A stretch of DNA of 64,000 bases from Marinitoga sp. 38H-ov (GTDB lineage Bacteria > Thermotogota > Thermotogae > Petrotogales > Petrotogaceae): NCBI RefSeq assembly GCF_011057715.1, contig NZ_LNGH01000011.1, forward strand, positions 1-64,000, written 5' to 3'. The position numbers were made by a program, and so were the translations under genes. This document shows, one piece after another, positions 1-64,000 of the stretch. The stretch's first letter is position 1; every line of letters starts with the position of its first letter. The notes under the pieces are model-generated. The model was not told the DNA's origin. It worked only from the letters and a program-made list of their open reading frames with translations, and searched no databases.

Positions 1-187
1 AAAAAACAAAAATATTTTTAGAATAAATACCAGTAGGTTCCAAAACAAAAGCGATATCGTCCATATCTTTAAAAATAGAAACAAGTTTCTCGTAACCATC
101 GATAGAATTATCAACAACACCTTTGATAGAATTATCAAGAAAATAATCAAGTTTATCTTTAGAAACATCGATACCAACAAACAACAT
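1..187 (-). CDS. IS110-family transposase, N-terminal fragment
   Basis: The reverse-strand reading frame starts at ATG 187 and runs off the window edge, giving 62 residues. It opens MLFVGIDVSKDKLDYFLDN and later has VLEPTGIYSKN. GIDVSKDK and EPTG are the first acidic motifs of the RuvC-like DEDD catalytic domain of IS110 transposases, which recombine DNA guided by a bridge RNA. The fragment has no stops, so the element may be intact beyond the window. The ribosome site before the ATG (AAGG) is weak. Confidence 0.85.
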   Translation of the reverse strand, partial: MLFVGIDVSKDKLDYFLDNSIKGVVDNSIDGYEKLVSIFKDMDDIAFVLEPTGIYSKNIFVF

Positions 188-381
188 AGAAACACAACCT
201 TTCAGAATTAGATTCTAACTCTGGGTATATAAGAAAAGAGCCTCGTTATATGTAAGAGCTATAGCTCATTCTCCGGTAGCAATTCAACTTATATACCAAA
301 GTTAGTCAGACTTTTTCAGGCGCTTTAATCGCAAGGAGGGGCAGAATTACTATAGTTAAATAATAACTCAGAGTTAGAATC
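188..381 (-). ncRNA. candidate IS110 bridge RNA region
   Basis: The noncoding end upstream of the transposase is strongly structured. A 13-bp perfect inverted repeat (211-223 with 369-381, GATTCTAACTCTG) encloses it. Inside is a second 10-bp stem (224-233 with 288-297, GGTATATAAG) that flanks large internal loops and a central palindrome GAGCTATAGCTC (256-267). In IS110 elements this segment is known to encode a bridge RNA whose internal loops pair with donor and target DNA. The assignment here rests on position and visible pairing; transcription and loop-DNA matches are untested. Confidence 0.5.
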
Positions 382-447
382 GTTTTTTTAAAAACAATTA
401 TCAAATTTATTAATTATACGAAAACATTATACACGAGGAGGAAAAAT

Positions 448-1068
448 ATAAATATTAAGAAAGTAGAAAAAGCATCAAAAAAATTTTTAAGTGTCTATCC
501 AGGCGGGTTTTCTCATCCGGAACTAATAAAACTTTCAAAAAAGCATATTCCCGATAAAATGCATAAAATGGCTATAGAATTTTTTGATTTTAATGTGTTT
601 GAAAATACAGAACTCATAGTAGAAAATATGGCTAAAATGGTTTCAAAATCATCTCTAATATCTTTATTTGAAAAACCAAAATTTAAAGATGCATTGAGTT
701 CAATGACAAATGAAGAAAAAAAGCAATTAGTAGAGGGTATTAAACAAATTATTCATGGAGATCAAGAATTAGGGTTTAATTTAGCCTTGGAAATTTTGAC
801 ACAATATAAATTAGCAAAATGGACATTACTAACTGTTTTTCCTTATTATTATTTCCCTAGAAAAGAAGTTTTTATAAAACCTAATACTACAAAATTAATT
901 ATTAATTATTATGAATTGGAAGATATAAAGTATTCTCCTAAACCATCATATGATTTTTATGTAAAATATAGAAATTATATTTTGGAAATGAAAAAACATG
1001 TAGATAAAACTTTGGATATTGACAATGCAGCATTTACAGGCTTTTTAATGATGGCGACAGAATTATAA
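448..1068 (+). CDS. hypothetical protein with probable ATA start
   Basis: I do not recognise this family. A strong Shine-Dalgarno GAGGAGG (435-441) lies six bases before ATA at 448, which opens 206 codons in frame; the first ATG, at 559, has no ribosome site and would drop about 37 residues, including a coding-like stretch (VYPGGFSHPELIKLSKKHIP). The protein looks soluble, charged and mostly helical, with no signal peptide or metal-binding motif. It sits 19 bp before a TauE/SafE permease and probably shares its transcript. The adjacent IS110 end may have displaced its native promoter. ATT at 454 is a less well spaced alternative start. Confidence 0.6.
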   Translation: MNIKKVEKASKKFLSVYPGGFSHPELIKLSKKHIPDKMHKMAIEFFDFNVFENTELIVENMAKMVSKSSLISLFEKPKFKDALSSMTNEEKKQLVEGIKQIIHGDQELGFNLALEILTQYKLAKWTLLTVFPYYYFPRKEVFIKPNTTKLIINYYELEDIKYSPKPSYDFYVKYRNYILEMKKHVDKTLDIDNAAFTGFLMMATEL

Positions 1069-1087
1069 ATATAAAGCGAGGGATATT

Positions 1088-1849
1088 GTGGATATAACGT
1101 TATTGGATAAAGTCATTTTATTTCCATTAATATTTTTAGCAGGTTTTGTAGATTCAATAGCTGGTGGTGGTGGATTAATATCTCTACCTGCATATCTGTT
1201 TATAGGACTTCCCAGTCATTATGCGTTGGCTACAAATAAATTATCTTCATCTATAGGAACGACTATAAGTACTTTAAGATATGCTAAAGGAAAAGCTATT
1301 ATTTTTGAAATAGGAATTTTTTCAGTTGTTTTTTCTTTTTTAGGGTCTTTTTTAGGTGCAAGATTAGCATTAATATTATCAGATAATATTTTAAAAGTAG
1401 TTTTAGCAATATTGATTCCGTTAGCAGCGGTTTTTATTATGTTTAGAAAACCTATTAAATATAAAGAACAAAGAATATCTCATATAAAAAAAATAGTTTT
1501 TTCTAGCTTAATAGGGTTTATAATAGGAATGTATGATGGTTTTTTTGGACCAGGAACAGGTACATTTTTAATTATTTTATATGTTTCAATATTATCATTA
1601 GATCATGTAAAAGCCTCTGGAACAGCTAAAATTGTAAATTTAGCGTCAAATATTAGTGCTTTAATAACTTTTATAATTGGTGGAAAAGTATTTTTTTCTA
1701 TAGGTCTTCCAGCGGCATTTTTTGGAATTGCAGGAAATTGGGTAGGTTCTGGGCTGGCTCTAAAAAACGGAAGTAAAATAATAAAACCAATAATGATAAT
1801 TGTTCTTATTTTACTATTTATTAAAATATTATCTGATATTATATTTTAA
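1088..1849 (+). CDS. TauE/SafE family anion permease
   Basis: A 253-residue integral membrane protein with about eight hydrophobic segments. The N-terminal FVDSIAGGGGLISLPA, with its glycine cluster, and the repeated half with YDGFFGPGTGTFLI are hallmarks of the TauE/SafE (former DUF81) family. Members export sulfite, sulfoacetate or other organic anions, but the substrate cannot be read from sequence. The start is GTG 1088 behind GCGAGGG. A second paralogue lies at 2852, so this locus has two permeases around a peptidase. A strong terminator follows. Confidence 0.85.
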   Translation: MDITLLDKVILFPLIFLAGFVDSIAGGGGLISLPAYLFIGLPSHYALATNKLSSSIGTTISTLRYAKGKAIIFEIGIFSVVFSFLGSFLGARLALILSDNILKVVLAILIPLAAVFIMFRKPIKYKEQRISHIKKIVFSSLIGFIIGMYDGFFGPGTGTFLIILYVSILSLDHVKASGTAKIVNLASNISALITFIIGGKVFFSIGLPAAFFGIAGNWVGSGLALKNGSKIIKPIMIIVLILLFIKILSDIIF

Positions 1850-1866
1850 ACAATATAAATTGTTTA

Positions 1867-1902
1867 GGGATCATTTTAATCTTAATAAAATGATCCCTTT
1901 TT
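1867..1902 (+). terminator. rho-independent terminator after the first TauE/SafE gene
   Basis: GGGATCATTTTA (1867-1878) pairs with TAAAATGATCCC (1886-1897), and a T-rich tail follows. It ends the plus-strand transcript before the convergent D-aminopeptidase gene. Confidence 0.9.
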
Positions 1903-1925
1903 ATTATTTTAAAAAAATATTTTAT

Positions 1926-2750
1926 TTAAGAGTTTATATATTTTGCTGCTAAAGTAATATATGTAATCGCCAATAGCCCCTCAAATACAATCTTATAATC
2001 TTCATGAACCAATTTTATTTTTCTCCCATCAATTCTTTCAACTAGAGGCATAGATTCTACCATATCAGCTTTTGCTGTATCTGATAATTCAACTATCATC
2101 TCAATAGGCTTTTCAAAATTAAATACTGTAAAATCCTCTTTCCTATAATTTAGCATTACTTGAGTTGCGTCTTCAATTTCTTCTAATAATTTTTTCATTG
2201 GTTTAAATCTAGCAGAATATCTTCCTAAAGATTCTTTTGTAGATACATAAATTAAATTATTAAAATAACCATTTAATTGTTTCTCTAATTTATCATCTCC
2301 AACTACCATTGCAAGAGGAACATTAAATAAACCTCCAAAAGCTGCATTTATTAAAGTTTCATTCATATAAATTCCATTTATCCAAATATTGTGAATAGAA
2401 GAGCTCGAATATGTATGATCCATAGTAGAATATATTTCACCTATTCCAGAATGATATCCAAAAAAAATCATTCTATCAAAAGATGAATCAATTCCTGACA
2501 TCATATAATATTTTCTAATTCCACCTGATATTAATTCTACATTTGGAAATTCATTTGTAATTTCCCATAATATATTATCTCCCATACCATGAGAATCTGA
2601 AATCAATACTTCATACTCTCTTAATGGCTTTAATAATGCTTTTAATTGTTCTAATGCATAATTTTGTTTAAAATTATTTCCCTTATTAACATCAGACCAT
2701 TGAGTAACTCCACCTAATCCTTCAAAATCAAATGATATATATATTTTCAT
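1926..2750 (-). CDS. dppA: M55-family D-aminopeptidase (DppA-like)
   Basis: A 274-residue cytosolic metallopeptidase. The N-terminal YISFDFEGLGGV holds the Asp-x-Glu zinc ligands near residues 8-10. SDSHGMGDN near 52-59, FFGYHSGIG near 97-105, and STMDHTYSS just after carry the remaining histidines of the dinuclear zinc site known from Bacillus DppA, a decameric D-amino-acid dipeptidase. The length is normal. Start ATG 2750 follows GGGGGAGATAAT. It is divergent from the second permease and the gamma-glutamyltransferase, which suggests a peptide or D-amino-acid salvage locus; that link is inference. Confidence 0.88.
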   Translation of the reverse strand: MKIYISFDFEGLGGVTQWSDVNKGNNFKQNYALEQLKALLKPLREYEVLISDSHGMGDNILWEITNEFPNVELISGGIRKYYMMSGIDSSFDRMIFFGYHSGIGEIYSTMDHTYSSSSIHNIWINGIYMNETLINAAFGGLFNVPLAMVVGDDKLEKQLNGYFNNLIYVSTKESLGRYSARFKPMKKLLEEIEDATQVMLNYRKEDFTVFNFEKPIEMIVELSDTAKADMVESMPLVERIDGRKIKLVHEDYKIVFEGLLAITYITLAAKYINS

Positions 2751-2785
2751 ATTATCTCCCCCTTATATATATTTTACCATATATA

Positions 2786-2814
2786 TTGACATAACAAAAA
2801 AATTTATATATAAT
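2786..2814 (+). promoter_or_regulatory. consensus sigma-70 type promoter for the TauE-Ggt operon
   Basis: TTGACA (2786-2791), a 17-base spacer and TATAAT (2809-2814) match the housekeeping consensus perfectly, about 35 bases before the ATG at 2852. It should make this one of the stronger promoters in the window. Confidence 0.85.
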
Positions 2815-2851
2815 ATGAATAATTAGCTTAGCGAATTTTAGGAGGGATATT

Positions 2852-3595
2852 ATGCTTTATTTTTTAGTTTTCTTAGCAGGATTATTTAGTGGTTTTATTA
2901 ATGTAATAGCAGGTGGTGGATCATTAATTACTTTACCAGTATTAAATTTATTAGGACTGCCTATTGATATTGCCAATGGGACAAATAGAATAGGTATAAT
3001 TTTTCAAAATATTACAGCTACAACAAAATTTAGAAAAAACGATGTTTTAGATCTAAAAAGAGCTATTTTTTTAGCTATTCCTGCAACTTTAGGAGCTATA
3101 CTAGGTGCAAATATTGTTGTTAATATAGATAAAGGATTATTAAAAAGTATAGTTGGATTTATTTTAATAATTATGAGTGTATTTTTAATAAAAAAACCTG
3201 ATCTTTGGACAAAAGAAAGAAAGGTTAAAAGGAACAACATATTAAGTTTTATAGTTTTCTTTTTAATAGGAATATATGGTGGATTTATTCAAGCAGGAGT
3301 AGGCTTTTTTTTAATGAGTGCATTGGTATTATTAGAAGGTTATGATTTAGTAAAAACTAATGCTATTAAAGTGTTTTTAGTTTTATCTTATACAATTTTT
3401 GCCTTTATAATATTTGCAATAAACAAACAAGTAGATTATTTAGCAGGATTTGTACTTGCATTAGGAAGTATAACAGGAGGATATTTGGGAAGTACTTTTT
3501 CAATAAAAAAAGGTTCAAAATGGATTCAAAGAATATTATTTATTGCATTAATAATTATTGGTATTTACTATATATATAATGCATTAAATATATAG
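2852..3595 (+). CDS. TauE/SafE family permease, second copy
   Basis: A 247-residue polytopic membrane protein. FINVIAGGGSLITLPVLNLL near the N-terminus and GIYGGFIQAGVGFFLM in the second half are the paired TauE/SafE repeats. It is clearly diverged from the copy at 1088, so the two probably carry different anions. Start ATG 2852 follows GGAGGG. The stop lies 9 bp before the gamma-glutamyltransferase gene, whose ribosome site AGGAGG is in that gap, so the two are co-transcribed from the promoter at 2786. Confidence 0.85.
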   Translation: MLYFLVFLAGLFSGFINVIAGGGSLITLPVLNLLGLPIDIANGTNRIGIIFQNITATTKFRKNDVLDLKRAIFLAIPATLGAILGANIVVNIDKGLLKSIVGFILIIMSVFLIKKPDLWTKERKVKRNNILSFIVFFLIGIYGGFIQAGVGFFLMSALVLLEGYDLVKTNAIKVFLVLSYTIFAFIIFAINKQVDYLAGFVLALGSITGGYLGSTFSIKKGSKWIQRILFIALIIIGIYYIYNALNI

Positions 3596-3604
3596 GAGGT
3601 AAAT

Positions 3605-5191
3605 ATGAATTTTGATTATTTAGAGTATCCTTATCCATCTAAAAGAAATTGTATTTTTGCAAAAAATGGTGTAGTTGCCACATCTGAACCATTAGCAGCA
3701 CAAGCAGGAGTAGAAATATTAAAAAAAGGTGGTAATGCTATTGATGCTGCAATTGCAACAGCTGCTGCATTAACAGTTGTTGAACCAACATCAAATGGTA
3801 TTGGATCTGATAACTTTGCTATTATTTGGTATAATGGGAAATTATACGGTATGAATTCTAGTGGTTATTCTCCAAAAAATTTATCTTTGGAAAAATTAAG
3901 AGACATTAATGAAATAAAACCACATAGCTGGGAATCTGTAACTGTACCAGGTACCCCCGCTGGATGGAATTTATTATGGAATAAATTTGGTAAATTAGAA
4001 TTTAAAGAATTATTTGAACCAGCAATTAAATATGCTATTGATGGTTATCCGGTTTCTCCAACTGTTTCATATTATTGGAATAGAGCAAATAAAATCTACA
4101 AAGAAAGATTAAAAGATGAAGTGTTTAAATATTGGTTTGAGACTTTTGGGTATGATGCACCTCAACCTGGTCAAATTGTAAGTTTGCCATATCATGCGAA
4201 AACATTAGAATTAATTGCAAATTCAAATGCTAAAGAATTTTATAATGGTTCAATAACAGAAAAAATAATAAAGTTTTCTGAAAAATATGGTGGATATTTT
4301 GATTATGATGATTTTGCTGAATTTAAAGGTGATTTAGTAGAACCCATTAAAATAAATTATAAAGGATATGATATTTGGGAGCTACCTCCAAATGTACAAG
4401 GAATTATTACATTAATGGCATTAAATATATATAAAAATTTAGAAATAAAAGATGAATTCGATATGTATCATAAATCTATAGAAGCATTAAAGTTAGCATT
4501 TATTGATGGGAAGGAATATATTACAGATATTTCAAAAATGAAAGTAAAAGTTGAAGATATGTTATCTGAAAATTATGCAAAGGAAAGATCAAAAAATATT
4601 TCTGATATTGCTATTGAACCATTCCCTGGAAAAATTCCTACTTCAAATACAGTTTATTTAGCAACAGCTGATAAATGGGGTAATATGGTATCTTTTATAC
4701 AAAGTAATTATATGGGATTTGGTTCTGGAATAGTTGTTCCTGAAACTGGTATTGCATTACAAAATAGAGGTCATAGTTTTTCATTAGATAAAAATCATAT
4801 AAATTTTTTAGAACCTAGAAAGAAACCATATCACACTATAATACCTGGATTTATAACTAAAGATAATAATCCTATAGGTCCATTTGGTGTAATGGGTGGA
4901 TTTATGCAGCCACAAGGACATTTGCAAGTTATATTAAATCTTATAGATAAAAATTTAAACCCTCAATCTGCTCTAGATGCCCCAAGATGGCAATGGATTG
5001 AAAAGAAGACTATATTAGTGGAAAAAGATTTCCCTTCTCATATTGCAGAAAAATTAGAAAGAAAAGGTCATGAAATAAGAGTATCATTAAATTCAGGACC
5101 ATTTGGAAGAGGCCAAATAATTTTAAAAGATAATAATTCATATGTAGCAGGAACGGAAAAAAGAGCTGATGGTTATATAGCTGTATATTAA
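3605..5191 (+). CDS. ggt: gamma-glutamyltransferase-like hydrolase (YwrD type)
   Basis: A 528-residue N-terminal-nucleophile hydrolase. The family autocleaves before a threonine and moves or hydrolyses gamma-glutamyl groups. The conserved NTVYLATADKWGNMVSFI places the nucleophile at Thr349. QSNYMGFGSGI and NRGHSFSL follow, and KKGGNAIDAAIATA near residue 41 is the family signature. There is no signal peptide, so it is probably cytosolic, like Bacillus YwrD rather than the secreted Ggt. It is co-transcribed with the TauE/SafE permease. The true acyl donor, such as glutathione or gamma-glutamyl peptides, is unknown. Confidence 0.85.
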   Translation: MNFDYLEYPYPSKRNCIFAKNGVVATSEPLAAQAGVEILKKGGNAIDAAIATAAALTVVEPTSNGIGSDNFAIIWYNGKLYGMNSSGYSPKNLSLEKLRDINEIKPHSWESVTVPGTPAGWNLLWNKFGKLEFKELFEPAIKYAIDGYPVSPTVSYYWNRANKIYKERLKDEVFKYWFETFGYDAPQPGQIVSLPYHAKTLELIANSNAKEFYNGSITEKIIKFSEKYGGYFDYDDFAEFKGDLVEPIKINYKGYDIWELPPNVQGIITLMALNIYKNLEIKDEFDMYHKSIEALKLAFIDGKEYITDISKMKVKVEDMLSENYAKERSKNISDIAIEPFPGKIPTSNTVYLATADKWGNMVSFIQSNYMGFGSGIVVPETGIALQNRGHSFSLDKNHINFLEPRKKPYHTIIPGFITKDNNPIGPFGVMGGFMQPQGHLQVILNLIDKNLNPQSALDAPRWQWIEKKTILVEKDFPSHIAEKLERKGHEIRVSLNSGPFGRGQIILKDNNSYVAGTEKRADGYIAVY

Positions 5192-5222
5192 TCAAAATTT
5201 TTAATTATCAAATGATTATACT

Positions 5223-5247
5223 AAAAAAGCCCCGAAGGGCTTTTTTT
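5223..5247. terminator. bidirectional terminator between ggt and the lipoprotein gene
   Basis: GCCC (5229-5232), loop CGAA and GGGC (5237-5240) are flanked by six A on the left and seven T on the right, so the hairpin can end both convergent transcripts. The T tract overlaps the last codon of the minus-strand gene. Confidence 0.85.
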
Positions 5248-6589
5248 ATTCAATAGGAGAAATAGGAAGATTAAATACATATTCAATACTTCTTCTTAAT
5301 AACCATATATAATATTCACTATCATAATAATTGTGTGTTGTATAAAATTCTAGTGGTGATGTAGAAGCAACTACTCTACCTTTTCCATATCTGTACTCAA
5401 TATATGTTGGGTATTTTTCTAAAGAAGACTTTTCTTCTATAAATATTAATAAATTCTGTATATTTGCAGTGTCTAAATTATCAAATCCACCGTGACTAGC
5501 ATAATTTCCATGAAGTTCATTATTTTCAGGGAATCCTTCTAATAATGGATGAGTTGTATTTACTAAAATATTATATTGGTCATAATAATCTCTCCATGTA
5601 ACGCCACCAGGCAATCTACCAGTAAAATCGCCATAATTCCATCCATTATCACATGCTATCCAAAAAATTGTTCCCCCACTTTGAACAAATAAGTCAAACT
5701 TGTTGGAATTATTTTCATATATACTATAAAAGTTTGTTGTTTGGTCACCTTCAATTATTATAGCCCAGGATGGATCAAAAGAACTCATAGAGATTATATC
5801 ACTTGAATTTTTTATCTCATATTGTTTTTTACCTAACCCATCTGTAAAACCTATTTCTTCTAATATTTCTACAATTGCATTAGGAGAACTCCAAGCAGCT
5901 ACATCTCTAAAAATAACAACATGCTCGGCAGCCCGACGTAGAATTAAATTTGGAGCTATAGTATTTTTTGATTTTTCAATTAATATAGATGCAGCATCTG
6001 GAGTATATATTGAATTTTCTGATGGATCATAAGCATATACCACATAATTTCCTACCGGAACAAAGTCAAATGAATAATTTCCATTCTTATCTGAAAAAGC
6101 ATACATTCCAGGTAATGGCTCCCCTTCCGGAGTTCTAATTTCAATTAAAATTCCAGAATGATTTGTTTTATCAATATATTTTACATTTCCGTTTAATGTA
6201 CCATAATCACCTAGAGGATATAATATTAAAGTTTTTTCTAAAGTAATTTCAGAATCTTCAATTACATTAATAAATTGTTTAGTAGGGAAATACCCCTCTT
6301 TTTCAGCCTTTAGTATATAATTTCCAGCTGGTATATTTTCTAAAGTAAAATTCCCTTTTTCATCTGTATATGTTTCTCCTAATGTAGATATCGTATCAAT
6401 AGGACTAAAACCTTCCCCTGTACTTTCTAACCCTTCTATAGATACTTTTATATTAGTGTAATCAAATGAATCGTATAATTTGGCTAATCCACTAATATCA
6501 CTATTTCCAAGTAATGGGTCGATTTTTTGACATGAAAACAAAAAAAGAATTAAAAATATTGATATAGAAATATATAAAATTTTTTTCAT
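5246..6589 (-). CDS. exported lipoprotein: two Ig-like regulatory domains plus a glutamine-amidotransferase-like domain
   Basis: The protein has 447 residues from ATG 6589 (GAGGAGGGAATAAT in front); a longer frame would overlap the upstream gene. MKKILYISISIFLILFLFSC is a lipoprotein signal peptide with acylated Cys20. Residues about 35-120 and 130-210 resemble two carboxypeptidase-regulatory (CarboxypepD_reg) beta-sandwiches (YTDEKGNFTLENIPAGNYIL; DKNGNYSFDFVPVGNYVV). The C-terminal half (GGTIFWIACDNG, THPLLEGFP, YRYGKGRVVAS) looks like a ThuA/DUF4350-type class I amidotransferase fold without obvious catalytic residues. It is probably an outer-surface binding protein paired with the barrel protein upstream. 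Confidence 0.75.
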   Translation of the reverse strand: MKKILYISISIFLILFLFSCQKIDPLLGNSDISGLAKLYDSFDYTNIKVSIEGLESTGEGFSPIDTISTLGETYTDEKGNFTLENIPAGNYILKAEKEGYFPTKQFINVIEDSEITLEKTLILYPLGDYGTLNGNVKYIDKTNHSGILIEIRTPEGEPLPGMYAFSDKNGNYSFDFVPVGNYVVYAYDPSENSIYTPDAASILIEKSKNTIAPNLILRRAAEHVVIFRDVAAWSSPNAIVEILEEIGFTDGLGKKQYEIKNSSDIISMSSFDPSWAIIIEGDQTTNFYSIYENNSNKFDLFVQSGGTIFWIACDNGWNYGDFTGRLPGGVTWRDYYDQYNILVNTTHPLLEGFPENNELHGNYASHGGFDNLDTANIQNLLIFIEEKSSLEKYPTYIEYRYGKGRVVASTSPLEFYTTHNYYDSEYYIWLLRRSIEYVFNLPISPIE

Positions 6590-6605
6590 ATTATTCCCTC
6601 CTCTT

Positions 6606-7073
6606 TTAAAATCTAAGACCAAATTGCCCATAAGCACTATATATTCCAAATGTTTGTTGAAATGAAAGATCAAAAACAGTATTCATTCCACCTGTAAAAA
6701 CAATAGGCCCTAAATATATTGATAACCCTCCTTTTATTAAATACATAGTATATGAATATAGTGAAAATGAGTTATCGTAATATTGTATAATTGGACTAAC
6801 GCCACTAAAAATTTTCACATTTCCAAACGGTATTTGCAATAACGCAAATACAGTAGGTTGTAAATAAGTTATTTCATATGTTTCTATTATATCTGGCGGA
6901 GAAAACACACCCAATTCAACTCCCAACAAACTTTTGTCTCCAAATATAATATTTAATCCGTAAAAAGTTCTTTCATAACCAGATAATTCCATTAAATATG
7001 AACCAGAAATTTCAAATGAATATATTGATACAGCAAACATTATAATCAATATTAAAAAAATGAAATTTTTCAT
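6606..7073 (-). CDS. small outer-membrane-type beta-barrel protein
   Basis: The protein has 155 residues from ATG 7073, which follows AAAGGAGGGG; an upstream in-frame start at 7112 lacks a site. MKNFIFLILIIMFAVSIYS is a Sec signal peptide. The mature part is alternating hydrophobic/aromatic strands and ends in GLRF; a terminal phenylalanine is typical of outer-membrane barrels. About eight short strands would fit. The lipoprotein gene follows 16 bp downstream, so the two form an operon. The name of the family is unknown to me. Confidence 0.65.
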   Translation of the reverse strand: MKNFIFLILIIMFAVSIYSFEISGSYLMELSGYERTFYGLNIIFGDKSLLGVELGVFSPPDIIETYEITYLQPTVFALLQIPFGNVKIFSGVSPIIQYYDNSFSLYSYTMYLIKGGLSIYLGPIVFTGGMNTVFDLSFQQTFGIYSAYGQFGLRF

Positions 7074-7103
7074 AATACCCCTCCTTTTTAATGATATATT
7101 AAT

Positions 7104-7132
7104 ATTATACACCTAGTATATAACTAAATGAA
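7104..7132 (-). promoter_or_regulatory. probable promoter for the barrel/lipoprotein operon
   Basis: On the minus strand TTCATT (7127-7132), a 17-base spacer and a perfect TATAAT (7104-7109) lie about 30 bases before the ATG at 7073. The -35 element is poor, so confidence is moderate. Confidence 0.5.
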
Positions 7133-7214
7133 TAAATTTATTTAAATGTAACTAATTATTAATTAATTATTATTTGTAATTTAATATTTTGAATTGCATT
7201 CAATATAATATTTA

Positions 7215-7245
7215 ATAGGATTGGCAAAAGCCAATCCTATTTTTC
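7215..7245 (+). terminator. orphan terminator hairpin
   Basis: ATAGGATTGGC (7215-7225), loop AAAA and GCCAATCCTAT (7230-7240) are followed by TTTTC, so the T-rich tail is on the plus strand. No plus-strand gene precedes it; the nearest gene upstream is on the other strand. Confidence 0.75.
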
Positions 7246-7599
7246 TTTATAATTATATAAAAATTCTACTATTAATAAATATAGTTTTATAAAATTAGAT
7301 AAATTTTTATCATTTAATATAAAAGATCTGTATATATTTTAATATGTATTTTTATAGGTATATCTGTAAATGTAAATTTTAATTATTAGGCAATATCTCT
7401 TTAAATGTTTAAATATAAACATTAAATAGTTCTATCAAAATAAACTTTAAAATCGTATCTTTTGTACTTATATGAGAATAGTTTTTAATATATAAATATA
7501 AATTATCATATTTTTATTGATCTTTTTATAAAAAATATTTTCTATAATATATTAACTATTTCTATAAAATAGAAATACATCTCATAGACAATAAAATAA
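7246..7599. other. gene-free AT-rich stretch
   Basis: About 350 bases of very AT-rich DNA with no open frame, ribosome site or convincing hairpin. It continues into the decayed transporter gene at 7600 and may itself be eroded sequence. Confidence 0.6.
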
Positions 7600-8423
7600 T
7601 TATGATCTATTTTTTCTACAATTTGAAATCAAAATACTAATCAATAGTATAAATGATCAAATTATTTGATTTTTAGTAAATATTTCATTTAATATTACTT
7701 TAGAAAGCATCGATGAGGATATTGGTTGTACCAGAAATATCAACGCTATTAAGTTATTACCTACATTTTTCTGATGTTTCAGTTGCAAATATCTAACTAT
7801 TATACTTCCCACTATCTCAGAATAAATAATCGTAAAAAATGAGAATGTTGTAATATATATATTTATTTTAAACAAAAATGAAAATATCATTCCTATAACA
7901 GCAACTGTAAAAAAATGAAATGTTAGTAAATCTATCTCTTTTATTTTTTTGCTAAATTTTGTAATTAAAACTATATATAGCGAAAAGCTAATAGCACATA
8001 TAATCATTAAAAAATCTCAAATATTAAACCTATGTATCCTACCTGATAACAAATAAGAACCTATTATAGATAACATAAATCCTATTCCTTGTTAAATATT
8101 AATTTTTTCTTTTTCAATAAAATAAGAAAAAATATGTATAAATACAACATATTGAGATGTTATGAAGCCAGCTTTAGATGTTGTTGTATATTTAATACCT
8201 ACAACTTGAGTTAAATCTCCTATAGATAAAATAAGTCCTAAAATAACGGAATAGTAAATATTTCCTTTCTTAAAAAAAGAAATGAAATTATAGTAGCAAT
8301 CAAAAATCTTATAGTTAAATAAAAAAGAGTATCTACACTTATAAGACCTATTTTTTGAATAGAAAAAGTACTTCCCATTAAAACCGCTGCCAATAAAATA
8401 TAAAATATTGATTTTTTATTCAT
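7600..8423 (-). pseudogene. decayed EamA/DMT-family transporter
   Basis: The N-terminus (MNKKSIFYILLAAVLMGSTF from ATG 8423) is an EamA drug/metabolite transporter start, and homologous-looking sequence continues to a stop at 7600-7602. The frame is broken by one frameshift near 8240 and by in-frame TAA and TGA codons: after EKEKINI, before DFLMIICAI, and after TKNQII. Restored, it would have about 275 residues and the usual ten membrane segments. It lies 10 bp downstream of pyrE in the same direction, so it was probably the last gene of the pyr transcript. Several lesions make real decay more likely than sequencing error. Confidence 0.85.
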
Positions 8424-8433
8424 TTTCCCTCCT

Positions 8434-9000
8434 CTACAATACTTTTCTACTACCCGGTTTAATTAATTGAATATTTAATTTACATAATGGACAAGAATCA
8501 GGTTCAAATGTTTTTGCTTCTATTTCTAATAAGGAGTTTATTAAATAATTATTTAATATATTTTTTTTGCTTCTATTAATTATACAACCAATCCCAATAA
8601 TTTTAGGATTATATTTTTGAATTGCATTTAATACCTCTAATGTCGATTTTCCTGTTGTTATAACATCTTCTATTATTATTATTTTTTTATTTTCTTCTAT
8701 ATAAAAATTTCTTCTTAACTCCATTTTTCCATCTTTATTTCTCTCGGTAAATAAAAATGGAACATCAAAAGCCTTTGCAACTTCGTGTCCTATTATAATT
8801 CCACCTAATGCTGGCGAGATAATATAATCTGGTATTTCATTAAATTTTTTTGATAATTCATTTCCTAATATTTGAGCATATTTTGGATATTTTAATACTT
8901 GTGCACATTGAATGTACTTATCAGAATGCAAACCAGATGATAATAAAAAATGACCTTTTAAAATTGCATTTGTATCTTCTAAAATTTTAATTAAATTCAT
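8434..9000 (-). CDS. pyrE: orotate phosphoribosyltransferase
   Basis: This enzyme joins orotate to PRPP to give orotidine 5'-phosphate, the fifth step of UMP synthesis. The 188-residue chain carries the PRPP-binding signature KIIIIEDVITTGKSTLEVL near residues 104-122 and FTERNKDGKMELRR before it. The C-terminus has a CPLCKL pair of cysteines, which is not part of the core fold and may bind metal. Start ATG 9000 follows GGAGGG and overlaps the end of pyrF by 14 bases, indicating translational coupling. It is the last intact gene of the pyr operon. Confidence 0.95.
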   Translation of the reverse strand: MNLIKILEDTNAILKGHFLLSSGLHSDKYIQCAQVLKYPKYAQILGNELSKKFNEIPDYIISPALGGIIIGHEVAKAFDVPFLFTERNKDGKMELRRNFYIEENKKIIIIEDVITTGKSTLEVLNAIQKYNPKIIGIGCIINRSKKNILNNYLINSLLEIEAKTFEPDSCPLCKLNIQLIKPGSRKVL

Positions 9001-9760
9001 TATTTTCCCTCCATTTATTAATTTCAGAATTATATAAAATTACTTTTTTTCTCGGATCATCACTAAAAATTACACTTCTTGAAACATTTATTAATATATT
9101 TTTATAACCATTAAGATTATTAAATATATCTTTAATACTACCACCTTGGGCACCTATACCAGGAATTAAAAATAACATATTATCAGAATTATTTACAATT
9201 TCTTTTATGAATATTGCATTCGTTGCACCTACAACTAAACCAATTTTATTTTTAAACTTTTTATTTAACTCATTCATTTTTTGAGTAATTTTTAAATATA
9301 ATTTTTCAGGAATTTCAAAATCATATGCTCCTTTATTTGAAGTTAAAGATAAAACAAATATATGAGAATCATTATACATTAAATAAGGTTCTAGTGTATC
9401 TAACCCCATATAAGGATTAACAGTTAAAGAATCTATTTTTAATTTTTCAAAATAATATGTTGCATACGCCTTTGCAGTGTTTCCAATATCTCCCCTTTTT
9501 GCATCTAAAATAATTGGTATGTCTTCATCAACATTTTTAATATAATTTATAGTATTTTCTAATATTTCTAATCCTTTTGCTCCTAACTTCTCATAAAAAG
9601 CTATATTTATTTTATATCCACAGATCAAATCATATGTATTTTTTACTATCCATTTATTAAATTCGTAAATATCTCCATTTATTTTTTCATAATCACTATC
9701 TAATCCTACAAACAATACTGAATTATTTTTTTGTCTACGTTTAATATATTTATCAAACAT
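8987..9760 (-). CDS. pyrF: orotidine 5'-phosphate decarboxylase
   Basis: It decarboxylates OMP to UMP, the last step of the pathway. The catalytic Asp-Lys-Asp array is in IILDAKRGDIGNTA near residues 83-96; FVGLDSDYEK at the N-terminus and IPGIGAQGGS near the C-terminus bind phosphate. At 257 residues with these motifs it resembles the longer group of bacterial PyrF. The start chosen is ATG 9760 behind GAGGGATATT; an in-frame ATG at 9793 would overlap pyrD further and lacks a site. The first codons overlap the end of pyrD by 8 bases. Confidence 0.95.
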   Translation of the reverse strand: MFDKYIKRRQKNNSVLFVGLDSDYEKINGDIYEFNKWIVKNTYDLICGYKINIAFYEKLGAKGLEILENTINYIKNVDEDIPIILDAKRGDIGNTAKAYATYYFEKLKIDSLTVNPYMGLDTLEPYLMYNDSHIFVLSLTSNKGAYDFEIPEKLYLKITQKMNELNKKFKNKIGLVVGATNAIFIKEIVNNSDNMLFLIPGIGAQGGSIKDIFNNLNGYKNILINVSRSVIFSDDPRKKVILYNSEINKWRENNEFN

Positions 9761-10652
9761 AATATCCCTCCACAGCGCATGAAAAAATTTCATTATAATT
9801 TTTATTTTTAAAATAATTTTCTAAATCATATATTATTTTCAATGGTAAATAAGGATCTGTCATTACTCCTGACCCAACTCCAACTAAATTAGCCCCAGCC
9901 ATAATAAATTCTATTGCATCTTTATAATCAAAAACACCACCCATACCTATTATCGGTATTTTTCTAAAATTTCTTCTTATTCTAAAAATTGTAGCTAAAG
10001 CTATTGGTTTTATTGCAGGCCCACTTAAACCTCCAACTCCTCTTTTTAAAATAACTTTTCCTGTATTAATATCTATTTTCATACCTTTTGGAGAATTAAT
10101 TAATGTAATCCCATCCGCTCCTGCTTTAATTGCTGCATTAATTAAATCTTCTAAAAAAGTTTCTACTCCAAATTTAATAAAAATTGGTTTTTTTGAAATT
10201 TTTTTTACTTCTTGAACTAATTCAAAAATAGATTTTTCATTTATTCCAAGAGGAATTCCATCTTTTCCCACATTTGGACAAGATAAATTTAATTCAAATA
10301 TAGCTGCATTAGAATTATTTAACTTATCAACTAACATTAAATAATCGCTTATATTTTCTCCACCCAAACTTAGAATAACATTTGTTTTTAAATTATTTAA
10401 AAATTTCAAATCATTTTTTATAAAATTTTCTATTCCTGGGTTTTGTAATCCTATAGAATTTATTATACCTGCTTTAACATTTACTATTCTAGGTGGCGGA
10501 TTACCTTCTTTTTCTTTTATAGTTACTGTTTTTGATGTAAACCCACCTAATTTATTTAAATCAATATATTCTGCTAGTTCTTGTCCATTACCTCCAGGCC
10601 CGGAGGCTATAATTATAGGGTTTTTGAATTTTATATTACAAATTTCTACCAT
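9753..10652 (-). CDS. pyrD: dihydroorotate dehydrogenase, catalytic subunit (type 1B)
   Basis: It oxidises dihydroorotate to orotate with FMN and, with PyrK, passes electrons to NAD+. The 299-residue barrel has ASGPGGNG and NSIGLQNPG near the N-terminus, and the active-site base cysteine in FELNLSCPNV near residue 125, as expected for type 1B; a serine is used in quinone-linked type 2. IGMGGVFDYKDA binds the FMN phosphate. It overlaps pyrK by 7 bases. The adjacent pyrK confirms an NAD-linked anaerobic enzyme. Confidence 0.95.
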   Translation of the reverse strand: MVEICNIKFKNPIIIASGPGGNGQELAEYIDLNKLGGFTSKTVTIKEKEGNPPPRIVNVKAGIINSIGLQNPGIENFIKNDLKFLNNLKTNVILSLGGENISDYLMLVDKLNNSNAAIFELNLSCPNVGKDGIPLGINEKSIFELVQEVKKISKKPIFIKFGVETFLEDLINAAIKAGADGITLINSPKGMKIDINTGKVILKRGVGGLSGPAIKPIALATIFRIRRNFRKIPIIGMGGVFDYKDAIEFIMAGANLVGVGSGVMTDPYLPLKIIYDLENYFKNKNYNEIFSCAVEGYYV

Positions 10653-11359
10653 TCTAAATTCACCTCACTTAAATCAAATATAGGGCCATCTTTACAAATC
10701 ATCTTTATTCCATTCTTTGTTTTAACCGGGCAACCTTTACAAATACCTATCCCACAACCCATAATAGCTTCAAGAGAAGCATAAATTTTAACATTATATA
10801 AACTAAAAGCTTTTTTTATAGATTTAATCATGTCCATACTTCCACAAACCAAAAAAGCATTATTATTTTCAAATTTTATATCTTTAAATAATTTTTCTAT
10901 TAAATTCATTTTTTCTTCTTCATCTATATGTAACCCTTTAATATTAAATATTTTTCTTATTTCAGAAGTTGCATAACCATATATCTTTTTGTCAACTAAA
11001 TGTGGATATTTTTCAGAAAAATGAATAAGAGGAGCAGAACCACAATCTCCACCTAATAATATATATTTTTTACTTTTATCTATTTTATTTATAAATGGAA
11101 TACCATATGCTCCCCTTATATCTAATTCATCATTTTCTTTTAACATTTTTAATTCTGTTGTTAGTTCTCCAACAACTGCTATAAGAAATTTTATTATCTT
11201 TCCTTCTTGAAAAATAACAGAAAATGGTTTTCCAAAATCATAATATTTAGGCTTTAACATAACAAATTGTCCTGGTTCTATTAATATTTCTTTTTCAGTT
11301 TCTACAGTTAATAATATATAATTTTCTGTTTTTTTAATATCTTTTACAATGCAATTCAT
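10646..11359 (-). CDS. pyrK: dihydroorotate dehydrogenase electron-transfer subunit
   Basis: A 237-residue flavin/iron-sulfur protein of the ferredoxin-NADP reductase superfamily. EPGQFVMLKP near residue 27 binds FAD, LLGGDCGSAPLI near 105 binds NAD, and the C-terminal CGIGICKGCP plus MICKDGPIF supplies the four cysteines of a [2Fe-2S] cluster. It pairs with PyrD in a heterotetramer that reduces NAD+. Start ATG 11359 follows AAGGAGG and overlaps the pyrC stop by 4 bases. Confidence 0.94.
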   Translation of the reverse strand: MNCIVKDIKKTENYILLTVETEKEILIEPGQFVMLKPKYYDFGKPFSVIFQEGKIIKFLIAVVGELTTELKMLKENDELDIRGAYGIPFINKIDKSKKYILLGGDCGSAPLIHFSEKYPHLVDKKIYGYATSEIRKIFNIKGLHIDEEEKMNLIEKLFKDIKFENNNAFLVCGSMDMIKSIKKAFSLYNVKIYASLEAIMGCGIGICKGCPVKTKNGIKMICKDGPIFDLSEVNLEW

Positions 11360-12543
11360 TTAAGATCCTCCTTATATTTAATTTTTCCATTTACAACTGT
11401 CATTATTACTCTTCCATTTAAAGTTTTATATGGAATATTTTTTCCTTTAGAAAATATTTTCCTATCCCAATTTTTATTTATATCAACTATTACTAAGTCA
11501 GCATTATACCCTTCTTTTATATCTCCTTTATTTTTAAGATTAAATATTTTAGAAGGATTATAAGTGATTTTCTCTATTAAATATTCTAAATCGATATTAT
11601 ATTTTTTAGATATTGTATATATAGCAGGAAAGAATATATCTAAACCAGAAATTCCGTTTGGAGCATTTTTATAATCAGTATTTTTTTCTTCTAATGTGTG
11701 AGGAGCATGATCACTAACTATTATATCTATATAATCTAAATTATCAATTAAATATTTAATTCCATTTTTATTTTGAAGTGGTGGATTTATTTTTTTTAAA
11801 GTATTTTTTTCATCTTTTTCTAATAATAAGTGATGAAAAGTAACTTCGCTACTTACTTTTAATTTGTTTAATTTTGCATATTTAATTAAATCAAGAGTAT
11901 TTTTTGTTGAAATATGTGCTATATGAACATGACTATTTATATATTTTGATAACTCTATATCTCTAGCTACCATTAATGATTCAAATAAATCCATATTATA
12001 AAATCTTTTATTTTCACAATGATTAATTATAACCCCATTAAATTTTTTTACAATATTCAAAGCTTTAAACATTATCTCATCATTAAAAATTGGGTCTCCA
12101 TCATCAGAAAAAAAAGTAAAACCTTTCTTACCTAAATTATCTAAATCATTTAATTCTATACCTTTTCTTTGTTTTGTCACCGAGGGAATAAGTATTACAT
12201 TTGATAAATCTATTGTTTTAGATTTTTCTAAAATTAAATTTAATATTTCTAAATTATCCATAGCAGGATTTGTGTTAGGCATAATACCTAACGTTGTAAC
12301 TCCACCATGAACTGCCGCTCTTAAACCATCATATATAGTTTCTTTATATTCAAAACCAGGTTCTCTTAAATGCGTGTGCATATCAATTATTCCAGGTATT
12401 AAGATTAAATCTTTTGCATCAATAACCTTATCTACTTTTTTTATTATTTTAGATATTTCAATTATTTTATCTTCTTCAATATATATATTAAAATTACCTT
12501 TAGTAGAATGTGAAATAATTTTAGCATTTTTTATTAAAAGCAT
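11356..12543 (-). CDS. pyrC: dihydroorotase
   Basis: It cyclises carbamoyl aspartate to dihydroorotate. The 395-residue amidohydrolase has the metal motif IDMHTHLREPG near residues 52-62 and the later metal/catalytic motif VSDHAPHT near 276. NHCENK and HIAHIST carry the other histidines. The length and the HTHLRE form point to the class I family found in Gram-positives and Thermotoga. Start ATG 12543 follows TAAGGTGAT. It lies 9 bp after pyrBI. Confidence 0.95.
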   Translation of the reverse strand: MLLIKNAKIISHSTKGNFNIYIEEDKIIEISKIIKKVDKVIDAKDLILIPGIIDMHTHLREPGFEYKETIYDGLRAAVHGGVTTLGIMPNTNPAMDNLEILNLILEKSKTIDLSNVILIPSVTKQRKGIELNDLDNLGKKGFTFFSDDGDPIFNDEIMFKALNIVKKFNGVIINHCENKRFYNMDLFESLMVARDIELSKYINSHVHIAHISTKNTLDLIKYAKLNKLKVSSEVTFHHLLLEKDEKNTLKKINPPLQNKNGIKYLIDNLDYIDIIVSDHAPHTLEEKNTDYKNAPNGISGLDIFFPAIYTISKKYNIDLEYLIEKITYNPSKIFNLKNKGDIKEGYNADLVIVDINKNWDRKIFSKGKNIPYKTLNGRVIMTVVNGKIKYKEDLK

Positions 12544-12552
12544 AATATCACC

Positions 12553-14136
12553 TTAAATATCCCATATTTCATTATAATCGTGAGGGGTTTCACAATATTC
12601 GCAAATTAGTTCCCCATTATTATTTCTTATAAAAGAGCCTTTTACATTTTCCCCATGAATAGGATTAGATATACAATTTTCATTTTTACATTTTAATTCT
12701 TCAAATCCATACACTTTAGGCGGTAATTTTATCCTATATTTTTCAGTTACCCTTGAATTTTTTATTATATTAACAGTAATATTTGGAGAAATTGCAGAAA
12801 GCTTTTTAATTTCTCTTTTTGATAAATATTTATCAGGTAAGCTTATATATCCTTTTAATTTTCCGTCTTCAGATTTAAAAATACCATCTGCACTATCAAT
12901 ATCAAAAAATTTCATAATCTTTCTTATTTTTAAAATTGTTAAAAATATTTCATCCGCTCCTTTACCCTTTGCAATATGATCAATTACTGTTCCATTTTCT
13001 ATAGGTTTAATACCTCTTTTTCCATCTTTTTGGACACCTTTTGTTCCATTTATTACTGGAGCACTAATTATATACTCTTCATTATTACAAATATCTGTAT
13101 TATTGTTAGAATTGTATTTTAATGCGCCTCCAAACATAGATAATAATATTATACGTGTCCAATATCCGTTAATTGCTTGTTTTTCCCAACCATTTAATGG
13201 TAATGAATCAAGGAAAGTTGGAATAGTAGGATAAATTTTATGTCTTGGTAAAGGATGGTAAAATTTAACATCTTGAGGAAGCAAAGGAAGGAATTCTTTT
13301 TTAAAAGTTACAGATTTTCTCAAAAAAAATTCTTTTTCTAAAATATCTTCTCCCATTCTCTCTAATTGAAGTCTTGTAAAATACCAAATATTTGCTATAT
13401 CTTTTTGTTTTAAATATTTTTCAATTGACTCAAATATTCTAACTTCAAATCCATTTGATTTCATTTTTTCTATATAATGTTTTGGCATTAAAATTTCTTG
13501 AGGAGCTATTAAATCCACTTTAACATTTTTAAAAATTTTTAATCCATTAACTTTTGAATGTACAGTTCTTCCGTGCAAAAGATCACCAACTAATGCTATA
13601 TGAATATAAGAATTATCAAAATTATTTTTTTCAAGGAAGGTAAATTCATCGAGGAGTTCTTGGGTAGGGTGTTCATGCTTTCCATCACCAGCATTTATAA
13701 AAGAAGGGACAATAAGGTTATTCCTAACAGCAAAATCAGAAACGGATTTTTCAAGTAACTTACAAGTACCTTCTAACTTTGTTCTTACAATAAAAATTGA
13801 ATAATCACTATAACCGGTTAGCATATTAAACGTATCAACATAACTTTCATTTTTATTAAAGGAGGAGAGATTTGAATCGAAGATAGTTACTTTAGCATTT
13901 TTGTGGAATTTTGCAGCATTTATAAAAGATTCTTTAGTTCTTGTACTAGGTTCGATAAATACAATATAAATACCAACATTTCCTTTAATCATAAATTCAG
14001 AAACATCTTCTTTATTAAACCATTTTTCTTTTAATCTTCGGGTTTGATTATACAAAAAAAGTTGTTCATCAATACTTAAATCATTAATAACAGTAAGAGA
14101 CCTACTTAGAAAAGTATCTTTTAACACTTTTTCCAA
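12553..14136 (-). CDS. pyrBI: aspartate carbamoyltransferase, fused catalytic and regulatory chains
   Basis: It condenses carbamoyl phosphate and aspartate, the committed pyrimidine step. Residues 1-330 form the catalytic chain: EPSTRTKESF binds carbamoyl phosphate, and KHEHPTQELLDEF and HPLPRHK follow. From about residue 365 a PyrI-like chain begins (GIKPIENGTVIDHIAKGKG) and ends with a zinc ribbon (CKNENC, CEYC), expected to bind nucleotide effectors. The same fusion is known in Thermotoga maritima. The start is taken as TTG 14136, eight bases after GGGAGG; a GTG at 14145 lies inside that site. It is the first gene of the pyr operon. Confidence 0.94.
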   Translation of the reverse strand: MEKVLKDTFLSRSLTVINDLSIDEQLFLYNQTRRLKEKWFNKEDVSEFMIKGNVGIYIVFIEPSTRTKESFINAAKFHKNAKVTIFDSNLSSFNKNESYVDTFNMLTGYSDYSIFIVRTKLEGTCKLLEKSVSDFAVRNNLIVPSFINAGDGKHEHPTQELLDEFTFLEKNNFDNSYIHIALVGDLLHGRTVHSKVNGLKIFKNVKVDLIAPQEILMPKHYIEKMKSNGFEVRIFESIEKYLKQKDIANIWYFTRLQLERMGEDILEKEFFLRKSVTFKKEFLPLLPQDVKFYHPLPRHKIYPTIPTFLDSLPLNGWEKQAINGYWTRIILLSMFGGALKYNSNNNTDICNNEEYIISAPVINGTKGVQKDGKRGIKPIENGTVIDHIAKGKGADEIFLTILKIRKIMKFFDIDSADGIFKSEDGKLKGYISLPDKYLSKREIKKLSAISPNITVNIIKNSRVTEKYRIKLPPKVYGFEELKCKNENCISNPIHGENVKGSFIRNNNGELICEYCETPHDYNEIWDI

Positions 14137-14172
14137 CTTAACCACCTCCCAAAAAATAATTTATTCTCGAAA

Positions 14173-14201
14173 ATAATACACAATTTTTTCTTAAAAATCA
14201 A
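14173..14201 (-). promoter_or_regulatory. pyr operon promoter
   Basis: Minus-strand TTGATT (14196-14201), 17 bases and TATTAT (14173-14178), preceded by TTGTG, lie about 35 bases before the TTG start of pyrBI. The leader is too short for an attenuator. The same arrangement, with nearly the same leader, occurs before uraA at 26324-26352. Confidence 0.75.
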
Positions 14202-14225
14202 TTAATTAAATGTAACGCAAAAATT

Positions 14226-14257
14226 AAAAAACCCCCTGATAATTTAGGGGGTTTTTT
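14226..14257 (-). terminator. terminator of the tRNA operon
   Basis: CCCCC and GGGGG arms (14232-14236, 14247-14251) are flanked by A6 and T6, directly after the CCA end of tRNA-Phe. Its symmetry would also stop plus-strand transcripts. Confidence 0.9.
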
Positions 14258-14332
14258 GGTGGCCAGGGACAGAATCGAACTGTCGACACCTGGATTTTCA
14301 GTCCAGTGCTCTACCAACTGAGCTACCTGGCC
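14257..14332 (-). tRNA. tRNA-Phe (GAA)
   Basis: The 76-base minus-strand sequence folds as a cloverleaf. The acceptor GGCCAGG pairs with CCTGGCC, the anticodon arm is CTGGA-CTGAAAA-TCCAG with anticodon GAA, the T arm is GACAG-TTCGATT-CTGTC, and the CCA end is encoded. It is the last of three tRNA genes on this transcript. Confidence 0.95.
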
Positions 14333-14342
14333 TCTAATAAAA

Positions 14343-14418
14343 TGGTGGGTGCTGCAGGGATCGAACCTACGACCTTCTGCTTGTAAGGCAGACGCTCTCC
14401 CAGCTGAGCTAAGCACCC
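14343..14418 (-). tRNA. tRNA-Val (TAC)
   Basis: A 76-base minus-strand cloverleaf with acceptor GGGTGCT, anticodon arm TCTGC-CTTACAA-GCAGA (anticodon TAC), T arm GTAGG-TTCGATC-CCTGC and encoded CCA. It lies 7 bp from tRNA-Glu and 10 bp from tRNA-Phe. Confidence 0.95.
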
Positions 14419-14425
14419 ACTTCTC

Positions 14426-14501
14426 TGGCGCCCCCAACGGGATTTGAACCCGTGCCTTTGGCGTGAAAGGCCAATGTCCTAGGCCGCTAGACGATGGGGG
14501 C
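14426..14501 (-). tRNA. tRNA-Glu (TTC)
   Basis: A 76-base minus-strand cloverleaf with acceptor GCCCCCA, anticodon arm TTGGC-CTTTCAC-GCCAA (anticodon TTC), T arm CGGG-TTCAAAT-CCCG and encoded CCA. It is first in the tRNA operon, about 17 bases from the promoter. Confidence 0.95.
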
Positions 14502-14517
14502 ATCACAACCGAAATAT

Positions 14518-14546
14518 ATAATATCAAAAAAAAGATTAAATATCAA
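14518..14546 (-). promoter_or_regulatory. tRNA operon promoter
   Basis: Minus-strand TTGATA (14541-14546), exactly 17 bases and TATTAT (14518-14523) lie 16 bases before tRNA-Glu, a usual distance for a stable RNA promoter. Confidence 0.75.
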
Positions 14547-14689
14547 TAAATCAAATATTTAAATTATGTAAAATTTGTTTTTTTAAAAATATATTTAATT
14601 TACATATTTTTAATTTTGATTTTATTTTCTTTTCATATTATTTTTGATAAAATCGCGGTGTATAAAATTAAAATTTAATATTATTATTT

Positions 14690-14826
14690 CCTCTTCCTGT
14701 ATAATCCCAATAATATGGTTTGGGAGTCTCTACCAGACAGCCGTAAACTGTCTGACTACAGGGAGAGGGGTGTGGTATTATTTATAATCGCGCCTCTCTT
14801 CCTGAGAGGCGCTTTTATTTTTTAAA
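14690..14826 (+). promoter_or_regulatory. purine (guanine-class) riboswitch controlling the pur operon
   Basis: The aptamer has the conserved core: TATAATC, ATAATATGG, GTCTCTACC, CCGTAAA and CTGACTAC. P1 pairs 14690-14701 with 14757-14768, P2 is 14706-14724 and P3 is AGACAG/CTGTCT (14735-14753). The discriminating base in GACTAC is C, as in guanine/hypoxanthine aptamers; adenine aptamers have U there. 14759-14772 can pair over 14 positions with 14791-14804 as an antiterminator that excludes both P1 and the terminator stem. Ligand binding should therefore end transcription before purE, a genetic OFF switch. Confidence 0.95.
14790..14826 (+). terminator. riboswitch terminator
   Basis: GCGCCTCTC (14790-14798) pairs with GAGAGGCGC (14804-14812) and a T-rich tail follows. 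It is the expression platform of the upstream aptamer; purE begins at 14843. Confidence 0.93.
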
Positions 14827-14842
14827 AAATAGGAGGGATAAA

Positions 14843-15253
14843 ATGGCAAAAGTTCTTGTTGTTGCAGGAAGTAATTCTGATAAAGAATTTGTAGAACAAG
14901 GATTAGCATTATTTAATGAATTGGGTATAGAATATGAATTTAAAATCTTTAGCGCTCATAGGAATCTCGAGGATTTAACAAATTATATAAAGAATCTCCC
15001 TAACGACTTTAGCATTATTATAGCAGTAGCAGGGTTAGCTGCAGCTCTTCCTGGAGTAATTTCTGCACTTACAACACTTCCTGTAATTGGTGTTCCTAAT
15101 GATATTGGTCCTTTAAAAGGAATTGATGCATTACTATCAATGGTACAAATGCCAAAAGGGGTACCTGTAGCAACGATGGGAATAGGCAATCACGGAATGA
15201 AAAATGCTGCATTTTTTGCTAAAAGAATATTAGAGTTGGAGGGAAAAAAATGA
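14843..15253 (+). CDS. purE: N5-carboxyaminoimidazole ribonucleotide mutase
   Basis: The 136-residue protein moves the carboxyl group to carbon 4 of the imidazole to give CAIR. VVAGSNSDKEF at the N-terminus, FSAHR near residue 37 (the catalytic His) and the VAGLAAALPG loop are PurE motifs. No purK lies in the operon, so either PurK is elsewhere or this enzyme takes CO2 directly as class II PurE does; the motifs look more class I/archaeal than class II. Start ATG 14843 follows GGAGGG. First gene of the riboswitch-controlled operon. Confidence 0.93.
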   Translation: MAKVLVVAGSNSDKEFVEQGLALFNELGIEYEFKIFSAHRNLEDLTNYIKNLPNDFSIIIAVAGLAAALPGVISALTTLPVIGVPNDIGPLKGIDALLSMVQMPKGVPVATMGIGNHGMKNAAFFAKRILELEGKK

Positions 15254-15957
15254 ATGCAAAAAATTTAAAGTTATTATATGAAGGAAAAGCAAAAAAAATT
15301 TTTGAATTCACAGAAAATGAAGTAATAATTTTTTTCAAAGATGATGTTACTGCTTTTAATGGATTAAAAAAAGACTCATTAAGCGGAAAAGGAAAAATAA
15401 ATAAAAAGATTTCAAAATTCTTTTTTGATATGTTAGAAAAGGAAAATATACCTACTCACTTTATTAAAGATATTGACGAAAACTCTTTTTTAGCAAAAAA
15501 AGGAAAAATAATACCTTTAGAAGTAATTGTTAGAAATTATACAGCAGGTAGTTTTTGTAAAAGATATGGTTTAAAAAAAGGTATTAAATTTAAAAATCCT
15601 ATATTAGAGTACTCTTTAAAAAATGATGAATTAGGTGATCCAATGATTTGTAAAAATATAATTTTATCTTTAAATTTAATTGAAAATAATTTATTAGAAA
15701 AAATTGAAAATTATTCATTAAAAATAAATAATATTATTTCTAATTTTTTATTAGAAAAAAATTTAATTTTAGTTGATTACAAATTGGAATTTGGAATTAA
15801 TAATAACGAGATATTTTTAGCCGATGAAATTTCTCCAGACACATGTAGATTTTGGGATAAAAACACAATGGAATCATTTGATAAAGATATATATAGAGAA
15901 AATAAAGGTAACTTAATAGATAAATATAAAGAATTTTTAAGGAGGATAAATTTATGA
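15250..15957 (+). CDS. purC: SAICAR synthetase
   Basis: It joins aspartate to CAIR with ATP. The 235-residue protein opens LLYEGKAKKIFEF, the family's ATP loop. Other motifs are FKDDVTAFNGLKKD, VIVRNYTAGSFCKRYG and the acidic ADEISPDTCRFWD near residue 193. It overlaps purE by 4 bases (ATGA) and purS by 4, so translation is coupled along the whole early operon. Confidence 0.96.
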   Translation: MNAKNLKLLYEGKAKKIFEFTENEVIIFFKDDVTAFNGLKKDSLSGKGKINKKISKFFFDMLEKENIPTHFIKDIDENSFLAKKGKIIPLEVIVRNYTAGSFCKRYGLKKGIKFKNPILEYSLKNDELGDPMICKNIILSLNLIENNLLEKIENYSLKINNIISNFLLEKNLILVDYKLEFGINNNEIFLADEISPDTCRFWDKNTMESFDKDIYRENKGNLIDKYKEFLRRINL

Positions 15958-16214
15958 AAAAATATATTTTTGAAGCTTTAATCACATTAAAAAATGGAAT
16001 ATTAGATCCTCAAGGTATAGCAACTCAAAAAGTATTAAAAAGATTAAATTATCCTGTTAATAATATTAAATTTGGAAAATTAATTGAATTTGAAATAGTT
16101 ACTGATAATATTGAAAATGCCAAAAAAATTGCTGAAGATATAACATTTAATACTTTAATAAATCCCGTATTAGAAAATTTTGAATTAAAAATACTAAAGG
16201 AGATAGAACTATGA
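15954..16214 (+). CDS. purS: FGAM synthetase PurS subunit
   Basis: The 86-residue PurS is a small ferredoxin-fold dimer that bridges PurQ and PurL in the three-protein FGAM synthetase. LKNGILDPQGIATQKVLKRL near residue 12 and FGKLIEFEI are typical. It lies between purC and purQ with 4-base overlaps on both sides. The ribosome site AAGGAGG sits in the end of purC. Confidence 0.94.
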   Translation: MKKYIFEALITLKNGILDPQGIATQKVLKRLNYPVNNIKFGKLIEFEIVTDNIENAKKIAEDITFNTLINPVLENFELKILKEIEL

Positions 16215-16882
16215 TAAATGCTGGAATAATTGTATTCCCAGGAACAAATTGTGATAGGGATGCGGAATTTGCATTAAAAATGTGTGGTTTTAATACAGAA
16301 TACGTTTGGCATGATTTCACAAATATATCAAAATATAATCTTATTTTTATACCTGGCGGTTTCTCATATGGAGATTATTTAAGAGCAGGCGTGTTAGCAA
16401 GGTTTTCACCAGTAATGAAAGAAATTGAAAAATATATTTTAAACAATAAAGGTTATGTTATAGGTGTTTGTAATGGGTTTCAAATTTTAACTGAAGCTGG
16501 TATTTTACGAGGGGCATTAACAAAAAATAAATCATTGAAATTCATTTGTAAAGATGTTGAATTAAAAATTATGAATAAAAATACTATTTTTACTAAACAT
16601 ATTAAAAAAAACAATTTAATAATTCCTATTGCTCACGGAGAAGGAAATTATTATATTGAAAACTATGAAGAATTAAAAAATAAAAATCTTATTGCTTTTG
16701 AATATATTGAAAACCCAAATGGATCAATTGGTAATATAGCTGGTATATATAATGAAAAATTTAATGTTTTAGGAATGATGCCGCATCCGGAAAGAAATTC
16801 CGTTAATTTATTGGGAAATGGTGATGGAAGAGAAATTTTACTCTCTATCAGGAGGTCAATTGAAAATGAATACATTTTATAA
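16211..16882 (+). CDS. purQ: FGAM synthetase glutaminase subunit
   Basis: The 223-residue class I glutamine amidotransferase frees ammonia for PurL. The nucleophile cysteine is in IGVCNGFQIL near residue 86, and the His/Glu pair is in MMPHPERNS near 196. VFPGTNCDRDAE starts the fold. It overlaps purL by 17 bases. Confidence 0.95.
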   Translation: MINAGIIVFPGTNCDRDAEFALKMCGFNTEYVWHDFTNISKYNLIFIPGGFSYGDYLRAGVLARFSPVMKEIEKYILNNKGYVIGVCNGFQILTEAGILRGALTKNKSLKFICKDVELKIMNKNTIFTKHIKKNNLIIPIAHGEGNYYIENYEELKNKNLIAFEYIENPNGSIGNIAGIYNEKFNVLGMMPHPERNSVNLLGNGDGREILLSIRRSIENEYIL

Positions 16883-19010
16883 AAAATTAGGATTAAAAGA
16901 TTTTGAATATGAAAAAATAAAAAAAGATTTAAAAAGAGAACCAAATGAATTAGAATTATATATGTATTCCGCACAATGGTCAGAACATTGCGGATACAAG
17001 CACTCAAAAGATCTTTTAAAAAAGCTTCCAAAAAATATTGATGGTGAAAATGCAGGATATGTTACTATAGATGATTTCGCAATCGTTTTTAAAGTAGAAA
17101 GCCACAATCATCCAAGTGCTGTTGAACCATATCAAGGTGCTGCTACAGGAATTGGTGGAATAGTTAGAGATATTTTAGCCATGGGAGCAAGACCTATTGC
17201 ATTACTAGATTCCTTGCGCTTTGGTATAGATCAAAAATCAAAAAATATATTTGAAGGTGTAATTTCTGGAATTAGCGGATATGGAAACTCTATTGGAGTA
17301 CCAACAGTTTCTGGAGAAACTTTTTTTGATGACAGTTTTAATTCGAATCCTCTAGTAAATGTAATGTGTTTAGGCATTGTAAAAAAAGATCAATTATCTT
17401 CTTCAAAAGCAAATGCTCCTGAAAAATTATATGTATATGTTGGTTCAAAAACAGGAAGAGATGGTATTCATGGTGCTTCTTTTGCTTCTAAAGAGTTATC
17501 CGGTAAAGATGATAGACCTTCTGTACAAATAGGAGATCCATTTTCTGAAAAGAATTTAATAGAAGCTACATTGGAAATATTAAAAATAGATGGCGTTTTA
17601 GCATGTCAAGATATGGGGGCAGCCGGAATACTAAGTTCTTCATCTGAAATGTCTTTTAAGGGAAATTTAGGATGTGAATTATATATGGAAAATGTTCCAT
17701 TAAGAGAAGCAAATATGGAACCATGGGAAATATTACTTTCAGAATCTCAAGAAAGAATGCTTTTTTTAGTTGAACCTGGTATAGAAAAAGAAATAGAAAA
17801 AATAGCTAATAAATATTTTTTAGATTTTAGTATTATTGGAAAAACAATTAATGGAAAAAATATAAAAATATATAAAAATGGAAATTTATTATCAGATATA
17901 CCAATATATTCATTAGTAGATGCTCCATCGTTATATAGAAAAACTATAAAACCAAAATACATTGAGGAAATTAAGCATAATAATATCAAGATCAATATAG
18001 ATCTTAAAGATGCGTTGAAAAAAATGGTGAAAAATATAAACATAGCTAACAAATCATGGATTTTTGAACAGTATGATTATATGGTAGGTACAAATACTTT
18101 AATTAAACCAGGTAAAGCCGATGCATCTGTATTATGGTTAAAAGGTACAAATAAAGGAATAGCGGTAGCTATTGATGGAAATAGTTACTATTCATATATA
18201 GATCCATATGAAGGAAGTAAAAATATTGTTTTTGAAGCTGCTAGAAATATTATATCAGTAGGTGCTATTCCTTTAGGTATAACAGATAACATGAATTTTG
18301 GAAACCCAGAAGACGACATTGTTATGTGGCAGTTTGAAAAAAGCATTGAAGGAATAGCAGATGCTTGTAAAATATTAAACATACCTGTTACAGGAGGAAA
18401 TGTAAGTTTCTATAACGAATCTAAAAATAAAGCAATATTACCAACACCCGTTATTGGAATTGTTGGAGAAGTTAATATAAATAATATTATGGATATGACT
18501 TTTAAAAAACCCTTGGATAAAGTATATTTAATTGGAAAAGTACATTTAGATAAATCGAAAATAGGAGGAAGTATTTACCAAAAAATTTTACAAAATACGA
18601 TATTTGGAGAAATTGATACCGTAAATCCAGATTATGAAATAAAAATACATAATGCTATTTTAAGTTTAATAAAAAATAACATTGTAAATTCCGTCCATGA
18701 TGTTTCTAAAGGAGGTATTGCTATTGCAATTTTAGAATCCGCATTAAATGGAAACATTGGATTTAACGGAGAAATCGGAAATACCTTAGAAGAAATATTT
18801 GGAGAAAATCAATCTAGATTTTTAGTTTCTGTCCCTCCAGAAAAAAGCATTTTTCTTGAAGATTTACTTAAATTGCACAAAGTTGAATTTAAATGTATAG
18901 GTGAAGTTATGCCAAGAGACTATGGTATAAATTTTGGTTTTGGGAAATTTGAATTCGAAGAACTATATAACCTATACTTTAATTCAATTAAAGTATATAT
19001 GGAGGAATAA
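16866..19010 (+). CDS. purL: FGAM synthetase catalytic subunit (small PurL)
   Basis: About 714 residues, the short PurL form that needs PurS and PurQ. SAQWSEHCGYKHSK near residue 36, ESHNHPSAVEPYQGAATGIG, and CQDMGAAGILSSSSEM are ATP/FGAR-binding motifs, and two AIRS-like halves are visible. The start is uncertain: AGGAGG at 16850-16855 is 10 bases before ATG 16866 and 4 before TTG 16860; an ATG at 16818 lies well inside purQ and is unlikely. Confidence 0.94.
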   Translation: MNTFYKKLGLKDFEYEKIKKDLKREPNELELYMYSAQWSEHCGYKHSKDLLKKLPKNIDGENAGYVTIDDFAIVFKVESHNHPSAVEPYQGAATGIGGIVRDILAMGARPIALLDSLRFGIDQKSKNIFEGVISGISGYGNSIGVPTVSGETFFDDSFNSNPLVNVMCLGIVKKDQLSSSKANAPEKLYVYVGSKTGRDGIHGASFASKELSGKDDRPSVQIGDPFSEKNLIEATLEILKIDGVLACQDMGAAGILSSSSEMSFKGNLGCELYMENVPLREANMEPWEILLSESQERMLFLVEPGIEKEIEKIANKYFLDFSIIGKTINGKNIKIYKNGNLLSDIPIYSLVDAPSLYRKTIKPKYIEEIKHNNIKINIDLKDALKKMVKNINIANKSWIFEQYDYMVGTNTLIKPGKADASVLWLKGTNKGIAVAIDGNSYYSYIDPYEGSKNIVFEAARNIISVGAIPLGITDNMNFGNPEDDIVMWQFEKSIEGIADACKILNIPVTGGNVSFYNESKNKAILPTPVIGIVGEVNINNIMDMTFKKPLDKVYLIGKVHLDKSKIGGSIYQKILQNTIFGEIDTVNPDYEIKIHNAILSLIKNNIVNSVHDVSKGGIAIAILESALNGNIGFNGEIGNTLEEIFGENQSRFLVSVPPEKSIFLEDLLKLHKVEFKCIGEVMPRDYGINFGFGKFEFEELYNLYFNSIKVYMEE

Positions 19011-19012
19011 AT

Positions 19013-20365
19013 ATGTTAATGGAAGAATGTGGTGTTTTCGGAGTTGTATTAAAAAATAACGAAAACTCAATTCCTTTTGTTATTGAAGGATTAATAGCAT
19101 TACAACATAGAGGCCAAGAATCTGCAGGAATAGCTTATGTTTCAAATAATGAAATTAAAGTACACAAAAGAATGGGAATGGTTATAGATGTCTTTGAAAA
19201 CTATAATAAAATGTTTAGCGATTTAGCAATTGGTCATGTTAGATATTCTACAAAAGGTAAATCTGATATACAAAATGCACAACCTTTTCATGTAAGGTAT
19301 AAAAACGAACACTTTGCTATTGCACATAATGGTCAAATAGAAAATGCTGAAACCTTAAGAAAAGAGTTAGAAGAAAATGGCACTATTTTCTTAACTGATA
19401 GTGATACTGAATTAATTCTTCATATACTTATAAAAAATATTAATAAAGATATTTCTAAGTGGACAATTGAAGAAATTTCTAAAACAATATTTCAATATAT
19501 TAGGCCTTCATATTCATTACTTTTATTATTTAAAGACAAATTAATTGCAATAAGAGATAAATATGGATATAGACCTTTATACTACTATATATCAGAAAGC
19601 GGATATTATATTTCTTCAGAAGATAGTGGGTTTAACTTTTTAGATCCAAATAATGCTAATATATTCGAAGTATTACCAGGAGAAGCAATAGAATTTTCAA
19701 AATCAGGAATTAAAAAATTCAAAATACCTACAAAAGAAAAAAAATATTGTTTTTTTGAACATATTTATTTTGCCAGACCAGATTCAAATATTTTTGGTAG
19801 AAATGTTCATCTAACTCGAGAAGATTTAGGAAGAATATGTGCAATTGAAAATCCTGTAGAAGCTGATATAGTTGTGCCAGTTTTAGATAGTGGGTTATCA
19901 GCTGCATTAGGTTATTCAAAAGAAAGTAAAATACCTATTGAATTAGGTTTAATGCGTAATAGATATGTAGGAAGAACATTCATTGCACCAAATCAAAAAG
20001 ATAGAGAAATTGGAGTCAAAAGAAAATTACCTCCTATTTCTAAAGTAATAGAAGGGAAAAGAATTATTTTAGTTGACGATTCAATTGTTAGAGGTACAAC
20101 TATGAAAAATATTGTTAGTATGCTTAGAAAATCTGGTGCATCTGAAATACATATTAGAGTAAGCAGTCCTAAGGTAATAAATACATGTCATTGGGGGGTT
20201 GATATACCTAAAAAGGAAGATTTAATTGCATATAAACTTTCATTAAAAGAATTAAAAGACGAATTAAAAGCTGATTCAATAGGATATGTTTCAATTAACG
20301 GAATAAAAAAAATATTAAAAGAAGAGTTCAATTATTATTGTTTAAATTGCTTTAAAAACAATTAA
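19013..20365 (+). CDS. purF: amidophosphoribosyltransferase
   Basis: It makes phosphoribosylamine from PRPP and glutamine, the committed purine step. The 450-residue chain begins MLMEECGVFG, so a five-residue propeptide would be removed to expose nucleophile Cys6. ILVDDSIVRGTTMKNI near 355 binds PRPP. Cysteines in KKYCFFEHIYF, INTCHWGVD and the terminal CLNC match the [4Fe-4S]-bearing Bacillus-type enzyme, whose cluster makes it oxygen-labile. It lies 2 bp after purL. Confidence 0.96.
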   Translation: MLMEECGVFGVVLKNNENSIPFVIEGLIALQHRGQESAGIAYVSNNEIKVHKRMGMVIDVFENYNKMFSDLAIGHVRYSTKGKSDIQNAQPFHVRYKNEHFAIAHNGQIENAETLRKELEENGTIFLTDSDTELILHILIKNINKDISKWTIEEISKTIFQYIRPSYSLLLLFKDKLIAIRDKYGYRPLYYYISESGYYISSEDSGFNFLDPNNANIFEVLPGEAIEFSKSGIKKFKIPTKEKKYCFFEHIYFARPDSNIFGRNVHLTREDLGRICAIENPVEADIVVPVLDSGLSAALGYSKESKIPIELGLMRNRYVGRTFIAPNQKDREIGVKRKLPPISKVIEGKRIILVDDSIVRGTTMKNIVSMLRKSGASEIHIRVSSPKVINTCHWGVDIPKKEDLIAYKLSLKELKDELKADSIGYVSINGIKKILKEEFNYYCLNCFKNN

Positions 20366-20379
20366 TAGTGAGGTGTTAT

Positions 20380-21333
20380 ATGAATTACAAAAACAGTGGA
20401 GTAAATATAGACGAAGCAAATAAAATGTTATTTAAAATTAAAAATAAATTAAAAGATAATGCCGATATGTATGCTGGTATTTTTGATATTAGAGAAATTA
20501 TAAAAAATTATAATAATCCATTATTAGTCGCAAGTACTGATGGTGTTGGAACTAAAATGATTTTATTAGAAAAAGAAAAAAGATGGGATATTGCTGCTCA
20601 AGATTTAGTTGGAATGGTTTTAAATGATTTAGTATGTGTCGGAGCTAAACCTTTATTTTTTCTTGATTATTATGCTACAGGGAAATTAAACAGCGAAGAA
20701 GGGGCAGAATTTTTAAATTATTTAATTAAAATATTGAATACATTTGATTGTCAATTAATTGGAGGAGAAACAGCAGAATTACCTGGATTACTGATAAATA
20801 ACAAAGTAGACGTTGCCGGTTTTGCTGTTGGTATAGTAGAAAAAGAAAAAATTTTAGGAAAAAACAAAGTAAACGATGGTGATATTATAGTTGGGTTAAA
20901 ATCTAATGGAATTCATTCAAATGGATATTCCTTAGTTAGAAAATTATTAGAAGAGAAAAAATTACGCTATTCTGAAAAATTAATTGCACCAACAAAATTA
21001 ATGGTTAATCAAACATTAAGTATTAGAAATTATATAAATGCTGCAGCTCATATAACCGGTGGTGGAATTATTGAAAATTTATCAAGAGTAATACCGGATG
21101 GATTATGCGCAAAAATACATGTTAACTGGGATTTTCATGAGATTTTTCATGAAATTTTGAATGCTGGAGTTTCTTTGCAAGAATCATTTAAAACTTTCAA
21201 TATGGGTATAGGTATGATATATATTTTGAAACCTGAAAATTTAGAGATAATTAAAAATATTTTATATGATGAAGAAATTATTGAGTTAGGAATTATTAAA
21301 AAAGGAAAAGAAAAAATTGAATTGCAGTGGTGA
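20380..21333 (+). CDS. purM: AIR synthetase
   Basis: It closes the imidazole ring, using ATP, to form AIR. The 317-residue chain begins MNYKNSGVNIDEAN. VASTDGVGTKM near residue 50, LIGGETAELPG near 126 and AAHITGGGI near 223 are PurM motifs. The chosen start is ATG 20380 after GAGGTG; an in-frame GTG at 20368 overlaps that site. It overlaps purN slightly. Confidence 0.95.
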   Translation: MNYKNSGVNIDEANKMLFKIKNKLKDNADMYAGIFDIREIIKNYNNPLLVASTDGVGTKMILLEKEKRWDIAAQDLVGMVLNDLVCVGAKPLFFLDYYATGKLNSEEGAEFLNYLIKILNTFDCQLIGGETAELPGLLINNKVDVAGFAVGIVEKEKILGKNKVNDGDIIVGLKSNGIHSNGYSLVRKLLEEKKLRYSEKLIAPTKLMVNQTLSIRNYINAAAHITGGGIIENLSRVIPDGLCAKIHVNWDFHEIFHEILNAGVSLQESFKTFNMGIGMIYILKPENLEIIKNILYDEEIIELGIIKKGKEKIELQW

Positions 21334-21338
21334 TAAAA

Positions 21339-21899
21339 ATGAAAAAAAAAATTATTATTTTAGCTTCAGGAAATGGTTCTAATTTTGAAGCAATAGTTAA
21401 TAAATTAAGGAATAAATATAGTATAAAATTGATAAGCGAAAATAAAGAAGCATATGTTTTACAAAGAGCTATAAACTTATATGTAGATTATGAAATAATA
21501 AATTATAAAAATTTTGAAAATAGGGATTTATATAATAAAAAGTTATTTGAAAAATTAAAAAAGGAAAAACCAGATTTAATTGTTTTAGCTGGTTATATGA
21601 AAATTTTACCTGACTATATAGTAGACTTCTTTTCAAAAAGAATTATTAATATTCATCCATCATTATTACCTGCATTTAAAGGATTAAATGCTATAAAAAA
21701 AGCATATGATTACGGAGTAAAATATACAGGAGTAACTATTCATTACGTTAATAATGAATTAGATGGAGGAGAAATAATTGCTCAAGATATTGTAAAAATA
21801 GAAACTGAAGACACATTACATTCTCTTGAAGAAAAAATACATAAAATTGAACATAAACTTTATCCAAAAGTTATTGATAAAATTTTAAGAAGGATGTGA
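21339..21899 (+). CDS. purN: GAR transformylase (formyl-THF dependent)
   Basis: The 186-residue enzyme adds a formyl group from 10-formyltetrahydrofolate to GAR. ILASGNGSNFEA at the N-terminus, and INIHPSLLPAFKG plus YTGVTIHYVNNELDGGEII in the centre, contain the catalytic Asn/His/Asp set. ATG 21339 is preferred; two in-frame GTG codons at 21327 and 21330 overlap the purM stop, and the ribosome site is weak (GGTGA). Confidence 0.93.
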   Translation: MKKKIIILASGNGSNFEAIVNKLRNKYSIKLISENKEAYVLQRAINLYVDYEIINYKNFENRDLYNKKLFEKLKKEKPDLIVLAGYMKILPDYIVDFFSKRIINIHPSLLPAFKGLNAIKKAYDYGVKYTGVTIHYVNNELDGGEIIAQDIVKIETEDTLHSLEEKIHKIEHKLYPKVIDKILRRM

Positions 21900-21903
21900 A
21901 AAA

Positions 21904-23391
21904 ATGAAAAGAGCTATAATTTCAGCATATTATAAAGATAATTTAGAAATTTTAGCAAAAGAATTAATTAAACATAATTATGAAATAATTTCCACAGGGA
22001 AAACCGCATTATATCTTGAGAAAAAAGGAATAAAAACAAAAAAAGTTGAAGAAATCACAAATTTTCCTGAAATATTAAATGGTAGAGTAAAAACTTTACA
22101 CCCTAATATTCACGGGGGTATATTAGCAAAATATGATGATAAAATAATTTTAGAAAAATTTAATATACAAAAAATTGATTTAGTATATGTTAATTTATAC
22201 CCTTTTGAAGAAATGATTAAAAAAATTAATAAAATAGATGATTTAATAGAATTTATTGACATTGGCGGTCCAGCTATGTTAAGAGCTGCTGCTAAAAATT
22301 ATAAAAATACATTGGTATTAACAGATATAAATGACTTTGATTTAATTAAAGAAAATATAAATGCTGTTGATGATAATACAAGATTATATCTTGCTTCAAA
22401 AGCTTTTAATTTAACAGCTTATTATGATTCTTTAATATCATCATACTTTAATAAAATATTAAATATTAATTTTCCAAACTATAAATCATTACCTTTAAAA
22501 AAAGAAAATAAACTTAGATATGGAGAAAATCCACATCAAAATGCTGCATATTATAAAAATACAATAGAAAATGGCTTTTTTAATACTATTGAACAATTAA
22601 ATGGAAAGGAGTTATCTTATAACAACTATAAAGACATTGATATAGCTTGGAAAATTGTTAATGAGTTTGAAGAATTAACTTGTTGTACATTAAAACACCA
22701 AACTCCTTGTGGTGTTGCTATTGGCAAAGATAATTATGATTCTTATATTAAAGCATACAATTGCGATCCTATATCTATTTTTGGTGGAATTGTTGCTTTT
22801 AATCATAAAGTTGATTTAAATACTGCTAATGAATTAAATAAAATATTCTTAGAAATTATAGTAGCTCCTGATTATGATTATGATGCTTTGGAAATATTAA
22901 AGAAAAAAAAGAATTTAAGAATAATAAAAGTATATAATCCTCCTAATGAAAAATTAGAATATAGTTCTATTGATGGTGGAATTTTAGTACAGGAAAGAGA
23001 TCTTAAGTTATATAATGAGCTAAAAATTGTAACTAAAAATAAAATTGATGATGAATTATTAGAAGAATTAATTTTTGCTTTTAAAGTAGTTAAATATGTA
23101 AAATCAAATGCTATTGTAGTTTCAAGAAACAAAATGGCTATTGGAATAGGCACAGGGCAACCAAATAGAATTTGGGCTGCTATAGAAGCATTAGATAGAG
23201 GGAAAAACGGAATTGTTTTAGCCTCCGATGCATTTTTACCTTTTGATGATGTAGTAAAAAAAGCAGCTGAATATAATATTAAAGGAATTATCCAACCAGG
23301 AGGATCAATTAGAGATGAAGATTCCATAAAAGCAGCTAATGAATTAGGAATTCATATGATATTCACAAATATGAGACATTTCAAACATTAG
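21904..23391 (+). CDS. purH: AICAR transformylase/IMP cyclohydrolase
   Basis: This bifunctional enzyme performs the last two steps to IMP. The N-terminal third is the cyclohydrolase (ISTGKTALYLEKKGI, GRVKTLHPNIHGGIL). The rest is the folate-dependent transformylase (KLRYGENPHQNAAYY, CCTLKHQTPCGVAIG, VKSNAIVVSRN, ASDAFLPFDD). Its 495 residues are normal for the family. It follows purN by 4 bp. Confidence 0.96.
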   Translation: MKRAIISAYYKDNLEILAKELIKHNYEIISTGKTALYLEKKGIKTKKVEEITNFPEILNGRVKTLHPNIHGGILAKYDDKIILEKFNIQKIDLVYVNLYPFEEMIKKINKIDDLIEFIDIGGPAMLRAAAKNYKNTLVLTDINDFDLIKENINAVDDNTRLYLASKAFNLTAYYDSLISSYFNKILNINFPNYKSLPLKKENKLRYGENPHQNAAYYKNTIENGFFNTIEQLNGKELSYNNYKDIDIAWKIVNEFEELTCCTLKHQTPCGVAIGKDNYDSYIKAYNCDPISIFGGIVAFNHKVDLNTANELNKIFLEIIVAPDYDYDALEILKKKKNLRIIKVYNPPNEKLEYSSIDGGILVQERDLKLYNELKIVTKNKIDDELLEELIFAFKVVKYVKSNAIVVSRNKMAIGIGTGQPNRIWAAIEALDRGKNGIVLASDAFLPFDDVVKKAAEYNIKGIIQPGGSIRDEDSIKAANELGIHMIFTNMRHFKH

Positions 23392-23401
23392 AGGTGATAA
23401 T

Positions 23402-24640
23402 GTGAATGTTATGATTATCGGAAATGGTGGTAGAGAGCATGCTTTAGCTTGGAAATTAGCACAAAGCAATAAAATTGATAAAATTTATTGTGTACCTGGT
23501 AATGGCGGGACTGCTAATGAAAAAAAATGCATTAATATTAAAATTGAAAATATTGATGAAATAGCAACTTTTGCAAAAGAAAATAATGTTTATCTTACAA
23601 TTGTAGGACCTGAAAAATACTTAATAGAAGGTATTGCTGATAAATTTGAAAATTTAGGACTAAATATCATAGGTCCTAATAAAAAAGCATCAATGTTAGA
23701 AGGATCTAAAGAATTTTCTAGAAACTTTTGTAAAAAATATAATATTCAAAGTCCAAATTACAGTGTTTTCAATAATTATAATTCTGCTTTAAATTATATA
23801 AAAAATGCAAAATTCCCAATAGTTATAAAGGCTGATGGTATAGCTTCAGGAAAAGGGGTTGTTATAGCCTACAATTTTTCTGATGCAAAGAAATGTATAT
23901 ATGACTTTATGATTAAAGATATTTTTTCAGGTTCAGGAAAAAAAATTATTATTGAAGAATTTTTAGAAGGTTATGAAATGTCTATTTTCTTATTATTTGA
24001 TGGTATTAATTATAAATTTTTCCAAAGCGCAAAAGATCATAAAAAGATAAATGAAGGAGAAAAAGGATTAAATACAGGTGGAATGGGAGCAATTTCACCA
24101 CATCCAAAATTAGATAATGAATTAATGAAAAAGATTGAAGAAAAAATAATTCTCCCTACAATTAATGGAATAAAATCAGAGCAACTAAATTATAAAGGTG
24201 TAATCTTTTTAGGTTTAATGATAAAAAACAATGAACCTTATTTATTAGAATATAATGTTAGATTCGGAGATCCAGAAACTCAGGCTATGATGCCATTGCT
24301 TAAATCTGATTTATTTGATATACTTAATAATATAATTAATAAAAATTTAAATAAAACAGAAATTATTTGGGATAATAAAATATCATGTTGTGTTGTGTTA
24401 GCTTCTAAAGGTTATCCTTTAAAATATGATACGGGTTATAATATTAAATTTGATATAAATAATACAGCTACGATTTTTCATTCGGGTACAATATACAAAA
24501 ATGGTAAAATAGTAACCAATGGAGGAAGAGTAATTTCTGTTGTTGGAACTAATATTAATTTGGAAAATGCTCGAAAAAATGTTTATTCTTCTATACAAAA
24601 TATTTATTTTGAAAATATGTATTATAGAAAAGATATATAG
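23402..24640 (+). CDS. purD: GAR synthetase
   Basis: An ATP-grasp ligase joining glycine to phosphoribosylamine. The 412 residues begin MNVMIIGNGGREHALAWKLA. VIKADGIASGKGV near 140 is the ATP loop, FGDPETQAMMP near 287 the metal site, and GLNTGGMGAISP the substrate loop. The start is GTG 23402, five bases after GAGGTG. It is the last gene of the pur operon and is followed directly by a terminator. Confidence 0.95.
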   Translation: MNVMIIGNGGREHALAWKLAQSNKIDKIYCVPGNGGTANEKKCINIKIENIDEIATFAKENNVYLTIVGPEKYLIEGIADKFENLGLNIIGPNKKASMLEGSKEFSRNFCKKYNIQSPNYSVFNNYNSALNYIKNAKFPIVIKADGIASGKGVVIAYNFSDAKKCIYDFMIKDIFSGSGKKIIIEEFLEGYEMSIFLLFDGINYKFFQSAKDHKKINEGEKGLNTGGMGAISPHPKLDNELMKKIEEKIILPTINGIKSEQLNYKGVIFLGLMIKNNEPYLLEYNVRFGDPETQAMMPLLKSDLFDILNNIINKNLNKTEIIWDNKISCCVVLASKGYPLKYDTGYNIKFDINNTATIFHSGTIYKNGKIVTNGGRVISVVGTNINLENARKNVYSSIQNIYFENMYYRKDI

Positions 24641-24666
24641 TCCCCATCATTTGATGGGGAATTTTT
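24641..24666 (+). terminator. pur operon terminator
   Basis: TCCCCATCA (24641-24649) pairs with TGATGGGGA (24652-24660) and ATTTTT follows. It begins right at the purD stop and overlaps the convergent uraA end by a few bases. Confidence 0.92.
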
Positions 24667-25960
24667 AATCTTCTGAAGCTCCAGTTATAGTTAATAATAA
24701 ATTAGTAATTACTCCAACAACAGCAGCAAGACCTAACCCTTGTAAAGCAAAATTTCCTGCTTGAAAAACAGCTCCACCTAAACCGGTTACTAACATTAAT
24801 GACATTGTTACTAGATTTTTCCCTTCTACTTTTACTTGGTTGTTTATTAATGTTTTTGCACCAATACTTGCAATCATACCGAATAATAATATTTCTATTC
24901 CACCCATTACTGGTACAGGTATTGATCTTACTAATGCTCCTACTTTTGGTATTAATGCCAATAATATTGCAAAGAATGCTGCTATTCTCATTATCCATGG
25001 ATTAAATGCTTTTGTAAATGCTAATACTCCAGTATTTTCGCTATATGTTGTATTTGCAGGTCCTCCAAAAAATCCTCCTAATGATGTTGCAAGACCATCG
25101 CCCATTAATGTTCTATGCATTCCTGGATCTTCATAGAATTTCTTTCCTACTACTGCTGATATTGCAAATATATCACCGAAGTGTTCTACTGATGGTGCAA
25201 TTGCTACTGGTACTATTGCAGCTGCTGCATACCATGAGAATTTTGGTAAATATATTTCCGGCATTCCTACCCAACTTGCTGTTCCTACTTCTGCAAAACT
25301 TACATTTCCTGTTATTGCTGCTACTATATACCCTACTATTATCCCCCATATAACAGGTATTAATCTACTAAATCCTCTTGTATATAATCTTACTATTACT
25401 GCCGTAAATAAAGATACTAATGCTATCCACCAATTTCCACTTGCCATATTTATTGCTACTGGACTTAATATTAAACCTATTAATATTATCATTGTTCCTG
25501 ATATTACTGGCGGGAATAATTTTTCAAATCTCCTTATCCCTATAAACTTAATTAATATTCCAAAACCAAACTTTACTAAACCTGCTAAAAATATTCCACC
25601 TGTTGCATAGGCTAAGTATGGTTTTAAATCTACTCCAGCTGCTACTGCATCTTGAATGTTATTATATCCAAGTCCAGCTTCATTCATATAATGCATTACT
25701 ACTGCAACTATTGGAGCAATGTATGCAAAACTAGAGCCTAAAAATACTGGTACTTTCCATTTTGTGATCCAATGAAATAATAATGTTCCAAGTCCAGCTG
25801 TAAATAACGCTACATTTACAGGTATACCTGTTAAATAAGGCACCAATACTGTTGCGCCAAACATTGTGAAGGTATGTTGTAATCCTAATAATATTAATCC
25901 CCCTGTCCCCATACCTTCACTTCGATCTTCTTGTAAAGACACACTAACATATTCACTCAT
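24665..25960 (-). CDS. uraA: uracil permease (NCS2 family)
   Basis: A 431-residue membrane protein of the nucleobase-ascorbate/NCS2 family with about 14 hydrophobic segments. LGLQHTFTMFGATVLVPYLTG is its N-terminal signature. APSVEHFGDI holds the substrate-binding glutamate, and GGPANTTYSENTGVLAFT is the second half-helix motif; both match UraA-type uracil/proton symporters better than xanthine carriers. Start ATG 25960 follows AGGAGGGG. A pyr-type promoter lies 360 bp upstream, with a small ORF between. Uracil uptake under pyrimidine control is the likely role. Confidence 0.9.
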   Translation of the reverse strand: MSEYVSVSLQEDRSEGMGTGGLILLGLQHTFTMFGATVLVPYLTGIPVNVALFTAGLGTLLFHWITKWKVPVFLGSSFAYIAPIVAVVMHYMNEAGLGYNNIQDAVAAGVDLKPYLAYATGGIFLAGLVKFGFGILIKFIGIRRFEKLFPPVISGTMIILIGLILSPVAINMASGNWWIALVSLFTAVIVRLYTRGFSRLIPVIWGIIVGYIVAAITGNVSFAEVGTASWVGMPEIYLPKFSWYAAAAIVPVAIAPSVEHFGDIFAISAVVGKKFYEDPGMHRTLMGDGLATSLGGFFGGPANTTYSENTGVLAFTKAFNPWIMRIAAFFAILLALIPKVGALVRSIPVPVMGGIEILLFGMIASIGAKTLINNQVKVEGKNLVTMSLMLVTGLGGAVFQAGNFALQGLGLAAVVGVITNLLLTITGASED

Positions 25961-26038
25961 AATACCCCTCCTATATAAAAATATAATAAAATTATTAATA
26001 TTATAAGAATTTAATTGGTTAAGATTTAATTAGTTTTT

Positions 26039-26293
26039 TTAATAAAAAGGTGGTGATATTGTAAGAGAAAAACTTTTTAGATGAGGATTAAACTGGAAGT
26101 TGTTTAAAGAGGAATTTAAAGGATATAAGAAGATTCTTAAAATATTCTGAGGATGAATGAAGAAAATAATTTGAGAGATTTTTAATAAGAGGTATATAAA
26201 AGATAGAAATTTTAAATTTTTTATAATATGTTTTTGAAGATACAATAAAAAGTTATTATGGAGGATTTTACAATTCATTTTAATTTTTTTCAT
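26039..26293 (-). CDS. uncertain 84-residue ORF in the uraA leader
   Basis: ATG 26293 sits three bases after GGGGGGTGGTTAA, in line with a good promoter, and opens 84 codons ending 78 bp before uraA. The product is basic and rich in Leu, Ile, Phe and Ser (FLLYLQKHIIKNLKFLSFI) with no recognisable family. It could be a real small protein, a translated leader whose movement affects uraA, or a chance frame in U-rich leader RNA. The strong site and position argue for translation; the composition argues for caution. Confidence 0.35.
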   Translation of the reverse strand: MKKIKMNCKILHNNFLLYLQKHIIKNLKFLSFIYLLLKISQIIFFIHPQNILRIFLYPLNSSLNNFQFNPHLKSFSLTISPPFY

Positions 26294-26323
26294 TTAACCA
26301 CCCCCCAAATTTTTTTCTAAAAT

Positions 26324-26352
26324 ATATTACACAAAATATAAATAAAAATCAA
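26324..26352 (-). promoter_or_regulatory. uraA promoter, twin of the pyr promoter
   Basis: Minus-strand TTGATT (26347-26352), 17 bases ending TTTTGTG, and TAATAT (26324-26329) lie about 30 bases before a GGGGGGTGGTTAA site. Spacing, TTGTG block and leader end match the pyr operon promoter closely. Confidence 0.7.
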
Positions 26353-26398
26353 TAAATTTAGTGTAAAATATAATTTACAATACTATATATAGAGTTAA

Positions 26399-26432
26399 TA
26401 AAAAAACGGAGTAGAATATATCCACTCCGTTT
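26399..26432 (-). terminator. mbx operon terminator
   Basis: Arms ACGGAGT/ACTCCGT (26406-26412 with 26424-26430) are followed on the minus strand by seven T. It lies just after the last mbx gene (stop at 26437). Confidence 0.88.
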
Positions 26433-26436
26433 ATTA

Positions 26437-28275
26437 TTATTTTTCATAACCCGTTAAGTAAAAATCTATTCCTTGTGCAGCTTTATGACCGTCCGCAACT
26501 CCATGAATAATATCCGGACCATTTACTATATCCCCACCAGCAAATAACCAAGGAACACCTAAAACGTGATTATACTCATCTGTTTTTATTCTTCCTCTTT
26601 CTATAGTAATTTTCTCTTTTATGTCTTCTGGTAAGTATGAATAATCAGGCATTTGACCAATTGATTCTACAACCATATCTGCTTCAATTTCTAATGTTTG
26701 AGATTCATCATATTTTGGATTAAATCTTCCGTTTTCATCAAAAATTGATAAAACTTTCTTGAATCTTGCTTTTTTAATTTTATCTCCTTCAGTTACTATT
26801 TCTATTGGACCCCAACCAGTATGGAAAATTACACCTTCTTCTCCACCTTCATGTTTTTCATCCCAATCAGCAGGCATTTCATCTAATGTTCTTTCTAAAC
26901 TTACAACGTGAACTTCTGACTTTCCATATTCTTTATTTTGTAATCTAACCATAGTTCTGGCAACGTCCATTGCAACATTACCCCCACCAATAACTACTAA
27001 TTTTTTAGGGATATATGGTTTTGGTCCATCACCAATTACATAATACTTCATTTCTTTTAAAATAACCATAGCTTGTTTAACCATTGGATGATCTGTTCCT
27101 GGAACACCTGTTGTCCTTCCTAAAGTAAATCCAGTGGAAACAAATACTGCATCATAATTATCTTTTAATTCTTCAAAAGTTACATCTACACCAACTTTTG
27201 TATTAAATTTAAATTTAACTCCTAATGATTCAATATATTTCCAATCTTTTTCAAATGATTCTAATGGCAATCTATATGTTGGTCCTCCATAATTTAAAAC
27301 TCCACCAGGTCTTTTTTCTGCTTCATAAACTGTTACATCATAACCCATTAATATCAAATAATATGCAGCAGATAAACCAGCAGGACCTCCACCAATAATA
27401 GCAACTTTTTTATCCGTTTTTTTAATTATTTGTTGTTTTTGTTTTAATACGTTATCATATTCTTCAGCAGGAATTTGATCGACAATATATCTTTTTAACC
27501 ATCTTATCGATACAGCTTCTCCCCTATGACCTATAGTACATGCAGTTTCACATTTATGAGTACACATTTTTCCACAAACTAAAGGTAATGGGTTTGTTTT
27601 ATACAACCATCTTAAACCTTCTTCTACATCATCTTCATATACTGATCTAATATAATCAGGAATATCCATATGAGCAGGACATGTTTTTGTACAAATTCCA
27701 CAGTCAACACATCTTGCTGCTTCCTCTATTGCTTGTTGTTTTGAAAATCCTTTTACAACTTCTAAGAATGTTTTCTTTCTTGTATCGGCATCTAATATTT
27801 CCATTGGTATTCTTTCTAAATCTAACAAATCTGTATCTTCTGTTCTTGTATAGCCATCTTCATATTCAATTTGATGAATTCCATCTTTTTTTGGTAAAAA
27901 GAAGAATGAGTTAGGATTTGTATCAATATGAATATATTCTTTTGACATTGTTAATGATCCTGTTGTACAAATATCTACACATAATGCACAGAAAGTACAT
28001 CTTCCATAATCAATTGCTGGTCTTTCAGGTTTTGATCCTTCTTCATCTGGAAGTTCAGGTATATTAATCATATTTATAGCTTCTGTAGGACAAATTTTTG
28101 AACAAGTACCACATCCGATACATAAGTCCCAATCATTTTTATGAAAACCTCTATAATTAGCAGCAGCTTCTCTAGGTTCCTTTAAAATATTATCCATTGG
28201 AATTGTAACAGGTTTTTTTGTCATATATTTCCATGCTTTTATTGGAGCAAAAAAGCTTTTTTTTCTTTCTGACAT
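26437..28275 (-). CDS. mbxN: MbxN-like iron-sulfur subunit fused to an NfnB/GltD-like flavoprotein
   Basis: 612 residues. Residues 50-105 are a NuoI/MbxN-type double [4Fe-4S] ferredoxin (C52, 55, 58, 62; C93, 96, 99, 103). Residues 180-250 carry the GltD/NfnB N-terminal cysteine sets (CVDCGICTKTCP at 189-199; C234, 238, 242, 246). An FAD site (VAIIGGGPAGLSAA near 291) and an NAD(P) site (VVIGGGNVAMDVART near 430) follow, with AGGDIVNGPD near the end. Archaeal MbxN is only the first part. The fusion suggests that the complex exchanges electrons with NAD(P)H as well as ferredoxin; this is inference. Last gene of the operon. Confidence 0.88.
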   Translation of the reverse strand: MSERKKSFFAPIKAWKYMTKKPVTIPMDNILKEPREAAANYRGFHKNDWDLCIGCGTCSKICPTEAINMINIPELPDEEGSKPERPAIDYGRCTFCALCVDICTTGSLTMSKEYIHIDTNPNSFFFLPKKDGIHQIEYEDGYTRTEDTDLLDLERIPMEILDADTRKKTFLEVVKGFSKQQAIEEAARCVDCGICTKTCPAHMDIPDYIRSVYEDDVEEGLRWLYKTNPLPLVCGKMCTHKCETACTIGHRGEAVSIRWLKRYIVDQIPAEEYDNVLKQKQQIIKKTDKKVAIIGGGPAGLSAAYYLILMGYDVTVYEAEKRPGGVLNYGGPTYRLPLESFEKDWKYIESLGVKFKFNTKVGVDVTFEELKDNYDAVFVSTGFTLGRTTGVPGTDHPMVKQAMVILKEMKYYVIGDGPKPYIPKKLVVIGGGNVAMDVARTMVRLQNKEYGKSEVHVVSLERTLDEMPADWDEKHEGGEEGVIFHTGWGPIEIVTEGDKIKKARFKKVLSIFDENGRFNPKYDESQTLEIEADMVVESIGQMPDYSYLPEDIKEKITIERGRIKTDEYNHVLGVPWLFAGGDIVNGPDIIHGVADGHKAAQGIDFYLTGYEK

Positions 28276-28284
28276 CTTCTCACC

Positions 28285-29400
28285 TCACCTATCTATTTCT
28301 GGAGAACATACACCCATAGTATCCAACCATATAGCAACATCTTCTAATCTAGTTCCTGGTAAATATTTTTCAATACCTAATAATCCTTGAGGATAAGAAG
28401 CACCTCTAACAGCTATTCTGTATGGTTTGTTTTCTCCGTCGGACACAATAAAGTAACCATAATCTCCTCTAGAAGATTCAACATGAGCATATACTTGACC
28501 TTTAGGTACTCTCCACCTTAAAGCACTTCCTCTTGAAATTTTAGCTCTAATTGGACCTTCTTTAGGCATTTTATCTAAAACTTGTCTTATAATTCTAATT
28601 GATTGTTTTATTTCTTCAAATTTCATAGATAATCTGTCATATGCAAAAGACACACCTTTATGAACAGGAACGTCAAATTCTACTTGATCATATCTTGCAT
28701 ATGGTTCAACTTTTCTTATATCATATGCTTCTCCTGTAGTTGATCTTAATCCAATACCTGTAACTCCTAATTCCCAACATACTTCAGCTGATAAAGGGGC
28801 AGCTGCTTTAAGTCTTTTTTCCATTACAGGGTTTCTTAAAATTAAATCTTCATATTCAGGTAAACGTCTTTCTATATCATCCATTAATTTTTCTATTTTC
28901 TTTTCTATTCCTTCTGGTAAATCTTTTCTTACACCACCTGGAACAATATACATATGATAAATTCTTGCTCCTGTTATTGCTTCAAAAATATCAAGAATTA
29001 AATCTCTATCTGAGATTGCCCAGTTAGGACCAGTATATAATCCTGTAGGGCCACCAATACCTCCAAATGACATCATGTGAATTGCTACTCTAGCCATTTC
29101 TAATATTAACATTCTAATCCAATGTGCTCTTTCAGGAACTTCTATTTTTGCTAATGTTTCAATTCCCATTGCATATACCATTTCATTTATATCTGGTTCA
29201 GGAACACAAATTCTTGGAATTAATGCAAGATTATTCATCCATAATCTTCTTTCCATTAATTTTTCAAAACCTCGATGAAGCATTCCAGGTAATGGTCTAG
29301 CCTTTTCTACAATATCGCCATCTACATATAAGTGAACACTGAAATTTCCATGCATACCTGGATGGTTAGGACCTAAAAATAATTTCAACTCTCTTTTCAT
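28285..29400 (-). CDS. mbxL: Mbx large subunit (NuoD/hydrogenase-large-subunit relative)
   Basis: 371 residues. LGPNHPGMHGNFSVHLYVDG and MLHRGFEKLMERR at the N-terminus, and SRGDYGYFIVSDG near the end, define the NiFe-hydrogenase/complex I large-subunit fold. A true hydrogenase has two CxxC pairs for nickel. Here only single cysteines remain at each site (Cys65 in PRICVPEPD; Cys365 in GVCSPEIDR), so a standard NiFe centre is unlikely. This resembles archaeal Mbx/Mbs rather than Mbh. It overlaps mbxK by 4 bases. Confidence 0.9.
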   Translation of the reverse strand: MKRELKLFLGPNHPGMHGNFSVHLYVDGDIVEKARPLPGMLHRGFEKLMERRLWMNNLALIPRICVPEPDINEMVYAMGIETLAKIEVPERAHWIRMLILEMARVAIHMMSFGGIGGPTGLYTGPNWAISDRDLILDIFEAITGARIYHMYIVPGGVRKDLPEGIEKKIEKLMDDIERRLPEYEDLILRNPVMEKRLKAAAPLSAEVCWELGVTGIGLRSTTGEAYDIRKVEPYARYDQVEFDVPVHKGVSFAYDRLSMKFEEIKQSIRIIRQVLDKMPKEGPIRAKISRGSALRWRVPKGQVYAHVESSRGDYGYFIVSDGENKPYRIAVRGASYPQGLLGIEKYLPGTRLEDVAIWLDTMGVCSPEIDR

Positions 29401-29912
29401 TCTGCTTCACCTTCTTTCGGAATGAAATCTACTTTGTAATCTCTTACATCAAATTTTTTCTTTGAATAAGCTAAAGGATCAAAATCTTTTCTTAGTGGTG
29501 GTATATCATCCCATAATTCTAAGAATAAAGGTTTTTTGGATTTTTCATTTCCTTCAAATTCAACACCAAAAAATTCATGAACATCTCTCTCATAATATTC
29601 TGCACCTGGATAAATAGAAGTTATTGTTCTAAATTTAGGATTATCCCTATCTATTTTTGTTCTAACATTAATTGTAATTGGATTATCCCAGTTATATATA
29701 ATATAAACTAATTGAAATTTATTTTCTTTAATCCAATCGATACAAGTTAATAATGTTAATTGTTTCCAACCTTGGGCTTTTAAATAAGCTAAAATACTTT
29801 GTAATTCTTCGTTTTCTACATCAATTGCAAATTGTTTTTCTGACACAATATCAAAATTTATTGGATTAAATTTATTTTTTAAATCATTAATAATATCATT
29901 CATGGAATTCAT
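29397..29912 (-). CDS. mbxK: Mbx NuoC-like subunit
   Basis: 171 residues of the complex I 30-kDa (NuoC) family, which packs against the large and small subunits and carries no cofactor. FRTITSIYPGAEYYERDVHE and EFFGVEFEGN are the family signature. The C-terminus DIPPLRKDFDP is where it joins the large subunit. Start ATG 29912 is 10 bases after GGGGAGGTG; ATG 29903 is an alternative. It overlaps mbxJ by 17 bases. Confidence 0.92.
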   Translation of the reverse strand: MNSMNDIINDLKNKFNPINFDIVSEKQFAIDVENEELQSILAYLKAQGWKQLTLLTCIDWIKENKFQLVYIIYNWDNPITINVRTKIDRDNPKFRTITSIYPGAEYYERDVHEFFGVEFEGNEKSKKPLFLELWDDIPPLRKDFDPLAYSKKKFDVRDYKVDFIPKEGEAE

Positions 29913-30489
29913 CTTTTACATACACCTCCCCAAGGGCTCTAATTTGGTTTCTCTTATACCAATCATTATATTTCAAATATCTCTTCCAGCCTTGTGCATC
30001 GCCCTTGTTTATCATATCTAATAATGTCCTAAATCCATTCATTACCGCTTCTGGTCTTGGCATACAACCTGCTATATATAAATCTACTGGAAGATAATAA
30101 TCTAATCTTGATATAACCGCATATGAATCATAATAAATTCCGCCATTTAAAGTACAGGACCCAAAACCTACAACGTATTTTGGAGTTTGCATTTGCTCAT
30201 ATGTATAAATTACCCTTCTTAAAGTTTTAACACTTAAATAACCAGTTATCAATAATACATCTGCTTGTCTTGGTGTAGCCATTGGCCCCATACCAAATCT
30301 TTCCATATCAAATCTAGAAGTCATTGTTGGAGGTAATTCTATAGCTCCACATCCAGTACAATAATGTAACATCCATAATGATTTACTTCTGAATATATTT
30401 CCGAATTTTTCCCAGAATGTTTTTGTATCTCTACAATCTAATTCATTAACATCTATTTCATTAATTTTTTCATTTTCATTTAAAGCCAT
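29896..30489 (-). CDS. mbxJ: Mbx small subunit (NuoB-like, proximal [4Fe-4S])
   Basis: 197 residues. The cluster ligands are Cys44 and Cys47 (HYCTGCGAIELPP), the cysteine of GFGSCTLNGG near 112 and that of YIAGCMPRPEAVMNG near 143. This matches the N2-type proximal cluster of complex I and group 4 hydrogenases. FGMGPMATPRQADVLLITG is the family core. It hands electrons to the large-subunit active site. Confidence 0.93.
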   Translation of the reverse strand: MALNENEKINEIDVNELDCRDTKTFWEKFGNIFRSKSLWMLHYCTGCGAIELPPTMTSRFDMERFGMGPMATPRQADVLLITGYLSVKTLRRVIYTYEQMQTPKYVVGFGSCTLNGGIYYDSYAVISRLDYYLPVDLYIAGCMPRPEAVMNGFRTLLDMINKGDAQGWKRYLKYNDWYKRNQIRALGEVYVKDEFHE

Positions 30490-31391
30490 ACGCTCACCCC
30501 CAAACCGGTGAAGATTATAATTAAAGCTTGTATAAATGCTAATAATAGTGGAACTTTAAAATAAAACGCTACAACTTCATCAATCTTAAATCTCCCCATA
30601 ACATTACCAATCATTGTTGCTAAGATATATACAAAGAAATATTTAATTAAAAATGTTATTACGGTTCCTCCGCCTAAGAATAAATTAACAAATAATCCTA
30701 CTTCAATAAATTGTGCAAATTCATGTTGTAACATTAACAAACCTAAATGTTTCCCACTATATTCTACTAATGGACCTGATGCTATTTCAGCAGGAGCAAT
30801 AGGAGTATCAAATGGTTTTTTACCTAACATACCTAGTAACGAAATAAAGGCTACTATTGTTCCTAATGGCATTCTAAATAAATTCCAACCTAAAATACCC
30901 ATTCCTTGTTGTGCTTGAGCAATACCTGATATTGAACCAGTTTTATAACCATATATTAAAGATAAAACTACTATTAAAAATGGCATTTCATATCCTAAGT
31001 TTTGTGTTAATCCTCTCATAACCCCAATACTTGCCCAAGGGTTTCCAGAACCTGATGCACTCATAGCCATTCCTAATAACCCAATAGCTAATAAATATGT
31101 AATTACAAAGAAACTATCTAATCCCTTAAAAACTACAAAATTTCCTGCTGGAACAAAAATCAATGTTGCCATAGTTCCACCCAAAGCCATAATAACTCCA
31201 AAATCATATATAAATCCATGAGAAATTGAACCTTTACTCCATAACTTAAATATATCTAAAAATTGTTGATAAAATGGAGGTCCCATTCTTTTTTGACCCT
31301 TCGCAACAACTTTTCTAGCTATTCCTGATAAAGTTGTTTGCCAAAAGAAAGCAAGTAATACAATTCCTATAGCTGAAAAGAAAGTTGTCAT
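30480..31391 (-). CDS. mbxM: Mbx membrane anchor subunit (NuoH-like)
   Basis: 303 residues with about eight membrane segments. ARKVVAKGQKRMGPPFYQQF and LGKKPFDTPIAPAEIASGPLVEYSGKH (a charged loop) are NuoH/HyfC hallmarks; the loop links the quinone-like cavity region to the peripheral arm. It is expected to transmit redox energy to the antiporter-like subunits. Start ATG 31391 follows GGGGTGAT and overlaps the preceding gene by 4 bases. Confidence 0.92.
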   Translation of the reverse strand: MTTFFSAIGIVLLAFFWQTTLSGIARKVVAKGQKRMGPPFYQQFLDIFKLWSKGSISHGFIYDFGVIMALGGTMATLIFVPAGNFVVFKGLDSFFVITYLLAIGLLGMAMSASGSGNPWASIGVMRGLTQNLGYEMPFLIVVLSLIYGYKTGSISGIAQAQQGMGILGWNLFRMPLGTIVAFISLLGMLGKKPFDTPIAPAEIASGPLVEYSGKHLGLLMLQHEFAQFIEVGLFVNLFLGGGTVITFLIKYFFVYILATMIGNVMGRFKIDEVVAFYFKVPLLLAFIQALIIIFTGLGVSVWL

Positions 31392-33229
31392 ATTTTATCA
31401 CCCCACATAATAATCGCTGTAATTATTAATGAAATCCAAAATACAGTATAAGCAGGATTATCATTAAAGAACCATGTTTTTACTAATTTACCAAATTCTT
31501 CTACTCTCATAGCAATTGCTTCATATAACTTTTCAAAAGATGGGTGATTTTTATACATTCTTTCAAATGGCGCATAGAAGCTTTGAGAATAATGATATTT
31601 ATCTGGATCATAAATAAATTCAGATGATGTATATGTATCCATTAATCCAACTTTTTTTGATTTTGGTAATAATGCAAATAAAATCAATGCTGCAATAAAT
31701 CCACCAGCAAACACTAATGTTACTATGAATGAATCCCATTGGCCGCTTGGACCAAATACTTTAAATCCTTCAACTACAATAGGTTTAATGTTTAAAGTAG
31801 TTTCTATTTCACCAATAAACCTTAACATTAATCCAGGATATACTCCAAATAGTAATGATAATAAAGATAATACAACTAATGGAATTTGCATTAATATTGG
31901 AACTTCTTTTACATCTTTATATTTAGGTGATAATTGACCCAATAATGCACCTGCTAATGGTCTAAATACATATAAGAATGAGCCAACGCTTCCAAAGAAT
32001 GCTGCAAAAGCAATAAATACATTCCCACCTCTAACTAAAGTTTGGAAAATAATCCATTTAGATGCAAATCCACTTAGAGGAGGAATACCAGCTACAGAAA
32101 TAATCGCTAATAAATATGCAGCATATGTTAAAGGCATTTTAAATATTAAACCACCTAATTCTGATATTTTTGTTGTACCTGTTCTATATGCTACTCCTGC
32201 AAAAGCTAAAAACATTGCTGCTGAAGCTATAGCATGATTAAACATATGCATCATACCACCAGCAAAACCAAATTGATTCATTGTTGCTAAACCAATTAAT
32301 ATATATCCAGCGTTACTTACTGATGAATATGCTATTAATCTTTTTACATCATCTTGTTTAATAGCCATTAATGTACCTATAATAATACTTATTCCACCAA
32401 TAACCATTAAAATATAATTTTCAAATGGATATCCCATTATTTTTAAATCTGTTGAAAAAACATTTGCTGAAGGCAAAATTGCTGTTACTAATAATGCTAC
32501 AAATGCTCCCATTTTTTCAATCCCGCCTGCTAACGCTGCTGAATAAATTATTGGAGCATTACCTTGTGAAATAGGCGCTACAACATGAAATGGGAAAATA
32601 CCTAATTCTGCCAATCCTGCTAATATTACTGTAAAGAAAAATAGCATTGCAAATTTAGGATCATTTGATAAGTTATTTATTACCATTTTTATATCAAATG
32701 TATTATATTTTGTATAAACTAATATTAATGAAAATAGCATAAAGAATGAGCCAAATGTACTTACAGCATAATATATTGATGAAGCTTTTCTAGAACTTCC
32801 AAAACCAATAATAAATACAGATGCCCAGACAGCTATTTCCCAGAAAATAAATAATGTTAAGAAATCTTTAGCAAAAAATACTCCTAATGTTCCACCCATT
32901 GCACCTAAGAATAACATATTAAATGATGCCGGATGAGACAATTTTTCCATCCAATATGGAATAAAGAATGACACTGATGCAAATACAGTCATAACAGTTA
33001 TTCCAAAAAACCAAGCAAAATTAGAAGTTACTAAATTTAAAGAAAAATCACCATAATTAAACAAATTGAATACTTCATTTGCTGATTCTTTTAAAAAGTA
33101 AACATTAAATACTGAATATAATGAAATAATAATAGTTAAAAATGATCCTAACTTTTTATTAACCTTTGTTATTAAATATACTGCAAATGAACTTAGTAAT
33201 ATAAAAATTAAAAGTATATTTATATTCAC
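31388..33229 (-). CDS. Mbx antiporter-like subunit (MrpD/NuoL family), long copy
   Basis: 613 residues with about 16 membrane segments; the equivalent of archaeal MbxH'. FLTLFIFWEIAVWASVFIIG carries the conserved TM5 glutamate, and MMHMFNHAIASAAMFLAFAG the TM8/11 histidine region. At the usual TM7 lysine, my eye alignment reads AELGIFPFH, with glutamate instead. The C-terminal extension (DTYTSSEF...MYKNHPSFEKLYE) resembles the lateral-helix tail of NuoL-type proteins. Start is GTG 33229 inside the end of the previous gene. Confidence 0.88.
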   Translation of the reverse strand: MNINILLIFILLSSFAVYLITKVNKKLGSFLTIIISLYSVFNVYFLKESANEVFNLFNYGDFSLNLVTSNFAWFFGITVMTVFASVSFFIPYWMEKLSHPASFNMLFLGAMGGTLGVFFAKDFLTLFIFWEIAVWASVFIIGFGSSRKASSIYYAVSTFGSFFMLFSLILVYTKYNTFDIKMVINNLSNDPKFAMLFFFTVILAGLAELGIFPFHVVAPISQGNAPIIYSAALAGGIEKMGAFVALLVTAILPSANVFSTDLKIMGYPFENYILMVIGGISIIIGTLMAIKQDDVKRLIAYSSVSNAGYILIGLATMNQFGFAGGMMHMFNHAIASAAMFLAFAGVAYRTGTTKISELGGLIFKMPLTYAAYLLAIISVAGIPPLSGFASKWIIFQTLVRGGNVFIAFAAFFGSVGSFLYVFRPLAGALLGQLSPKYKDVKEVPILMQIPLVVLSLLSLLFGVYPGLMLRFIGEIETTLNIKPIVVEGFKVFGPSGQWDSFIVTLVFAGGFIAALILFALLPKSKKVGLMDTYTSSEFIYDPDKYHYSQSFYAPFERMYKNHPSFEKLYEAIAMRVEEFGKLVKTWFFNDNPAYTVFWISLIITAIIMWGDKI

Positions 33230-33230
33230 A

Positions 33231-34610
33231 TCACATCCCTCCCGCTATCTTGGAAAGGTAATTAATCATACCTTCTGTGACAAATTGTGGATTAATACTA
33301 ATGTAGATAATAAATGCACCAACTATAACACCTAATAAAGCATATTTTATACATTTTTCAACTTTTAGTCCAGTAACTTCTCCATCTTTTGGATTCCATA
33401 ATTTTACTAACATTCTTATATAATATACTCCTTCTATTAAAGCTGCTAATAATATCAAAATTGGAACAATATAGTTACCAGATTTCATTATTGAAGTTAA
33501 AGATAATATTTTTACATAAAATCCATAAAAAATTGGCAATCCTATTAAAGACATAGCTGAAATTGTAAATCCTAATCCAAGTAAAAATTGTTTTTTGAAT
33601 AATCCATTTAATTTATCCAAATTATCTGTACCTGTTGCAAGATAAATTCCACCTGCAATTGTAAACATTACAACTTTTGCTAATGAATTATTTAAAATTT
33701 GCATCATAGCAATTTCTTTAAATCCAAACAATAATAATGTTGCCGCTAAACCAGCTTGAGCTACAGATGAATAAGCTAGTATCTTTCTAATATTTTTTTG
33801 TTCAAATGCAGCTGCTTCAGCAAAAATAAATGTTAAAACTGATATTGTTAAGAATACTACTTTTAATGTTTCGCTCAATTGAAAAACTTCTGTAAATATT
33901 CTTCCAAAAACTAATATAAATGCTGTGGAATATGCTGATGAAAAAATACCTCCACTTAAATCATTCACATTTCCATAAACATTTTTTACCCATCCATTGA
34001 ACGGAATTAATTTTGCTTCAACTGCAAAGCCTGCAAAAATAAATGTTAATGCTAATAATAGAACATTATTATTTATCATTGGAACTTTAGTGGCCATGTC
34101 TGCCATATTTAATGTTCCAACAGTAGCATATAAAATAATTAATCCTAATAAATATAAATTTGAACCAAGAGCACCTAAAACAATATAGTTAAATGTACCC
34201 TTATATTTTTTTGTCATAGTTGATAAAATGTATCCTGAAATTGAAGCAATTTCTAAAAATACAAATAAATTAAATAAGTCTCCTGTTAACAATAAACCAT
34301 TTAATGAAGCTAAAGATACTAATAATACAGTAGAATATTTTTTCACTGATGAAAAAGAAGCAAATACTGTTAAAGCAAAAACAATGTTTAAAACTATTAA
34401 TCCAAAAATAGAATATTGATCAGCTACTAAGTTAATTCCAAAAGGAGGTTTCCAACCACCTATAATTACTTCAGTTTCTTTCAACAAAAATGCTCCAATT
34501 AAATTAAAAAATATTGCAATTGTTAATAAACCTTTATCAGCTTTTTTAAACATTACTGATAAAAAAGCAAATAATAATGGTATAGCTATCAATAAGACAG
34601 GATTAATCAT
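33231..34610 (-). CDS. mbxH: Mbx antiporter-like subunit (MrpD family), short copy
   Basis: 459 residues from ATG 34610, behind GGGGAGTG; a longer frame overlaps mbxG. LTGDLFNLFVFLEIASISGY holds the TM5 glutamate and KKNIRKILAYSSVAQAGL is the conserved MrpD loop. The TM7 motif reads VEAKLIPFNGW: a lysine is present but two places nearer the proline than in MrpD. Probably one of two ion channels of the complex. Confidence 0.9.
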   Translation of the reverse strand: MINPVLLIAIPLLFAFLSVMFKKADKGLLTIAIFFNLIGAFLLKETEVIIGGWKPPFGINLVADQYSIFGLIVLNIVFALTVFASFSSVKKYSTVLLVSLASLNGLLLTGDLFNLFVFLEIASISGYILSTMTKKYKGTFNYIVLGALGSNLYLLGLIILYATVGTLNMADMATKVPMINNNVLLLALTFIFAGFAVEAKLIPFNGWVKNVYGNVNDLSGGIFSSAYSTAFILVFGRIFTEVFQLSETLKVVFLTISVLTFIFAEAAAFEQKNIRKILAYSSVAQAGLAATLLLFGFKEIAMMQILNNSLAKVVMFTIAGGIYLATGTDNLDKLNGLFKKQFLLGLGFTISAMSLIGLPIFYGFYVKILSLTSIMKSGNYIVPILILLAALIEGVYYIRMLVKLWNPKDGEVTGLKVEKCIKYALLGVIVGAFIIYISINPQFVTEGMINYLSKIAGGM

Positions 34611-34947
34611 TTTTTTCACTCCCCATCTCGTCAAGTTCTAGTGTTCCGTATTTTTCGTATAATTTTCTTACAACTGTTAATGCGAGAGCTGTAACACCAA
34701 CACCAATAACAATAGCAGTTAAAACTAAAGCTTGAGGTAATGGATCAACAAAATTTCCCACATTTGTTTTTGCTCCACTAAATAATATGGGGGCAATTCC
34801 ATCTTTCACGTAACCTGTAGATATAATAAATAAGTTAACTCCTACTTCTAATACATTTAAAGCAACTATTATTTTTATAAGATTTTTCTGTGTTAATAAA
34901 CCATACATTCCTATTAAAATCAATCCAATAAATAAGTATTGTATCAT
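34603..34947 (-). CDS. mbxG: Mbx MrpC/NuoK-like subunit
   Basis: 114 residues with three membrane segments. LNVLEVGVNLFIISTGYVK carries the TM2 glutamate typical of NuoK/MrpC, and DPLPQALVLTAIVIGVGVTALAL is the highly conserved third segment. It has short overlaps on both sides within the operon. Start ATG 34947 follows GAGGGGAAATAA. Confidence 0.93.
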   Translation of the reverse strand: MIQYLFIGLILIGMYGLLTQKNLIKIIVALNVLEVGVNLFIISTGYVKDGIAPILFSGAKTNVGNFVDPLPQALVLTAIVIGVGVTALALTVVRKLYEKYGTLELDEMGSEKND

Positions 34948-35700
34948 TTATTTCCCCTCCTCTGAGAGAAAATCTGAGATTAAATTTGAAAGCTCAGATC
35001 CTACTTTTAATCCAACAAATATATATACAATTGGAACTATACCAGCACTCAATAACTCACCAACAACTCCTGTTGGAATAAAGTTATATAAGAAATATCC
35101 ACCCATGGTTAAACCTAATAAACCAAAAATCAAATATAAACTACCTGCAGTTCCTTCTAAAAATTTAAAAGCTTTAACTTTTGTTTTAAATTCATCATCA
35201 GAAATATAGAATAATAATATAGCTGATGCGATCATAGAGCCACCTGGAAATCCACCACCAGGAGTTAAATGACCATGAATAAATATATAAACACCTGTAA
35301 TGAGTATAATTCCAGCTACAACTCTTACTGCAGCTTTTAAAATAAAGTTGGGAGGAGTTTTAAATTTCATTCTTGATTTTCCACTTAATAATAATCCAAC
35401 TCCCAATGCTGAAACAAATAATACAGTTACTTCACCTAATGTATCAAAAGATCTGTAATTAACAACAATTGAAGTTACCATATTAGCAGAACCGCTTTCA
35501 GCATCTTTTGTTACTTTATACTCAACTGTAGTTACATTTCCATTCACATTCTTTTTTACAAATTTATCAGAAACTCTTTCAGAAATTTTAACTTCACCAA
35601 ATTTTGGAAATACTTTTCCATTCCCTTCAGAATACAAGTTAGTAAAAATGAAAAAACCTAATACTCCAACTAATAATATTGCAATTAATCTTTTCATCAT
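34948..35700 (-). CDS. mbxF: Mbx MrpB-like subunit with MbhE-type N-terminus
   Basis: 250 residues. Residues about 60-110 (YRSFDTLGEVTVLFVSALGV) match the MbhE/MrpA C-terminal piece, and RVVAGIILITGVYIFIHGHL plus TPGGGFPGGSMIASAILL the MrpB domain. The first 55 residues are a hydrophobic helix then an exported charged segment, unusual for MrpB alone. This E+F fusion is also seen in archaeal Mbx clusters. It overlaps mbxD by 4 bases. Confidence 0.9.
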   Translation of the reverse strand: MMKRLIAILLVGVLGFFIFTNLYSEGNGKVFPKFGEVKISERVSDKFVKKNVNGNVTTVEYKVTKDAESGSANMVTSIVVNYRSFDTLGEVTVLFVSALGVGLLLSGKSRMKFKTPPNFILKAAVRVVAGIILITGVYIFIHGHLTPGGGFPGGSMIASAILLFYISDDEFKTKVKAFKFLEGTAGSLYLIFGLLGLTMGGYFLYNFIPTGVVGELLSAGIVPIVYIFVGLKVGSELSNLISDFLSEEGK

Positions 35701-35942
35701 TTTTTATCACCAACCTTTTTAATAGAAAAAAGGGTAAATATAAATACTGCAGTTACTAATCCAGAACCTATTACAGCTTCAGTAATCGCAACATCTGGAG
35801 CTTTCATAAATACAAAAGAAATAACTGATAACATACTTAGAATTGATAAGTATATTATTGAATTAATAATTTTTTTAGATTCAATTGCCAAAAAAGCAAA
35901 AATTAAAAGAGTTATTCCTACTAAAATTTCAACTATTTGCAT
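35697..35942 (-). CDS. mbxD: Mbx NuoJ-like subunit (MbhD/DUF4040 domain)
   Basis: 81 residues from ATG 35942, six bases after GAGGTG; two in-frame ATGs further upstream would sit on or before that site. Three membrane segments. SFVFMKAPDVAITEAVIGSG is the core motif of the MbhD/MrpA-domain family, and its glutamate is thought to be in the ion path. It overlaps mbxC by 14 bases. Confidence 0.9.
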   Translation of the reverse strand: MQIVEILVGITLLIFAFLAIESKKIINSIIYLSILSMLSVISFVFMKAPDVAITEAVIGSGLVTAVFIFTLFSIKKVGDKK

Positions 35943-36270
35943 TTTCATCACCTCTACTTTGGTAGAGTTCATCTAAATCATTTTTTACTAATTTAAATGG
36001 TTTTGCACCATAAATATATGATGCCTTTGCCAAAACAGAACTTCCAACAGGGTTAGTAATAGTCAAAAATATAATTATCAACAATGATTTAATAAACCAT
36101 TCAGGTTGTGCAATTCCTACTCCTAATACCAATGAGAATGTTCCCAAAGTTGTAGCTTTTGTTGCTGCTTGAAGTCTATTATAAACATCAGGCATTCTAT
36201 ATAATCCTAATCCTCCTAAAACATAAAACAGAGCACCTATTATCATAAATATATATCCTATAGCACTCAT
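35929..36270 (-). CDS. mbxC: Mbx MrpG-like subunit
   Basis: 113 residues with three membrane segments. LGGLGLYRMPDVYNRLQAATKA and LIIIFLTITNPVGSSVLAKA are MnhG/PhaG signatures. The C-terminal tail (NDLDELYQSRGDENANS) is cytosolic and overlaps the start of mbxD. Start ATG 36270 follows GGAGGGG. Confidence 0.93.
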   Translation of the reverse strand: MSAIGYIFMIIGALFYVLGGLGLYRMPDVYNRLQAATKATTLGTFSLVLGVGIAQPEWFIKSLLIIIFLTITNPVGSSVLAKASYIYGAKPFKLVKNDLDELYQSRGDENANS

Positions 36271-36515
36271 TTTTTCCCCTCCAAATATCGGGCAATTATA
36301 ACCGTTTCAATAAATGATAATGCCCCATATACTAATGCAATATCTAAATATAATTCACTTTTAAAAAGAAAAGATAAAAATACTATTGTACCTGTTATAA
36401 TAACATTTAAAGTATCAACAGCAACGACTCTATCTGGGGTAGTTGGCCCTTGAATTAATCTAATAACAGAAAAGAATCCACCTATAAAAATTAAAACGCC
36501 GATCAATGTATTCAT
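36267..36515 (-). CDS. mbxB: Mbx MrpF-like subunit
   Basis: 82 residues with three membrane segments. RLIQGPTTPDRVVAVDTLNV and YLDIALVYGALSFIETVIIA are the MnhF/PhaF signatures. The conserved aspartate of TPDRVVAVD is thought to be functional in antiporters. Overlaps neighbours by about 4 bases on each side. Confidence 0.93.
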   Translation of the reverse strand: MNTLIGVLIFIGGFFSVIRLIQGPTTPDRVVAVDTLNVIITGTIVFLSFLFKSELYLDIALVYGALSFIETVIIARYLEGKK

Positions 36516-36997
36516 TTAAATATCCCCCCTAAGATTTTTTCAAATTTTCCAGATACATATTTTTGATTTTCTTCGGGAGAATCACTTTTTACATCAATCC
36601 AATGAATATAAATATTTTCTTCATCTGCATCAATTGAAATGGTACCTGGTGTAAGAGTTATTGAATTTGCTAAAGTCAATTTTCCTACATTCCCCTTTAA
36701 CTTTGTAGGTATTTTTACAAATCCAGGATTAAGCGGTAACTTTGGATTTAAAACTCTTGCAGCTACATCAATATTTGCTTTTACCATTTCAACAATAAAT
36801 ACTGGTACATAAACAAATACAAAAACGAAAAGCTTTGGGATAATTGTAAAATCAAAAGCATAGTCTACAACCTTTGATATTACAAAAGATAATATCAAGG
36901 AAACTAATAAACCTGTAAGTAATTCCGGAGTGCTAAATCCCGTCAAAGCAATCCAGATTACCCATAAGGTCAAAAAAGTTGAAATAAACTTTTTCAA
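36512..36997 (-). CDS. mbxA: Mbx MrpE-like subunit, first gene of the complex
   Basis: 161 residues of the MnhE/MrpE family. Two membrane segments at the N-terminus are followed by a cytosolic domain with LANSITLTPGTISIDADEENIYIHWID, the family core. The start is TTG 36997 behind GGAGGGAGTATT, so initiation may be modest. It opens the 13-gene run, in the same order as archaeal mbxABCDFGHH'MJKLN. arsR lies 24 bp upstream, in the same direction. Confidence 0.92.
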   Translation of the reverse strand: MKKFISTFLTLWVIWIALTGFSTPELLTGLLVSLILSFVISKVVDYAFDFTIIPKLFVFVFVYVPVFIVEMVKANIDVAARVLNPKLPLNPGFVKIPTKLKGNVGKLTLANSITLTPGTISIDADEENIYIHWIDVKSDSPEENQKYVSGKFEKILGGIFK

Positions 36998-37020
36998 AAT
37001 ACTCCCTCCTTTTAAAGATT

Positions 37021-37332
37021 TTATGAATTTTTTATAATATTTTTTGCTTCATTTAATTCTTGTGAAATAATTCTTTTTCCGTCATACAAAAGTTCTAAAA
37101 CTTCATTATGTTTCAATTTACAAAAAACTATATTACCTTGCTTTTCTTTTGTAATTATCCCATTTTCCTCTAAAATCTTTAAATGTTGAGATATACTCGA
37201 TTGACTTGAATTTAGTTTATCAGTTAATTCGTAAACAGAAAGTTTTTCATTCTCCAATAGTCTAATAATTTTTAACCTAACCGGGTGTGATAAACTTTTA
37301 AATACGTTAGATATTAATTTACATTCGTCCAA
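37021..37332 (-). CDS. ArsR-family transcription regulator heading the mbx operon
   Basis: 103 residues forming a winged helix-turn-helix dimer. HPVRLKIIRLLENEKLSVYE, SQSSISQHLKILEENGIITK (recognition helix) and GNIVFCKLKHNEVLELL are ArsR signatures. There is no CxC metal motif in the recognition helix; cysteines are only at positions 4 and near 68, so the signal may be redox or another ligand. The start is TTG 37332 after GGGAGATG. A 28-base palindrome lies 28 bp upstream, and mbxA follows 24 bp downstream, so it probably represses itself and the mbx genes. Confidence 0.88.
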   Translation of the reverse strand: MDECKLISNVFKSLSHPVRLKIIRLLENEKLSVYELTDKLNSSQSSISQHLKILEENGIITKEKQGNIVFCKLKHNEVLELLYDGKRIISQELNEAKNIIKNS

Positions 37333-37359
37333 AATATCATCTCCCTAAAATAAACTAAA

Positions 37360-37387
37360 AATAATATTAGAAAATTCTAATATTATT
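37360..37387 (-). promoter_or_regulatory. palindromic operator overlapping the arsR-mbx promoter
   Basis: AATAATATTAGAA (37360-37372), AA, TTCTAATATTATT (37375-37387) form a perfect 13-base-arm palindrome. A minus-strand TATAAT (37385-37390) overlaps its edge, with a weak TTTATT-like -35 17 bases upstream. Symmetric AT-rich sites over the transcription start are usual for ArsR repressors. Confidence 0.7.
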
Positions 37388-37492
37388 ATAATATAAAAAT
37401 GCTTATAAATAAAATTAAGATTTTTAAACTTTATTATATTTATTCCCTTATAATATACTGTAATTTCTCATAATTTAAAAATAAAGAAAAAT

Positions 37493-37519
37493 AAAAAAAG
37501 AGCGCCCAAAACGCTCTTT
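37493..37519 (-). terminator. terminator after the pyrophosphatase gene
   Basis: AAAGAGCG (37497-37504) and CGCTCTTT (37512-37519) with a seven-base T run on the minus strand, 48 bp past the stop at 37567. Confidence 0.88.
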
Positions 37520-37566
37520 AATAGTATCTTTACAGTTATTTAAATATAGATAATTTTTATCAGGTA

Positions 37567-39192
37567 TTATATATTCCTAAATATTAACGGCATAACCTGC
37601 TTTTTTCTTGATACAATTCCTTTTAAAAACACAACTCTATTTTCAAAATCTTTTTTAAATATTTTCTCAGCTAATTTATACTGTCCTGCAGAAAATACAT
37701 AAGATCCTTCATTTAAAACATCGGTTAATAAAAATAAAAATAATAAATAATTTCTCTCTTTAGATATTTTTTCCATTTCTCTAATTATTAAGTCTTTTTT
37801 ATTTAATAAATTTGTTGGATCTATTACTTCAATTTGCGAAACAGCAATTAATCCTCTCAATAATCTCGTTTCCTTAAGATCAATGGCTAAAATTTCTCTT
37901 TCAGAATATCCATCAAGATTTGTCTTTGCCTTATACATTTCTATTCCATATTTATAATAATCTATATTTATCAATTTAGATATTTCTTCTACAGCTTTTC
38001 TATCTTCATCTGTAGTGGTTGGTGATTTTAACATCATTGTATCAGACAAAATAGCAGATATCATCAATCCTGCTATTTCCTTAGGAGGTATAATTTTATT
38101 TTTTTTATATAAATCCCATATAATTGTATTAGTACATCCTACGGGTCTGATGTGTGCAGTTATTGGAAGCCCTGTTTCTAATCCCCCTAATCTATGATGA
38201 TCTATAATTTCCAATATTTCTGCTTCATCAATACCCTCTATTGTTTGTGATTTTTCAGAATGATCAACTAATATTACTTTTTTTGCTTTTGGTCTTATCA
38301 AATCATGTCTTGTAATAATACCTTCTACTTTACCATTTTCATCAACAACTATTGCTATACCTTTTTTATCTTGCATTAATTCTTCTTCAAAGTCCTTTAA
38401 TATTTCTTCAGGATGAGTTGTTAACGGCGTTTTTTCCATAATTCTCTCAGCATGTGTACTTAACCTTAATAATCTACCTGTTACATATGTTGGATGTGGT
38501 GAAATTACAATAGGAATTCCCTTACTTTTAGCTAAACTAATAATCTCCTCATTTGGAATAAAATTACCTGTAATTATTAAACAACTAACTTCTTTTTCAA
38601 TAGCTATTCTTTGTACATCTTCCCTATTACCTGTTATCAAAACATCATCTTTCTTTACGTATCTTTCTACCTCATCTGCTGTCATTGCACCAATTGTCGG
38701 ACAACCTTTTAACTTTTTGTTTTCATCACCAACAATTAATTTACCATTTGTTGTCTTTATTACATCTTTTACCTTTGGCGGATTTTCTTCCAAGGAAAAA
38801 TTTTGAATTTCATTTAAAAAATACCTAGCAAATTCCCTTTCTGTAACCAATCCTTTTAAATTATTATGAATATCTACAATAGGTATACTTTTTATCTGTC
38901 TTTCAAGCATCATGTTACCTATTTCAAAAATTGTAGAATCTATATTAGCTTTAATAACATCTTTCATCATAGCATCTTTTACTTGAATATACACATGTTC
39001 TAACAATTCGGGTTTATCTACATTAAAATATTTTAATACAAATTCACTTTCAGGATTTATTTCACCTAATCTAAAAGGAATATAATAATTTTTATTATCT
39101 ATTTGATTTTTTAAATATGAATATGTAATAGCTGCTGTAATGCTATCTGTATCAGGTCTTTGATGTCCAAATATATAAACGTTATTGCTCAT
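37567..39192 (-). CDS. family II inorganic pyrophosphatase with CBS and DRTGG domains
   Basis: 541 residues from ATG 39192 (GGAGGG in front). It hydrolyses pyrophosphate using Mn2+ or Co2+. DHH motifs are split: FGHQRPDTDSI at the N-terminus, then LVDHSEKSQ and EIIDHHRLGG near 310-335. Between them lie a CBS domain (DAMMKDVIKANIDSTIFEIG), a DRTGG domain (LITGNREDVQRIAIEKE) and a second CBS (HPEEILKDFEEELMQDKKGI). In clostridial homologues this insert binds AMP/ADP as inhibitors and diadenosine polyphosphates as activators. Confidence 0.92.
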   Translation of the reverse strand: MSNNVYIFGHQRPDTDSITAAITYSYLKNQIDNKNYYIPFRLGEINPESEFVLKYFNVDKPELLEHVYIQVKDAMMKDVIKANIDSTIFEIGNMMLERQIKSIPIVDIHNNLKGLVTEREFARYFLNEIQNFSLEENPPKVKDVIKTTNGKLIVGDENKKLKGCPTIGAMTADEVERYVKKDDVLITGNREDVQRIAIEKEVSCLIITGNFIPNEEIISLAKSKGIPIVISPHPTYVTGRLLRLSTHAERIMEKTPLTTHPEEILKDFEEELMQDKKGIAIVVDENGKVEGIITRHDLIRPKAKKVILVDHSEKSQTIEGIDEAEILEIIDHHRLGGLETGLPITAHIRPVGCTNTIIWDLYKKNKIIPPKEIAGLMISAILSDTMMLKSPTTTDEDRKAVEEISKLINIDYYKYGIEMYKAKTNLDGYSEREILAIDLKETRLLRGLIAVSQIEVIDPTNLLNKKDLIIREMEKISKERNYLLFLFLLTDVLNEGSYVFSAGQYKLAEKIFKKDFENRVVFLKGIVSRKKQVMPLIFRNI

Positions 39193-39251
39193 ATTTCCCT
39201 CCATTTTTAATATTATTAGATTATTATATCATAAATTAGTATATATTCAAA

Positions 39252-39283
39252 TAATAAACCGGCATATACTTAAATGCCGGTTT
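39252..39283 (-). terminator. terminator after the membrane-protein gene
   Basis: AAACCGGCAT (39256-39265) pairs with ATGCCGGTTT (39274-39283). The minus-strand tail is TTTATTATTT. It lies 42 bp past the stop at 39325. Confidence 0.82.
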
Positions 39284-39324
39284 TAATACAATTTCATAAC
39301 ATATATTATTATTTACTAAAACTT

Positions 39325-40272
39325 TTATTTATTATATTTTAATCTATACAATAAATTATACACTATAAACATTAATAATACTCCTCCATATAATGCTGAA
39401 GGAATAAATAATAATTCATATAATTTATTAAATCCTCTAAAATAATATAATGAAATTACTAAGGGTATATATAATATCCAATTAATTATATAAACCGATT
39501 TTTTTAATTTTAAGCCATATTGATATGTCATTACAAACATAAATAAGAAACCAATTAAAAACATTGGCCATATTTCTTGATTATTTTGCAATGCTATAGA
39601 TAATGAATGTATCGTTACAAAACTTTCTAATAATGTAATCCAATAAATATTTGCGTGCAGTGGAGTAAAAATCATAGACAACTGTATAAATAATAAGAAC
39701 ATATATATAAAACCTAGTAATAATCCTATATCTCCTTCCATAGGATGGAACCAAAAAGTATAAATTATTGCCCAACTAATATAAATACCATGCCATTTTT
39801 TTACATTATTTATATATTCTTTTTTTATTCCAATTTTTTTACCAAAAAACAATCCTCTTTTTTCTTCCAACATAAAAAGTAAAATTACCAACATCACTAT
39901 TACAGAATATTGACTAGTCCATATTGGCACATCTTGTGCAATTCCATCATAAAATAAATGTGTTTGAATAAAATGTAATAATACAAATATAATATTAGAA
40001 ATATATAACCAATTTAATGCTTTTTCCCTTTTATCAGGTTTTTTTAAAGCTGTAAATGTTAAAAACCAGATAGTAATTTGATGTAATAAATATCCTCCCC
40101 AACTTGTTATTCTTGATAAAAAATTGGCATGAGGAAGCTTCCAATAATACCAAGAAGCTCCCTGATCTTCTAAATGAGGAAATTTATCTAAGTTAAAATC
40201 AAAAAATTTAGTCAAAAATACTATTATCACATAAAATAAAAGTAAAATAATAAATTTTTTTCTATAACTAAT
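39325..40272 (-). CDS. unknown polytopic membrane protein with probable ATT start
   Basis: I do not recognise the family. About eight to nine hydrophobic helices with aromatic-rich loops (DQGASWYYWKLPHANFLS; WHGIYISWAIIYTFWFHPM). The nearest standard start is GTG 40230, with no ribosome site and in mid-helix. Fourteen codons upstream, ATT 40272 lies five bases after GGAGGGG, and the added residues (SYRKKFIILLLFY) give a normal positively charged start to the first helix. The protein would then have 315 residues. It is coupled to the lipoprotein gene, whose stop is 11 bp away. Confidence 0.65.
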   Translation of the reverse strand: MSYRKKFIILLLFYVIIVFLTKFFDFNLDKFPHLEDQGASWYYWKLPHANFLSRITSWGGYLLHQITIWFLTFTALKKPDKREKALNWLYISNIIFVLLHFIQTHLFYDGIAQDVPIWTSQYSVIVMLVILLFMLEEKRGLFFGKKIGIKKEYINNVKKWHGIYISWAIIYTFWFHPMEGDIGLLLGFIYMFLLFIQLSMIFTPLHANIYWITLLESFVTIHSLSIALQNNQEIWPMFLIGFLFMFVMTYQYGLKLKKSVYIINWILYIPLVISLYYFRGFNKLYELLFIPSALYGGVLLMFIVYNLLYRLKYNK

Positions 40273-40283
40273 GTTATCCCCTC

Positions 40284-40673
40284 CTATTCATCCATTCCAA
40301 ATAATATAGTTATACTAGCATTTTGAGTTAAATTAATATGTTTAGTTGCATTAGGCGTGTCATCCCATAAGTCAGATATGTTCATTTCATCTGAATAATT
40401 TGTATAAACCTTTAAAGTATATTCGCCAGCTGCTAAATTTTCAATTTTAAAATAATCATCATGTGTATCTCCTTCATTCGCAATATCATATCCCTTTACT
40501 TCTCCATTTTGAAATGCCCCAACTACAAATGGAGACCACCAACCTCCCAATTCTCCATTTCCATAATCATCTTTAAAATATCCTTCTACATAATATTTTT
40601 CTAATACTAATTGTGTGCATCCAAAGAGAACAAAAACAAATAAAATTAATAAAAGAAAAATATTTTTTTTCAT
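40284..40673 (-). CDS. small exported lipoprotein
   Basis: 129 residues. MKKNIFLLLILFVFVLFGC is a lipoprotein signal with acylated Cys19. The mature domain reads like a single CarboxypepD_reg/Ig-like sandwich (VEGYFKDDYGNGELGG, IENLAAGEYTLKVYTNY), similar in style to the repeats of the lipoprotein at 5246. Start ATG 40673 follows GGAGGTGATAAT. The next gene, a membrane protein, begins 11 bp downstream. The ligand is unknown. Confidence 0.72.
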   Translation of the reverse strand: MKKNIFLLLILFVFVLFGCTQLVLEKYYVEGYFKDDYGNGELGGWWSPFVVGAFQNGEVKGYDIANEGDTHDDYFKIENLAAGEYTLKVYTNYSDEMNISDLWDDTPNATKHINLTQNASITILFGMDE

Positions 40674-40712
40674 ATTATCACCTCCAATTAAAATTATATC
40701 ACAATAAATAAA

Positions 40713-40743
40713 TTAAAAAAAAATGATGGCAAAAGCCATCATT
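40713..40743 (-). terminator. terminator after the 141-residue ORF
   Basis: AATGATGGC (40722-40730), AAAA loop and GCCATCATT (40735-40743), with a T9 run on the minus strand. The hairpin includes the stop codon at 40742-40744. Confidence 0.88.
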
Positions 40744-41167
40744 AAGGAATATCAATTATTAATAAATAAATATTATCTGGATTATTACTATTCTTTATTT
40801 TTTCAAAGTATTTATAATCATCAATATGTTCAAATTCATTTCCATCATGAAAAACTAATCTCCATTCTTCAGGATAAGCATATGATCCATTTTCATATCT
40901 TTTTATATTTTCTCTTAACTGATTTAAAATATAATCGTCTTCCGGAACTTTACCTTCAAATCTTTTTATCATATTTTCTGAGGCATTTTTTAAACCCTGA
41001 TACATTGAAATCATTTCTTTTATAGTATCTTCAAATAATTTTTCTTCTTTAGAATAGTTTATACATGATGACACATTATGATCACCATATCTCAAAGCTC
41101 TTTTTGATGCTTCAAAAATTGCTCTTTCTTCGCTATCTGAAATCAATATTAATCCATATGTATACAT
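40742..41167 (-). CDS. hypothetical protein
   Basis: Not recognised. 141 residues, acidic and soluble, with a central helical stretch (FEDTIKEMISMYQGLKNASE) and no signal peptide or metal motif. Start ATG 41167 follows TAGGAGG. It is a single-gene unit between two terminators, just downstream of hydA. Confidence 0.7.
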   Translation of the reverse strand: MYTYGLILISDSEERAIFEASKRALRYGDHNVSSCINYSKEEKLFEDTIKEMISMYQGLKNASENMIKRFEGKVPEDDYILNQLRENIKRYENGSYAYPEEWRLVFHDGNEFEHIDDYKYFEKIKNSNNPDNIYLLIIDIP

Positions 41168-41186
41168 TTTTTTACCTCCTAATTAA

Positions 41187-41212
41187 AATATAGGCGGGAA
41201 TCCCCGCCTATA
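41187..41212 (-). terminator. hyd operon terminator
   Basis: TATAGGCGGG (41187-41196) pairs with CCCGCCTATA (41201-41210), 10 bp after the hydA stop. The minus-strand tail TATTTTAATT is only moderately T-rich. Confidence 0.8.
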
Positions 41213-41219
41213 TATTATA

Positions 41220-42953
41220 TCATAACCATTCTCTTTCAAAGTATTCTGTATGTAACAAGTGATGTGATTTTTCGCTTAATGGTTTTCCTAAATATTCATC
41301 ATAAATTCTCTTAATTGATGGATTTTCATGTGATTTTCTTATTGGTTTTTCTCTATCAATCTTATTAATTGCTTCAGTTCTCTTTTTAATTACATCAAAG
41401 TCTCCATGGTGATATGGTTGTCCTCCACCACCAACACATCCGCCAGGACATGCCATAACTTCAATTAAATGAACTTCTGTTTTTCCAGCTTGAATATCTT
41501 CTAATAATTTTCTAACATTTCCTAAACCGTGAGCAATACCAACTTTAATTTTTGTTCCCTTTAAATCAACTTCAGCAATTCTAACTCCTTCATATCCTCT
41601 TACAGCTTCAAAGTCTACATTTCCTAGTTCTTCACCTGTTATCCATTCATATGCTGTTCTTAATGCTGCTTCAGCTACACCACCAGTTCTACCAAAAATA
41701 TCTGCAGCTCCTGTTGATTCACCTAAGATGCTATCATATTCTTCTTCAGGTAAGTTTTGGAAATTAATACCTGATTCTCTAATCATATCAGCTAACTCTC
41801 TTGTTGTAATTACATAATCAACATCTTGATATCCTGAATCTCTTAATTCTTCTCTATTAGCTTCATATTTTTTAGCCAAACATGGCATTACTGATACAAC
41901 AACAATATCTTTTGGATCAATTCCAGCTTTTTGAGCATAATATGTTTTAGCAACTGCTCCAAACATTTGTTGTGGAGATTTTGCTGATGATGGCATTTCT
42001 AATAATGTTGGGAATTGATGTTCTAAGAATTTAACCCAACCTGGACAACAACTTGTAAGCATTGGTAAATATCCACCATTTTCAATTCTTTCTTTAAATT
42101 CTGATGCTTCTTCCATAATAGTTAAATCAGCTGCAAAATTAGTATCGAAAATCTTATCGAATCCTAAAGTTCTTAATGCAGCAACTAATTTTCCAGTTGA
42201 AATTGTTCCTGGTTCATATCCAAATTCCTCTCCAATTGCAACTCTAACTGCTGGAGCTGTTTGAACTACAACATGTTTTTTTGGATCCTCTATTACATCC
42301 CAAACTTGATCTATATATGATCTTTCTACTAATGCACCTGTAGGACATACTGCAACACATTGACCACAGAATGTACATGCAGTACTTTCAAGTGTCCAAT
42401 CAAATGTTGGATTAACAACAGCTTCAAAACCTCTATTAACTGCTGATAAAACTCCAACAGTTTGAAATTCATTACACATTGTTTCACATCTTCTACACAT
42501 AACACATTTATTTGGGTCTCTAATAATTGCAGATGAAATATCTTTTTTATGTAAAGACATTTTTCCAAAATATGGATTATTGTGGATATTTAATTCTGCT
42601 GCTAAATCTTGTAATTCACATTCACCATTTTTTGGACATTTTAAACAATCTTGAGGGTGATCAGATAACAATAATTGAACTGCAGTTCTTCTAGCTTGTA
42701 TAGCTCTTCTAGAATGTGTTTTTACAACTAAACCTTCGGCAACTGGAGTAGCACATGCTGGAGCTAAATTCCTTCTACCTTCAACTTCAACCATACATAC
42801 TCTACAAGAAGCTGGTTTATTTTCAACACCTATATCTTCTAATTTCATATAACATAATGTTGGAACATAACCACCAACTGATTTTACTGCATCTAAAACT
42901 GTATAATTTTCAGGTACTTCTACTTCTTTACAATTTATAGTAATTTTTGGCAT
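41220..42953 (-). CDS. hydA: [FeFe]-hydrogenase catalytic subunit
   Basis: 577 residues. Clusters in order: a [2Fe-2S] domain (C34, C50, C53, C67), the His/Cys cluster (H99, C103, C106, C112), two [4Fe-4S] (C150-C160; C193-C203), then the H-cluster domain with TSCCPGW (C302 proton relay, C303 ligand), MPCLAKK (C358) and ACPGGCVGGGGQ (C502, C506). All ligands are present. With HydB and HydC it should form the Thermotoga-type bifurcating enzyme that uses NADH plus reduced ferredoxin to evolve H2. It ends soon after the H-cluster and lacks the extra C-terminal [2Fe-2S] domain I recall in T. maritima HydA. Confidence 0.95.
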   Translation of the reverse strand: MPKITINCKEVEVPENYTVLDAVKSVGGYVPTLCYMKLEDIGVENKPASCRVCMVEVEGRRNLAPACATPVAEGLVVKTHSRRAIQARRTAVQLLLSDHPQDCLKCPKNGECELQDLAAELNIHNNPYFGKMSLHKKDISSAIIRDPNKCVMCRRCETMCNEFQTVGVLSAVNRGFEAVVNPTFDWTLESTACTFCGQCVAVCPTGALVERSYIDQVWDVIEDPKKHVVVQTAPAVRVAIGEEFGYEPGTISTGKLVAALRTLGFDKIFDTNFAADLTIMEEASEFKERIENGGYLPMLTSCCPGWVKFLEHQFPTLLEMPSSAKSPQQMFGAVAKTYYAQKAGIDPKDIVVVSVMPCLAKKYEANREELRDSGYQDVDYVITTRELADMIRESGINFQNLPEEEYDSILGESTGAADIFGRTGGVAEAALRTAYEWITGEELGNVDFEAVRGYEGVRIAEVDLKGTKIKVGIAHGLGNVRKLLEDIQAGKTEVHLIEVMACPGGCVGGGGQPYHHGDFDVIKKRTEAINKIDREKPIRKSHENPSIKRIYDEYLGKPLSEKSHHLLHTEYFEREWL

Positions 42954-42967
42954 ATTTTTCCTCCTCC

Positions 42968-44758
42968 CTATATCTTTTCTATAGCGCCAAATCTACATGT
43001 TGCATAACAAGCGCCACATTTAATACATTTTTCTTGATCAATTTCATGAGGATTTTTAATAGTACCGCTTATTGCTTCTACAGGACATACTCTAGCACAT
43101 GCTGTACATCCAACACATTTTTCTTTATCTATCTTATATGTAATTAAATTCTTACATACTCCTGCTGGACATGATTTATCTAATACATGAGCCTCATATT
43201 CATCTTTGAAATAATGCATTGTAGATAATATAGGGTTAGGAGATGTTTGTCCTAAACCACATAATGCAGAATCTTTTATTGTTTCTCCTAATATTCTCAT
43301 TCTTTCTAAATCATCCATTGTAGCTCTACCTGATGTTATTTTGTCTAATGTTTCTAACAATCTTACATTACCAATTCTACATGGAGTACATTTACCACAT
43401 GATTCTTCAACAGAGAATTCTAAGTAGAATTTAGCAACATCTGGCATACATGTTTCTTCATCCATAACAATCATACCACCGGAACCCATCATTGATCCTA
43501 ACGCAGTTAAAGTATCAAAATCAATTGGAGTATCTAAATATTCTGCTGGTATACATCCACCTGATGGGCCACCTGTTTGTACAGCTTTGAATTTTTTATT
43601 ACCTCTTATTCCACCGCCTATATCAAAAATAACTTCTCTTAATGTAATTCCCATAGGAACTTCAACAAGTCCTACATTATTTACTTTACCAGCTAAAGCA
43701 AAAACTTTTGTTCCAGGTGATTTTTCTGTTCCTAAGCTTCTAAACCATTTTGCTCCTTTTAATATAATTGGAGCTACATTAGCAAAAGTTTCAACATTAT
43801 TAATTATAGTTGGTTTTCCCCATAATCCTTTATTTGCTGGGAATGGTGGTTTTGTTCTTGGTTCTCCTCTATAACCTTCAATTGAAGCTAATAAAGCTGT
43901 TTCTTCACCACAAACAAATGCACCAGCACCAAGTCTTATTTCTAAATCAAATGAAAAATCTGTTCCAAATATATTTTCTCCTAATAGTCCATATTCTTTA
44001 GCTTGATTAATAGCATTTTGTAATCTTTTTACTGCTAAAGGATATTCAGCTCTAATATATACATAACCTTGTCTTGCACCAATTGCATAAGCAGCAATTG
44101 CCATTCCTTCTATAACTGAATGAGGATCACCTTCTAAAACAGATCTATCCATAAATGCTCCAGGGTCACCTTCATCAGCATTACATACAACATACTTAAT
44201 ATCTCCTTGTGCCCTTTGAGCAAATGCCCATTTCAAACCTGTTGGGAATCCTCCTCCACCTCTTCCTCTTAATCCTGATTCTTTCATTTCTTCAACAACT
44301 TCTTCTGGAGTCATTGATAATGCTTTTGCTAATGCTTGATATCCATCATTAGCAATATATTCATCTATATCATCAGGATTAATTAAACCAGCATTCCTTA
44401 ATGCAACTCTAATTTGTTTTTTATAAAATGGCATCTTCTTTGATTCATCAATTTTTTCTTTTTCTGTTGGTTCAACATATAATAATCTCTCAACTTTTCT
44501 TCCTTTTACAATATGTTCATTTACTAATTCTTCCGCATCTTCAGGTTTTACTTGAACATAAAATGTATTATCTGGTAAGAATTTTACTATAGGTCCTTGT
44601 TCACAAAAACCAAAACATCCTGTTCTAACTACTTGAACATCATTTTCTAAACCTTTTTCTTTTATTAAATTTTCTAAATTATCTTTTATCAATTCACTTT
44701 TTGAAGAGGTACAACCAGTACCACCACATATCAAAACATGATATTTATATGATGACAT
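42968..44758 (-). CDS. hydB: bifurcating hydrogenase flavoprotein subunit (NuoF-like)
   Basis: 596 residues. A thioredoxin-like [2Fe-2S] domain (CGGTGCTSSKSE, RTGCFGFCEQGP), then the NuoF core with the FMN/NADH motifs GLRGRGGGGFPTGLKW and CNADEGDPGAF, the [4Fe-4S] motif ESCGKCTPCRIG near 470, and a C-terminal double ferredoxin (CVGCTACARVCP, CIKCGACYATCR). FMN here is thought to be the site where electrons are split or merged. Start ATG 44758 follows AAGGAGGG. Gene order hydC, thioredoxin-like, hydB, hydA. Confidence 0.95.
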   Translation of the reverse strand: MSSYKYHVLICGGTGCTSSKSELIKDNLENLIKEKGLENDVQVVRTGCFGFCEQGPIVKFLPDNTFYVQVKPEDAEELVNEHIVKGRKVERLLYVEPTEKEKIDESKKMPFYKKQIRVALRNAGLINPDDIDEYIANDGYQALAKALSMTPEEVVEEMKESGLRGRGGGGFPTGLKWAFAQRAQGDIKYVVCNADEGDPGAFMDRSVLEGDPHSVIEGMAIAAYAIGARQGYVYIRAEYPLAVKRLQNAINQAKEYGLLGENIFGTDFSFDLEIRLGAGAFVCGEETALLASIEGYRGEPRTKPPFPANKGLWGKPTIINNVETFANVAPIILKGAKWFRSLGTEKSPGTKVFALAGKVNNVGLVEVPMGITLREVIFDIGGGIRGNKKFKAVQTGGPSGGCIPAEYLDTPIDFDTLTALGSMMGSGGMIVMDEETCMPDVAKFYLEFSVEESCGKCTPCRIGNVRLLETLDKITSGRATMDDLERMRILGETIKDSALCGLGQTSPNPILSTMHYFKDEYEAHVLDKSCPAGVCKNLITYKIDKEKCVGCTACARVCPVEAISGTIKNPHEIDQEKCIKCGACYATCRFGAIEKI

Positions 44759-44771
44759 TTTTATTCCCTCC

Positions 44772-45170
44772 TTATTCGTTAATAGATGTATGTGTTTCTC
44801 CTATAATTGAATCTTGTAATAATTCTCCATTTAAAATATGTTTTTCAATCAATTCTTTTGCTTTATCTCCAGAAATTTTTCCATATAATATTGGTTCTTT
44901 TCCTGGTTCAACAACTTCTACTGTAGGCTCAGCGTGACAATAACCCATACATCCTGTTTGAATAACTCTTATATTTTCTAATTTCTTTTCTTCTATCGTT
45001 TCTAATAATTTATCAAATGTTTCTTTAGCTCCAGCTGCAATTCCACATGTCCCCATAGCAACTCTCAAAGTAATTACATTATCGTTTTCTGCAACTTTTC
45101 TTAAGGATAATTTATCTTTTGCGGATTCCTTTTGTTTTAATAAATCTTCTAAACTTTTTATTTTAGGCAT
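44772..45170 (-). CDS. thioredoxin-like [2Fe-2S] ferredoxin of the hyd operon
   Basis: 132 residues. RVAMGTCGIAAGAKETFD and QTGCMGYCHAEPTVEVV carry the four cysteines of a NuoE-type thioredoxin-like [2Fe-2S] cluster, and FEKLLE-like helices surround them. It lies between hydC and hydB with short gaps, so it is co-expressed; whether it is a stoichiometric fourth subunit or a loose electron carrier is unknown. Similar small proteins occur in other hyd-type operons. Start ATG 45170 follows AAGGAGGGG. Confidence 0.88.
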   Translation of the reverse strand: MPKIKSLEDLLKQKESAKDKLSLRKVAENDNVITLRVAMGTCGIAAGAKETFDKLLETIEEKKLENIRVIQTGCMGYCHAEPTVEVVEPGKEPILYGKISGDKAKELIEKHILNGELLQDSIIGETHTSINE

Positions 45171-45182
45171 AAAAACCCCTCC

Positions 45183-45689
45183 TTAATTATTATCCTTTTC
45201 TTTATACTCTTTAATTAATTTTTTTACATCTTTAGTTGTTAATCTTCCATGCACTTCATCTCCAATCATAACAACTGGAGCCAAACCACAGGCACCTACA
45301 CATCTAACAGCATGAATACTAAACATGCCATCTTCTGTAGTTTCATTTTCTTTAATTCCTAATTGCTTTTTAAATTCTTCTAAAATATCCCCAGAACCTC
45401 TAACATAACATGCTGTTCCTAAACAAACATTAATTGGATATTTTCCTTTTGGTTTCATACTAAAAAAGTTATAAAAAGTTACAACACCATATACATCTGA
45501 AGCATGAACGTCCAATTTTTTCGCAATTATTTTTTGCACTTCAATAGGTAAATAACCTATTATTTCTTGTGCTTTATGTAACACATGAATCAAATAACTT
45601 CTTTTCGTTACTTTATCTTTTTCTTCTAATCCCAATGAATCAATATAAGCTTCTACTTCTTTTAACTTGTTTTCAAGTTCTACGGACAT
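45183..45689 (-). CDS. hydC: bifurcating hydrogenase NuoE-like subunit
   Basis: 168 residues from ATG 45689, behind GGAGGGAACGG; an in-frame ATG at 45722 lacks a site. VLHKAQEIIGYLP and VYGVVTFYNFFSMKPKGKYP are NuoE signatures. The [2Fe-2S] ligands are in VCLGTACYVRGS and VRCVGACGLAPVV. It is the first gene of the operon and pairs with HydB. Confidence 0.94.
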   Translation of the reverse strand: MSVELENKLKEVEAYIDSLGLEEKDKVTKRSYLIHVLHKAQEIIGYLPIEVQKIIAKKLDVHASDVYGVVTFYNFFSMKPKGKYPINVCLGTACYVRGSGDILEEFKKQLGIKENETTEDGMFSIHAVRCVGACGLAPVVMIGDEVHGRLTTKDVKKLIKEYKEKDNN

Positions 45690-45743
45690 TCCGTTCCCTC
45701 CTTGAGATAAATTTATATACAAAAAATATATATATATGAAAAA

Positions 45744-45807
45744 TAGATATTTTTTTCACATTCTATAATATGGATAAAAAAAGTCATATTTAGATATTTT
45801 TTTCACA
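45744..45807 (-). repeat. tandem 17-base direct repeats upstream of hydC
   Basis: TGTGAAAAAAATATCTA (minus strand) occurs at 45744-45760 and exactly again at 45791-45807, 47 bases apart start to start. A further TTGTGAAC abuts the distal copy. They lie 55-120 bases before hydC, in a position suited to a regulator of the hydrogenase operon. The rest of 45808-45985 is AT-rich, with a palindrome at 45963-45982 (AATGTATAT arms) that may weakly terminate the next gene. Confidence 0.5.
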
Positions 45808-45985
45808 AGTTCACAATAATGAAAAATAATTCACTACGGTGTTATTATATTATAATTAAATTTAAATTGATATGTGAAATATAACAATATAGAAAAGCAA
45901 ATATTAATTAATTGTTAAAAATATGCCATAATGATACTTTTAAATTAATTTTATATATACAAAATGTATATGTATATACATTAGT

Positions 45986-47113
45986 TCACAAAAAAAATCT
46001 TATTGGTTCAACTATATAACCCATCATTAAAATATCGATATATTTAGAATTAATATATGCTGCTTCTTTTCTTTTTCCTTCAATAGAAAATCCAAGTTTT
46101 TCATATAAAGATATTGCTTTAGTATTATTTGAAAAAACTTCTAGCTCAAGTCTATGTATATTTGAATTTTCTATACACCAAGTAATATGATTATTAATAA
46201 GAGTTGTAGCAATACCAATATTTCTATAATCTTCTAATACACTAACCCCAAGTTTTGCAGTTTTCTCTAACCTTTTTCTTGTTATATTCCAAAAAATATC
46301 GCAATTCCCTATAATAGAATTTTTATTTTTAGCTACTAATATTCTTAATCCATAATTTTTTCTTGATAAATCTATAATTTTTTCAAAATCCTTTGATGTT
46401 TTATCAAATTCATCATATTTAGTAGCTAAAGTTTCAGAATTTTCAAAAATTTTTTCAAAAAATTCTATTAATTTATTTGAATCATTTTTTTGTGGCGATC
46501 CAATATAGATACCATAACCATCTAATTTAAAAATCTTATATTTATTATATTCAATACTTCCTTTTAAAGATAATAAACTAATAAGTTTTTTTTGATATGA
46601 ATAAACATTTAATACATATGTATCGTCAACAAATGTTGATATATCATATAATGCTTGATTCATAAGATTAACATTTTCTACTTCAAAAAACATAAATTCA
46701 ACCACATTTTTATTCATTATATATAATGCCAAAATATTATCCTTTTCCTTTAAATATCTTATTTTGTATCCTTTTTTATAAAAATTCACTAAGTCCCATA
46801 TTGTAATAGGAATAATTGATTTTTTTAATAATTTTAATATTGAATATATCAATTCATTATCTGGTGAAAAATCAATAAATGTTTTTTTAGAAGACAATTC
46901 TTTTTTACAATTGTATATAATTAATTCCCCTATATTATTTAAATAAAAAGAATTAATATCTAATTCTGAAAAAAAATAAACAGATCTTTTTGGTATTTTT
47001 TCAATACCATTTAATATGTCATAAAATTCATTTTCATTAACTATTTTAAAAAATAAATCACCATAATGATTTTTATATATTGTTATCACCCTTAAAGAAT
47101 TTTTCCATAACAT
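45986..47113 (-). CDS. GNAT acetyltransferase with unknown N-terminal domain
   Basis: Up to 375 residues. The last 150 are a GNAT domain: VSVLEDYRNIGIATTLINNH binds acetyl-CoA, and NTKAISLYEKLGFSIEGKRK is the RimJ/RimL-style end. The first 220 residues are not recognised. The start is uncertain: ATG 47113 overlaps the aldolase gene by 41 bases with no site, and GTG 47089 also lacks one. AAGGGTG (47087-47093) is well placed only for an ATA at 47080. The substrate is unknown. Confidence 0.75.
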   Translation of the reverse strand: MLWKNSLRVITIYKNHYGDLFFKIVNENEFYDILNGIEKIPKRSVYFFSELDINSFYLNNIGELIIYNCKKELSSKKTFIDFSPDNELIYSILKLLKKSIIPITIWDLVNFYKKGYKIRYLKEKDNILALYIMNKNVVEFMFFEVENVNLMNQALYDISTFVDDTYVLNVYSYQKKLISLLSLKGSIEYNKYKIFKLDGYGIYIGSPQKNDSNKLIEFFEKIFENSETLATKYDEFDKTSKDFEKIIDLSRKNYGLRILVAKNKNSIIGNCDIFWNITRKRLEKTAKLGVSVLEDYRNIGIATTLINNHITWCIENSNIHRLELEVFSNNTKAISLYEKLGFSIEGKRKEAAYINSKYIDILMMGYIVEPIRFFL

Positions 47114-48110
47114 TAATAACTTTATCTAAATCTTCTCTCTTAACCCAATAATGGGTAACAAACCTATAAATACCTTCTTCAGGTGGATTAATTTTTATGC
47201 CGTTATTTTTCATAAAAAAAATAAATTCATTATTATCAAACTTTTTATTAATTTTAAAAAATACCATATTTATTTCAACTTTTTCAATTATTTCAATAAA
47301 ATCATATTTAGATAACTTTTCTGCTAAATATTTAGCATTTTCATGATCTTCTATAAGTCTAAATCTCATTTTTTCTAAAGCTACAATTCCAGCTGCTGCT
47401 AAAACACCAGCTTGTCTTAAACCACCACCCATAATTTTTCTATTCTTTTTGGCTTTTTCTATAAACTCTTTAGAACCTACTACAACAGATCCTACCGGAG
47501 CACATAATCCTTTTGAAAGGCAAAAACTTACTGAATCTGCAAATTTAGCAATTTCTTTTGGTTTATTATTTAATGTTGCTGCAGCATTGAAAATTCGTGC
47601 ACCATCAAGATGTATTGGGATATTGTATTTATCAGCAATAACTCTAATTTTCATAAAATTTTCTAAAGGTATTACTCTTCCATTTGAATGAGCATTTTCT
47701 AGTGCTATTAAACCTGTTTTTGGGTAGTGTATATCCTCTTCTTTTCTAATTTTTTCTTCTATTTCTTCAGGGCTCAACATTCCTTTGTTTGACTTAATAG
47801 TCCTTAACTGCACTCCAGCTATAATTGAAGCCGCACCAGCTTCATGTTGAACAATATGACAATCATCACCTAAGATTACTTCATCTCCTCTATTACAATG
47901 CGTCAAAAGACAAAGCTGATTACCAAATGTTCCACTAGGAACAAATAAACCTGCTTCTTTTCCTAATATTTCAGCTGTCATATTTTCAAGTTTTTTTACA
48001 GTAAGATCTTCATCATATACATCATCACCTACTTCAGCTTCATACATTGCTTTTCTCATTTCTTCAGTAGGAACTGTTACTGTATCGCTTCTTAAATCAA
48101 TAAAATTCAT
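47073..48110 (-). CDS. ltaE: low-specificity L-threonine aldolase
   Basis: 345-residue PLP enzyme of fold type I that splits L-threonine or allo-threonine into glycine and acetaldehyde. IDLRSDTVTVPTEEMRKAM at the N-terminus, VGDDVYDEDLTV, IALENAHSNG and HLDGARIFNAA are family motifs. The PLP-binding lysine is in SFCLSKGLCAPVGS near residue 200. Start ATG 48110 follows GAGGGATAAT. The next gene overlaps or abuts its end. Confidence 0.93.
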   Translation of the reverse strand: MNFIDLRSDTVTVPTEEMRKAMYEAEVGDDVYDEDLTVKKLENMTAEILGKEAGLFVPSGTFGNQLCLLTHCNRGDEVILGDDCHIVQHEAGAASIIAGVQLRTIKSNKGMLSPEEIEEKIRKEEDIHYPKTGLIALENAHSNGRVIPLENFMKIRVIADKYNIPIHLDGARIFNAAATLNNKPKEIAKFADSVSFCLSKGLCAPVGSVVVGSKEFIEKAKKNRKIMGGGLRQAGVLAAAGIVALEKMRFRLIEDHENAKYLAEKLSKYDFIEIIEKVEINMVFFKINKKFDNNEFIFFMKNNGIKINPPEEGIYRFVTHYWVKREDLDKVINVMEKFFKGDNNI

Positions 48111-48123
48111 ATTATCCCTCTTT

Positions 48124-48621
48124 TCAATTTTCTAATATCAAATATTTTTTTATAGATTTTTTTACTTTTTCAAAAGTTTCTTCATCTTTAACTTCAATAG
48201 TATGTATGTGAATTCCACCGGATAACTCCAATAATGGTGTTGCGTTAGTTGTTTTTATTAAGCTCATAAATTTAATAATATCATTTTCATTTTCTACATC
48301 TATTCTTCCCTTTATTTCTCCATATATTGGATGTTCCACTACAACATCCAAAATTTTTCCTCCTGCTTTTACAATTAAAAAAAGTTCATCTTCTATTTCA
48401 TCAGAAGAATGTTTTACTGCTATCATTTTTCTTATTCCTTTTTCTCGTTCTAAAATATATCCTTCTCGTGTTGAAGAAATATTATAACCTTCTGTTTTTA
48501 ATTTTGATATATATTGTATTATCATTTGCCTACTTACACCTATTTGTTCTGCTAAATCCTTTCCTTTAATTGGAGTATTAGTTTTCATTAATATGCTTAA
48601 AATTTTATCTTTTTTTTCCAT
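48124..48621 (-). CDS. niaR: NiaR-type nicotinate-responsive repressor
   Basis: 165 residues from ATG 48621, behind GAGGTGTATT. Residues 1-60 are a winged HTH (ISRQMIIQYISKLKTEGYNI-like region, read as VSRQMIIQYISKLKTEG). The rest is a 3H domain: histidines in IAVKHSSDE, VVEHPIYGEI and GGIHIHTIEV. T. maritima TM1602 is the structural example, a metal-binding protein of this family. It would repress NAD salvage genes, none of which are in this window. It overlaps the HD-hydrolase gene by 17 bases. Confidence 0.9.
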   Translation of the reverse strand: MEKKDKILSILMKTNTPIKGKDLAEQIGVSRQMIIQYISKLKTEGYNISSTREGYILEREKGIRKMIAVKHSSDEIEDELFLIVKAGGKILDVVVEHPIYGEIKGRIDVENENDIIKFMSLIKTTNATPLLELSGGIHIHTIEVKDEETFEKVKKSIKKYLILEN

Positions 48622-49186
48622 AATACACCTCAATTTCTTCCTTTAAACCATTAATATAATCTTCTATTATTTTAGATTTTCCAACAGCTATTTTTCGAGC
48701 TGTTTTTGTATGCATAAAATCTTTCAATTTTAAAATTTTTTCATAAAAATGATTAATTCTTTCATTAATACTTCCACCATTTTTATGCATAAACACTCTT
48801 GCAATTCCAATATACCCTAAAGCATCTAATCTATCTGCATCTTGTAAAATTTTTGCTTCTAAAGTTTCAGGAATAATTTGTTTTTTAAATCTATGATTAT
48901 TTATACAATAATAAACCTCTTCATAATATGGATAATTAATACTGATCAAAAATTCTTTTGCTCTTTTAGCACCTTCTTCAGCATGATCTTTAATAACCCC
49001 TTTTAATTCATCAGGCCTAGCTATATCATGTAATAATGCAGAAATAGTAACAATTTCTTTATTTGCTTTTTCACTTAAAGCAATAATTTCTGCAAATTTA
49101 GTTACCCTTAAAATATGTCCTAAATCATGTGTATGATCCAGATCTTGTTCTAATAAAAATTTATATGTTCTTTCTATAAAATTCAT
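48605..49186 (-). CDS. HD-domain phosphohydrolase
   Basis: 193 residues from ATG 49186, behind AGGTGAT. HTHDLGHILRVTKFAEIIAL gives the first metal histidine, SALLHDIARPDELKG the HD pair, and ILQDADRLDALGYIGIAR the distal aspartate. The metal set for phosphomonoesterase or nucleotidase activity is complete, but the substrate cannot be told. The adjacent NiaR repressor makes a nucleotide role possible. It ends inside the niaR gene start. Confidence 0.88.
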   Translation of the reverse strand: MNFIERTYKFLLEQDLDHTHDLGHILRVTKFAEIIALSEKANKEIVTISALLHDIARPDELKGVIKDHAEEGAKRAKEFLISINYPYYEEVYYCINNHRFKKQIIPETLEAKILQDADRLDALGYIGIARVFMHKNGGSINERINHFYEKILKLKDFMHTKTARKIAVGKSKIIEDYINGLKEEIEVYYGKKR

Positions 49187-49695
49187 TTTTATCACCTGTT
49201 TTATTATATCATTTCAAAAAAATAATTCAAATATTACATTTATATATTATATGAAAAATATTTAAATATAATTAATGCCAATTAATTTGTAATAAATGAT
49301 ATTACAAAATTATTTATTTTTTTATTAAGTTGTATAGTATTGACAAAACTACTATCAAGAGAGAATATAAAATAAAAAGTCATACTTATTAGAATTTTAT
49401 TTATTTTGAACAGAAAGATGATTGTAAATATGAAAGAGAAAATATAACCACTACATTATATACATTTGAATACAAAAAGGTTTTAATTTTATTTATCAAC
49501 TATAAATCCTCTTCTTGCAAAGTGATAGCAATATAAATACCAAAACATTCATAACTTCAATAAAATATGAAATACATGTAAAAAAATAACCTGGAATAAA
49601 ATTTAGATTCATTTAATTAGTTTCTAAATTTATTGTAAAATTAGAAAATTATAATATTATATATTTCTAATTTTTCTTTTTTATAGGAGGGTAAT
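49187..49695. other. 500-base gene-free stretch
   Basis: AT-rich, with stops in all frames. A TTGACA at 49340 has no well-placed -10 box. Reverse-strand fragments near 49490-49560 read as short hydrophobic peptides between stops and could be an eroded gene, but I cannot identify one. The final 15 bases hold the ribosome site of the next gene. Confidence 0.5.
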
Positions 49696-50589
49696 ATGGA
49701 AAATAAAATGAATATGAAAAATATGTCTAAAATGATGATGATTCAAGAAAAGTTAAAAACATTGCCCGAAGGCATGAAATCAAATACTAATAGGTACTGG
49801 TGTGCTACTTGCAAAAAATTTTTCAGATTGAATAAACCAAAATGTCCTTATATGACTAATATGTGTATTAACACTCCAATTGCTGTAGAAAATTTATCTG
49901 CTGAATCTCCAGAAGCAATTGAAAAGTTTGGATTATATTACCCTAAAATTCCTCAAAAATTTCTTGCAAAAATAATAAAAAATCCAGAAAATTTAGGAAA
50001 AATATTCGCTAAAACCTATATTGAATTTTTAGATAATTGGAATATTAATTATACTAATCAACCAATTCAAACAATAAAAAGTTTTGTTATTATAATAAGT
50101 GGATGTGAAACTGCTCAAAGGATCAACGAACAAGATATCGCTTTTATTATTATGGATCCGGAAAAAGTTTGGCAAGATAAAAATGTTTTAAAAGATATTA
50201 TAAATGAGGGAGTTAATTATTTAAAAGAATTTCTAAATTTAGATAAAAAAATTATAATAGATTTTATTAATATATTTGGCGAAATGAAAATCGGTAAATA
50301 CTATTGTCAGAAATGTGGCATGTTGTTTGAATTTGGTAAAGAAAGAGAAAAAGTAACGTGCCCTTTAATGCCTCAAAAGTGTATGTTTGATCCAATAAAC
50401 ATATCAAATGCTAAATTTACTTTTGAAGAATTAAATAAAATGTACAAAATCACACCTGAAATATTTAAAATGATAATAGAAAAAGTCGAGCATAGAAACG
50501 GAAGAGAAATATTGTCTAAAATATTATTAGATGATTGGAATTTAAAAATTGAAAATGATGAACTTTTTGAACATTTAGGTATTAAATAA
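49696..50589 (+). CDS. unknown protein with two internal zinc-ribbon motifs
   Basis: Not recognised. 297 residues. YWCATCKKFFRLNKPKCPY with MTNMC near 35-57, and YYCQKCGMLFEFGKEREK with TCPLMPQKC near 203-229, are two copies of a CxxC-x(~12)-CP-x(4-5)-C zinc ribbon. Each is followed by a similar helix (PEAIEKFGLYYPKIPQKFLA; TFEELNKMYKITPEIFKMII), so the protein looks like an internal duplication. A middle segment (QTIKSFVIIISGC, DIAFIIMDPEKVW) may be a separate domain. Start ATG 49696 follows TAGGAGGG. Confidence 0.75.
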   Translation: MENKMNMKNMSKMMMIQEKLKTLPEGMKSNTNRYWCATCKKFFRLNKPKCPYMTNMCINTPIAVENLSAESPEAIEKFGLYYPKIPQKFLAKIIKNPENLGKIFAKTYIEFLDNWNINYTNQPIQTIKSFVIIISGCETAQRINEQDIAFIIMDPEKVWQDKNVLKDIINEGVNYLKEFLNLDKKIIIDFINIFGEMKIGKYYCQKCGMLFEFGKEREKVTCPLMPQKCMFDPINISNAKFTFEELNKMYKITPEIFKMIIEKVEHRNGREILSKILLDDWNLKIENDELFEHLGIK

Positions 50590-50613
50590 AGGGCCATTAA
50601 GAGCCCTTTATTT
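50587..50613. terminator. terminator between convergent genes
   Basis: TAAAGGGC (50587-50594) pairs with GCCCTTTA (50603-50610). It spans the stops of both the zinc-ribbon gene and the MmcQ gene; tails are modest on both strands. Confidence 0.7.
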
Positions 50614-50953
50614 CATCTTTTTCAGATTTTTTCAAAGATTTAAAAACTAAATCATATGATATATCTATTAACCATTTTATTTTTTCATCAGGAACATCTT
50701 CATTAATATATACTGTATTCCAATGCTTCTTATTCATATGATATCCAGGAATAATCCCTTTATACTCTTCTCTTAATTTTTCTGAAAGAAATGGATCGCA
50801 TTTTAAATTTACCCAAAATCTTTCACTATTAATGTTCGTTAACGCAAACATTTTAGATCCAACTTTAAATACCATATTTTCTTCATCAAATGGAAAATCA
50901 ATCCAAACTCCCTTTTTGTTTAAACAATATTCTTTTAAATTTTCTAAATCCAT
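50597..50953 (-). CDS. MmcQ/YjbR family protein
   Basis: 118 residues from ATG 50953, behind AGGTGAATAAT. FPFDEENMVFKVGSKMFAL, VNLKCDPFLSEKLREEYKGI and PGYHMNKKHWNTVYIN are the MmcQ/YjbR pattern, a CyaY-like fold often called a DNA-binding protein although function is unproven. It overlaps the VOC-like gene by no more than a codon and is probably co-transcribed. Confidence 0.88.
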   Translation of the reverse strand: MDLENLKEYCLNKKGVWIDFPFDEENMVFKVGSKMFALTNINSERFWVNLKCDPFLSEKLREEYKGIIPGYHMNKKHWNTVYINEDVPDEKIKWLIDISYDLVFKSLKKSEKDEIKGS

Positions 50954-50954
50954 A

Positions 50955-51367
50955 TTATTCACCTGTTTTTTGATAATTTAAACTCCAGTTTATACCGTAT
51001 TTATCAATTAAAGTAGCAAATTTTGCCCCCCAAAATGTGTCTTGTAATTCCATATATATCTTTCCGCCTTCACTTAATTTTTCATATATATTAATTATTT
51101 CTTCTTCAGACTCGCAATTAATATTTAAAAAAACCATATTTCCTTCCACAACCTCTGCATAATCAGAAAAATATAATATTTGATCTTTTATTTTTAATTC
51201 CCAATGCATTATCTTTTCTAATTTCTCTTCAGGCAAATTTTTTTAAATTCATCAGAACCATCTTTAAATCTCATCAAGTATGTGATTTCACCTCCAAATA
51301 CTTTAGCATAAAAATTCATAGCTTCTTCACAATTACCTTTAAAATTCAAATAAGGTATTATAATCAT
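50955..51367 (-). pseudogene. PhnB-like VOC-family protein split by a one-base frameshift
   Basis: ATG 51367 (after AAAGGGTGG) opens IIIPYLNFKGNCEEAMNFYA, KVFGGEITYLMRFKDGS, the N-terminal half of a PhnB-like VOC protein. The frame fails after DEFKK at an A7 run (51238-51244); continuing in the -1 frame gives NLPEEKLEKIMHWELKIKDQ and the full C-terminal half (FWGAKFATLIDKYGINWSLN). One added A, or a -1 slip, restores about 137 residues. It is called a pseudogene for bookkeeping: sequencing error or slippage are equally open because no other lesion is visible. Confidence 0.75.
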
Positions 51368-51383
51368 TTTTTTACCACCCTTT

Positions 51384-51413
51384 ATGATATAATATGTATA
51401 ACAATTATATCAT
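51384..51413. promoter_or_regulatory. palindrome holding back-to-back -10 boxes
   Basis: ATGATATAAT (51384-51393) and ATTATATCAT (51404-51413) are perfect inverted arms. Each contains a TATAAT, one on each strand, suitable for the divergent genes at 51367 and 51432. Neither has a good -35 box, so an activator or repressor may bind the palindrome. Confidence 0.5.
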
Positions 51414-51431
51414 AATTTAAGAGGTGATTAG

Positions 51432-52769
51432 ATGAATACTATTGATTTAGTAGTTGAAAAAATTGTAAACGGTGGATATGGATTTGCCAGGTATGATAAC
51501 AAAATATATATGATAGAACATGCTTACCCAGGTGAATTTGTAAGAATTAATGTAAAAAATAATAAAAAGGATGTATATTTTGCAGAGGTTATAGAATATT
51601 TAGAAAAGTCACCATACAGGAATAGACCGATATGTCCTCATTTCCAAGAATGTGGTGGGTGTCAAATGCTTGATTTAGAGTATAATGAACAACTAAAAAT
51701 TAAAAAAGATATTGTAAAAGAACAAATTAGAAGAATTGGAAAACTAAATGATGAGTTAGTATTAGACGTTTTTGAATCAGATGATATTATAGGTTATAGA
51801 AGTAAAATGGAATTTGCCTTTTCATACAATAAAGGAAATATTAAAATCGGATTAAAAAAGAGAAATAGCAATGAAATCGTAGATATAAAAAAATGTTTAA
51901 TTGCACCAAAAGAATTTAATAGTACAATATCCGAAACAAGGAAAATTTTTGAAGCATTAAATTTAAAAATATATAATCCTAAAACCAAAAAAGGTGAATT
52001 TAAACATTTAGTATTAAGAAAATCATTTTCAAAAAATGAATTAATGTCTATTTTCATTACAAAAACAGAATATATATCAAATTATAAAAATTTTAAATCA
52101 TTAATAAAAGAAAAAATAAAGTCAGATTCTATTATTCATGTTATGAACGGATCTGATTCAGTTGTATTAAGAGGACCATATAAAACATTAAAAGGTGAAG
52201 GAGTTATTAAAGAAGAATTCGATGGTTTTGAATACCAAATTCCACCTACAGCTTTTTTCCAAAATAATTATAATGTAACCAAAAAAGTTTTAAACGAATT
52301 TGTTAAAATTATTAAAGAAGAAAAAATTTCTGGTACATTATTGGATTTATATTCTGGCGTTGGTTTATTCTCAATATATTTAGCACCTTTATTTAAACAT
52401 GTTACAGGAGTAGAAAATAACGTCATATCGGTTAAAGCAGCTCATTCTAACGCTAATATAAATAATATAAAAAACACTTCTTTTGTTAAAGCGGATGTTA
52501 AAGAATTTATTTCTCAATATGATAAAAAAGTGGATTTATTAATAGTAGACCCTCCAAGAAATGGAATTGATAAAGAAGTTTTAAACAAAATTTTACAATT
52601 GAAACCTAAAAATATTTTCTATTTATCTTGTGATCCAACAACATTATCTAGAGATTTAAATATATTAAACGAAGTTTATAGAATCGAGTTTATAAGACCT
52701 TTTGATATGTTCCCTAATACATTTCATATTGAGAATTTTGCGTTTTTAAAGTTAAATATTGACAATTAA
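51432..52769 (+). CDS. RNA 5-methyluridine methyltransferase (RumA/TrmA family)
   Basis: 445 residues. Residues 1-60 form a TRAM-like RNA-binding domain (VEKIVNGGYGFARYDNKIYM). CPHFQECGGCQMLDLEYNEQ near 73 supplies four cysteines for a [4Fe-4S] cluster. The SAM domain has LLDLYSGVGLFSIYLAP near 308, IVDPPRNGIDKEVL and the catalytic YLSCDPTTLSRDL near 399. It methylates uridine C5 in 23S rRNA or tRNA; which one cannot be decided from sequence. Start ATG 51432 follows AAGAGGTGATTAG. Confidence 0.92.
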   Translation: MNTIDLVVEKIVNGGYGFARYDNKIYMIEHAYPGEFVRINVKNNKKDVYFAEVIEYLEKSPYRNRPICPHFQECGGCQMLDLEYNEQLKIKKDIVKEQIRRIGKLNDELVLDVFESDDIIGYRSKMEFAFSYNKGNIKIGLKKRNSNEIVDIKKCLIAPKEFNSTISETRKIFEALNLKIYNPKTKKGEFKHLVLRKSFSKNELMSIFITKTEYISNYKNFKSLIKEKIKSDSIIHVMNGSDSVVLRGPYKTLKGEGVIKEEFDGFEYQIPPTAFFQNNYNVTKKVLNEFVKIIKEEKISGTLLDLYSGVGLFSIYLAPLFKHVTGVENNVISVKAAHSNANINNIKNTSFVKADVKEFISQYDKKVDLLIVDPPRNGIDKEVLNKILQLKPKNIFYLSCDPTTLSRDLNILNEVYRIEFIRPFDMFPNTFHIENFAFLKLNIDN

Positions 52770-52798
52770 AACTAATTAAAGTTAATTTCCTTTAGTTA

Positions 52799-52828
52799 TT
52801 GAAAAAAAACAATGTTTTTTGGTATAAT
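52799..52828 (+). promoter_or_regulatory. glgP promoter
   Basis: TTGAAA (52799-52804), an 18-base spacer ending TGG, and TATAAT (52823-52828), that is an extended -10. It lies 37 bases before the ATG at 52866. Confidence 0.78.
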
Positions 52829-52865
52829 ATGATTTGGATAATAAAATTTGGAGGGAGGACTTTCC

Positions 52866-55430
52866 ATGGAATTTATTTCTAAAATTAATGTATTACCTAA
52901 AGTTCCAGAAAAATTATCTAGATTACCAGAATTAAGCAAAAATCTTTGGTGGACATGGAACTATGATGCTCAGGAGATATTCGAAAGAATAGATGAAAAA
53001 TTGTGGATTGAAGTAAACAGAAATCCAATACTATTTTTAAAAAGGGTAAGCCAAAAAAAATTAAATGATGCTGCAGAAAATAATGCTATTATTGCACTAT
53101 ATTCATTAGTTATGGAAAAGTTTGACAATTACATGAAAGCAGAAAATACTTGGTTTAAATCTACTCATCGCGAATATAAAGGTGGAGAATTCGCATATTT
53201 CTGTGCTGAATATGGTCTTCATGAATCATTCCCAAACTACTCTGGTGGATTAGGAGTATTAGCAGGAGATCATTTAAAATCATCTAGCGATTTAGGGATA
53301 CCTCTTGTAGCAGTAGGATTATTATACAAACAAGGGTATTTCGAACAAAGAATCAACTCCGAAGGTTGGCAAGAGTCTATATTTAACCCATATGATTTTG
53401 ATAATTTCCCTGTTGTCCCTGTAAAAGATAAAGAAGGAAATGAATTATATATTTTTGTTGAATTGGATAATAGAAAAGTATACGCTAAGGTATGGAAATT
53501 ACGAGTTGGAAGAATTAATTTAATTTACTTAGATACAGATATACCGCAAAATGATCCAGAAGACAGAATGATTACATACCAATTATATGGTGGAGACCAA
53601 GAAATGCGTATAAAACAAGAAATATTATTAGGTATTGGAGGGGTTAGAGCTTTAAGAGCTCTTGGATACAATCCATCTGTATGGCATATGAATGAAGGAC
53701 ATTCTGCATTTTTGGGTTTAGAAAGAATAAGAGAATTAGTTCAAGAAGGACTAACTTTTAAAGAAGCTATTCAAGCTGTAAAGGCAAGCGGAGTATTTAC
53801 AACTCATACTCCAGTTCCAGCCGGTCATGATGCATTCCCATTTCATTTAATGGATAAATATTTTAAAAATTATTATCCACAATTAAAAGCTTCTAGAAGA
53901 GAATTTTTAGATTTAGGAGCAGAAATAAGACCCGATGGTTCAGAATTATTTTCAATGACCGCATTAGCTTTAAATTTATCTTCTAGAGCAAATGGTGTAA
54001 GTAAATTACATGGTGAAGTTTCAAGAGATTTAGCTAAAGATGTATGGAAAGGTTTAGAGGCCGTAGAAGTTCCCATTACACATGTAACTAATGGCGTACA
54101 TGCTACAACATGGATTTCAAAAGAATTACAAGATTTATTTAATAATTATTTAGGAAAAGATTGGCATGAAAAAGTTGATGATCCTGACTTATGGAAAAAA
54201 ATAGATAATATACCTGATGAAGAATTATGGAATGTAAGGAAAAATTTAAAAAAGAAATTAATCGATTTTGTTCATAATAGAACTATAAAACAAAGAATGA
54301 GACATGGTGAAACTGTTGAACAATTAGAAGAAGTAGAAAAAATATTAGATCCTAACGCTTTAACAATAGGATTTGCTAGAAGATTTGCAACTTATAAAAG
54401 AGCTACTTTGATTTTTAGAGATTTAGAAAGATTAAGTAAAATATTAAATAATCCAGAAAGACCTGTACAATTAATATTTGCTGGTAAAGCTCATCCTGCA
54501 GATAAACCAGGACAAGAATTAATTAAAAGAATATATGAAATTTCTAGAATGCCAGAATTTAAAGATAAAATAGTATTTATAGAAAATTACGACATGAATG
54601 TTGCAAGACATTTAGTTGCTGGAGTAGATGTTTGGTTAAACAACCCTAGAAGGCCAAGGGAAGCAAGTGGAACTAGTGGTCAAAAAGCAGGAATGAATGG
54701 TTCTCCTAACTTCAGCGTACTAGATGGTTGGTGGGTAGAAGGTTATAATGGTAAAAATGGATGGGCTATTGGTGATGAAAGAGATTATATTGACTTAGAA
54801 TTACAGGATAGAATTGATAGTTCATCAATATATAACACATTAGAAAAAGAAATTGTCCCTCTATATTATGATCATAATGAAGAATTAGGTGTTTCTAGAG
54901 AATGGATAAAAATAATGAAAGAATCTATAATATCTGTTACATCATTTTTTAACACTCATAGAATGTTAAAAGAATATACACAAAAATTATATATGACCGC
55001 TGCTGAATTAGGCACAAAATTTACAAAAGATAATTATTCTATTGCAAAGAAATTTAGTAATTGGGTGGAAATATTAGAGAGAAACTGGGATGGCATTAGA
55101 ATAAAGGTTTTATCTAATGTTAATGAAGACGTTGAATACTCTACAGGAGGAAAAATAGAAGTAAAAGCTGAAGTATATTCTCCAGGAATTGGACCTGATT
55201 CGATATTAACGCAAATAGTTTTAGCAAAAGTTGAAGATAATAAAATTGTTTCTTTAAAATCTTTTGACATGAAACTAATAAAAGAAGTCAATAAAGATAC
55301 ATATTTATACGAAGGTGAATTTGAAGTTGACGAAAGAGGACAATACGGTTGGAATGTTAGAGTAATACCTTATAATCCAATAATGCCATATCAACATTAC
55401 TTGATAGGATTTGTTAAATATCCTCAGTAA
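52866..55430 (+). CDS. glgP: alpha-glucan (glycogen/maltodextrin) phosphorylase
   Basis: 854 residues of the GT35 family, the Thermotoga AgpA-like short-N-terminal type (LSKNLWWTWNYDAQEIF near 25). FCAEYGLHESFPNYSGGLGVLAGDHLKS is the N-terminal active-site region, and WHMNEGHSAF follows. The PLP region includes ASGTSGQKAGMNGSPNFSVLD near 600 and FAGKAHPADKPGQELIK. It releases glucose 1-phosphate from stored or imported glucans. The start is ATG 52866 behind GGAGGGAGG; a TTG at 52848 overlaps that site. It is a single-gene unit with its own promoter and terminator. Confidence 0.95.
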   Translation: MEFISKINVLPKVPEKLSRLPELSKNLWWTWNYDAQEIFERIDEKLWIEVNRNPILFLKRVSQKKLNDAAENNAIIALYSLVMEKFDNYMKAENTWFKSTHREYKGGEFAYFCAEYGLHESFPNYSGGLGVLAGDHLKSSSDLGIPLVAVGLLYKQGYFEQRINSEGWQESIFNPYDFDNFPVVPVKDKEGNELYIFVELDNRKVYAKVWKLRVGRINLIYLDTDIPQNDPEDRMITYQLYGGDQEMRIKQEILLGIGGVRALRALGYNPSVWHMNEGHSAFLGLERIRELVQEGLTFKEAIQAVKASGVFTTHTPVPAGHDAFPFHLMDKYFKNYYPQLKASRREFLDLGAEIRPDGSELFSMTALALNLSSRANGVSKLHGEVSRDLAKDVWKGLEAVEVPITHVTNGVHATTWISKELQDLFNNYLGKDWHEKVDDPDLWKKIDNIPDEELWNVRKNLKKKLIDFVHNRTIKQRMRHGETVEQLEEVEKILDPNALTIGFARRFATYKRATLIFRDLERLSKILNNPERPVQLIFAGKAHPADKPGQELIKRIYEISRMPEFKDKIVFIENYDMNVARHLVAGVDVWLNNPRRPREASGTSGQKAGMNGSPNFSVLDGWWVEGYNGKNGWAIGDERDYIDLELQDRIDSSSIYNTLEKEIVPLYYDHNEELGVSREWIKIMKESIISVTSFFNTHRMLKEYTQKLYMTAAELGTKFTKDNYSIAKKFSNWVEILERNWDGIRIKVLSNVNEDVEYSTGGKIEVKAEVYSPGIGPDSILTQIVLAKVEDNKIVSLKSFDMKLIKEVNKDTYLYEGEFEVDERGQYGWNVRVIPYNPIMPYQHYLIGFVKYPQ

Positions 55431-55435
55431 AAATA

Positions 55436-55467
55436 ATATCCCATACGTATGTATGGGATATATTTTT
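55436..55467 (+). terminator. glgP terminator
   Basis: ATATCCCATAC (55436-55446), loop GTAT and GTATGGGATAT (55451-55461), then ATTTTT. It separates glgP from a convergent gene. Confidence 0.88.
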
Positions 55468-55484
55468 CATATTTATAATAATAA

Positions 55485-56546
55485 TTATTTTAATTTTACC
55501 TTTAAAATTACTGGGTTATGATCAGAATATTCAAATTCATAGTTTAATGTTTTTACATATTCAATATCAATATTCGGTGAAACATAAAATCCATCAATAA
55601 CAGTAACAAAATTTTCTCCTTTTTTATACGGAAATGCTACTGACCTATTAGTTGGATTTGATATATCATATCCCCATTTCCAACCATCAATTTTCATATT
55701 TTCTGGTAATTCTACATAACTTTCTGGTTTTTTTTCTGTATAATTAAAGTTTGTTTTTGTAAATTCACTATTCCAATCCCCGCCTATAATTACATAATTT
55801 CCTTTTTTAAACTCATCATTAGCTATATTTAAAATAAATTCTAGTTGTTGTTTTCTTAAAGTTCCTCCAGAGTCATATGCACTAGGATGAATATTTATTA
55901 TTACTAAATCTTTTTCTTTATTTGTAGGAATTCTAGATAAAATAACACATCTGTCTAATTGAAAAACCTTTGTTGGCCAACTATATTCTCCAGGTAATTT
56001 ATACCTTTTAGCTTCCTCTATTTTATATTTTGATATAGTTGTTAAACCAGATAATACTTTTCCCATAGGCTTTGAAAAAGGTACAGGAACAAATAATACA
56101 TTGTAATTAGTTGCAAAAGCTATATTATAATTATTCTCAAAAACATTATTTTTTAAATACTCTAATTCATTTATATTATTACTTCTATGACTATCAATAT
56201 CAATTTCTTGAATCAAATATATATCTGATAGATTGTTTTTTAAAATTTCAGCTATACCTTCTAAATTTTTTCTTACTCTTTCTTTTGAAGGAACAGATGT
56301 TTTACCACCATCTAAAAAGAAATCCTCATCTTTTCCCAAACCAGCATATCCTATATTCCAATTAAAAATAACTAATTCATCAGGGGCAATATTTTCTGAA
56401 TAACTTTCTATATTTATATTTTCAATATTTTTAGGATTGTAATCTGTAAATGTCCCAAATAAAATAACTCCAGGAAAATATAATATAATAGCAACAATAA
56501 CAATAATAACTACCTTTAACCATCCAGGTATTTTCTTTTTACCCAT
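55485..56546 (-). CDS. membrane-anchored endonuclease/exonuclease/phosphatase-family protein
   Basis: 353 residues. The N-terminal segment KKKIPGWLKVVIIVIVAIIL is an uncleaved signal anchor. The catalytic domain has FNWNIGYAGLG, IYLIQEIDIDSHRSN (metal Glu), INIHPSAYDSGGTLR, IGGDWNSEF (Asp/Asn) and YEFEYSDHNPVIL (catalytic Asp-His). All EEP residues are present. It is placed outside the membrane, so extracellular nuclease or phospholipase-like activity is more likely than DNA repair. Confidence 0.85.
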   Translation of the reverse strand: MGKKKIPGWLKVVIIVIVAIILYFPGVILFGTFTDYNPKNIENINIESYSENIAPDELVIFNWNIGYAGLGKDEDFFLDGGKTSVPSKERVRKNLEGIAEILKNNLSDIYLIQEIDIDSHRSNNINELEYLKNNVFENNYNIAFATNYNVLFVPVPFSKPMGKVLSGLTTISKYKIEEAKRYKLPGEYSWPTKVFQLDRCVILSRIPTNKEKDLVIINIHPSAYDSGGTLRKQQLEFILNIANDEFKKGNYVIIGGDWNSEFTKTNFNYTEKKPESYVELPENMKIDGWKWGYDISNPTNRSVAFPYKKGENFVTVIDGFYVSPNIDIEYVKTLNYEFEYSDHNPVILKVKLK

Positions 56547-56608
56547 ATAACTATCCCCTTCCTGATAAAATTAATAATAAAACTTTAATATATAAAACAA
56601 TTTTAATA

Positions 56609-57586
56609 TTAAAACTTATTATTTTTCAAAAATATTTTCCTCTTCTTATCATTTTTAATATCCATTATAATATCGCCATTTACCTCTAAACCTGCATGAA
56701 TACCTTTTGATGAAAATATTGTATTATTATTTTCTTTAAATACTATTTTTATTTCAGAACTTAAACTTTCATTTACTCTACCAATCATATCTCCATTTTT
56801 AGGAGCTAATAATATATTTCCTTCATTTTTTATTATCTCAACTTCAATAAGATATTTTTTTCTTACTACTTTAAAAGATATTTTATTTTCATTATTTTCT
56901 AGATCATATATTTTTGCTCCATTATATGTAGTAAATTGATAAATCTTTCCATTTAAATAAAATCCTATTATAAATCCTACAAAATAACTTTTTCCAAAAG
57001 GAACATTTGCTATTGATGCTGAAAAAGATGCATCATAATTTTCAAAATTATTAGATGATGCCCATATCCATGATTTTGGAAATGATTTTCCCCAATCTTT
57101 TTCTATATAACCATTACCATTACTATAGTCTTTTTTTTCTCCTTTAACAGTAACAGTACCATGTACATTATGATTAAAACTTAATATTCCATGATAACAT
57201 TCTAAAAAATTTAAAAATCCATATGGTCCCATTGCACCGGGATTAAATAAATTTACAGGCCAAGGTTTTATATTTTCAAAATTTAAATCAGCAGAAAAAT
57301 CTTCAAGATTTAAAACTAATTTTTCTAAAGAAAAAAAATTATTCCCGATTATAACACTAAAAGGATTATTTATATATTTAAAATCTGTAATACTAAATCT
57401 ATAATATTTAGAAAAATTATTATTATCAATAATTTGTATAAAAGAATGAGAATCTTTTCCAAGTGAAATTCCAGGTATAACTGCAAAAACATATTTTTTT
57501 AGAGTATCAGTATGCTTAAAATACCATCCTTCAAAAAAAATTTTTTTGCCTTTTCCATGATAATTTTCAGGATTCCATATATTCAT
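56609..57586 (-). CDS. tocopherol-cyclase-like protein
   Basis: 325 residues. NPENYHGKGKKIFFEGWYFK at the N-terminus and SNGNGYIEKDWGKSFPKSWI near 155-175 are signatures of the tocopherol cyclase/VTE1-like family (lipocalin-like beta-barrels). Bacterial members have no proven substrate; tocopherol synthesis is very unlikely here. It has no signal peptide. Its start overlaps the end of the Rieske gene by 20 bases, so the two are translated together and probably act on the same compound. Confidence 0.82.
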   Translation of the reverse strand: MNIWNPENYHGKGKKIFFEGWYFKHTDTLKKYVFAVIPGISLGKDSHSFIQIIDNNNFSKYYRFSITDFKYINNPFSVIIGNNFFSLEKLVLNLEDFSADLNFENIKPWPVNLFNPGAMGPYGFLNFLECYHGILSFNHNVHGTVTVKGEKKDYSNGNGYIEKDWGKSFPKSWIWASSNNFENYDASFSASIANVPFGKSYFVGFIIGFYLNGKIYQFTTYNGAKIYDLENNENKISFKVVRKKYLIEVEIIKNEGNILLAPKNGDMIGRVNESLSSEIKIVFKENNNTIFSSKGIHAGLEVNGDIIMDIKNDKKRKIFLKNNKF

Positions 57587-58568
57587 TTAATTCCTCCCTA
57601 TTTTTTAGTTCATCTCTTTTTCTTCTGTATTCTAAAATTGGTAAATCACCGGTAATTAAATTTTCATTCATTCTTAATTCGCTTTTTTTAGGTATTTGTT
57701 TTTCAACTACAACTTTGTCTTGATTTAAAACCTTTTTATTAAATGGTATAGCAAACCACCCGATTATAGTATTAATACTTTTTGACTTTGTAAACTTATT
57801 ATAAAATCTTAAATATATTTTTGTATGTTCATCGTCTATAGGAACAAAAGCTGCTACTACCCTTATTTTTTCTGCAATATGATTTTCCCAGAAATTTGGA
57901 AATTTAAATTCCAAATAAACCTTACTAACATCTTCTTGAGATAATTCATTAGGCTTTTTAGCAGGGGTTCCATCTTCTATTCTGCTTTTCATATAATAAT
58001 AAAACATGGTATCATCTGTCCATTTAATAATGGGCCCATCCATTACAGTTCTGTTTCCTTTTCCAATTGTATTATAATGAACAAAAGGTACATGAATAGG
58101 ATCTAATTGATTTTCAATAGCTCTACTATAATGAACGTTCCATAATTCATTAAATTCTACAAACGAAAATTCATCATCAATATCTTCAAAAAATGAAGGG
58201 ATATTATCAGGTTTTTCATCGCCATACCAAACCCAAATAAAATTAGCCAATTCATATGTATAAAACGATTTTACTTTAAAATTATCTGGAACAGGCGTAT
58301 TTCTACCATTTGCTGGTATTGTTTGAACCTTTCCAGTTGAGTCATATTCAAAACCATGAAATGGGCACATAACTCTTTCTCCATTATTTAAAATTTTTCC
58401 ATGAGAAATTGAAGCCCCTCTGTGGCAGCAAATATCAGAGATACAGTTAATATTATTATTTTCATCTCTCCAAAGAGTTAATTTTTCACCAAATCTAGTA
58501 ATACCAATTAAATTTCCTTTTTTTAGTTCATTAGAAGAAAGTATTATATACCATTGATTTTTAATCAT
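57567..58568 (-). CDS. Rieske-type non-haem iron oxygenase
   Basis: 333 residues. The N-terminal Rieske domain has ICCHRGASISHG and CPFHGFEYD, giving two Cys and two His for a [2Fe-2S] cluster. The C-terminal domain has NQLDPIHVPFVH, the mononuclear-iron DxxHx4H motif of PaO/vanillate-demethylase-type enzymes. All ligands are intact. These enzymes need O2 and an electron donor, which is odd in a genome that otherwise looks strictly anaerobic. Start ATG 58568 follows GGGGGGATATT. Its partner is the tocopherol-cyclase-like gene. Confidence 0.9.
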   Translation of the reverse strand: MIKNQWYIILSSNELKKGNLIGITRFGEKLTLWRDENNNINCISDICCHRGASISHGKILNNGERVMCPFHGFEYDSTGKVQTIPANGRNTPVPDNFKVKSFYTYELANFIWVWYGDEKPDNIPSFFEDIDDEFSFVEFNELWNVHYSRAIENQLDPIHVPFVHYNTIGKGNRTVMDGPIIKWTDDTMFYYYMKSRIEDGTPAKKPNELSQEDVSKVYLEFKFPNFWENHIAEKIRVVAAFVPIDDEHTKIYLRFYNKFTKSKSINTIIGWFAIPFNKKVLNQDKVVVEKQIPKKSELRMNENLITGDLPILEYRRKRDELKNREELNEYMES

Positions 58569-58622
58569 AATATCCCCCCATTCTATGTTATCATAATTAT
58601 ACCATAATATTAACGTTATATA

Positions 58623-58655
58623 ACAAAAAAAATCACTCCCGAGTTGGGAGTGATT
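58623..58655 (-). terminator. terminator after the amidohydrolase gene
   Basis: AATCACTCCC (58631-58640) pairs with GGGAGTGATT (58646-58655), with eight T on the minus strand. It overlaps the stop codon. Confidence 0.9.
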
Positions 58656-59790
58656 ATAATACTTTTTTACCTTCTATATAAACACTTTCAGCTTTTGCTC
58701 TGATATCAAATGGATGATAATTCCATATGGCAATATCTGCATCTTTTCCAGGTTCTAAAGAACCAACTCTATCATCTATTTTTAATATCTTTGCTGGGTT
58801 TATAGTTAACATTTTAATTAGATCCTCTTCTTTTGCTCCATATCTCATACCAAGTGCAGCCTGTACATTAGCATGTTCAAGATGTAGAACCGGATGATCA
58901 CACATTAATCCTGCTAAAATACCTTTTTCATTAATTATTCTTAAAACTTCAAAAGACAAATCTTTTAATTCTAATTTTGTTCTAAATCCAAATAAAGGTC
59001 CTAACACTAACGGAATATTCTTTTCTTTTATATAATCTGCAACTTTATAAGCTTCAGTTGCATGCTCAATTACCAAATCAAAACCGAATTCTTCTGATAA
59101 TCTAATAGCGGTAATTATATCATCAGCTCTATGGGCATGGATTCTTGCGGGTATTTCTCTTTTTAAAACTTTTTCTCCTATTTCCATTTTTAAATCAAAA
59201 TCATTAAATTCTCCATTTTCTTTCTTTTTCATATAATTTTTAACCTTTAAAAAATATTCTCTTATTACAGCTACACTACCAAGTCTTGTTGAAGGTAACT
59301 TTTTTTGTGAACCGTACACTCTTTTTGGGTTTTCACCCATAGCCATTTTTAATCCAGCAGGCTCTTTAATAATCATTTCATCTACTATTTTGGATTTAAA
59401 TTTCAAAATTGCGCCTTGTCCTCCTATAGGATTAGCACTTCCAGGAACAACCATTACTGTTGTAACTCCACCTTCTAAAGCCCTTTTTATAGCAGCATCC
59501 TCTGGATAAAAAGCATCTATTACTCTTACTTGTGCAGTATTTGGATCAGTCATTTCATTTCCATCTTGATAATAACCTTCACCAACACCTTCTTCAAAAA
59601 CACCTATATGAGAATGAGCGTCAACAAATCCTGGAAAAATAAACTTTCCTTCTACATCAATTATTTCGTCTGCCTTAACTTTAATATTTTTACCAAGTTT
59701 TTTTATTTTACCATTTTCAATTAATAAATCTCCTTTAAAAGGTTCAGATGTAATAGGATAAATATTTGCGTTTTTAAAAAGTATTTTCAT
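58654..59790 (-). CDS. metal-dependent amidohydrolase
   Basis: 378 residues. FPGFVDAHSHIGVFEEGVGE near 54 gives the HxH metal pair, HAHRADDIITAIRLSEEFG and VIEHATEAYKVADYI the later histidines, and LAGLMCDHPVLHLEH the aspartate. LEPGKDADIAIWN is the C-terminal family end. It resembles the imidazolonepropionase-like/cytosolic prolidase-type branch; the substrate is unknown. NPIGGQGAILKFKS in the middle is common in this branch. Start ATG 59790 follows GGGGGAAAAATT. Confidence 0.85.
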   Translation of the reverse strand: MKILFKNANIYPITSEPFKGDLLIENGKIKKLGKNIKVKADEIIDVEGKFIFPGFVDAHSHIGVFEEGVGEGYYQDGNEMTDPNTAQVRVIDAFYPEDAAIKRALEGGVTTVMVVPGSANPIGGQGAILKFKSKIVDEMIIKEPAGLKMAMGENPKRVYGSQKKLPSTRLGSVAVIREYFLKVKNYMKKKENGEFNDFDLKMEIGEKVLKREIPARIHAHRADDIITAIRLSEEFGFDLVIEHATEAYKVADYIKEKNIPLVLGPLFGFRTKLELKDLSFEVLRIINEKGILAGLMCDHPVLHLEHANVQAALGMRYGAKEEDLIKMLTINPAKILKIDDRVGSLEPGKDADIAIWNYHPFDIRAKAESVYIEGKKVL

Positions 59791-59933
59791 AATTTTTCCC
59801 CCTTTATAATAATTTCATACAAATTATATCATAATATAATTCGTAAAGCAAATTAATTTTATACAACTTTTAACATTTAGGTCTAATTTTTTTGAATATT
59901 GAATTTGAGTTTTTTCTACTTAAATTGTCCATT

Positions 59934-59981
59934 ATACGACATATTGTATTTAATATAATATCATGATACAATATATCGTGT
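59934..59981 (+). promoter_or_regulatory. pair of NrdR boxes over the nrdDG promoter
   Basis: ATACGACATATTGTAT (59934-59949) and ATACAATATATCGTGT (59966-59981) match the NrdR consensus ACACWATATATWGTGT at about 12 and 14 of 16 positions. Their starts are 32 bases apart, three helical turns, as is standard for NrdR. TATAAT (59954-59959) lies between them. High dATP should repress nrdDG through NrdR, whose gene is not in the window. Confidence 0.88.
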
Positions 59982-60007
59982 TAAAAGTTTTTTTAGGAGG
60001 GAAAACT

Positions 60008-61882
60008 ATGGATTTAATTTATGATTATATTAATAACAACGATTGGAAAGTTCGAGAAAATTCTAATATGCAATATTCACTTCAAGGTTTAAATAATCAC
60101 ATTCATCAAGAAATAACTAAAAGATTTTGGCTAAATGAAATTTATGATAAACATAATAAAAAAATAAGCGAATATCATAAAAATGGATTTATGCATATTC
60201 ATGATTTAGGAGCATTATCTGCATATTGTGTTGGTTGGGATTTAGAAGAGCTTTTAAGAAAAGGGTTTAACGGCGTTCCAGGCAAAGTTGCTTCCGGACC
60301 TGCAAAACATTTTAGAACTGCTTTAGGTCAAATTGTTAATTTTTTATATACAATGCAAGGTGAAGCAGCAGGAGCTGTAGCTTTTTCTAATTTTGACACT
60401 TTATTAGCTCCTTTTATAAAATATGATAATTTAAATTATAATCAAGTTAAACAATCAATACAAGAATTTATTTTTAATATGAATGTTCCAACACGAGTTG
60501 GATTTCAATCTCCATTTAGCAATATCACAATGGATTTAACTGTCCCTTCAACTCATAAGAACAAAAAAGTTATTATAGGCGGAAAAGAAAAGAATGATAA
60601 ATATTGTGATTTCCAAAAAGAAATGGATATGATTAATAAAGCTTTTATTGAAGTAATGCTCGAAGGAGACTTTGACGGAAGACCTTTTTCATTCCCTATT
60701 CCAACATATAATATTACAAAGGATTTTGATTGGAACAGTGACGTTGCAACAATGATAATGATAATGACTATGAAATATGGAACTCCTTATTTTGCTAATT
60801 ATATTAATTCAGATATGAACCCTGAAGACGCAAGATCTATGTGTTGTCGATTAAAATTAGATAATAGACAAGTAATAAACCATATGCAACAACTTTCATT
60901 TGGATTTATTAATGAAGACAAAAAAGAAAATGAAAATACTGAAATTAAAAGAAGAGGAGGATTGTTTGGTTCTAATCCATTAACAGGGTCGATTGGTGTA
61001 GTTACAATAAATATGCCAAGATTAATGTATTTATCTAAAGGAGATAAAAATAAATTTTATCATTTACTTGATGAAGTCATGAATTTAGCAAAAGAAAGCC
61101 TTGAAATAAAAAGGATATATGTAGAAGAATGGACAAAGCAAGGTTTATACCCATATACCAAAGTATACCTTGATAATGTTTATAAACTAACAGGACAATA
61201 TTGGGCTAATCATTTTTCTACTATTGGTTTTGTAGGAATGCATGAAGGATTATTAAACTTTGGTATTGAAGATGGAATTGTAAATATTGAAGGAAAAACA
61301 TTTGCTCAAGAAATAATGGATTATATGCTAAATAAATTAAATGTATTTAATAAAGAAACTGGAAATTTATACAATTTAGAAGCATCTCCTGCTGAAGGAA
61401 CATCACATAGATTGGCTAGAATAGATAAAAAAGAATTTGGAGATAACATTAAACATTCAGGTTCAAATGAAAAACCATATTATACTAATTCTGTACATCC
61501 TCCTGTAAATCATTTTGAAGATCCATTTGATTTACTTGATCATCAGGAAGGATTACAAAACAAATGGACAGGTGGTACAGTAATTCATATTTTTATAGGT
61601 GAAAAAATCACAGATGCAGAAACTTTAAAAGAATTTATTAAGTTTAGTTTTAAAAATTATTCTCTACCTTACATGAGCATTACTCCAACATTTTCAATTT
61701 GTCCTGAACATGGTTATATTTCTGGAGAATATTTTGAATGTCCATATTGCGGGAAAAAAACAGAAGTATATTCAAGAGTTGTTGGATACTATAGACCTGT
61801 TCAAAATTGGAATGATGGAAAACAACAAGAATATATTGAAAGAATAAAATTTAAAATTAATGATAAAATCTTAAGGAGTTAA
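60008..61882 (+). CDS. nrdD: anaerobic ribonucleoside-triphosphate reductase (class III)
   Basis: 624 residues from ATG 60008, behind GGAGGGAAAACT; a longer frame runs into the NrdR box. It reduces ribonucleotides to deoxyribonucleotides with a glycyl radical. FSICPEHGYISGE and FECPYCGKKTEV are the four zinc cysteines. The radical glycine is Gly593 in YSRVVGYYRPVQNW. SMCCRLKLDNR near 280 supplies thiyl-site cysteines. There is no N-terminal ATP-cone, so allosteric control of activity by dATP must rest on NrdR. nrdG follows 4 bp later. Confidence 0.95.
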   Translation: MDLIYDYINNNDWKVRENSNMQYSLQGLNNHIHQEITKRFWLNEIYDKHNKKISEYHKNGFMHIHDLGALSAYCVGWDLEELLRKGFNGVPGKVASGPAKHFRTALGQIVNFLYTMQGEAAGAVAFSNFDTLLAPFIKYDNLNYNQVKQSIQEFIFNMNVPTRVGFQSPFSNITMDLTVPSTHKNKKVIIGGKEKNDKYCDFQKEMDMINKAFIEVMLEGDFDGRPFSFPIPTYNITKDFDWNSDVATMIMIMTMKYGTPYFANYINSDMNPEDARSMCCRLKLDNRQVINHMQQLSFGFINEDKKENENTEIKRRGGLFGSNPLTGSIGVVTINMPRLMYLSKGDKNKFYHLLDEVMNLAKESLEIKRIYVEEWTKQGLYPYTKVYLDNVYKLTGQYWANHFSTIGFVGMHEGLLNFGIEDGIVNIEGKTFAQEIMDYMLNKLNVFNKETGNLYNLEASPAEGTSHRLARIDKKEFGDNIKHSGSNEKPYYTNSVHPPVNHFEDPFDLLDHQEGLQNKWTGGTVIHIFIGEKITDAETLKEFIKFSFKNYSLPYMSITPTFSICPEHGYISGEYFECPYCGKKTEVYSRVVGYYRPVQNWNDGKQQEYIERIKFKINDKILRS

Positions 61883-61886
61883 GATT

Positions 61887-62528
61887 ATGCTATTAGCTGG
61901 AATTAGAACATTTAGTTTTGTCGATTTCCCAAAGAAGATATCTGCTGTAGTATATACTGGAGGATGCAATTTTAGATGTGAGTGGTGTCATAATTGGAAA
62001 ATTGCATATTCAAATGAATATAATATTATTCCAGAGGAAAATATTATAAATAAATTAAAAGATTTAAAAAAAAGAGTAAGTGCTGTGTGTATTACTGGCG
62101 GAGAGCCAACTATTCATAAAGATTTACCTGAATTTATTTCTAAAATAAAAAAATTGGGGTATTTAATAAAACTTGATACTAACGGGACAAATTATATAAT
62201 GATAAAAGAATTAATTGAAAAAAAATTAATTGATTATATAGCTATGGATATTAAAGCTAAACCAGAAAATTATTATAAGTTAATAAATGTACCAAAAGAA
62301 TATTGGAATAATATATATGAAACTATAGAAATATTAAGATGTTCAGATGTTGAACACGAATTTAGAATGACATATGTTCCTGGATTATCAAGTGATGAGG
62401 ATGTAGAATTTTTTGAAGATTTATTATTAGATAATGAGAAAGGGTATATAACTATAGCTAATTCCACGGAAATCTATGAGATAAAAAATAAAGAAAATTT
62501 GAATTTTAAAAAACTAATTCTTAGATAA
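61887..62528 (+). CDS. nrdG: anaerobic RNR activating radical-SAM enzyme
   Basis: 213 residues. GGCNFRCEWCHNWKIAY near residue 25 is the CxxxCxxC site for the [4Fe-4S]/SAM centre, and VCITGGEPTIHKDLPEF near 68 the GGE motif. LLAGIRTFSFVDFPKKISAV at the N-terminus matches the longer pyruvate-lyase-activase-like NrdG form. It makes the glycyl radical on NrdD. Its stop codon starts a 22-base hairpin sequence that is repeated after the downstream insertion element. Confidence 0.95.
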   Translation: MLLAGIRTFSFVDFPKKISAVVYTGGCNFRCEWCHNWKIAYSNEYNIIPEENIINKLKDLKKRVSAVCITGGEPTIHKDLPEFISKIKKLGYLIKLDTNGTNYIMIKELIEKKLIDYIAMDIKAKPENYYKLINVPKEYWNNIYETIEILRCSDVEHEFRMTYVPGLSSDEDVEFFEDLLLDNEKGYITIANSTEIYEIKNKENLNFKKLILR

Positions 62529-62547
62529 TAGGCCGAAAGGCCTATTT
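62526..62547 (+). repeat. left copy of duplicated nrdG terminator hairpin
   Basis: TAATAGGCCGAAAGGCCTAT plus TT. AATAGGCC and GGCCTATT form a stem with a GAAA loop. The T-tail is missing: CAGATT, the element's end, follows. The matching copy is at 63971-63992 with one base changed. Confidence 0.85.
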
Positions 62548-63897
62548 CAGATTAAATACAAATCCCATCCCAAAAAATGCAGGATGTGGTATTTTTATTG
62601 AATTTAAGAAGAATTTTGGTATGTTTTTTTAATTTTTTGAATTTAATATTGAATAAAAAACAAAAGATTTTCCATTGTTTTTTATTTTCTTACACAGCCA
62701 CATTACCATTTTTTTGATATTCATGGCTGTATATACCATATACGATTCATTTGTCACTCTTTCGTGACCTCTTAATGTTTTCATTGAATGCTTTTTAGCA
62801 AATACTCTTTCTATTGTTTGTTTTCTTAATGAATATATTTTTTCCCGTATTCACTTAGCCTTATTTTATTCGCTTTTTATACTTCATCTTCATAACTAAA
62901 TATCCTTTTTATTTTATCTTTTGATTGTGTGCATTTATCTATTAATGAACATGTTTTACATACTATTGGATTTGATATCCATTTCTATTTGTAGTTGAAT
63001 ATTTAATAGACAAATATATACATTTTTCTCTTTATTATATTTAAATTCTTTTTTTCTTATGTCTCCTTTTTTCCCCATTGGTCTAGTATATGGCACAATA
63101 GGTGTTATTCCTTGTTCAAATAATGATTTTAATTTTTTTATATCCAGCATCTATAGCTACACTATTTGGTTTTTTTGTTTATATTTTTCATTGTTTCTTC
63201 TAATACTTCTCTATCGTGTTTATTTACTCCTGTTACTTTTACATACAAAACCATTCCTATCACATGATGATAGGAATATGCAAACATTTTTTCTTTACCT
63301 TGTTTATTCAACATGCCACTGTCATTGTGCTTATCTTTACTTCTTTTGTTATTGTTTCTTCTTTTTTAGGTTTTAATTTTTTTTACCATTATTTTTTCTA
63401 TACAATTTCTTCTTCTAATTTTTCTTTATATGATTTTACTGATAATTCTATTGGCTTTTCGTATTTCTTTTTGTTAGCATTTGCTTTGGGTAGAATCTAT
63501 GAATATTTCATCTGCATTTATTAACTTATGTTTTATAGCTTATATGTTTAAATATCTATAATCTGTTCCCTTAAAAAATCATAATTCTTACTAAATGTTG
63601 AGAAATGCGTGTTTAACCATATCCTAAAAACCATCTATATGCAAATATCTATTTCCTTTATTGTTTGTCTCATTGACCTTATTCCAAATATATATTGTAT
63701 TAATACTATCTTTATTAACACCACTGGATCAACGCTTGGTCTTTTAAACTATATTTATCTTTTACTAAATCATATATGAATTTTCTCTTATGAATTTTTT
63801 CTTTTTCTATCTTTCTTACTAAATGATCCTCTGGAACTAAATCGTCTATTGCTATCATCAATTGTTTTCTCTTATCTCCCTTTCTTACATTAATCAT
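62542..63897 (-). pseudogene. decayed IS1182-family transposase
   Basis: From ATG 63897: IAIDDLVPEDHLVRKIEK, FIYDLVKDKYSLKD, then in another frame PSVDPVVLIKIVLIQYIFGI and RSMRQTIKEI, and near the end EYGKKYIHLRKQTIERVFAK and GHERVTNESYMVYTAMNIKK. This is the IS1182 order, but the frame changes several times and stops interrupt the catalytic core. The last coding-like piece (IPHPAFFGMGFVFNLK) stops at 62542, in target DNA. Inactive by itself. Confidence 0.88.
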
Positions 63898-63970
63898 GTC
63901 TTCACCACAAAAAAGAAAATCCGCTTCTAATCTAATTTTACCCTTAGAAGCGGATTTTGTTAACAGTCTG
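62548..63970 (-). mobile_element. degenerate IS1182-like insertion sequence in the nrdG terminator
   Basis: 1423 bases between direct repeats of the nrdG terminator. Both ends begin CAGA when read inward (CAGATTAAATACAAATCCC; CAGACTGTTAACAAAATCCG), a plausible imperfect terminal repeat. A perfect 15-base-arm hairpin (63916-63930 with 63944-63958), followed by T-rich DNA on the minus strand, guards the transposase start against read-through transcription. The element is 200-400 bases shorter than usual, consistent with deletions. Confidence 0.8.
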
Positions 63971-63992
63971 TAATAGGCCGAAAGTCCTATTT
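63971..63992 (+). repeat. right copy of duplicated nrdG terminator hairpin
   Basis: TAATAGGCCGAAAGTCCTAT plus TT, identical to 62526-62547 except G to T at one stem base. It keeps a T-rich tail (TTTTTTATGG), so it probably represents the original terminator end. Confidence 0.85.
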
Positions 63993-64000
63993 TTTATGGT

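What the first reader, a model, noticed from the sequence alone, without database searches (positions are those of the whole stretch)
26437..28275. MbxN subunit fused to an NfnB/GltD-like flavoprotein: possible NAD(P)H-linked ion pump
Seen: one 612-residue chain joins a double ferredoxin module to a GltD-type module with two more cysteine sets, FAD and NAD(P) sites. Known: archaeal Mbx/Mbs uses ferredoxin and a separate small MbxN. Inference: this complex connects ferredoxin, NAD(P)H and an ion gradient in a single machine, and might even bifurcate electrons. I recall a GltD-like gene beside the Thermotoga Mbx cluster, but no biochemical description of the fused form.
Basis: partly seen in the sequence, partly recalled or inferred. 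Interest (0 to 1): 0.8.

Follow-up and report, generated by a model that had tools for sequence, protein, structure and literature searches.

The report
NADH-fed Mbx sulfur-reductase ion pump
In this Marinitoga-like heat-loving bacterium, and in nearly every relative that has the Mbx ion pump, the subunit that brings electrons in is fused to a flavin enzyme whose sequence says it takes electrons from NADH, so the pump is probably driven by NADH (perhaps with ferredoxin) rather than by ferredoxin alone.

Summary
The ORF at 26437-28275 (-) is one 612-aa chain: an MbxN/NuoI-type 2x[4Fe-4S] module joined to a complete GltD/NfnB-type module. It is the last gene of a 13-gene operon encoding an MBS-type (membrane-bound sulfane reductase) complex. 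It is not a one-off. The fusion matches a curated full-length family (NF010590/PRK13984), is present in T. maritima, and lies directly after mbxL in 69 of the 70 Thermotogota genomes that carry this mbxL. The published 13-subunit T. maritima MBX probably includes it, but in the open literature searched nobody discusses its NAD(P)H module. New here: (i) the phosphate-binding YRR of NfnB is SLE in this protein, and the Glu is conserved in 35/35 main-clade fusions, a pattern tied by experiment to NADH in DsrL; (ii) the Glu ligand of the bifurcating NfnB cluster is Lys (K261, 41/41), as in the non-bifurcating StnC; (iii) the window's genome has no NfnA or NfnB. Bifurcation is therefore unlikely. 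Most likely NADH enters at FAD and electrons run through four [4Fe-4S] clusters to the MBS-type cluster, reducing polysulfide and driving ion pumping: a GltD-type counterpart of complex I's NADH module. Direction and coupling are inferred, not shown.

The parts
26437..28275 (-). Fusion gene, 612 aa: MbxN/NuoI-type 2x[4Fe-4S] domain (residues ~1-120), linker (~120-155), GltD/NfnB-type domain (~155-612) with two more [4Fe-4S] sites, FAD and NAD(P) Rossmann folds
27919..28275 (-). MbxN half (residues 1-119); closest solved relative is 6u8y_N (P. furiosus MBS subunit N)
   Evidence: (94.5 bits, residues 3-116)
27493..27495 (-). Codon of K261, aligned with StnC K170 / TmNfnB E117, the fourth ligand of the [4Fe-4S] cluster next to FAD
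   Evidence: PMC10482914
26893..26901 (-). Codons of S459-L460-E461, aligned with the NADP-phosphate-binding Y310-R311-R312 of TmNfnB; predicts NAD(H)
   Evidence: PMC7596348
28285..29400 (-). MbxL (NuoD/49-kDa type), closest to MbsL; keeps the two MBS cysteines, no [NiFe] site
29397..29912 (-). MbxK (NuoC/30-kDa type)
29896..30489 (-). MbxJ (NuoB type), closest to MbsJ; ungapped match to MbsJ over the cluster motif; three proximal-cluster Cys ligands invariant in 33/33
30480..31391 (-). MbxM (NuoH type)
31388..33229 (-). MbxH' (NuoM/antiporter type, PRK08668 equivalog)
33231..34634 (-). MbxH (NuoN/MrpD type); start codon uncertain (TTG as listed)
34603..34947 (-). MbxG (NuoK/MrpC type)
34948..35700 (-). 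MrpB-like subunit (MbxE/F); assignment by eye
   Evidence: sequence; synteny
35697..35972 (-). Small Mrp-type subunit (MbxD); assignment by eye
35929..36270 (-). MrpG-like (MbxC); assignment by eye
36267..36515 (-). MrpF-like (MbxB); assignment by eye
36512..36997 (-). MrpE-like (MbxA); assignment by eye
37021..37332 (-). ArsR/SmtB-type regulator heading the operon; found at this place only in the Marinitoga-type loci
26404..26432 (-). Terminator-like hairpin directly after the fusion gene (end of operon); consensus match only
37497..37519 (-). Terminator-like hairpin upstream of the operon; consensus match only

Best explanation
The fusion is the electron-input subunit of a membrane-bound MBS-type complex. 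NADH binds the second Rossmann fold and passes a hydride to FAD. Electrons leave one at a time through the two [4Fe-4S] clusters of the GltD part (the one beside FAD probably Lys-ligated and not tuned for bifurcation). They then pass through the two [4Fe-4S] clusters of the MbxN part to the three-Cys proximal cluster in MbxJ at the MbxJ/MbxL chamber, where a sulfur-sulfur bond (polysulfide) is most likely reduced. The redox event in the chamber drives Na+ or H+ translocation by the MbxM, MbxH and MbxH' membrane arm, as in MBS and complex I. The GltD module thus plays the part that NuoEFG plays in complex I. Shown here: domain content, co-occurrence, conserved ligands and cofactor motifs, predicted fold. 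Inferred: NADH rather than NADPH, direction, acceptor, coupling and ion.
For: Full-length family match and fold. The fusion is directly downstream of mbxL in 69/70 genomes and absent without mbxL; the 13-gene order holds in the sampled genomes wherever the contig covers it. Pairwise distances of the two halves and MbxL correlate at r = 0.93-0.95. 16/16 Cys are invariant. MbxJ and MbxL are closest to P. furiosus MBS (230 and 320 bits). The three MBS proximal-cluster ligands are 33/33; the first Cys of the MbxJ CxxC and the two MbxL Cys are 32/33, and these are the ones that MBS mutants show to be dispensable (PMC7684303). YRR->SLE, E461 35/35, with YRR needed for NADP in DsrL and NfnB (PMC7596348). 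K261 41/41 = StnC K170, whose FAD does not bifurcate (PMC10482914). T. maritima mbxA transcription rises 4.36-fold with S0 (PMC9431562).
Against: No biochemistry exists for this complex. NADH to polysulfide has a small driving force, so the number of ions pumped per NADH would be low. An open cluster chain shared with ferredoxin could short-circuit Fd to NAD+. The proposed MBX reaction in the literature is ferredoxin-dependent (PMC9431562). Some Thermotogota lack mbx, yet a review states that all members reduce sulfur compounds, so Mbx is not required for sulfur reduction. Acceptor and direction are inferred by homology only.
Confidence: 0.5

Rival explanations
1. Dual-donor or confurcating pump: reduced ferredoxin docks on the MbxN domain and NADH on the GltD domain, and both feed the same chain to polysulfide, so the complex drains both fermentation reductants as HydABC does for H2.
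For: The MbxN clusters are intact, and in archaeal MBS this subunit carries the path from ferredoxin (PMC7684303). Thermotogota make both NADH and reduced ferredoxin, and the same window encodes a HydABC-type hydrogenase, whose T. maritima counterpart uses both (PMC7795431).
Against: No gating element could be identified; without gating, ferredoxin would simply reduce NAD+. The GltD part may cover the ferredoxin site; no complex model could be made.
Confidence: 0.27
2. Rnf-like use: ferredoxin oxidised at MbxN reduces NAD+ at the GltD module, coupled to ion export.
For: The module has both partner sites on paper; GltD/DsrL-type modules work in both directions (PMC7596348).
Against: The path would bypass the MbxJ/MbxL chamber where the MBS/complex I family couples redox to pumping; the MBS-type three-Cys cluster is strictly conserved; Rnf is already present in this genome and in 97/103 genomes.
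Confidence: 0.12
3. Flavin-based bifurcation at the GltD FAD in the style of NfnAB.
For: The Arg that contacts FAD N5 in NfnB (R187) is conserved as R335 in 41/41.
Against: That Arg is also conserved in non-bifurcating StnC; the NfnB Glu ligand is Lys (41/41); no NfnA or NfnB in the genome; the second flavin branch is missing. Where the same locus does carry nfnA-nfnB next door (f7 clade), the NfnB has the Glu and the fusion keeps the Lys.
Confidence: 0.05
4. Ordinary annotation noise: a GltD-like protein that happens to be next to Mbx, not part of the complex.
For: Generic database names ('putative oxidoreductase', 'glutamate synthase small subunit').
Against: It is the only MbxN-type domain in the operon; 69/70 linkage, correlated divergence and invariant ligands.
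Confidence: 0.02

Closest known systems
MBS, membrane-bound sulfane reductase of Pyrococcus furiosus (PDB 6u8y; PMC7684303)
   Same: Subunit set, MbxJ three-Cys proximal cluster with an ungapped motif, the two MbsL cysteines, two antiporter-like pumps
   Different: MbsN is a separate 208-aa ferredoxin-accepting subunit; here it is fused to a ~450-residue NAD(H)/FAD/Fe-S module
T. maritima MBX (13 subunits; PMC9431562)
   Same: Same complex; an NF010590 fusion is in the T. maritima genome, and the window operon also has 13 structural genes
   Different: The published model draws it as ferredoxin-driven and the paper does not mention the GltD half; only transcript data
StnC / NfnABC-type subunit (Sporomusa ovata 8oh5, Caldicellulosiruptor 9bov)
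   Same: GltD-type FAD module with the Lys at the proximal cluster, feeding a chain of [4Fe-4S] clusters; non-bifurcating FAD in StnC
   Different: StnC is NADPH-linked (YRR), carries a NuoG-like part and feeds a HydBC-type bifurcating module; no ion-pump arm
NfnB/NfnL (T. maritima 4ylf, P. furiosus 5jca)
   Same: Fold (TMt 0.88), Cys ligands, FAD-contacting Arg
   Different: Glu ligand, YRR, NfnA partner, bifurcation; none of these here
DsrL (Allochromatium, Chlorobaculum; PMC7596348)
   Same: NfnB-like body plus a two-[4Fe-4S] ferredoxin domain on one chain; NADH-type variants lack YRR
   Different: The extra ferredoxin domain is C-terminal; partner is the DsrAB sulfite reductase
AegA/YgfT of E. 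coli (PMC8097209)
   Same: N-terminal ferredoxin domain + GltD in one chain
   Different: Scores far below the AegA family cut-off (258 of 1003 bits); linked to formate dehydrogenase H and urate degradation
Respiratory complex I NADH module (NuoEFG)
   Same: Proposed role: NADH input to the NuoI-NuoB-NuoD chain
   Different: Unrelated flavoprotein (FMN/NuoF); would be a convergent solution

Membership tests
NF010590 / PRK13984 'putative oxidoreductase' | Full-length match over the curated cut-off (946 bits) | tested here: met
   1021 bits, residues 4-609
MBS/Mbx-type complex | MbxJ proximal cluster with three Cys ligands and the short (MBS-length) motif | tested here: met
   Ungapped to MbsJ; three ligand Cys in 33/33
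MBS/Mbx-type complex | MbxL with two remaining cysteines, no full [NiFe] set | tested here: met
   C67 and C367 (numbered on the aligned frame), 32/33
MBS/Mbx-type complex | Two antiporter-like pumps plus Mrp-type small subunits | tested here: met
   (small Mrp-type subunits assigned by eye and synteny)
MBS/Mbx-type complex | Stand-alone MbxN as ferredoxin acceptor | tested here: not met
   MbxN is fused to GltD in 69/70 genomes; one genome has a truncated version
MBS/Mbx-type complex | Polysulfide reductase activity | not testable with these tools
   Needs biochemistry
[NiFe] hydrogenase (Mbh/Ech) | Four Cys for NiFe in the large subunit | tested here: not met
   Only two of four
Complex I (Nuo) | Tandem Cys in NuoB and a NuoEFG module | tested here: not met
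   CxxC instead of CC; no NuoEFG in the operon
NfnAB bifurcating transhydrogenase | Glu ligand at the FAD-proximal cluster (TmNfnB E117) | tested here: not met
   Lys in 41/41
NfnAB bifurcating transhydrogenase | NADP-binding YRR motif (Y310-R311-R312) | tested here: not met
   SLE in the window; Glu in 35/35 main-clade rows; f7 clade keeps YRR
NfnAB bifurcating transhydrogenase | NfnA partner | tested here: not met
   Only PyrK carries the DHODB Fe-S domain in this genome; no second GltD-type protein of NfnB strength
NfnAB bifurcating transhydrogenase | Arg near FAD N5 | tested here: met
   R335 in 41/41, but also present in non-bifurcating StnC
Stn (NfnABC) transhydrogenase | StnC Lys ligand | tested here: met
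   K261 = StnC K170
Stn (NfnABC) transhydrogenase | NuoG-like part and StnAB (HydBC-like) partners | tested here: not met
   Neither in the fusion nor in its operon

The most novel reading that the evidence does not exclude
Thermotogota carry a second, independently assembled NADH-oxidising complex on the complex I/MBS scaffold: a GltD-type flavoprotein in place of NuoEFG, working as an ion-pumping NADH (plus ferredoxin) : sulfane-sulfur oxidoreductase. The nucleotide specificity has switched at least once inside the phylum (NADH-type SLE in the main clade, NADPH-type YRR in the clade where nfnAB lies just downstream).
Probability: 0.4. Interest if true: 0.75.

Novelty: new variant of a known kind. 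Interest (0 to 1): 0.56.

Why it matters
Mbx/MBS complexes are treated as ferredoxin-driven links between hydrogenases and complex I. If the Thermotogota version takes NADH through a GltD-type module, then attachment of an NADH dehydrogenase module to this scaffold happened at least twice with unrelated flavoproteins, and published energy budgets for Thermotoga sulfur reduction (all MBX electrons from ferredoxin) have the wrong electron donor. It also gives a clean test bed: E461 and K261 make single-residue predictions about NADH/NADPH choice and about bifurcation.

Tried and rejected
Bifurcation as main mechanism: rejected on ligand, partner and genome content. Assembly chimera: rejected by conservation in 69 genomes. 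Separate translation of the second half: in-frame starts at the junction have 3-nt SD matches against 7 nt at the real start; the best internal one (TTG 224) has 4 nt and lies inside the cluster domain. Distribution outside Thermotogota: the single genome-contig scan with one protein returned only Marinitoga lauensis and an unrelated Bacteroidales GltD, and genome searches can be centred only on held handles, so spread beyond the phylum was not determined. Literature searches for the gene (TM1217, PRK13984, Mbx with GltD or NfnB) found no description of the fusion; subscription reviews (Schut et al. 2013 and later) were not held and may mention it. A search for one Shine-Dalgarno-like pattern in the window was uninformative. 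One search was a short-peptide search and is not used. Searches failed on argument format; one search was a report with a format error.

Full report
WHAT IS THERE. The ORF at 26437-28275 (minus) encodes a single 612-residue chain. Residues 1-120 are an MbxN/NuoI-type domain with two CxxCxxCxxxC motifs; the nearest solved relative of this part is subunit N of the P. furiosus MBS complex (6u8y_N, 94.5 bits). Residues 155-612 are a complete GltD/NfnB-type module: Fer4_20 at 166-270 and Pyr_redox_2 at 289-591. The whole chain matches one curated family, NF010590/PRK13984 'putative oxidoreductase', over its cut-off. AlphaFold2 with 39 fusion sequences gives pLDDT 86.5 and pTM 0.82; Foldseek returns NfnL/NfnB first (5jca_L TMt 0.88; 4ylf_B 0.87), then GltD, StnC and NfnABC.

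THE OPERON. Upstream on the same strand lie mbxL, K, J, M, H', H, G and five Mrp-type genes, 13 structural genes counting the fusion, preceded by an ArsR-type gene. Terminator-like hairpins sit right after the fusion (26404-26432) and upstream of the ArsR gene (37497-37519) (consensus matches only, about as many as in shuffles). MbxJ and MbxL are closer to P. furiosus MbsJ and MbsL (230 and 320 bits) than to complex I or Mbh. The MBS hallmark is present: MbxJ aligns without a gap to MbsJ through the cluster motif, and the three ligand cysteines are conserved in 33/33 loci. The first Cys of the MbxJ CxxC and the two MbxL cysteines are each 32/33; the exceptions are most likely the same divergent locus (L040), which keeps the three ligands. 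[quoted passage not shown]

DISTRIBUTION. 70 of 103 Thermotogota genomes carry this type of mbxL. 69 of them carry the fusion: 55 over the family cut-off, four incomplete in the assembly, ten divergent. No genome has the fusion without mbxL. Among 14 control genomes one is over the cut-off; T. maritima is the only Thermotogota control, and its kind of sequence is what the full-scoring genomes hold. In the sampled genomes the gene order mrpE-F-G-B-B-nuoK-N-M-H-B-C-D-fusion is unchanged where the contig covers it. Distances of the N half, the GltD half and MbxL correlate at r = 0.93-0.95, 0 of 999 permutations reaching it; this is expected of a single old fusion inherited together, and does not separate co-evolution from shared descent. 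The exception, L046, has mbxL followed by a 164-aa MbxN with the GltD part deleted, a short remnant of its C-terminus, then nfnA-nfnB.

COFACTOR LOGIC. Alignment numbering was checked against the papers: TmNfnB E117, R187, Y310-R311-R312 and StnC K170, R239 fall exactly where expected. (a) The NADP phosphate site YRR of NfnB is S459-L460-E461 here; the Glu is conserved in 35/35 main-clade fusions, while all six f7-clade fusions, their NfnB neighbours and the Stn-type reference keep Arg. In DsrL, YRR enzymes use only NADP(H), while enzymes without it (S/T at the first position, often a non-basic third) use NAD(H) (PMC7596348). So the window enzyme should use NADH. (b) The Glu that ligates the FAD-proximal cluster in bifurcating NfnB is K261, 41/41. 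The same Lys in StnC ligates the cluster next to a non-bifurcating FAD (PMC10482914). (c) The FAD-contacting Arg is kept (R335), but it is also kept in StnC, so it does not argue for bifurcation. (d) The genome has no NfnA and no NfnB but does have Rnf and, in this window, a HydABC-type hydrogenase.

MECHANISM. The best-supported reading is NADH -> FAD -> two GltD clusters -> two MbxN clusters -> MbxJ proximal cluster -> polysulfide, with ion pumping by the membrane arm. Domain content, ligands, linkage and predicted fold are shown. NADH choice is a motif-based prediction anchored in measured relatives. Acceptor, direction, coupling and ion are inferred from MBS and complex I. The main rival keeps ferredoxin as a second donor on MbxN. 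An Rnf-like ferredoxin:NAD+ pump is less likely because it would bypass the chamber where this family couples redox to pumping.

COMPARISON AND NOVELTY. The complex is known as MBX in T. maritima, where mbxA rises 4.36-fold with sulfur and the model is ferredoxin-driven (PMC9431562). The passages of that paper read here do not mention a GltD module. GltD modules fused to ferredoxin domains are known in AegA (PMC8097209) and DsrL. What appears new is the recognition that nearly all Thermotogota Mbx complexes carry an NADH-type, StnC-like GltD module as their MbxN subunit. Subscription reviews could not be checked. I file it as a new variant of a known kind.

LIMITS. No complex could be modelled and no coordinates measured; spread outside Thermotogota is unknown; organism names are hidden for most genomes (the 85% identical locus L004 is Marinitoga lauensis).

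Noticed in passing
L046 (G017 C43) 14000-14706: The GltD half of the fusion is deleted: a 164-aa MbxN remains, followed by a ~55-aa remnant of the GltD C-terminus and then nfnA-nfnB. A natural test of whether the pump works without the NAD(P)H module (or an assembly artefact).
   Followed up: partly
L022, L023, L042-L045: In the f7 clade the NADPH-type (YRR) fusion has a NfnB-type gene just downstream; in the loci read directly (L042, and the truncated L046) nfnA and nfnB follow as one run with the mbx genes, NfnB with the Glu ligand of bifurcating enzymes.
   Followed up: partly
L040 (G004 C276): Divergent Mbx; probably the one locus that lost the first CxxC Cys of MbxJ and both vestigial MbxL Cys while keeping the three proximal-cluster ligands, as MBS mutants predict.
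   Followed up: partly
L004 9001-10835 (Marinitoga lauensis): The fusion frame is interrupted near residue 507 (frameshift; probably a long-read indel error, possibly a broken gene).
   Followed up: no
window 41220-45722 (-): HydABC-type [FeFe]-hydrogenase operon (group A6) a few kb upstream of the mbx operon on the same strand.
   Followed up: partly
window 37021-37332 (-): ArsR/SmtB-type regulator at the head of the mbx operon only in Marinitoga-type loci; a candidate sulfur- or redox-responsive switch.
   Followed up: no
main-clade fusions, window residues ~446-455: A conserved insertion of about seven residues (LQxxEYG) just before the second beta strand of the NAD site, absent from NfnB, StnC and the f7 clade; role unknown.
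   Followed up: no
window 12553-14145 (-): 530-aa chain that looks by eye like aspartate carbamoyltransferase fused to its regulatory subunit (PyrB-PyrI).
   Followed up: no
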